Origin: Zygnema cylindricum
Taxonomy: Eukaryota; Streptophyta; Zygnematophyceae; Zygnematales; Zygnemataceae
Direction of reading: 5' to 3'
Assembly (NCBI GenBank): GCA_037447655.1
Contig: JBBHKE010000726.1
Coordinates: forward strand, 1 to 32,838
Length of the DNA stretch: 32,838 bases
Each line of letters begins with the position of its first letter. The first letter of the stretch is position 1. The position numbers and the translations under genes were made by a program. The notes beneath the pieces were generated by a model. That model made no database searches, was not told the DNA's origin, and worked only from the letters and a program-made list of their open reading frames with translations. Below are positions 1-32,838 of this stretch, one piece after another.

Positions 1-192
1 GAATTCAGATTTTTTTTTTACGTTCAAGTCAGCGGAGTCTTTTCCTCACAAGAGTGAGGTTGGTCAAAATTTTTGCCTTGTTGGGTGGCAGATATTCCTT
101 GATGAACTATAGTGGGTCACGGTTATCCTAAAGGCTTTATTTGAGCTGCTAATTGTGTAGGACTATTGAGTGCACAGAGCCTCATAAATTGG
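1..192 (+). mobile_element. LTR 3' end fragment (R-U5), cut by window start
   Basis: This stretch resembles the last ~190 bases of the plus-strand LTRs elsewhere in the window, for example 10831-11016 and 13836-14025. Shared words are the AAATTCAGATTTTTTTT start, the GGAGTCTT..CACAA.G.GTGA.G..GGTC block, GGTTATCCTA.AGGCTT and AGGAC near the end. It ends with a mutated terminus near 190 (AATTG where others read ATTGCA). To its right the minus-strand copia reverse transcriptase of element C begins at once, so this LTR appears to sit inside C. Its start and any target duplication on the left lie outside the window. Confidence 0.75.
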
Positions 193-562
193 TTTTGCGT
201 CAAGCATGGAATATCGCGTTAAGACCTTCTTACAATATTGCGTTTAATTTAATCTTTTGTCCATTCCCATGACGAATCACTTTGATCCCTGAAATATATT
301 TTACATCGCCAACATCTATCACTTTGAAATATTGACGCAATTACACTTTCAATTTGCGTATGTCGTCAAGACTATCCGATGTTATCAAGAAATTATTGAC
401 GTATAATGAAAATATAATTTGATGCAATCCTTGTCGTTTATTCGAGAATCCGAAATAGTACGATTGAAACCAAAATCGAAAAGGTCTTTATGTAAGCGTA
501 GAAACAAAACGCTAGGCGATTGATTTGCGTAGACGTCATACCTTAGCTTCCCTTGACATCAT
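193..562 (-). pseudogene. Copia reverse transcriptase, C-terminal half (element C, 3' part)
   Basis: Read on the minus strand, this continues the RT of element C whose upstream half lies at 6394-7132. Element A separates the two. After the junction come a degenerate equivalent of the KVCKLLKSIYGLKQ region, then SLYVNNFLIT at about 409-380, the position of the copia YVDD active site. Here both aspartates are replaced (YVNN, codons at 403-392). A GDVKYISGI stretch follows, matching the copia LGEAKYILGI block. Stops and frame changes are scattered throughout, so it is a dead fossil. It stops at ~193 against an LTR tail. The lineage differs from the other copia elements here (acidic VFEGM instead of QPEGF). 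Confidence 0.75.
558..562. repeat. Target-site duplication of element A, left copy (ATCAT)
   Basis: ATCAT lies just outside the left LTR of A. The partner CTCAT is at 6389-6393, identical in 4 of 5 positions. Removing A and one copy rejoins the two halves of element C's reverse transcriptase, which supports this as the real insertion site. Confidence 0.75.
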
Positions 563-1567
563 TGCAATTCTGTGTCCTCCATTAGACCACATAATACATA
601 AAACCTCTACATAGTATTTAACTAGCCCACTTCAAGCCACAACCACTCTTGTCCAAGAAGGCAAACTGATAATTTGACTACTCCCCTCTATAGCCTAAAC
701 TCCCTTGAGTCTGTAGCAAAAAGAATAACTGAAAATGGCCAACCAGCCGATGAGTTATGGGCCGGCAAAAATGCCATTTTTATACAAAGCTCTCTTAGAG
801 AGTGGAGACTGTCTACCAAATTTCCTAAGTCCTTAACCCCTCTCACAGCCCCTATCAACTAAAGTACGAACCAATCATATGACGGTAAAGTACAAAAAGG
901 TACTACGGCCGATGTCCTTTCTGTACGGCCTGTGTACGACAAGGCCACTCACTGGACACGTGTCACTTTTCAACTCATCCGTCTATTCCTTGGAATTCCC
1001 GCGACCGAATGTCATTCTTCCACGCGGCGCCAAGTCATGCCACGTCAATAAAAACCAAATTGACCATTCCGCGATCTCGCCGATGATATGTGCTGTCAGA
1101 TTAAATCAGACATTAAATGTCGACCGTTGAAACAAATGTTCGATTCATTTGTTTCGTGCGAAATGACGTCCGCACTAAACTTTAACAAGTTCTATGTTCC
1201 TTCGTTCAAATTTTAGGTAATTGATTTCGGTACCACACAATAGTTTAAATAAATATCGAACCCTATATCTCCTAACGGACTTCTACAACAGACTGGTAGA
1301 GCTAACGGCTATGCCGCGCTCTGCCAGTCAGAGGTTCGAGTCTTACCAGACTCAACCTTTTATTGGGAGTGATTTAAGTCACTCTTTAGTCCTTCCTGAT
1401 GAGCTACGACAGCCATGGCTCAGCCACCCACTCTATCCCTCAGTGACTACAACAACTATGGTGGGTAGAGAGAGAAGGGGGAGACAGGCTGTCCGCCTTT
1501 TTCTTTTCCTTTTTGTACTGAACTATTTAGTCCTAGTAAATACCACATACTTCTAATAATATTAACA
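563..1567 (-). repeat. 3' LTR of element A
   Basis: About 1005 bp, starting TGTTAATATT and ending TTGCA on the minus strand. It matches 5393-6388 along its whole length, with many substitutions. Inside it are a TATA box (minus, 784-777), a CACGTG palindrome at 957-962, the GAAACAAAT/ATTTGTTTC inverted repeat at 1129-1155, a tRNA-like module on the plus strand (antisense to the LTR) at 1287-1353 and a degenerate palindrome at about 1368-1386. Short reading frames in this LTR have no coding support. Confidence 0.92.
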
Positions 1568-1581
1568 CTCCCCTTATTTTC
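1568..1581 (-). other. Polypurine tract of element A
   Basis: On the minus strand this reads AAAATAAGGGGAG directly before the LTR start TGTT. Its place and purine run fit the plus-strand priming site. Element E has AAAAATAAGGGAG at the same place. Confidence 0.8.
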
Positions 1582-1589
1582 TGGTCTAA

Positions 1590-3170
1590 CTTTAACTTCA
1601 ATTTTAATCCACACTTTTCTCTACAATGTTTTAACTTGGGAGAAAGCACCGGTTTTGTCATCATATTAGCAACCATTTCCTCATCAGATCTATATACAAG
1701 ATTCACAATCTTATTCTCAACTTTTTCTCTTACAAAACTCAATCTTATGTCCATATGTTTAGCCTTAAAATGATGTTTTAGAATAGTTGCAATTGTAATG
1801 GCAACTTGATTATCACAAAAAACTTCATGCACTCCCACCTTCATATACCCCAGTTCTTACAACAAAGACTTGACCCACATCAACTCTTTCACAGCAGAAC
1901 AAGAGGCCATGTACTCAGTCTCCATAGTAGACTGAGCAACCACCTTTTGTTGCTTATTGCTCCAACAGCAAGCACTTTCTCCAACATACAACACATACCG
2001 ATAAGTGTATCTTCTCATAGTTGCGTCCCCATAACTGGCATCACTCCATGTAGTGATGTCATTGTTTTCCCCTCCCAAATGCAACCATAACTCTCTAGTT
2101 CCCACCAGAAATCTCATGACTCTCTTGGCTGCCTCCCAATCTCTCTTCCTATGATCATTGAGACTCCCACTGATTACTCCACCCGTTGCCGATATGTCCG
2201 GCCTGGTACAGCTCACAAAATAGATTAAACTTCTTACGACCTATCTATAAGGAATAGACTTCAAAAACTCTCTCTCCTCTGGACTTGTCTGATCATATAA
2301 GATCATCACTCCTCCTTCTCCATTCCTATCACTTACTTTTTTTAAGTCCATGGGAGTAGCATTTTCCATCTGAAAATTCTCATGCATATTACCTATTGCT
2401 TCTTTTTGAGAAAGTGTGATAATCCTCTTCCCCATATCTCCCTCCATTTGAATCCCCAAAATATATCTGGCCTCCCCTAAATCCTTCAATTCAAATCTGT
2501 TTCCAATATCTTTTTTTAACTTATTGGTCTTTTCCAAAGACTTACTCAACACAAACAGATCATCCACATAAATTGCAATAAAAATGACACCATTATCCTC
2601 TTCAAACATGTAGATTGAATGGTCAGAGCTGATCCGGATATATCACAGACCGGTGAGAAACTCATCTAGTTTCTTATTCCACTGTCGGGGAGCATGCTTC
2701 AGTCCATACAAGGACTTTAAGAGCCTGCAGACTTTGCTCTCTTCTCCTTCCTCCACGAACCCCTCGGGTTGCCTCATTAAAATTTCTTCCTCTAACTCAC
2801 CATTAAGAAAAGCACTCTTAATGTCCATCAGGTGTATTTCCATGTCTTCCGCTGTTGGGAGACTAAGGAGAATCCTTACTGATTGGAACTGAACAACTAG
2901 AGCAAAGGTCTCCTCATAGTCAATCCCCTTCTTTTGGGTGAACCCCTTCGCTACAAATCGAGCCTTATACCTCTCAATAGAATTATCTGGGTTCAGCTTT
3001 AGTTTAAATACCCATTTACACCCAATAGGTTTTCTGTCTGGAGGACAATCCGCTAGTTCTCAAGTATTTGCTTCCATGATGGAGGCCATCTCATCATTTA
3101 TGGCTCTAATCCATCTTTCTTTCTCCGGACTATTCACTGCCTCTGAGTTAGAGTGAGGCTCATCTGGGTG
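1590..3170 (-). pseudogene. pol: Copia reverse transcriptase and RNase H (element A)
   Basis: This is the RT-RNase H half of the copia polyprotein. In order on the minus strand: the CKWVFKLKLNPDNSIERYKA block (~3020-2960), GIDYEETFA (~2920), MDIKSAFLNGELEEE (~2825), QPEGFVEEGEESKVCRLLKSLYGLK (~2770-2700), the catalytic YVDD (codons 2570-2559, intact), LKDLGEARYILG, then the RNase H part with WSDASYGD, SACCWSNKQQKVVAQSTMETEYMA and the final HMDIRLSFVREKV and MMTKPV blocks. In-frame stops fall near 2640 and 2238, and frame breaks split it into pieces. Catalytic residues survive but the reading frame does not. It lies directly downstream of integrase and ends about 25 bases before the polypurine tract. 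Confidence 0.93.
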
Positions 3171-3179
3171 TGATAGCTT

Positions 3180-4446
3180 AGTTTACTTATGAGGGGCCTG
3201 TTTTTCTTGTATCTTTTTCTTGTTCCTTCTCCCTCCCTCAAAATCCGAAGCAGGAATGGATGAAATTCTAGGATTTCTCCTCACTGTTTCATCGGCTCCC
3301 CTGTCCATGGAAGCTGGTTCTGGTCCAACTTCCTCTTTTTCCTCAAAGTCCATAGAAGTATGTGAGGATTCCGATGAGTTTCCTGTATCTCGGATCTCCC
3401 CTTAATATGCAATCACAGTTTCACTCATGTCCTTTTCGTGAACAACCGAGTTCTCCTCACTTCCTCAAATTTGATTCTTATCTTCTTTGTATATTTGAAG
3501 GGGTCAAATGACTTCCTTTCATCCATGACAACTAAGTGTTTGACCAGAATGATATATTTCTTTGCTAAATCATACACTATATACCCCTTAACATCCTCAT
3601 CGTATCCCACAAAGTATTCAGGTTTACCCTTTGCATCTAGTTTCCTGTTTTTCTTATCCGTGTCAAGACTGTAAACTTGGCTACCGAACACTTTAAAGTT
3701 TGAGATATCTGGTTTCCTTCCAGCCCATCTCTCATAAGGTGTCACTCCCTTTTCAGCTGAGGTAAGGACTCTATCTAAATGTAGTTGGCACAGTTCATTG
3801 CCTCTGCCCAAAATATCTTTCCAATTTTCTTGTTGGCCAACATACTGCATGCACTATCTCTTAGTGTTCAAATCAACCTCTAAGCTTCCCCATTTTTTTC
3901 CGGGTTATATGGTACTGTTTTTTGGTGCTGCATTCCCTCATCTCTTATATATTCCTCAAACTGATTAGAGGTATGTTCTCCCCCATTATCACTCATTATT
4001 CTCTAAATAGGGGTTACATGGAGCTTCTCACTCTAGTCTTTATATTCTTTGAAGAAAGTTGATGTTTCAGACTTTGTTTTTAGGAACTACACTCTAGAGT
4101 ATCAAGACCAGTCATCAATTATTGTCAACATAAACCTCTTTCCTCCAACCGAAGGTACTTTTACAGGTCCCCAAATATCTGTGTGGTCCAAATCTAGTAC
4201 TTTCTCACCTCTATATGTGGCGGCTTTGGGAAAGGGAAGTCTGTGAGACTTACCTTGAGCACAGCAACTACAATCATCCATTATTTCATTATCCCCAAAT
4301 TGAATGCCTTCTACTACCCCAAGCTTTTTCATTTCCCTCAACCTATCAAAATGCACATGCCCCAACTGCTTATGCCAAATCATCAACTTAGGAACACCAA
4401 CATAGTAAGCATTCCTCTTTTCATTGCTCAAGTTAAGCCTAAACAT
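3180..4446 (-). pseudogene. pol: Copia pre-integrase and integrase (element A)
   Basis: The segment begins with the pre-integrase block MFRLNLSNEK fused to the end of gag. An integrase zinc-binding domain follows (WHKQLGHVHFDRLREMKK ... CSCCAQGKSHRLPF, 4380-4240) and the start of the catalytic core (DHTDIWGPVKVP, ~4190). The core continues in broken frames through a DNGGE block (~3985). From 3850 to 3425 comes an open integrase C-terminal part with TPYERWAGRKPDISNFKVFGS and VKHLVVMDERKSFDPFK. Between 3420 and 3180 lies the weakly conserved linker to RT, rich in stops. Several nonsense and frame errors make it inactive. Confidence 0.88.
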
Positions 4447-4499
4447 TCCTTGGCTACTCCCTCCACGGTTCTCTTGGAGCCTCAGCTCTAACAGCTTGA

Positions 4500-5388
4500 C
4501 ACAATCTACTATGAAGTGTCTCGAAATTTTGCAAAAATAACAAAGACCCTTTGGAGGCCTCGGTCCTCCAAAGTGATCTCTTTCCCCTTTGTACGGTTTC
4601 TTCGGGTCCTTCCCCCATCGGTCCCCTCTTGCTGGTAGAACTTCAATGCTTTATCCTCCTCTCCTAATCTCCATTGTGCTTCTCGCACAAGTATCATCCG
4701 GACCACTGTGTTCGATTTCCATGAACTTTCAGGCATTTCCCCTACTCGATACACTATTATCTCGTACTCATCTGGTAACTTCATGATAAGAGTGTTAACA
4801 TTCATTTTCATTGTACTTATCCAACCGTCACTTTCCATCTCCATATACAAACAAGAAAGATTATTACACAAATCTAACATCTTTCCTCCTTTGTTGTGTA
4901 ACGCACTAGCATTTGCTTAGCCAACTGGAGCTCCTGAATAGTTCCATCTCTGTAGATCTCCACTAAACTCTCCCACAACTCCTCCGCCTTGTAAATGTGA
5001 AGATGAGGAGTGGCCAAACCTTGAGTGAGGTGCCTCAGAATGAAGTTCTTGGCAGCCATGTTTACATCCTCCCACATTTGAGTATTGTTCTCCACGGTCT
5101 TCACGGTCGTCGCTCGCGATACTGTGGCAATAGGAGTGAGGGGTGTCTCCTTCCCTTTTCCCTTTTTGGACACACTGCTGTCCCCATCATATGCCTCCTC
5201 CGCTGAGGCAGCCGTTGCTACAGGAAACCTTACACCTCCAAATCCAGGTGGAGTTCCCGAAGGTGGACATTTCACTTATCCACTAACGATACCCTAGTAT
5301 CGTTTTTCGCACAGAGCTCACATCATCTTTGCTTCCTAATAGATGAACCTTAATCCATTAAACTGGGCTCTCTAGAGGGTGGGCCCAT
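4500..5388 (-). pseudogene. gag: Copia gag (element A), ATG inside the primer-binding site
   Basis: Nucleocapsid-capsid protein of copia. The start ATG at 5388-5386 lies within the primer-binding site, encoding MGPP as in elements E, F and J. Open pieces follow at 5275-4874 (containing NMAAKNFILRHLTQGLATPHLHIYKAEELWESL, the capsid-like core) and 4880-4509 (containing VNTLIMKLPDEYE). The frame changes near 4875. The zinc knuckle (CYFCKISRHFIVDC, near 4545-4500, CX2CX4HX4C) comes last. About 40 bases after it the sequence jumps into the pre-integrase SQGMFRL block. In E and F roughly 500 bases lie between these points and include the DSGAS protease, so A has lost its protease by deletion. Confidence 0.88.
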
Positions 5389-5392
5389 AACC
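5378..5392 (-). promoter_or_regulatory. Primer-binding site of element A (internal initiator tRNA-Met)
   Basis: On the minus strand GGTTATGGGCCCACC follows the LTR end directly. It is complementary over 15 bases to the anticodon arm of plant initiator tRNA-Met (GGTGGGCCCATAACC), not to a tRNA 3' end. The usual plant copia site TGGTATCAGAGC is absent. Confidence 0.85.
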
Positions 5393-6388
5393 TGCAATTC
5401 TGTGTCCTCCATTTGACCACAAATACAGGAAGCCTCTAAATAGTATTTAACTAACCCACTCAAGCTAAAACCACTGCTGTTCAAGAAGGCAAACTGAGAG
5501 TTTGACTTCAGCCGCGTGCAGATTAGACTCCCCGAAGTCTGTAGCAAAAGAATTTGTGAAAACTGCTAACCAGGCGATGAGTTATGAGCCGGCAAAAATG
5601 CCATTTTTATAGAAAGCTCTCTTAGAGAGTGGTGACTCTTTGCCAAATTTCCTAAGTCCTAAACCCCTCTCACAACCCCTTTCTACTGAAGTACAAACCA
5701 ATCATATGATTGTAAAGAACAAAAAGGTACTATGGCCGATGTCCTTTTCTGTACGGCCTGTGTATGAATAAGCCAATGAGTGGACGCGTGTCACTTTTCA
5801 ACTCATCCATACATTCTTTGGAATTCCCGCGACCGAATGTCATCTTTCCACGCGGCACCAAGTTATGCCACGTCCATAATAGCCAAAGTGACCATTCCAC
5901 GATCTCGGCGATGATATGTGCTGTCGGATAAAATCTGACATTAAATGTCAACCGTTGAAACAAATGTTCGATTCAATTGTTTCGTGCGACCGCACTAAAC
6001 TTTAAAAAGTTCTATGTTCCTTCGTTCAAATTCTGGTTAATTGATTTCAGTACGATACAATAGTTTGAATAAATATGGAACCCTATATCTCCTAATGGAC
6101 TTCTACGACAGACTGGTTAGAGCTAACAGCTACGCCGCGCTCTGTCGTTTGGAGGTTTGAGTCATGCCGGACTCAACCTTTTGTTGAGAGTGACTTAAGT
6201 CACTCTTTAGTCTTGCCTGCTGAGCTAGGACAGCCATGGCTCACCCACCCTCTCTATCCCTTAGTGACTACAACAAGTATGGTGGGTAGAGAGAGGAGGT
6301 GGAGACAAGTTGTCCGCCTTTTTTTTTACCTTTTTGTACTGAACAATTTAGACCTAGTAAATACCACATAAATCTAATAATTTCTACA
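5393..6388 (-). repeat. 5' LTR of element A
   Basis: About 996 bp, starting TGTAGAAATT at 6388 and ending TTGCA at 5393 on the minus strand. The TATA box is TATAAAAA at 5611-5604 (minus). A tRNA-like module with A-box-like GACTGGTTAGAGC and B-box-like AGGTTTGAGTC lies on the plus strand at about 6108-6178. Next to it is the 20-bp perfect palindrome AGAGTGACTTAAGTCACTCT at 6187-6206. GTAC words cluster at about 5690-5765. Confidence 0.92.
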
Positions 6389-6393
6389 CTCAT
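6389..6393. repeat. Target-site duplication of element A, right copy (CTCAT)
   Basis: CTCAT abuts the outer end of the right LTR; its partner is ATCAT at 558-562. Confidence 0.75.
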
Positions 6394-7132
6394 GCCTTCA
6401 AAGACTTTCGTATTAAACTCTTCTTCTAAGTCTCCGTTCAAAAACCCGGTTTCGATGTCCATTTGATGAATGTGCTTCTTCTTCGCGGTTGCAATCGCCA
6501 TAATCATCTTTAGAGAGTTGAATTTCACAACGGGAGCATATGTCTCCGTGTAGTCTACCTCCCTTTTTTGCTAAAATCATTTAAATACAATTCTAGCCTT
6601 GTACTTTTATACTTCTTCGGACGCACCCGTTTTAGTTTTAAGACCCATTCTGGCGTCAATCGCTTTTTCGGTAATGTTACTTCCTCCAATGTCTGATTTT
6701 CCACTATAGACTTTTATTCCTTCTCCCATGCCCGACTTCCACTTCGATTCCCAATCACACGAGCTTGTTGCCTCCGCGTATGATTGAGGACCATCGGACA
6801 AATTCTCGCACATTGATTTCTATAAAAGAAAGTCCGTCTCATTTGCATCAAAGACGAAATTATAGGAATTGGAATTCTCTCCACCATTTTTGTCATAAGA
6901 AAGCCGATTTGGTTTTTTCCTTCTATACTACCGAGTACTCCTTCTAAAAATTGAATTGTGCTGCACATTTTGCTCCTTTTCGTTTACATTTGGAAAAATT
7001 GATTTAGACTTCGAAGACTTTTGACTTTTTGTAGACATTTTGGAATTTTGGCTAAAATTACTCCGAACGGCAATCAACATTCGATTTCCCCTTCACAATG
7101 GATTTCGGCTCCTCATCCTCAACCGAATCTTG
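6394..7132 (-). pseudogene. Copia reverse transcriptase, N-terminal half (element C, 5' part)
   Basis: Minus-strand remnant of a second copia lineage. Upstream, an acidic linker (QDSVEDEEPKS, ~7130) is followed by an RRSTR-type basic block (~6955-6940). Then come the RT entry DGPQSYAEATSSCDWESK (~6795-6740), KYKARIVF, VDYTETYAPVVKFNSLK (~6560-6510), IHQMDIETGFLNGDLEEE (~6465) and VFEGM (~6400), where element A interrupts it. The rest resumes at 562. Several frame shifts and stops are present. It ends at about 7132 against element B, with no LTR of its own in the window. Its 5' half (gag, protease, integrase) is missing. Confidence 0.85.
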
Positions 7133-8877
7133 AATGTTTGAGAAGTGATGGAAATAGACCCGAAATCAAGGGATATGGGAGAAGTCAAAACTGTTCGAAA
7201 GAATCCACACAAGCCATCAGTTGCGGCATCAGAGTTTGAGGGTGGAAAGAGAAGCAGCGAAAGACTTCAAAACAAACAAGTTAACAACAAGGTAACCAAA
7301 CTATCTCACCTCGATGAACCTCAGACTTTTGGTGAGGCGATGAATTATCCAGAGAGGAACCGATGGAAGACAACGATTAACAAGGAGATGACTTTAACTA
7401 TGGCGGTCGATAAATGGGAATTGGTGGACAGTCCTCCTAACCAGAAGCCAATCGAATGTAAGTGGGTTTTTAAGTTGAAACTTAACCCGGATAACACGAT
7501 TGAGCACTACATGGCCCAAGTAGTGGCGAAAGGATTTTCCTAGAAAAAGGGAATTGACTACGAGGAGACATTTGCCCCGGTCGTCAGGTTCCCTCTATCC
7601 TGATACTTCTCAATCTGGCAGCAGCAGAAGACATGGAAGTACATCAAATGGACATCAAGACGGTCTTCTTACATGGAGAGTTGGAAGAGGAGATTTTTAT
7701 GCGACAACCCGAAGGATTTGTGGAGCAACGGGAGCAGAGCAAGGATTGCCGATTGATCAAATCTCTGTATGGGCTGAAATAGGCACCTCGCACTGGAATA
7801 AGTAGCTCGATGAGTTTCTTACAGAGTTGGGATATATTCGGATCAGCTCTGATCACTCAATTTATTTGTTCGAAGATGAGGAAGGAATTATCTTCATTGC
7901 AATTCAGGTTGATGATTTTTTTGTTTTAATCAAATCTATGGATAAAATTAATAAGATGAAAACAAACCTAAAAGTTAGATAAGAGATGAAAGATATAGGA
8001 GAAGCAAGTTTTATTTTGGGAATTCAGGTAGAAAGAGACAGATATTGAAAGATCATAAGATTAACCCAAAAGGAGGCCATTGGAAACATGTTAGAAAGTT
8101 TCCAAATGGACAATGCTAATAGTTGTACCACTCTAATGAAATTAAAGAAGGGAAGTGAGGGGAGTGTGGAACAAAGAGTTATAATCTTTGATATTGAGTT
8201 AAATCCTGAAGAGGAAAGATTTATGCTGAAAATTCCTTATAGACAAGTAGTGGGGAGCCTAATATATTTTATAAACTATAACCAACTAGATATAGGAGCA
8301 CCTCTAGAATTACTAAGTAGGAGTATGAATGCACCCACTAAGAAAGATTGGGAGAAAACTAAGAGAGTCCTTAGATATCTCATAAGGACTAGAGATTTAT
8401 AGTTGCATTTGGCTGGGAACAATACTGACATCACCACTTGGACACTTGGAGTGATGCCAGTTATGGGTATGCTCTTATGAGGAGATGCACGTCTGGGTAT
8501 GTATTGTATGTGGGTGGTGGGGCTTGCTGCTGGAGCACCAAGTAGCAAAAGGCCATTGCTCAATCCACCATGGAGGCACAGTTCATGGCCTCTTACTCTG
8601 GTATAAAAGAATTAATGTGGGTCAAGTCATTGTTTGGTGAGCTTGGTCATCTTAAAAGTGGTGAGGCAGCCATTGCCATTTTTGCGAATCCTAAACACCA
8701 CTTTAAAGACTAACATATGGACATTAGACGTTAGGGAGAAAGTAGAAGACAAAATAATTAGTTTAAAGTATAGACCACATAGTGAAATGGTAGCAGATAT
8801 GATGACAAAACCTGTGCCTTCCCCTAAACTAATATTTTGCAAAGAGTAGTGTGTTCTTAAATTAAAGTGTGACTAGA
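7133..8877 (+). pseudogene. pol: Copia reverse transcriptase and RNase H (element B)
   Basis: 3' half of a copia polyprotein closely similar to element E. It starts abruptly in the linker before RT (matching about 24087 of E), then EAMNYPERNRWKTTIN (~7335), CKWVFKLKLNPDNTIE (~7460-7505), AKGF with TAG in place of Gln, IDYEETFAPVV, MDIKTVFLHGELEEEIF (~7650), QPEGFVEQ (~7707), and YGLK followed by a TAG stop. The active site reads QVDD (7905-7916) where E has YVDD. RNase H follows with AGNNTDITTW (8414-8441), then a duplication or frame slip near 8440 and the final blocks REKVEDKIISLKYRPHSEMVADMMTKPVPSPKL. It ends a few bases before the 3' LTR. It is inactive. Confidence 0.9.
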
Positions 8878-9245
8878 AAGTACCGGGAGTGTAGAAATTA
8901 ATGGTTCTTTTAGTATTTTCAATGTCTGAACTTGTAAAAATAAAATTCAGAAAAGAAGCAGATGCAATCTGCCTCTAACTCCTCTCTTCATCTCCCACAC
9001 TTGTAGTAGTCACTGAAAGTTGGAGAGGGAGCTAGAGCCATGGCTGCCTATGCTATCCATAGAGAGATATGTAATAATTTTGGCAGGTTCACCAAAATGG
9101 TACTTGACGAACCCAGGATTTGATCTTAGAACCTATCGTTCGTCAAAGTCACCAGTAGCCGTTAGCTTTGTTCCATAACTTTAGGACTAGTTCTGAGGTA
9201 AATAGGGTTCAATGAATATTTAAAGATGTACTTGTAGAATTTTTT

Positions 9246-10307
9246 TGTAGAAATCGATGTTTCTATTAGTATATTCAAGGTCTAAATTGAAAAACCAAAA
9301 GAAGTCGAGGCAGTCTGCCTCTAACTTCTCTCTCCAACTCCCACACTTGTTGGAGTGACTGAGAAGTTGGAGAGGAAGCTAGAGCCATGGCTACCTAGGC
9401 TATCCAGAGGTTTATAGGAAATAGATTAGTTGATTCACGGATATGTAGTTTATTTACTAAAAGGGATGATGTTGGATCCACGATTTGATCCTAGAACGTG
9501 CCGTCCGTTGACCATTGGTAGCCGGTAGACTTATCCATTAAGTCTAGGGCTAGTGTTACATGCTACATGGTTTGAAATTTATTTAACTATTACCAAGTAG
9601 GCTAATTCGTTTAACGGAAATTGTTTACGGGGATACATAGATGCAGCTATGTTAAATACAGATTACGGTGTAGATAAGAAACTAGTACTGCGCATTTGTT
9701 TCTTTAACGAAACAAATACCGCGCAAGTATATATGACGTCTACTATTGAAATCTGCATTCGATCGGACAGCCGAGAAGAAAGCCAAGATCGCGAAAGAGA
9801 ATCTCGGCGGTTTGTGGTCATCACCACATTGGATGACACGTGGCACGATTACGTTGGATCGCAGCATCTCCGGGGATTACGCGACCGAATCCAAATATGA
9901 CATGTGTTGACATTTAGGCAATGTCGTACAATATTCGTACATAAAGTACACCGGTAGCTATACTTTTGTGTACGGCAATGTAATATGATTGGTGTCGTAC
10001 ATCAGTAGATAGAGTTTTAAAGAGAGATAGGACTTAGAAAAAATTGGAAGATAGGACCCTCTCTCCGAGAGAGCTTCTGTACAAAAGGTGAACTTTGTTC
10101 CATAATTTACTATTCAGGTGAGCAAATTCATAGATTCTTTTTGCTGTCAACTCAGGGGAGTCTTCACTTGACAAGGGTGAAGGTGGTCAGAGTTCTTAAC
10201 TGCCACGGTGGCAGTTATTCTTGCTGAAACACAATGGGGTCAGGGTTATCCTAGAGGCTTCTTGCAAGCTGTCAATTCTGAGGACCTATGGAGGTCTCAG
10301 AGTTGCA
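9246..10307 (+). mobile_element. Solo LTR nested in the LTR of element B
   Basis: A complete plus-strand LTR (TGTAGAAATC ... GAGTTGCA) of the same family as its host LTR and without internal sequence, so a solo LTR. Flanks rejoin in homologous LTR sequence. The target duplication is not clean: AATTT before an extra run of T on the left (9238-9242), AATTC on the right (10308-10312). Inside are the inverted repeat ATTTGTTTC/GAAACAAAT (9694-9717), a G-box CACGTG (9837-9842), a GTAC cluster (~9925-9995), and an antisense tRNA-like module (~9480-9540). Confidence 0.85.
9694..9717. repeat. Inverted repeat ATTTGTTTC/GAAACAAAT in LTR U3
   Basis: Nine-base arms with a 6-base loop, flanked by GCGC words. 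Counterparts: 10398-10421 with both arms changed (ATTTGTTTT/AAAACAAAT), and 1129-1155 and 18645-18671 in the opposite arm order with a 9-base loop. Confidence 0.8.
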
Positions 10308-11016
10308 AATTCATTTAACGGTGCAAATAGATTCTTAGTACATAGATATAGCTGAGAATAGTACGGTTCATGGTACTTTGCAAAACGAATAATGCGCATT
10401 TGTTTTGACGGTAAAACAAATTACGCGCATTTGTTTACGACGGCTAAAGTTGAAAGTCGGATTTGATCGAACGGCTACGATAGGTGTCGAGATTGCACAA
10501 TAAGCATTTAGGATATTTCAGCTCACCGCCACATGAATTGACATGTGGCAAAACCACATAGGCTTGCGGCATCTCCGGAGAATGTGGGAATGAATCCGGA
10601 TATGGTAGGCGTCGACATTTTGGCCAAGCTGTACGATGGTTGTACAGAAAGTACTCCGACATCTATACCTTTTTGTACGACACATGATTTTGATTGGTGT
10701 CGTAATCTAGTTGTAAAGGGTTTAGAGAGGGATTTAGGACTTACAAAAATTGGTAGGTAGCCGCCTCTCTCCCAGAGTGCATCTCTATAAAAGGTCAACT
10801 TTAACCCTTCATAACTTACTACTCAAGGGAGCAAATTCAGAGATTTTTTTTGCTATCAACTCAAAGGAGTCTTCTCTTCACAAAGGTGAAGGTGGCTAGA
10901 GTGTTTATTTGCCAGTGTGCCATTTTTTCTTGTTGAAACAAAAAAGGGTTAGTGATATCCTAGGGGCTTCATGTGAGCTACCCATTCTTAGGACCTATGG
11001 TGGTCTCAAAATTGCA

Positions 11017-12070
11017 AGTCCTTCTCGATCTGATCTGTACCTGCAACATCATCATCTTATTAGAAACGTGGATAGTTAGGAAGCTCAAAGTCATCAGAAT
11101 TTTTTGACCCAAATCAGATTTTGACTCTCTTTGTGTGCTTAATGGGATCTATAGATTTCCCTTCATCCATAACCACTAGATTCTTCACTAGGATTATATC
11201 TTCTCTCCTGACATTATAGACTCTTTATCTTTTTACACCCTCATCACATCGTAGCAAATATCTTAGTTTTCCTTTTGGATCTAATTCTAATTTGACTGAT
11301 ATATGTCTAGACTGATCACTTGAATACCGAAAACCCTTAAGTGTGGAACATCTAGTTTTTGGCCAGTCCATATCTCATAAGGTGTTTGGCTTTTTCTTGC
11401 CGAAGTAAGAACTCTATTCTTGAAATAATTTGCACAATTCATTGTTTTGGCCCAAAATATCTATCCAATCTTCTTTTCCAACAGCATGCCCCTGCTACTA
11501 TCACTTAGAGTTCTATTCTACCTCTCGCCTAAACCATGCAGCTCACGATTTTCAAGAAATGTCATTTGGTGTTGCACTCGATCTTCTCTCAGACAATCCT
11601 CAAACTGATTCGAGATATACTCTCCACCATTACCACTCCTTGCTCTCTTAATGGAGGTTTCATAGAGTTTCTCACTCCACGGTTTATATTCCTTCAAAAT
11701 TTGTGGGGCCTCTGATTTATTTTTCAAAAAAAGAACTCTAGAATACCGAGACCAATCGTCAGTGATTGTCATCATAAACCCCTTACCCCCGGGTGAAGGC
11801 ACTTTGGTCGGCTCCCAAATATTAGTGTGTACCAAGTTAAAAACTTTTTCTCCTTTATAAATGGTTTCCTTTGGGAAGGGTAACTTGTGTGCCTTACCTT
11901 GAGCACACCCACTAGAGTCAGGTAGATTCTCACTTCCTCGAAATTGAATCCCTTTCACCACTCCTATCTTTTTCATTTCTTTTTGCTTATCTAAATGGAC
12001 ATGTCTAAGCCTCTTATGCAACAACATAACATCATAAACACTAGTATAATAAAGTTTCTTATTTTCATTT
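11017..12070 (-). pseudogene. pol: Copia integrase, inverted (element D)
   Basis: Minus-strand integrase. It holds the zinc domain LHKRLRHVHLDKQKEMKK ... CAQGKAHKLPF (~12020-11890) and a core from 11850 in which the first catalytic Asp reads Asn (HTNIWE for HTDIWG). The second sits in SGNGGEY where relatives have SDNGGEY, so two active-site residues are gone. The C-terminal region VKNLVVMDEGKSIDP (~11190-11150) is degraded. It stops exactly at 11017, at the point matching about 24051 of element E, where the LTR of element B begins. Its RT half is not attached. Confidence 0.85.
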
Positions 12071-12500
12071 GCTTAAAATCAGCCTAAACATCCCTAGGTA
12101 ACCTTTTTCAGCAATGAAATAAACTTCTTCCTCAACACTAACAGTAAAGGTTCCCATTCTAGTGCTAGTCTCATAACCCTTATCATCTAACATAGACGTT
12201 GAGATGATGTTTTCATTTAACTCTGGAATAACCAACACATTAGAAAATGTCACTATGGATGTATTCCCCTCCACTAAGACTTTCAGATATACCAATCTTA
12301 CCAAAGTAGTAGTGACTACCCTCGCATCCCCATACTCTATCTATACGGTGGGAATCTTTCTCATCTTAGTTAACAGGTGTTTGTCTTTACACATGTGCAT
12401 GGAAGCACCCGAATCCACAATCCAACCTCTTTCACCTGTTAATCCTCTGAAAGCACATTTGCACTTTCGAGGAATTTCGACCTCAGTCTTCGCCTCCAAC
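12071..12500 (-). pseudogene. pol: Copia aspartic protease, inverted (element D)
   Basis: Minus-strand protease region. The active-site motif WIVDSGASMHMCKDKH is intact (DSGAS codons 12415-12401), followed by KIPTVEIEYGDARVVTTT and VLVEGNTSIVTFSNVLVIPELNENIIS. It then leads into the pre-integrase block MFRLILSK at about 12070. One stop or frame break separates the motif from the downstream piece. Homologous to 15110-15540 of F and 22600-23030 of E. Confidence 0.85.
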
Positions 12501-13115
12501 TCCTCATCCTACAAGAGCTCATCATCTTTATCCTCTGATTCCTCCTCATGTACTTGTGTTACAATACTTTTTTTCCTTCCTCTTGGAGGTCCACTAATCT
12601 GCCCCTCCTTTAAGTGAAGTTCAATTATCTTAGTGCACTCCGCCATATAGTGCCATGGTTTTTTACAAAAATGACACAAACCCTTAGGAGCCATAGGTTC
12701 GAACTCATTGGTCTAATTTTTCTGCCCCCACCCTCTATAATATTTGACCGGTTTTTTGGAATCCTTGTTCCTCCAATCTATCCAGGCTGCCAAGGCTTGC
12801 CCACTCTTTCCTCCCCTTCGGATCTCTATTGTGTTCATTCAATTAAGAATCATCCCCACCACTAAATTCCATATCCACCTTGAGTTCGACAAGTCATGCA
12901 CACGGTTGACTATATCCTATAACTCATCTGGTAACTTCATGAGCAAGCACTTAACCTTTTCCTTTTCAGTTTCTACTTTTCCAGCACTCTCTAGCTCCAT
13001 CAAAAGTGTTGCGAGCTCATAACAAAAATCCAACATCTTCCCCCTTTGTATATATATGCATTTATTTTGTGATCAACCGACGGTTTTGCTGAATCGTACC
13101 ACTTCGAAGCTAGAG
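12501..13115 (-). pseudogene. gag: Copia gag, C-terminal part, inverted (element D)
   Basis: Second half of gag on the minus strand. From the right: a block matching E at about 21973 (GTACGATTCAGCAA, 13110-13095), then KGGKMLDFCYELATLLMELESAGKVETEKEKV (~13050-12950), LPDELxDIVNRVHDL, and the zinc knuckle CHFCKKPWHYMAEC (~12685-12640, CX2CX4HX4C intact, one Gly changed to Trp). An acidic tail follows (EEESEDKDDELL). The first half of gag is missing. The right end joins an LTR fragment of element F at about 13116, with a few shared bases (CGAAG) at the junction. Confidence 0.83.
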
Positions 13116-14025
13116 CCATGGCTGCCTATGCTGCTTATAGAGATAAAGAGATAGGTGGAAGATTTTGGTAGACTTACCAAAATATACGTGACGGACCAAG
13201 ATTTAATCTTGGTACCAGCCGTCCGTCAATTCTAAGTAGCCGGTAGCTTTATCCTATAGTCTAACATCGGTGCTAAGACATATAGGGTTTCACAAATATT
13301 TAAACTGTAACGCGTGAACAAATTCATTAAACTGTAACTATAGACCTCGCGCTTGGATACAGTTTTATAAAAGTACAAAGTAAAATACAATTACGCAATG
13401 GATATCGCGCATTTTGTTTCGACAGGGATACAAATACTGCGCAACGATCTATGATAGCTACATTTAAAAGCCGGTTTGATCGAACAGCCGAAAAAGACGC
13501 CGAGACCGCAGAATAGGATTTTGGCGGTTTTTGGTCACCGCCACATCAATTGACACGTGGCACGATAACATATGATTATGGCATCTCCGAAGATTTCACG
13601 AATGAATCCAGATACGACATGTGTCGGTTAGTTAGCCATGTCATACAATGGTTGTACAGAAAGTACATTGCACCTGTACCTTTCTATACGATACAGTATT
13701 TTAATTGGTGTTGTACTTCAGTAGATAGTGTTTTAGAGAGAGATAGGACTTAGAAAAATTTGCAAGATAGGAACCTCTCTCCAAGAGAGCCTTTGTACAA
13801 AAGGTTAACTTTGACCCTCCATAACTTACTGCTCAAGGGAGCAAATTCAGAGATTCATTTTGCTATCTACTCAGGGGAATCTTATCTTCACAGAGGTGAA
13901 GGTGGTCACAGTTTTTGTCTCTCAAGGTGACATTATTCTTGCTAAAACACAAAGGGGTCAGGGTTATCCTAGAGGCTTTTTGCAAGTTGTCCTTTCTGAG
14001 GACCTATGGAGGTCTCAGTGTTGCA
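13116..14025 (+). repeat. 5' LTR of element F, missing its first ~150 bp
   Basis: Homology to the other LTRs begins at GAAGCTAGAGCCATGGCT (13115-13132), about 150 bases into a complete LTR, and runs to the terminus GTTGCA at 14025. It contains the antisense tRNA-like module (13195-13257, with CCAAG/CTTGG pairing around a 7-base loop), a G-box at 13554-13559 and GTAC words at 13655-13690. The primer-binding site and gag follow directly. Confidence 0.87.
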
Positions 14026-14040
14026 AGTTATGGGCCCACC
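14026..14040 (+). promoter_or_regulatory. Primer-binding site of element F
   Basis: AGTTATGGGCCCACC follows the LTR end. It is complementary to the anticodon arm of plant initiator tRNA-Met with one mismatch at the first base. The gag ATG is at 14030-14032. Confidence 0.82.
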
Positions 14041-15110
14041 CTCTAGAGTGCCCATCTTCAATGGAACTAGCTTCATATACTGGGAAAGTATGATGACTGG
14101 AGCTCTATGTGAGAAACGATTTGGGGAGATACTGAGTGGACGAGGTGGGGTCCATCAAGTCTTGACATCCCTCCAGGGTTTGGAGGAGGCAGATTCAAAT
14201 GGAAAGTAGATCCATCTCTAACGGAGGAGACAAAGGAAGGGGAGGTGGTGGACAAAAGAAAGGAGAAGGAGACGACCACACTAATAGCAATTGGTTCGGC
14301 ATTAATGTAACCTATTACGAGGAACAAGGAGAATGATACTGATACCTGGGACTTCAACAATATGGTGGCATAGCACTTCATTCTCCGCCATCTTACTCAA
14401 GGGCTTGCATCTCCTCATTTGCAGGTAGAGAGGGCATCCGATATTTAGGTGGCTCTTATAGAGATGAACCCAAGTGGTATGATTCAGCACAACTGTTGGG
14501 TGATAAAAAAATCAAAGAGTTTATATACAAAGGGGGGAAGATGATAGATTTTTGCAATGAGTTTGCTACGCTTTTCATGGAACTAGAGAGTGCTAGAAAA
14601 ATATTTGATGAAAAGGAAAAGGTTAACTATTTACTGATGAAGTAACCCTATGAGTTCAAGAACAAAGTCAACCGTGTGTAGGACTTGGCGCACTCAAGGT
14701 GGATATGGAATTCAGTTGTAGGGATGATTCTTGTTAAGGAGAATATGATTGAGATTTGAACGGGAGGAAAGAGTGGGCAAGCCTTAGTGGCTGGGATTGA
14801 TTGGAGGGAAAAGGATTATCGGAAACAGGTCAAAAATTATGGAGAGGGGGGGCAAAAAAAAATAAGACCGACGAGTTAGGACCAAGGACTCCCAAGGGTT
14901 TGTGCCATTTTTGTAAAAAACCAGGGCACTATATGGCGGAGTGCACTAAGCTAACCAAACTTCGCTTAAAGGAGGGGCAGATCGGTGGACCTCGAAGAGG
15001 AGAGAAAAAGAATCCTGTTACTCAGGTACACGAGGAGGAATTTGAGGACGAGGACGAGGAGCTCTTGCTAGATGAGGAGTTGGAGGCAAAGACCGAGGTC
15101 GAAATTCCTC
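14030..15110 (+). pseudogene. gag: Copia gag (element F)
   Basis: Gag from the ATG inside the primer-binding site (MGPPSRVPIFNGTSFIYW; the IFNG-YW pair is the usual copia gag entry). The frame breaks several times between 14150 and 14800, with recognisable blocks HFILRHLTQGLASPHLQ (~14370-14425) and KGGKMIDFCNEFATLFMELESARK (~14530-14600). The longest open piece starts near 14801 and carries an intact zinc knuckle CHFCKKPGHYMAEC (14903-14944), a basic stretch, and an acidic Glu/Asp-rich tail (EEEFEDEDEELLLDEELE) before protease. Very like E and D, but not functional. Confidence 0.88.
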
Positions 15111-16144
15111 GAAAGCAAAAATGTGCTTTTGGAGGTTTGAAAGGTGAAGGAGGTTGGATTGTGGATTCCGATGCCTCTATGCACATATGTAAGGATAAAC
15201 ACCTATTCACAAAGATGAGAAAGATTCCCACCGTAGAGATAGAGTATGGGGATGGGAGGGTAGTCACGACTACCATGGTAGGATCGATAGACATGAAAGT
15301 CTTAGTGGAGGGAAAGACATCCATAGTGACATTCTCTGATGTGTTGTTTATTCTAGAGTTAAACAAAAACCTCATCTCAACGTCTGTGTTAAATGATAAG
15401 GGTTTTGAGACTAGCATTAGGAAGGGAACCTTTACTGCTAGCTTTGATGAGAAAGTTTATTTCACTGCTGAAAAAGGTAGCCAAGGGATGTTTAGGCTGA
15501 TTTTAAGCAATGAAAAGAAGAAACTTTACTATGCTGGTGTTCATGATATAATGTTGTGGCATAAAAGGCTTGGACATGTGCATTTAGATAAGTTGAAAGA
15601 AATGAAAAAGTTGGGAAAAGTGGAAGGAATTTAGTTCGGAAAAAGTGAAAACCTTAGTGATTCTAGTGGTTGTGCTCAAGGTAAAGCACATAGATTACCC
15701 TTCCCAATGGAAGCCACTTATAAAGGGGAAAGGGTGTAAGACTTGGTACACATTGATATTTGGGGACCGGCCAAAGTGCCCTCACCCGGTGGTTTAAGGT
15801 TTATGATGACAATCACTGACGATTAGTCTCGATACTCTAGAGTGTATTTTTTGAAAAATAAATCAGAGGCCCCACTGGTTTTTAAGGAATATAAGGCATG
15901 GAGTGAGAAAGATCATGAAACCCCTATTAAGAGAATAAGGAGTGATAATGGGGGAGAGTATACCTCAAATCAGTTTGAGGATTTTATTAGAGAAGATAGA
16001 GTGCAACACCAAAAGACAATTCCTGAAAATCCGGAGCATAATGGTGTAGCCGAGAGGTTAAATAGAACTTTTAGTGATACTGCTACGAGAATGCTCTCAG
16101 ATAAGAAAATAGGAAGGAGATTTTGGGCCAAAACTATGAACTGT
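15111..16144 (+). pseudogene. pol: Copia protease and integrase (element F), 3' end lost
   Basis: The protease active site reads DSDAS (15164-15178), Gly changed to Asp (15170-15172), which should kill it. The protease then runs on in one open frame (KIPTVEIEYGDGRVVTTTMVGS ... LFILELNKNLISTS) into the pre-integrase block MFRLILSNEK and the integrase zinc domain WHKRLGHVHLDKLKEMKK (15555-15615). A CAG-to-TAG stop follows at 15632. The core continues with HIDIWGPAKVPSPGG, IRSDNGGEYTSNQFEDFIRED and NPEHNGVAERLNRT, so all three DDE residues are present, but further stops intervene near 15737 and 15824. At 16144, after TATGAACTGT, the sequence switches to minus-strand gypsy integrase. RT, RNase H and 3' LTR of F are missing. 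Confidence 0.9.
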
Positions 16145-17060
16145 TCCTGTAAATTCCCCATGGCGAGAGGCATCTCTTTGTGGAATATTTTGGCCTTGTC
16201 GACAATCAGTTTTAGACAGTCTGCTACCACTGCTTGGGTCAAGGGAGCCTTAGGCAGGATAGGATGTCGTCTAAATAAAATGAAGTAAGGGCTATAGGAG
16301 TGGAGGGAAGCTTGTCTGCTGAATCTGTATCCTATGGCAATCCAAGGCAACCTTCTATCCCACTCTCCCTAATCTTCTTCGACTTCATATTTTTGTAGTG
16401 ACCACTTCACTACCTCTACGCACCTTTCAGCTGAACTGTCGGCTTTAGGGTGGTCGCGACTGGAGAGTTAATGGTTGATGAGGCATTTCTCCAAAAGATG
16501 GGTAAATTCTTTGGAATATTCGGAGCCTCGGTCTGTCATAACCTCTGGTGGCGCCCCAAATTGTGACAGAACCCTTTGCAAAAAGGCATTTGCAATTGAC
16601 TTTGATTCTTTCTGGGACAAAACCACAAAGCCTATCCATTTCGAAAAATGTTTGATCATGACCAGAACGAAACAGTTCCCCCGTCTGCTGGTCGGAAGAG
16701 GTCCCAAAAGATCTAAAGACCATCGATAAAACATCTCTATGATAAAAAGAGAATGAAGCTCAATTCCACCCTTTTTGTCAAAAACTGCCTTCACTTTATC
16801 GCATGAAGAGCAAGCGTGTACAATTGGGCTCACTTGGGCCCGCAACTCATGCCACCAATAAGAGCCTGTCACAAGGGAAGTGGTCCGCTTTTGCCTGAAT
16901 TGTCCACATTGCAAATGGAGATGGGTGATATAGTTTCTCGATCGGAGGGGGGAGGAACCACTTTCCTCGTGTCCTCTGCCCATTTCTGGAGGAGAATGTT
17001 TTGGTCCCATTCATACGCCGCCATCCGGGTGTGCACTCGGGATAATTGAACTCCAGCCAA
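16145..17060 (-). pseudogene. pol: Gypsy integrase (element G)
   Basis: Minus-strand integrase. The zinc domain is seen as HLHLQCGQ ... SYWWHELRAQVSPIVHACSSCDKVK (~16930-16795). The core follows with MFYRWSLDLLGPLPTSRRGN (first Asp), VMTDRGSEYSKEFTHLLEK (second Asp, ~16530) and, after a frame break near 16467, a block with SSAERCVEVVKWSLQKYE (third acidic residue, ~16430-16380). The last part, YSPYFILFRRHPILPKAPLTQ (~16290-16230), matches the gypsy 'SPYELLYGRHPILP' region. It is truncated at 16145 by the junction with F, so the C-terminal tail is missing. No chromodomain is visible. Confidence 0.9.
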
Positions 17061-17339
17061 TTTGCGAAGCGAAGACCCTTTCGTATAGATTGTAGAACAT
17101 CAAAGTAGTTCTAGTTATCCTTCTGTCTGTCTCCTATAGGCGCCTGCCCCTCCACGTTTGTCACAAAAGTTTACAATTTCCACCCAGATCAGGGAAGCCA
17201 GATTAAGGCGGAAGATGCTCGAATGAGTCCCAAACTGATTTCCGGGTCCTCATTGTGCTAAGCAGTGGTAGAATCTAGAGTGGAGGGATTGGAATTTCGG
17301 CTAAGTCCGTCAACATTCTTGTGGATTTCCCCTGCATGG
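17061..17339 (-). pseudogene. RNase H-integrase spacer of element G
   Basis: A stretch between recognisable RNase H and the integrase zinc domain. Read on the minus strand it continues the gypsy connection (KSTRMLTDLAEIPIPPL, near 17320-17275) and then becomes too broken by stops to align. I see no separate gene in it. Confidence 0.6.
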
Positions 17340-18237
17340 TGAACTCTGCTGAATCATATTCCTGCAAGATAAGAACCTAGTTAGCGAGTTTGTCGATTAA
17401 CTTACTATTTTCTATGATCCATTTCACGAGTTGGTGGTCGGTAATAAGCGTGAAATGGACCCCATACAAATAGGGTCATATATGCTGAATTGCCCAAATA
17501 GCTGCGAGGAGTTCTCCATGGTAGGTGTTGTTATTTCCCTCCGCTCGGTTATATCTTCGGCTAGCGTAAGCCATTATATACTCACCTCGACGTCGTCTAC
17601 TTCTTTCAAAACTGCCCCCCTTCCAAACCTGCTCCAAAAAGTGTAAAGGTGGAAAGGTCCGAGGTGATTAGACATTTGAAACACGGGGTGTTGTTTCAGA
17701 GCATCCTTCAAGAATTGGAAGGCGATCTGTTGCTCTTTAGCCCAAAACCATTTTTGGTCCTTTCGCAATAACTGATTGAGGGGTTGGGCATGACTACTAA
17801 ACTCAAGGATATACCGCTGATAGTAGTTGGCCAAGCCTAGGAATGTGTGAAGGGCCGAGATGTCCTCTTCGGGTGGAAGAGCGTCAAGGGCTACCACCTT
17901 GTCCATATGGGGGCCCACTGTTCGAGGGGTCACTACATGTCCAAGGTAAATAATTTTTTGTACTCCAAAAATACCCTTGCCCAGGTGATATATCAAGCCC
18001 GCTGCTTGGAGGGCCCGAAGGACGAAGTGGACATGCTCCAAATGCTCCTCAAAGGTCTTGGAGATGTTAATGACATCATCAATATAACACAAGGTACAAT
18101 CCATTCCCTGGAGAGCTTCGGAGAGATAATCCCTTCAAATTCGGAAATCTACAATTTCCCAAACGAGTCCTTTTTAGGAGGGAGAACTCTCGGGGAAGCA
18201 AACCCATGGAGTCTTGTACTTTCTTGAACCAATCCGG
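17340..18237 (-). pseudogene. pol: Gypsy reverse transcriptase C-terminal part and RNase H (element G)
   Basis: The minus strand starts with the continuation of the RT fingers after solo LTR H (LHGFASPRVLPPKKDSF, the 'SPWASPVVLVKKKDG' region, ~18215-18165). It then jumps to the palm at EGIISEALQGMDCTLCYIDDVINISKTFEEHLEHV (YIDD codons 18086-18075). The stretch between, normally about 80-90 residues with the first catalytic Asp and the MPFGL block, is deleted. The thumb and connection follow in a long open frame (KIIYLGHVV, LHTFLGLANYYQRYI, PLNQLLRKDQKWFW). RNase H runs on with MAYASRRYNRAE ... HGELLAAIWAIQHI and YGVHFTLITDHQLVKWI (17590-17400). RT cannot be active without its deleted core. Confidence 0.9.
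18233..18237. repeat. Target-site duplication of solo LTR H, left copy (TCCGG)
   Basis: TCCGG directly precedes the LTR start TGCTTAAATT. The identical TCCGG follows the LTR end at 19242-19246. Confidence 0.92.
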
Positions 18238-19241
18238 TGCTTAAATTACTAGATTTATAAGGTGTTTTCTTGGTCTAAAAAGATTTGTAAAATGGGGAAT
18301 AAAAAGGGCAGAAAGCCTGCCTCCACCTCCTCCCTCTAGCCACCATATTTGTTGTAGTCACTGAAGGAAAAAGAGGGTGGTTGAGCTATTACTTTCCTAG
18401 TTCAACATAAAAGACTAAAGAGTGACTTATGTCACTCTCAACAAAAGGTTGAGTCCAGGAAGACTCGAACCACCAGCAAACGAGGCGTAGCCGTCAGCTC
18501 TAACCGGTCTATCGTAGGAGTTTGTTAACATACATAGGGTGTGATATTTATTTGAACTCTGTTTCGATCCTAAATCCGATTAACGAATTGAAAAATGAAA
18601 AAACATATAACTGAATAATAAATAGTGCAAATATTTTCTTGTACGAAACAAATGAAATGGACATTTGTTTCGACGGCTAATATTAAATGTTTGTTTGTAA
18701 TCCAACGGCACATATCGCTCCCGAAATCCTAGAATGGTCACATTGGCGGTTTTTAACGTGGCATGACTTGGCAACACGTGGAGAGATAACATTCGGTTGT
18801 GGGAATTCTGGAGAACAGAAGGATGAGTTAAAAGTGGACACCCGTCTACACAATGGCCTTGTCGTACACATGCCGTACAAAAAGTACATCGGCCATAATA
18901 CACTTTTGTACTCTAGAGTCGTTTGATTAGTTCGTACGTCAGTAGATAAGGGTTCTGAGAGGGGTTTAGGACTTATAGAATTTGGTAGGTAAGCACCTCT
19001 CTCCCTTAGAGAGTTTTGTATAAACTTGGCATCTTTGCCACCTCATAACTAATTTGGTTGGTTGGCCGTTTTCAGTGATTCTTTTTGTTCCGGACTCAAC
19101 AAAGTCCAGACTGCACAAAGGTGTAGCCAAACTATGAATTTCTTTGCTTGGGCAGCAGTGGTTGTGAGTGAATGTGGGTTAGTTAAAAACTATCTAGAGG
19201 CTTCCTGAATTTTGTAGTCTAATGGAGGACACATAATTGCA
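18238..19241 (+). mobile_element. Solo LTR H inserted in the gypsy reverse transcriptase
   Basis: A 1004-bp LTR (TGCTTAAATT ... ATAATTGCA) of the same family as the LTRs of element A, with no internal region and a perfect 5-bp duplication TCCGG. It splits the RT of G between VEAG and the fingers. It holds the palindrome AGAGTGAC-TTAT-GTCACTCT (18419-18438), the best antisense tRNA-like module in the window (18448-18515), the inverted repeat GAAACAAAT/ATTTGTTTC (18645-18671), a G-box (18775-18780), GTAC words (18860-18935) and TATAAAC (19019-19025). Confidence 0.93.
18448..18515 (-). other. tRNA-like module (A box and B box) antisense within LTR H
   Basis: On the minus strand GACCGGTTAGAGC (18509-18497) resembles a tRNA A box and D arm. 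GGTTCGAGTC (18471-18462) resembles a tRNA B box and T loop. Their spacing is about 25 bases. Downstream GACTC could end an acceptor-like region. Base pairing of the arms is only partial, so I do not call a functional tRNA. The same module is in the other LTRs of the window. Confidence 0.6.
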
Positions 19242-19246
19242 TCCGG
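19242..19246. repeat. Target-site duplication of solo LTR H, right copy (TCCGG)
   Basis: Identical to 18233-18237 and directly after the LTR end ATTGCA. Confidence 0.92.
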
Positions 19247-19700
19247 CTTCCACTAAAGTTTGGACTTTAGCCGTGATAAAATCCTTCTCTTTGAAGCTGA
19301 GAGGATACTGCTTTTACGATATAGTAGTTGTTTCGTCAATTGAATCGATTCGGAAAGTTAACATGATTTTCTGACCATAAGAATACCTACTTCTCTTTGG
19401 CCGATAGTTTCGAGAGAAAGACCTTTTGCTGAGGGTCCAACTCCTCCCCCAAGGTCGAATCCATTTTCCTAGTTTCGAAAGCCGTCCAGGCTTCCGGTGG
19501 TCTTCCCCAAAGGTTGATGTCGGATTCCAACCCTACCTGTGGGATGGCCTCTACCCCTCAGGCTAAAACGCTACTGCTGACAACTTCCACTAAGCTGTCC
19601 CCATCTGAGCCGCCGCTCCCCTCTATTGGGAAAACCCGCGCGTGTGGAATGTGAAATTTTCTCATTCTCCTTTCTCTTTTCCCCTTAAGTTGCAAAGTTG
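19242..19700 (-). pseudogene. pol: Gypsy reverse transcriptase N-terminal part (element G)
   Basis: Minus strand. A pre-RT segment PPEAWTAFETRKMDSTLGEELDPQQKVFLSKLSAKEK (~19505-19395) resembles the loosely conserved region before gypsy RT. It ends with YPLSFKEKDFITAKVQTLVEAG (~19310-19245), matching the RT entry 'YRLSxxE ... IxxLLxAGxI'. The next residues lie beyond solo LTR H, at 18237 and leftwards. Stops at about 19395, 19535 and 19585 and frame changes are present. Upstream, 19750-19700 is the unassigned end of the methyltransferase region. Confidence 0.75.
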
Positions 19701-19749
19701 TTTGCATTGCCGATAATTGAGGAGCTTGAAGGTAAATAGCCCAAGACTT

Positions 19750-20389
19750 TGGGGACTAGAGACTGGAAAAGGCAAAAGCATGCTTGAGCACCCATGTGAT
19801 TGCATTTAAATCCATATTTTGCCCTATTAAGCTCCACCTCTAGAGGTTTGAAATACCTGGTTTAGCCGTAGTGTTCTTATGGAATCCCATTGCTTATTCT
19901 TGTTCTGCGACCATTGGTGTTGTCCAGATTCCCGCTTTGCTGTCAAAGATCATTCCTGCCGCTCCTTTTCGATATGCGTGGCTGTGAGGAAAGGAAGCCA
20001 AGGTTTGGAGTGCTCTTTGTGGGATTCTTGGTCTGTTGCACCGAAAGAAAAAGGAGCGGTCTGGTTTTGTCACAGGTGTTGCCATCTGTCTTTCCCCAAG
20101 GATTTGCTCCATTAAATTCTAAGGGTTGGGGATCTGCTTCTGTAAGAGTTGCCCGAGGACGTGGAGTGGGATTATATTGGTCGAATATGCCCTCACTCGG
20201 TGCGCTCAAGATCCCATCTATGCGGCATCGAAAGCCAAGGGAGCTCCTAAAATCATAGTCACGTGATACCAACTGTTAACAACATGTTTCCATCGATAAT
20301 CTCTCGGGTGGACATTCTCCAAAACATACCACTTTGGTGTGTCTTAGAGTTGCTGTATCCACGAGATTAATTAGATCATCTAAAAAAAT
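19750..20389 (-). pseudogene. C5 DNA methyltransferase, C-terminal half (element G)
   Basis: Minus-strand continuation of the methyltransferase that starts at 27130. In order: TPKWYVLENVHPRDYRWKH, which contains the ENV motif (VI; codons 20319-20311). Next, in the same frame, comes MILGAPLAFDAA ending at 20221, followed by MGS..AHRVRAYSTN (20217-20176, with two stops), the region ahead of the target-recognition segment. RALQTLASFPHSHAY lies at ~20020-19970 in another frame. The C-terminal motif AMGFHKNTT ... WSLIGQNMDLNAITWVL (19885-19765) corresponds to the 'MGFP ... LGRSWSVPVI' end of DNMT3-type enzymes. With the other half the domain would be about 330 codons, a normal catalytic-domain size. 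Several stops make it dead. The assignment rests on motif order; a profile search would settle it. Confidence 0.8.
20385..20389. repeat. Target-site duplication of element E, left copy (AAAAT)
   Basis: AAAAT precedes the LTR start TGTAGAAATA. The identical AAAAT follows the 3' LTR at 26758-26762. Confidence 0.88.
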
Positions 20390-20477
20390 TGTAGAAATAA
20401 AATGTTCTTTTAACATTTTCTAGGTTTTCTTGAAAAGAGGTACTCAATAACTCAATTCTCTATTTTCGTTACTCTAT

Positions 20478-20518
<41 letters not shown>

Positions 20519-21525
20519 CAAAAACACGCCATGGTAGTCGCCTTATTTTGAATTGGCAGATTCCAATAGAGGGTATTTTTATCAAAATGATTGTAGAAAT
20601 TAAATGTTCTTTTAATATTTTCTAGGTTTTCTTGAAAAGAGGTTATCAATAATTTAATAATGTATATTCGTTAGACTCTAGAGAGAGAGAGAGAGAGAAT
20701 CAAAAACACGCCATGGCTGTCGCCTTATTTAGAATTGGCAGATTGCAATAGAGGGTATTTTTATCAAAATATTTCCCTAGAAAGGATTTGAACCAGATAC
20801 CTACGGTCTACGAATAGCACAACGCCTTAACCATTAAGGCGCTATGAAACGATACACATATAATGTTTAATTCTTACTTAAATTTGACACGTTGGCTAAA
20901 ATCTAACCAAATTGACTAAGAGGCGCATATAAAACAATTCATGCATGAACATGAATCCAAACCATGTAAATTAAATTAATCCGACGGCCGTCGTTGCACC
21001 CGCCACTTCGAATGAGCTTTTGGCGGCCTTTGGAGATTGCGTCACGCAATGCCACATGGCGCTACATTATTGAATGCCCTGGAAGATGGGAAAAGGAACA
21101 ATGGCTCCTGATTTGACAAGTGTAACCTTGAAGGCCATGTTGTACAATGGTTGTACAATAAGTACATTGGCCACTGTATTTTCTTGTACTATATAGTGTT
21201 CCTATTGGGCTAGGGTTTAGTAGTAGTTATACGTGAGTAGGCAGACCAGGACTTAGGTAAATTTAGGTACCTCTCTCCAACAGAGCTTGTTAATATAAAG
21301 GTCATCTTTGACTTGCCATAACTTACTACTTAGGGGAGCAAATTTAGAGATTCTTTTTGCTATTGACTCACGGGTGTCTTATCTTCATAGGGGTAAAGGC
21401 GTTCAGAGTATTTTTGTCTGCCAAGGTGGCTGTTATTCTTGTCGAAACACAATCGGGTCAGGGTTATCCTAGGGGCTTCGTGTTATATGCCCATTCTGAG
21501 GACCTATGGAGGTCTCATAATTGCA
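20390..21525 (+). repeat. 5' LTR of element E, with internal tandem duplication
   Basis: 1136 bp, TGTAGAAATA ... ATAATTGCA. Its first ~202 bases (20390-20591) are repeated at 20592-20772. The 3' LTR has the unit once, so the duplication came after insertion. Both units carry a GA microsatellite. The antisense tRNA-like module is at about 20777-20850 (B-box-like 20794-20784, A-box-like 20836-20824). GTAC words cluster at 21140-21190, and a TATA box TATAAAG lies at 21294-21300. Confidence 0.92.
20479..20516 (+). repeat. (GA)n microsatellite in the LTR of E
   Basis: About 18 uninterrupted GA units, against about 8 in the second copy of the duplicated segment (20681-20698) and fewer in the 3' LTR (25935-25947). 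Length therefore varies between copies of the same LTR. Confidence 0.9.
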
Positions 21526-21540
21526 CGTTATGGGCCCACC
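21526..21540 (+). promoter_or_regulatory. Primer-binding site of element E
   Basis: CGTTATGGGCCCACC follows the LTR end. It is complementary to the initiator tRNA-Met anticodon arm over 14 of 15 bases. The gag ATG is at 21530-21532. Confidence 0.82.
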
Positions 21541-22610
21541 CTCTAGGGTGCCCATCATTAATGGAACTGACTTCATATATTGGGAGAGTATGATGACAAA
21601 AGCTCTATGTGAGAAAAGGTTTTGGGGAATAGTAAGTGGACAGGTGAGGCGTCCATCCAATCTTGGCATCCCTCCAGGGTTTAGAGGAAGCAAATTCACT
21701 AGAGATGCAAATCCCTCTCCGACGGAGGAGACAAGCGAATGGGAGATGGTGAACAAAATAAATGAGAAAGAGACGATCACACGGATAACAATCCGTTTGA
21801 CATTCATGTCACCTATTCTAAGGAGCAAGGAGAATGATACTGATACTTACGACTATAACAATATGGCGGCAAAGCACTTCATCCTCTGCCATCTTACTCA
21901 AAGGCTTGCATCTCGTCAGTTGCAAGTACAGATGGCATCGGATCTTTGGGTGGCTCTTATAGAGATGTCTCGAAGTGGTACGATTCAACAACAAGAGTTA
22001 CCTAATTAGAAATAAATACATATGTATACAAAGGGGGGAAGATGTTGGATTTTTGTAAGCTCGCAACACTTTTCATGGAGCTAGAGAGTTCACGAAAAGT
22101 TGAAACTGAAAAGGAAAAGGTTTAGTGCTTGCTCGTGAATTTACCAGATGAGTTCGAAAATATAGTAAACCCGGACTTGCCAGACTCAAGGTGGATATGT
22201 AGTTCAGTGGTAGGGATGAATCTTGTTCGAGAGAATAAAATTGAGATCCAAATGGGAGGAAAGAGTGGGAAAGCCTTAGCAATCGGGACTGATTAGAGGA
22301 AGAAGAATTCCAAAAATCTGGTCGGAAACTATAGAGGGGGAGGGCAAAAAAATCAGAGAGATGAGTTCGGACCGAGGGCTCCCAATGGATTGTGTCATTT
22401 TTGTAAAAACCAGGGCAATATATGGCTGAGTGTACCAAGCTAACCGAACTTGGGTTAAAGGAGGGGCAGATCAGTGGATCTCTAAGAGGAATGAAAAAGG
22501 CTCTTGTGACACAAGTACATGAAGAGGAATCCGATGATGAGGACGATGAGCTTTTGTTGGATGAGGAGTTGGAGGCGAAGATTGAGGTTGAAATTCCTCG
22601 AAAGCATTAA
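21530..22610 (+). pseudogene. gag: Copia gag (element E)
   Basis: Starts MGPPSRVPIINGTDFIYWESMMTKALCEKRFWGIVSGQ from the ATG inside the primer-binding site. It then has NMAAKHFILCHLTQRLASRQLQVQMASDLWVALIEM (~21860-21968) and a stop at 22007-22009. After frame changes come KGGKMLDFCKLATLFMELESSRKVETEKEKV (~22035-22120) and LPDEFENIVN. The zinc knuckle (22393-22433) has lost one base and its His is changed (CHFCKNQG...), so it no longer reads CX2CX4HX4C. The acidic tail EEESDDEDDELLLDEELE follows at 22525-22575. Not functional. Confidence 0.9.
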
Positions 22611-24050
22611 TGTGCTTTAACAGGATTAAAAGATGAAGGAGGTTGGATTGTGGATTCAGGTGCTTCCATGCACATGTGTAAGGACAAACACCTTTTCACT
22701 ATGATGAAAAAGATACCCACCGTAGAGATAGAGTATGGGGATGAGAGGGTAGTCACCACTATTTTGGTAAGATCGAAAGATCTGAAATTCTTAGTGGAAG
22801 GAAAGACATCTATAGTGATATTCTTTGATGTCTTGTTTATTCAAGACTAAAATAAAAACCTCATCTCATCGTCTATGTTAGATGATAAGGGTTTTGAGAG
22901 TAGCACTAGGAAGGGAACCTTTACTGCTAGTTTTGAAGAGGAAGTGTATTTCACTACTGAAAAAGGTAGCCAAGGGATGTTTAGGCTGATTTTAAGCAAT
23001 AAAAAATTAACTTTTATAATGCTAGAGTTCATGATATTATGTTGTGGCATAAGAGGATTGGACATGTGCATTTAGATAAGTTGAAAAAAATGAAAAAGAT
23101 GGGAATAGTGGAAAGAATTCAGTTTGGAGAAAGTGAAAACCTAAGTGACTCTAGTGGGTGTGCTCAAGGTAAACGACACAAGTTACCCTTCCAAAAGGAA
23201 GCCACTTATAAAGGAGAAAAGGTTTTAGACTTGGTACACACTGATATTTGGGGACCGGCCAAAGTGCCTTCACCCGGGGGAAAGAGGTTTATGATGACAA
23301 TCACTGTTGATTGGTCTCGGTATTCTAGAGTGTATTTTTTGAAAATTATACCAAAGGCCCCACATATATTTAATTAATATATAGCGTGGAGTGAGAAACA
23401 ACATGAAATTGCCATTAAGAGAGTAAGAAGACATAATGGGGGAGAGTGTGCCTCCAATCATTGTGAGGATTTTCTTAGAGAAGGTGGAGTGCAACACCAA
23501 AAGACAGTTCTTGAAAATCATGAGCAAAATGGTGTAGCCAAGAGTTTAAATAGGACACTAAGTGATAGTGCTATAAGTATGTTGTCGGATAAGAAGATAG
23601 GAAAGAGATTCTAGGCAGAAGCTATGAACTGTGCTAATTATCTCAAGAATAGAGTTCTTACTTCGGCATTGAAAAGCCAAACTCCTTATGAGAGATGGGC
23701 CTACCAAAATACCAGATGTATCACACTTAAAGGTTTTCGGTAGTGAAGTGTTCAGTCTAGACACAGATGGGTCAAATCGGAAGTTAGATCCAAAAGGAAA
23801 ATCAGGATATCTGCTAGGATATGATGAAGATGTAAAATGATATAGAATCTATGATCTTAAGAGAGAAGATATAACATTAGTGAAGCATCTAGTGGTTATG
23901 GATGAAAGGAAATCTATAGATCCCTTTAAGCATACACAAACCGTAAAAATCAGATTTGAGTCAAAAAATTCTGATGACTTTGAGCTTCCTGACTATCCTC
24001 GCTTTTGAGAAGATGATCATCTTGCAGGTACAAATAAGACCAAGGATGAT
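22611..24050 (+). pseudogene. pol: Copia protease and integrase (element E)
   Basis: The protease carries an intact WIVDSGASMHMCKDKH (DSGAS 22653-22667), then KIPTVEIEYGDERVVTT and a stop near 22848. The pre-integrase MFRLILSN (22979-23002) and the zinc domain WHKRIGHVHLDKLKKMKK ... CAQGKRHKLPF lead to the core HTDIWGPAKVPSPGGKRFMMTI (23237-23302). The second Asp is lost (RRHNGGE for RSDNGGE, ~23430). The E-containing block is changed too (QNGVAKSLNRT). The C-terminal region has KPDVSHLKVFGSEVFSLD-like and VKHLVVMDERKSIDPFK (~23880-23928) blocks in several frames. Catalysis is impossible as it stands. Confidence 0.9.
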
Positions 24051-25830
24051 TCAGTCGTGGAACCCCTAGTGCCAACTCGAACCGAAGCGGAAGATGTGGT
24101 GGAATTACACTCGGAATCAACGAATAGGGGAGAAGTCGAAACTGTTCGAAAGAATCCACGAGAGCCATCCATTTCGTCATCAAAGTTTGAGAATAGAAGG
24201 AGAAGCAGCAAAAGAATGCAAGAGAAACAAGTTAACAATAAGGTAACCAAACTGTCTCATCCCGATGAACCCCACACTTATGGTGAAGCAATGAACTATC
24301 CTGAGAGGAACCAGTGGAAGAGAACCATTAATGAGGAGATGGCTTTGATTATGGCAACCGATACGTGGGATTTGGTGGACTCTCCCCTTGACAGGAAGCT
24401 AATTTGGTGTAAGTGGGTGTTTAAGTTGAAACTCAACCCGGATAACACCATTAAGCGTTAAAAGGCTCGATTAGTGGCGAAAGGATTTACCCAAAAAGAG
24501 GGAATTGACTACGAGGAGACATTTGCCCCAGTCGTCATGCTCCCCTCCGTCATGATACTTCTCAGTTTGGCAGCTGCAGAAGACAAGGAAGTACATCAAA
24601 TGGACATCATGACAGCCTTCCTACATGGAGAGTCGGAGGAGGAGATCTTTATGCGACAACCCGAAGGATTCGTGGAGCAAGTGGAGGAGAGCAAGGTATG
24701 CCAATTAATCAAATCTTAGTATGGCCTGAAATAGGCGCCCCACCTATGGAATAACAAGCTTGATGAGTTTCTTACAGGGGTGGGATACATCCGGATTAGC
24801 TAAGATCACTCAATTTATTTTTTTGAAGATGAAGAAGGAATTATATTTATTGCAATTTATGTTGATGATTTGCTTGTTTTAAGTAAATCTATGGAAAATT
24901 GCTAAGTTTAAAACGTATCTAAAAGGTTAATTCGAGATGAAAGATATGGGAAAAAGAAGATATATTTTAGGAATTCACGTAGAGAGAGACAGAGATAGAA
25001 AGATAATCAGATTAACTCAAAACGAGGACATTGGAAACATGTTAGAATGATTCCAAATGGACAAGGCTAATAGTTGTATCACTCCTATGGAACTAAAGAA
25101 GGGAGTGTGGAAAAGGAAGTTATAATCTTGGATATGAGATAGGTCGGGATGAGAAAAGATTTATGCAGACCATCCTATATAGAAAAGTAGTGGGCAGCCT
25201 AATATGTTTCATGAATTGTACCCGTCCGGACATAGCCGCAACTGTAGGAGTACTAAGTAGGAGTCTGAATGCTCCCACTAAGAAAGATTGGGAGGCAGCT
25301 AAGAGAGTCTTGAGATATCTCATAGGGACTAGAGATCTATGGTTGCATTTGGGTGGGAACAATACTAACATCAACACTTGGAGTGATGCTAGCTATGGGG
25401 ATGCTTATATAAGGAGATGCATGTCTGCGTATGTATTCTATATGGGTGATAGAGCTTGTTGTTCGAGCAGCAAGCAGCAAAAGGTCATTACTCAGTCCAC
25501 CATGGAGGCTGAGTACATGGCCTCTTGCTCTGCTATAAAAGAATTAATGTGGGTCAAGTCCTTGCTTGGTGAGTTTGGTCATCTTAAGAGTGGTGTCTAG
25601 AAAGTGTTTTGTCTGCCATTGCTATATCTGCCAATCCTAAACACAACATCAAAGCGAAACATATGGACATTAGACTTAGCTTTGTTAGGGAGAAGGTAGA
25701 AGACAAAATAATCAGTTTAGAGTATAAACCAGATAGTGAAATGGTTGCAGATATGATGACCAAACTTGTACATTCCCCAAAGTTATTATTTTTCAGGGAG
25801 AAGTTTGGTCTTAAATTGAAGAGTGACTAG
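24051..25830 (+). pseudogene. pol: Copia reverse transcriptase and RNase H (element E)
   Basis: The RT linker contains basic RRRSSKRMQ and LSHPDEPHTYGEAMNYPERNQWKRTIN (24250-24335). RT blocks follow: CKWVFKLKLNPDNTIK (24406-24453), AKGFTQKEGIDYEETFAPVV, HQMDIMTAFLHGESEEEIFMRQPEGFVEQ (24594-24680), and YVDD intact at 24858-24869. Stops include TAG for Leu in SLYG (24717) and TAG for Gln after GLK (24731). RNase H is nearly whole: VVGSLICFMNCTRPDIAATVGVLSRSLNAPTKKDWEAAKRV (25187-25310), WSDASYGD, SSKQQKVITQSTMEAEYMASCSA and MDIRLSFVREKVEDKI, ending at 25830. Confidence 0.92.
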
Positions 25831-25843
25831 AAAAATAAGGGAG
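25829..25843 (+). other. Polypurine tract of element E
   Basis: AGAAAAATAAGGGAG directly precedes the 3' LTR; purine-rich like the equivalent in A. Confidence 0.8.
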
Positions 25844-26757
25844 TATAGAAATAAAAGGTTCTTTTAATATTTTCTAGGTTTTTTTGTAAAGAGGTAATCA
25901 ATAATTCACTTCTCAATTTTAGTTATACTCTAGACAAAGAGAGAGAGAATCAAAGACACGCCATGGCTGCCGCCTTATTAGCTTTATTTAGAATTGGCAG
26001 ATTGCAGTAGAGGGTATTTTTATCAAAATATTTCCCTAGAAAGGACTTGAACCTGATACCTACGGGCTACGTAGAGCCGAACGCCTTAACCATTAAAGCG
26101 ATACGAAACGATACACGGATGATGTTTCATTTGTACTTAAATTTGACACGTTGGCTAAAATCTAAACAAATTGACTAAAAGGCGCATATAAAACAATTCA
26201 TGCATGAACATGAATCCAAACCATGTAAATTAATTTGATCCGACAGCCGTCGTTGCAGTTGGAATGAGCTTTTGGCGGCCTTTGGAGATAGCGTCACGCG
26301 ATGCCACATGGCGCTACATTATTGGATGCCGTGGAAGATGGGAGAAGGAACCATGGCTCTCGATTTGACAGGTGTCACCTTGAAGGCCAGGTTGTATAAT
26401 GGTTGTAGAATAAGTACATTGGCCACTGTACTTTTCCACTACTATATAGTGTTCCTATTGGGCTAGGGTTTAGTAGTAGTTATACGTGAGTAGGCAGACC
26501 GGGCCTTAGGCAAATTTAGGTACCTCTCTCTACAAGGGTTTGTAAATAAAGGTCATCTTTGACCTACCCACTGCCTGGGAAGCATTCAGAGATTTCATGC
26601 TATAGACTCACAGGGTCTTATGTATAGGGGCGAGGTCAAAGTATTTTTTCTCCCAGAGTGGCAGTTATTCTTGTCGAAACACAAACGGATTAGGGTTATC
26701 CTAGGGGCTTTGTGTGAGTTGCTTTGTCTGAGAACCTATGAAAGTCTCAAAATTGCA
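25844..26757 (+). repeat. 3' LTR of element E
   Basis: 914 bp, starting TATAGAAATA (terminal TG mutated to TA) and ending AATTGCA. It lacks the 202-bp duplication of the 5' LTR. The antisense tRNA-like module has B-box-like 26053-26043 and A-box-like 26095-26082. The TATA region is weakened (GTAAATAAAGG near 26540). Confidence 0.92.
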
Positions 26758-26762
26758 AAAAT
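26758..26762. repeat. Target-site duplication of element E, right copy (AAAAT)
   Basis: Identical to 20385-20389 and directly after the LTR terminus GCA. Confidence 0.88.
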
Positions 26763-27130
26763 CATATGCTTCAACTTTCCTGATTTCCTTTTCCTTGTCT
26801 TGCAAGGGATTATCCTTGACAAGCCATCCTGCCACTATCAAGTCCACTCTCTTTAGGCTTATTAGATGAAGTGTCATGATGTTTTAAACGTTCTTGGGAA
26901 GACTCCGGTGATCGTTTAAGAATGCGGACATTAGAAGCTGCAAAGGGTAGAGTTGGTGGAGTTGGTGGAGGCGCTGTTTGGTGAATTCGCGGGCCTCGGG
27001 AGAGATCGCCATTGCTGAATAGGTTTCCACCTTATATCCCACCTTTAAAATTGCTTACAAATTAGAATTGATTCCTAAAAACAGTGATATGATCCGGAGT
27101 CTTGGATCGGGAATTCTTAATGACACCACT
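26758..27130 (-). pseudogene. C5 DNA methyltransferase, N-terminal half (element G)
   Basis: Minus strand, downstream of the protease. Motif I (S-adenosylmethionine binding) is readable as IISLFLGINSNL (27096-27061), close to the DNMT3-type 'VLSLFDGIATGL' but with Asp lost, followed by a stop and ILKVGYKVETYSAM. Next come ISPEAREFTKQRLHQLHQLYPLQL (~27010-26940) and KRVDLIVAGW (26849-26820), the lead-in to motif IV. The catalytic PCQ lies across a one-base frame slip: TGT (Cys, 26821-26819) and CAA (Gln) are in the next frame, giving CQG, a stop, then SLARQGKG. Element E interrupts it at 26758 and it resumes at 20389. Motif order I-IV-VI-VIII is unpermuted, unlike plant DRM enzymes. Substrate would be cytosine in DNA. 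It is now dead. Confidence 0.82.
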
Positions 27131-27382
27131 TGTCTGTTAAATTTGTCATTTATAGGTATAATCTCCAAAGATTTTGATCGAAGGCGTGAAATGGTTTCCT
27201 TGGGTTATAGAGCTGAATTTGTCTAATCCACTTCCCGCTGAATTGTGGCTATTCCTAATAACATTTCTTGATATTCCTCTTCCCACCTCTTGGAAATAGG
27301 GAATTGCTAAATCTTATCCGCTACATCCGAGAAGATGGCAAAAATTTCCGACAAAGAGGAGGTTGCATACACAAGGTAACAC
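27131..27382 (-). pseudogene. Protease-methyltransferase linker (element G)
   Basis: On the minus strand a mostly readable stretch (RWEEEYQEMLLGIATIQREVD, then stops, then PKETISRLRSKSLEIIPINDKFNRQVVSLRIPDPRL) leads directly in frame into methyltransferase motif I. I do not recognise a family. It may be the N-terminal extension of the methyltransferase. Confidence 0.55.
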
Positions 27383-28050
27383 CTAGATAAACGGACATCT
27401 CTTCCCCCGATTCCATAAATCCAAATGAACCACCACCTTTGTTCTTTTCGAGTCACTGGGGTCCTGAACAGTTAACTGCTCCTTCCACACATTTAACCCG
27501 AAGTTCAGCCGGATCCATGTGGCCATACCCAACAGAATTTCAAATTGCGTACCTTCAACCACTAAGAATGGGAGCTCAATTTGGACTCGTTGACCTGCGT
27601 CATCGGAAAATTCAATCTCTATGACGTTGATTATCCGATGGACTGGCTGACTTCCGCTGCTGACCGTACTCAAGCAAATGCTGCTCGGGCAAATTTTTGG
27701 CCAGAGTTCCTTTTGCATTTGCTATAAAGCCGAAACGGTGATGAGGTTTGGGAGCGCCCCGGTGTTGACCAGTACATCTTCATACACGCCGTATCTGTTC
27801 AACTTGAAATTTTCTTTCTGGTTCAAGATTAGAGCCACTGACAACGCCTTATAATCCCTCTCCATCATAGGGGTTTTTGGTTCTGCAGACAAAAAGACGA
27901 TGATTGGCGGATTTCCCTTGGCACCCTTCTCCCTTCCCGAGTGTATCTCCTCTCCCAGTGCCTGAATGAGGATCTCTTCCGGTAAATTGTGGGATGAGGC
28001 CAGAGTTTAGACATGAGTGAGAGTGTAGGGCATAAGGTGCCTTACTAACA
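27383..28050 (-). pseudogene. pol: Gypsy aspartic protease (element G)
   Basis: On the minus strand an open region runs LPEEILIQALGEEIHSG ... PMMERDYKALSVALILNQKENFKLNRYGVYEDVLVNTGALPNLI. VNTGA is the retroviral aspartic protease motif V-DTG-A with Asp changed to Asn (codon 27766-27764), so the enzyme is inactive. After a TAG near 27722 it continues in the 27718-27383 frame with IEIEFSDDAGQRVQIELPFLVVEGTQFEILLGMATWIRLN; FEILLGMATWI is the usual second motif (ILGxD/LLGxxxL). It sits between gag and the methyltransferase. Confidence 0.82.
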
Positions 28051-28618
28051 TAAAAACCGGCTTAGAAAAAAGAGGTTGATTTCTTGGTGATGAAATAGGG
28101 GAATCGAGTTTTTACGGTCTTTCTTGCCTCTTCTCGATGTCCTCACTTTCGCAGCCCGAATCTAATAAGAAGGGGTCCCGAAGTGTTGTTGTCAGGGCGT
28201 TCGGCCATATATTTTTCGAACCACTCCTGGTTACCCTATCTCTCTCTCTCCAGTCACTCTTTCTCCCACAGTTGTTTCTCTGTTTTGTAACTTTAAAAAC
28301 CAGTAGGGAGTTGTTGTTTCTTATGGAGAGATGGCAGGTGAGTTTGATCCCGAGGACGATGTCGTTGTTCACGATGACTGCCTTGGTAGTGAAGGATAAA
28401 AGTCCACTTACATTTCGATTGTGGCCATTTTGACACATTTTCTACTTGTCCATTCTTTGCTCCGAGGTAGAATTGCGGAGTTGTCGGTGGCTATCTCCCA
28501 CCCCAACATTCCAAGCTCCAGACACGAAAGTGCGTGCATGGTGGGCATTTCGGGGTTCAAAATCCCAACCCATTAAGTCAACATCATTTTCACCCGCACT
28601 GCCTTGAAGATCAAGCTC
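28051..28618 (-). pseudogene. Gag-protease region of element G, unassigned
   Basis: Between the protease and solo LTR K the minus strand holds a 108-codon open stretch (28438-28112) with SFTTKAVIVNNDIVLGIKL and FLLDSGCESEDI, and a broken stretch upstream (LELGMLGWEIATDNSAI, ~28530). FLLDSGCES resembles an aspartic-protease DSG motif, but the context is too eroded to decide whether this is the true protease start, the end of gag or a chance match. It is collinear with the rest of G. No independent gene is supported. Confidence 0.5.
28614..28618. repeat. Target-site duplication of solo LTR K, left copy (AGCTC)
   Basis: AGCTC precedes the LTR start TGTTGAAATT; an identical copy is at 29657-29661. 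Confidence 0.92.
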
Positions 28619-29656
28619 TGTTGAAATTTATAGATTTCTAGAGTATTTTCTAGGTTTAAATATGTCTTTATAAAAAGGAAAGAAAAAAGACGGGCAGCCT
28701 GCCTCCACCTCCGCTCTCTAACTCCCATACTTGTTGTAGTCACTGAAGGTAAGAGAGAGAGGTTGATCCATGGCTGCCTTAGTTCAACAGACAGCTATTT
28801 TTAGTAGGTTACTAAAAATATACTTGACGGACGAGCGGTTTGATCCCGGTACCTGCGGTTCGTCAAGTTGACCGGTAGCGGTCAGCTTTATCCTAATAGA
28901 CTAGGACCAATGCTAAGTACTATGGTATGTGATAGATATATATTTAGTTTGCGTGACTAAAATTCATTTAACTAGAACTTTATACGGCGTACATAGATTC
29001 AGTTTTATAAAGTACGTCGTACGACGCTAATTCGAAACGGATACCTCGCATTTTATTTCGACATCGGAACAAATATCACGCAAGCATTTATTACGGCTAA
29101 GATTGCGTTTGGCACAAAATCCAACGGCGCACATCATCGCCGAAATCCCGGAGTGGTCATTTTGGCGTTTTGTGACGTGGCATGACCTGGAGCCACGTGG
29201 AGAGATGACATTCGGTCATAGGAATTCCGAGGAATGTACGGACGAGTGAAAAGCGGACACGCGTCCACTTAATAGCCTTGTCGTACATAGGCCGTACAAA
29301 AGGTACATCGGCAGTAGTACTTTTGTGTACGATACAGTAATCTGATTGGTCCGTACTTCAGTAGATAGGAGTTATTAGAGAGAATCAGGACTTAGAAAAT
29401 TTAGGTAGGTAGTCATCTCTCCCTTTGAGAGTTTGTACAAATTGGCATTTTTACTTCCTCATAACTTATCGCCTGGTTGGCCATTTTCAGTGATTCTTTT
29501 TGCTACGGACTCAAGGGAGTCCAAGCTACACAGGGGTGCAGTCAAATTGTCAGTTTGCCTTCTGAGGCAGAAGTGGTTGTGGCTTAAAGTGGGTTAGTTA
29601 AATACTATCTAGAGGCTTCCTGTATTCTGTAGTCCAATGGAGGACACAGAATTGCA
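28619..29656 (+). mobile_element. Solo LTR K inserted in the gypsy gag region
   Basis: A 1038-bp LTR (TGTTGAAATT ... GAATTGCA) with a perfect AGCTC duplication and no internal sequence. It carries an antisense tRNA-like module (~28837-28899), a G-box at 29194-29199, and six GTAC words within 74 bases (29283-29356) next to a CCAAT element on the minus strand (ATTGG, 29345-29349). Its 3' part resembles A and H most, its 5' part the B/F type. Confidence 0.93.
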
Positions 29657-29661
29657 AGCTC
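29657..29661. repeat. Target-site duplication of solo LTR K, right copy (AGCTC)
   Basis: Identical to 28614-28618, directly after the LTR end TTGCA. Confidence 0.92.
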
Positions 29662-30454
29662 CGCACGCTTTGTAACAACTCTTGTTTTTGTTTCTGCAGT
29701 CTTTGTGCTGCACTGAGAGGAGCAGTCGGTATGAAGATCCTAAGGGGAGGGCAACCAATTTTGGTGCCATCGCGGCCAATTGCTTACTTTGCTGCTGAAT
29801 GATTTTTTCCGGTGTAAGTTTAGGTGGAATAACAGGGGTCCGGTCAGGTTCCTCCGGTGACAACACACAACGCCTCGAAGGCTAAAGGAGTTGAAATGGG
29901 TAAGGGTGTACAACAGTTTCCCCTTCTCCATTGAACAGGGCGAACTGCATCATTTCTTTCGGGACTCCATTCTTGCGGAAACATTGTTCTTCTTGATGGC
30001 CCATGAAGCCACATGCTACACACTTGGAGCCTTTGGTAGTATATTGACATTCATTGAGCTCATTAGAGATTTGGGCATTATCAAATTTGAGAAGTTTAAT
30101 TTGCCCCCGTTGAGATTAAGACATTTTTGCGATTTTTGCCCAAGGAGTAGGGCGGCAAGTTTCCTTGTTAACTAGTGCTTTCCCGTCCCCCCCTTCTCCT
30201 TGTTTTCATTCCAACTAATTCCAAGTCCTCTCCGCACGTTCCTTTTCAAATTATTTATGCTTAATGGCGAGCTCCAGTTTGAGTTTCTTGGGGTACCCTT
30301 TCCCCCTATGTCTAGTTTGCTGGCAATTGAGAAAGTTGTAGAGAAAAACCATATCATCCTATGCCCCCATTGCAGGTTCTAACCCGTTGTTGAACATCTA
30401 TTTCCCTTTAAGCTTCTGCAAAGCTTGAAGTTCAGTTTTTTCCTCCTTAAACAA
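29657..30454 (-). pseudogene. gag: Gypsy gag with zinc knuckle (element G)
   Basis: Minus strand. After an eroded capsid part (LKLELAIKHK and EKERAERTWN, ~30270-30225) comes KLLKFDNAQISNELNECQYTTKGSKCVACGFMGHQEEQCFRKNGVPKEM. The CVACGFMGHQEEQC segment (codons 30022-29981) is a CX2CX4HX4C nucleocapsid zinc knuckle. A Pro/Gln-rich tail follows (PVIPPKLTPEKIIQQQSKQLAAMAP, ~29840-29765). Stops occur at about 30140 and 29883. The knuckle sequence differs from the copia CHFCKKPGHYMAEC, as expected for a gypsy gag. The right end is cut by element J at 30454 and the left by solo LTR K. Confidence 0.78.
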
Positions 30455-31341
30455 TGTTGATTCTGTTGAAAAGAGGTTATTAATAGTTCACTTCCCTATT
30501 TTAGTTTGAAAGAGAGTGAGGATCAAAGGCACGCCATGGCTGCGGCCATATTTAGAAAGGGCAGTTTTTGAAGTAGAGGATATTCTACTAAAATGTTGTC
30601 TAAGTCTAGATTTGAACCTGCGACCTCTAGAGACTCTATAGCCAAACTCCTTAACCATTAAGGCGTTACGAAACGATACACGTGACGGGTTTCATAATAT
30701 ATAAACATTAACGCAACAGCTAATTAACAGCAAACTAACCAAAAGGAGCAATTCCTGCATGTACGCGAATCTGAACCGTGTAAAATATGTTTTTATCGAA
30801 CGACCGACATTATAGCCGCCACGCGAAGTGAGCTTTTGGCGGCATACGGAGATAGAGTCACGCGGTGCCACATGGCGCCACATTATTTGATACCGCAGAA
30901 GATGGGAGGAGGAACCATGGCTTCCGATTTGACAAGTGTCACCTTGTAAACTTTGTCGTACAATGGTCGTACAATAAGTACATCGCCCATTGTACCTTCT
31001 TGTAATATATAGTGTTCCTATTGAACTAGGGTTTAGTAGTAGGTAGTCGTGAGTAAGCAAACCGAGACTTAGTAATATTTAGGTACCTCTCACTCTAAGA
31101 GAGCTTGTAACTATAAAGGTAATATTTGACCAGCCATAATTTACTGCTCATGGGAGCAAATTCAATGATTTTTTTTGCGTTTGACTCAGGGGAGTCTTAT
31201 CGTCACGGGGGTCAGAGTGGTCAAAATATTTGTGTGCCTGGGCGGCACTTATTCAACGGGAAAGTAGAAGGGGCAAATATTTTCCTAGAGGCTTTACATA
31301 GGCTGCTCATTCCGTGGGTCAATGGAGACCACAAAATTTCA
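30455..31341 (+). repeat. 5' LTR of element J
   Basis: About 887 bp, TGTTGATTCT ... AAATTTCA. The first ~25 bases are shorter than in E, so the exact start is less certain. The antisense tRNA-like module has B-box-like 30618-30608 and A-box-like 30661-30648. GTAC words lie at 30957-30985; the TATA box TATAAAG at 31112-31118. Confidence 0.85.
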
Positions 31342-31356
31342 GGTTATGGGCCCACC
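31342..31356 (+). promoter_or_regulatory. Primer-binding site of element J (perfect)
   Basis: GGTTATGGGCCCACC follows the LTR end with no spacer, fully complementary over 15 bases to the anticodon arm of plant initiator tRNA-Met. The gag start codon ATG (31346-31348) pairs with the CAU anticodon. Confidence 0.87.
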
Positions 31357-32519
31357 CTCTAGGGTACCCATATTTGATGGATCAGACTTTCTTTATTGGG
31401 AAATAATGATGGAGGGAGAACAATTTGAGAAGCATCTATGGGGCATAGTGTCTGGACAAATTCGATGCCCACCTCCACTTGGGTTTGGAGGGACACGTTT
31501 TTCTGGCACCTCTGCCTCTACAGTTGGTAGAACAGCTGCCACCATCACCGAGGATGAAGATGAGGAAGGAGAGGAGATTGTCATGGAAGGAGAAAAGGAA
31601 GGAGTAGCAACTCAAGTGACACCATTGCCAAAGGCGATACTGGCAGCAGCACCACCAAAAACGGCGACAAGGGTTCAAACCGAAAGATCAGAGTATAAAA
31701 AGTGGAACTACAAAGACAAGGTTGCTAAGCTTTTAATTCTTAAAAGTGTAGCAAAGGGCATTGCCATTCCCCTTATGCATGTCAAATCTTCATCTCAGAT
31801 TTGGATATCACTAGTTAACAAATATAAGAGTGGATCATTGTAGCATCAACAGTTGGCCGAAAAATAAGATTGCAGCTTATACTTATAAAGGAGGAAGTAT
31901 GAATAATTATTGCAATGGTTTAGGAGCATTATTTGGAGAGTTGGAGAGTGCAGGTAACTCATGGTCCGAGAGACAAAGAGTCAACACATTAATGATGAAA
32001 CTATCTGAAGTGTATGAGAATATCATTAACAGATTGCATGACATGGGAGATAGCAATTGGAATTGGGATGACACAGTGGGAATGATTTTAGTGAAAGAAA
32101 GCACCATAGAGCTTAGGAGAGGGAGTCTAAGTGTTCAAGCATTGTCTGCAGGAGTTGATTGGCGGAAGCATGATGAGGAGAGAGGGAAAGATCCTTATCG
32201 AAACTTTGGTGGAAGAGGACAAGGAGGTGGCAGATTTGATAGACAGGGGAGAGGAACTTCTCGAGGAGGATTATGTCACTTCTGCAAGAAACCAGGACAC
32301 CATATGGCAGATTGTGTCAAACTTGCAAATCTTCGACTGAAAGATGGTCAAGGAACCTCAAAGGATGGAGGAAAGAAAAAGGCTTTCGTGACTCAAGTTC
32401 ATGATGAAGAAGTGGAAGGAAAAACTGAACCAGAAGAGGAGCTTGAGGAGCTTCTTCTTAATCCGAAAAACATTGAAAAACATGTCGACATTCCACGGAG
32501 ACAAAAGTGTGCTTTCGGA
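31346..32519 (+). pseudogene. gag: Copia gag (element J), nearly intact
   Basis: Starts MGPPSRVPIFDGSDFLYWEIMMEG from the ATG inside the primer-binding site. I chose this over the upstream in-frame ATG at 31322, which lies in the LTR. The first part runs to a TAG at 31841-31843, where a Gln is likely original. A frame change follows near 31865 and the second frame continues to protease. The capsid-like core includes YKDKVAKLLILKSVAKGIAIPLMHVKSSSQIWISLVNKY and MNNYCNGLGALFGELESAG. A Gly/Arg-rich stretch (GGRGQGGGRFDRQGRGTSRGG) precedes the zinc knuckle CHFCKKPGHHMADC (32274-32315, CX2CX4HX4C intact) and an acidic tail (EPEEELEELLL). Confidence 0.92.
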
Positions 32520-32838
32520 GGTAAGAGGGATCCACCCGAGGATGGGTGGATCATAGACTCAGGGGCTTCAATGCATATGTGCAAAGATAAGCGGTGGTTC
32601 ACTAAACTGAGAAAGATCCCAACAGTTGAGATAGAGTACGGAGATGGTAGAGTAGAAACCACAAGTCTTGTTGGAACTGTTGACTTGAAGGTTCTAGTTG
32701 ATGGAAAGGCCTCAATTATGACACTCTCAGACGTTCTTTACATTCCATAGCTTAGCAAGAACCTAGTCTCAACAGTTGTTTTAGATGAAAAGGAGTTTGA
32801 AACAGGAACTAGGAAAGGAATCTTCACAGCAAGCTTTG
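32520..32838 (+). pseudogene. pol: Copia protease (element J), partial
   Basis: Same frame as gag. The active site WIIDSGASMHMCKDK (DSGAS 32556-32570) is intact. KIPTVEIEYGDGRVETTSLVGTVDLKVLVDGKASIMTLSDVLYIP follows and stops at a TAG (32748-32750), again where relatives have a Gln or Glu codon. The frame then continues LSKNLVSTVVLDEKEFETGTRKGIFTAS to the window end, just before the pre-integrase block. Confidence 0.92.

Follow-up and report, generated by a model that had tools for sequence, protein, structure and literature searches.

Does the Ty3/gypsy element in this stretch of DNA carry a cytosine-5 DNA methyltransferase of its own, and what could such an enzyme do for a retrotransposon? 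Hosts usually fight transposons by methylating their DNA, and for that reason elements that keep their own methylase under selection present a puzzle. In the stretch analyzed (the window; 32,838 nucleotides, C542:1-32838 of a searched genome of 353 Mb in 2689 contigs), a decayed Ty3/gypsy element lies on the minus strand, at about 30472-16147. Listed in the direction in which the element reads, its parts and the insertions that interrupt it are:

29960..30472, minus strand: gag remnant (tblastn, the query being the first open frame of L094, which is a relative from the same genome; 61%, E 5e-52)
27401..28129, minus strand: aspartic protease remnant (tblastn with the L094 protease frame; 71% over 243 residues, E 1e-111)
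27307..27309, minus strand: in-frame TAG, then CAA TTC, between protease and methylase (same codon in 16/16 recognised copies)
26758..27306, minus strand: N-terminal half of the methylase with motifs I and IV, broken by a frameshift and stops (aligned to L094 residues 1-182)
20390..26757, plus strand: element E, a copia-type LTR element inside the methylase (junctions, repeats about 85% alike, copia-like frames)
19750..20388, minus strand: C-terminal half of the methylase with motifs VI and VIII and the last motif (part of a longer L094 match)
19242..19749, minus strand: linker and start of the reverse transcriptase (RT) (tblastn with L094)
18245..19241, strand unassigned: second insertion, within RT (gap in the L094 alignment; resembles the window's copia-type repeats I10, I18, and I19)
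16147..18244, minus strand: RT, RNase H, and integrase remnant (tblastn with L094; 67-82%, pieces of at least 30 residues)

The methylase is split by element E, whose junction sequences show the target duplication AAAAT at 20385-20389 and 26758-26762. A preliminary description of this DNA had recognised C5 methyltransferase motifs on the minus strand to both sides of element E, and the motifs lie where it placed them. ISLFLGI, on the motif I side, is found near 27090; VDLIVAGW follows at 26847-26824, with CQG one frame over at 26821-26813; YVLENV stands just inside 20389, followed by FDAA..GS.AHRVRAYSTN; and the last motif, MGFHKNTT..LIGQNMDLNAITW, lies near 19880-19800, all on the minus strand. 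In the window and its relatives alike, the order is I, IV, VI, VIII, and last motif, that is, unpermuted. The permuted order, with VI-X before I-IV, is seen in neither, in keeping with the earlier view that a DRM-type origin is unlikely.

Direct searches with the decayed sequence were far less informative. The broken halves gave no PF00145 match at E<=1 (for three short pieces, none at E<=10), no NCBIfam match, no relevant PDB match, and nothing relevant in a protein database or among viral contigs, and a plasmid DNA search returned zero matches. Frame-tolerant alignment to DNMT3A alone reached at best a score of 49, at 26992, which is near noise, as the reversed-protein control reached 46. 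A profile of four sequences (DNMT3A, DNMT3B, and two linearised DRMs) had its two best minus-strand places at 26977 (44.8), on the motif I side, and at 19786 (36.5), at the last motif. These two follow each other as predicted, and the best plus-strand place scored 39.2; for methylase ends at the predicted places, this result is suggestive only. Such blank Pfam, NCBIfam, and PDB searches and a near-noise comparison are what would be expected if the motifs had arisen by chance in unrelated sequence. That explanation is refuted, and its probability becomes negligible, once relatives with the domain in the corresponding position are considered.

The decisive relative is L094 (on C1374). Its protease occupies a first frame, from which a single stop separates a stretch of 1520 residues that comprises methylase, RT, RNase H, and integrase. 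Residues 1-182 of this open frame align to window positions 27306-26758 (52%, E 6e-48), and residues 182-539 align to 20388-19354, which comprises the C-terminal half of the methylase and the linker (57%, E 9e-112), the two alignments joining at residue 182 across element E. Because one open frame matches both halves in this way, the window element is almost certainly a DNMT-bearing gypsy element, with the methylase between protease and RT, as had been proposed. The methylase domain of L094 itself has DNMT3A as its top solved structure (1e-14). The Pfam comparison suggested in the preliminary description, which yields nothing for the window's broken halves, is significant in three relatives with open frames, namely L094 (PF00145, E 7e-14) and the pair L090 and L093 (the other two E values being 1.6e-12 and 2e-12). 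L090 (on C1344) is a single frame of 2395 residues running from a zinc-knuckle gag through a PHD finger. The younger copies for which the preliminary description had proposed a search, with protease, methylase, RT, RNase H, and integrase, are thus present in the same genome. The order protease, RT, RNase H, and then rve integrase is found in L094 and L090 (Pfam on pieces) and in the window (tblastn); the protease matches to Pfam Asp_protease_2 (E 2e-4 in L094, 1e-3 in L090) are both below the curated cut-off.

The element belongs to a numerous family. When the genome was searched at the DNA level for the C-terminal half, with 40 of 550 candidates scored, 42 places were returned, namely the window, 39 further copies at 75-80% identity (so at least 39 in the genome), and two short pieces. 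PF00145 matches were found at no fewer than 123 places in the genome (123 scored, from 782 first-look candidates), all 123 above the curated cut-off, and part of these may be exons of host genes. Stops interrupt the domain in all seven of the nearest fetched copies, and the window copy is a member of an old, decayed branch. No related copy without the methylase domain was seen among the fetched copies, a biased sample as all were fetched through the domain.

The methylase occupies one and the same position in at least three lineages, termed A (that of the window), B, and C. Compared with lineage A, two lineage C copies are 51-61% identical in the methylase and one is 80% identical in RT; three lineage B copies are 41-45% identical in the methylase and 53-55% in RT. 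Over 327 residues, the A and B methylases share 42% identity. The methylase identities to A drop in step with those of RT, and the simplest account is that the methylase was captured once and then inherited by the lineages. In a midpoint-rooted tree, the A and B methylases form one clade (100/100) on a long branch outside DNMT3 and DRM, which group with each other. Its viral part comprised 23 of the 68 full-length rows, and lineage C has no row in it. With A and B outside DNMT3, and with no DNMT1, CMT, or host DNMT3 rows, the tree does not point to a definite source of the methylase.

Among solved structures, DNMT3A comes first for lineage A (1e-14) as well as for lineage B (1e-10), well ahead of HhaI and DRM, in line with the earlier assignment of a DNMT3-like enzyme to a gypsy lineage. 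In the same search, no DNMT1 or CMT appeared at E<=1, and DNMT2 appeared at best at E 0.1. Phage methylase families match as well (phrog_116, 6e-22 and 7e-17). The structural ranking also bears on whether the methylase could modify the RNA of the element, a role suggested for another retrotransposon class in the text of PMC5890265; with DNMT3A and its kin as the nearest structures and DNMT2 so distant, such a role appears very improbable.

Whether the domain has been kept for a function was approached through dN/dS, restricted to copies with an uninterrupted domain. In lineage A, the ratio for the methylase is 0.11-0.37 in 19 of 21 pairs (7 copies), the other two pairs being identical; for RT, it is similar, at 0.07-0.32 in 10 of 21 pairs, the other 11 being saturated and involving two more distant copies. 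In lineage B, 7 of 10 methylase pairs are synonymously saturated, with dN of 0.11-0.16; for the remaining three, the ratio is 0.18, 0.18, and 0.32. Judged from these sequence comparisons, the methylase domain is under purifying selection.

The residue beside the catalytic cysteine sets lineage B apart from A and C. A search of 36 loci, from which the duplicates L083, L086, and L087 were dropped and three chance matches elsewhere excluded, found proline before the cysteine (PCQG) in 13/13 lineage A or C copies with a recognised CQG, and glutamate (ECQ) in 13/13 such copies of lineage B. As the search required CQG, copies without it are uncounted. In three copies, two of lineage A and one of lineage B, a stop stands directly before the CQG motif. 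The replacement of proline by glutamate may lower or abolish activity in lineage B, and it is the observation that would favour a domain kept for nucleic-acid binding or polyprotein folding, without catalysis, above all in that lineage. However, many B copies keep the cysteine, ENV or ENI, and AHRVR, and the uniform PCQG of the counted A and C copies likewise speaks for catalysis; we therefore consider a purely non-catalytic role unlikely.

How the enzyme might be produced is suggested by the codon that precedes it. Between protease and methylase, TAG occupies the same codon in 16/16 recognised copies of lineages A and C, the window included, and is directly followed by CAA in 15 of them. This count covers 36 loci and the window, searched by means of a permissive pattern matching the residues past the stop; the duplicates L083 and L087 were dropped, and decayed or uncovered copies were excluded. 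UAG-CAA opens the readthrough context of the tobacco mosaic type, and the UAG before the methylase can be put forward as a candidate leaky stop. In the lineage B copy L090, protease and methylase are not separated by a stop.

At their termini, lineages A and B have split direct repeats in the arrangement A-body-B-A-B. Complete A1-body-B1-A2-B2 structures are seen in the lineage B copies C1344, C829, and C1915, with A pairs 99.4-100% alike, ends of TGTC..GACA, 4-bp target duplications (TTGG, AAGG, and CCCT), and GACA-GC-TGTC at the B1-A2 junction. B1-A2-B2 was found at the 3' side of C1407 (lineage B) and of C2216 and C1042 (lineage A), where the two A copies show only part of the last B. Within single copies, the A repeats are 97.7-100% alike. 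Ordinary identical LTRs at both ends were considered and rejected, as the readable copies have split repeats. Three copies do not fit: in C1374, two B repeats are separated by additional sequence; in C1112, an A-type repeat is inverted; and no repeat pair is seen in C544 within the stretch examined. In the other fetched copies, split repeats were not found.

A PHD-type finger follows the integrase at the C terminus of Pol. It scores above the Pfam cut-off in the lineage B copies L090, L092, L096, L097, and L099 and is weak in lineage A, where L093 is just above the cut-off (24.8 versus 24 bits) and L094 is below. The lineage C copy L101 has a matching tail, 48% identical to the lineage A tail. 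The window copy lacks the C-terminal PHD part, the C terminus of L094 being unmatched beyond 16147 (tblastn).

When these features are placed beside known systems, the closest counterpart is KnitGypsy-Dnmt3 of Klebsormidium nitens, for which the legend describes a DIRS-like layout with gypsy domains (PMC5890265). Methylase-bearing retroelements are reported in that text from two host groups (PMC5890265), and the statement of the preliminary description that such a capture was already on record from a charophyte is correct. As described there, KnitGypsy-Dnmt3 resembles the present family in its gypsy domain set, its non-rearranged DNMT3-related domain in Pol, its DIRS-like A-coding-B-A-B repeats (complete here in C1344, C829, and C1915), and purifying selection on the methylase domain (PMC5890265). 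It differs in that fewer copies are reported and in that the term PHD does not occur in the main text, whose accompanying figure may show more; the likeness is drawn from the described features (PMC5890265). Within a limited literature search, neither a conserved stop before the domain nor an ECQ lineage is mentioned in the text on KnitGypsy-Dnmt3 (PMC5890265). The window element is accordingly of a kind known from Klebsormidium, with some features that go without mention in the published text as far as it was available.

SymbioDIRS-Dnmt3 of Symbiodinium, as described in the same source, also has DNMT3 in Pol and A-coding-B-A-B repeats but carries a tyrosine recombinase, unlike the rve integrase and 4-bp target duplications of the present family (PMC5890265). 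Membership in DIRS is not indicated here, as Pfam scans gave an rve integrase with an H2C2 zinc finger and no tyrosine recombinase. The plant Ty3/gypsy elements of the Neumann survey share the gypsy polyprotein domains and have target duplications of 4 or 5 bp, whereas the words methyltransferase and PHD are absent from the main text of that survey (PMC6317226). Streptophyte DNMT3 genes, in the portion of the source available, likewise have an unpermuted DNMT3-type domain but are host genes with DUF3444, not retroelements (PMC6453930). The earlier label of a plant gypsy lineage holds for gypsy; the host, a photosynthetic organism, is probably a streptophyte alga of the zygnematophyte group, not a land plant.

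The element is ordered gag, protease, methylase, RT, RNase H, integrase, and PHD-type finger, between A-body-B-A-B repeats, and it can be hypothesized how these parts act together. In lineages A and C, the methylase would be made only upon readthrough of the UAG and would therefore be carried, with RT and integrase, into the particle, where it could mark newly made double-stranded cDNA. Fresh insertions, being methylated in advance, might therefore resemble silent host chromatin and be tolerated, and the PHD finger on the integrase could read histone H3 at the target. Taken as a whole, the proposal of a gypsy family bearing a DNMT3-like enzyme, with UAG readthrough, methylation of cDNA in the particle, and reading of H3 by the PHD finger, seems to us likely to hold. 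The methylation of cDNA, considered as the role of the enzyme, is a tentative suggestion that we stop short of calling probable.

The window itself may bear marks of past methylation. With L094 as reference, C-to-T changes in the window amount to 26% at CG (114/441), 26% at CHG (153/598), and 18% at CHH (280/1540), as against 13%, 15%, and 13% with the polarity reversed; with three other relatives, the values are 23-25%, 25-26%, and 16-18%. Such a bias is consistent with old copies having been methylated at CG and CHG. The same excess could be taken to mean that the methylase acts after integration, on host chromatin or sibling copies, damping activity so that the host survives, an option discussed in the text of PMC5890265. 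Host enzymes alone would, however, give the same bias, and the location of the methylase in Pol, alongside RT and integrase, accords with action inside the particle; action after integration is accordingly held to be rather unlikely.

Returning to action on cDNA in the particle, one could picture a single Pol that unites an epigenetic writer and reader, marking its own cDNA, choosing chromatin through the PHD finger, and dosing the enzyme by a leaky UAG in two of three lineages, after a single acquisition kept under selection in a streptophyte alga and with one shift from PCQ to ECQ. So full a picture is conceivable but doubtful. Many copies in a second streptophyte genome, part of them young, would allow a direct test of whether new copies are methylated before the host acts, and the sequence around the UAG, the PHD finger, and the lineage with ECQ each lend themselves to a simple experiment of their own.

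As to genomic context, the genome searched here gave 88 chlorophyll-binding matches and 27 GRAS matches, the latter on 12 contigs, which suggest a zygnematophyte or a land plant as host. A search for the LEAFY domain yielded no candidate, a result of little weight because none of the control genomes yielded one. In its wealth of copia elements, the searched genome resembles that of Zygnema cf. cylindricum SAG 698-1a_XF, which is reported to consist of 29.8% Copia and 5.9% Gypsy sequence; neither DNMT3 nor retrotransposon appears as a word in the main text of that report (PMC11096116).

The boundary between protease and methylase in the window gypsy copy carries an in-frame UAG (27307-27309), which is kept in 15 relatives and is followed directly by CAA UUC in most copies. 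This conserved codon upstream of the methylase looks like a site of programmed readthrough. The UAG of lineage A, to which the window copy belongs, is shared by a third methylase-bearing lineage (L084 on contig C412 and L101 on C1100), the methylase domain of which is 51-61% identical to that of lineage A. Within lineage B, glutamate has replaced proline next to the catalytic cysteine (ECQG), a change that is fixed across the 13 lineage B loci with a recognised CQG motif.

When the window gypsy pieces are compared with the related loci L094, L093, L107, and L109, a C-to-T excess is detectable in the window copy at CG and CHG sites, which suggests that this copy was formerly methylated in both contexts. 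Downstream of integrase, the C terminus of Pol contains a PHD finger in L090, L092, L096, L097, L099, and L093; this is a possible histone reader within the same element as the DNA methylase.

Two loci depart from the split-repeat layout: on C1374 (L094 8410-10000, with L125), additional sequence separates two B repeats, and on C1112 (L095 7503-8252), an A-type repeat is inverted.

The window gypsy element is surrounded and interrupted by a number of nested copia-type elements and by LTR-like pieces, which together occur in both orientations.

Copia-type elements and LTR-like pieces in the window
1-16146
18245-19241
20390-26757
28596-29656
30500-32838

Elsewhere in the genome, chlorophyll-binding protein genes form tandem arrays on contigs C519, C2590, and C1116.
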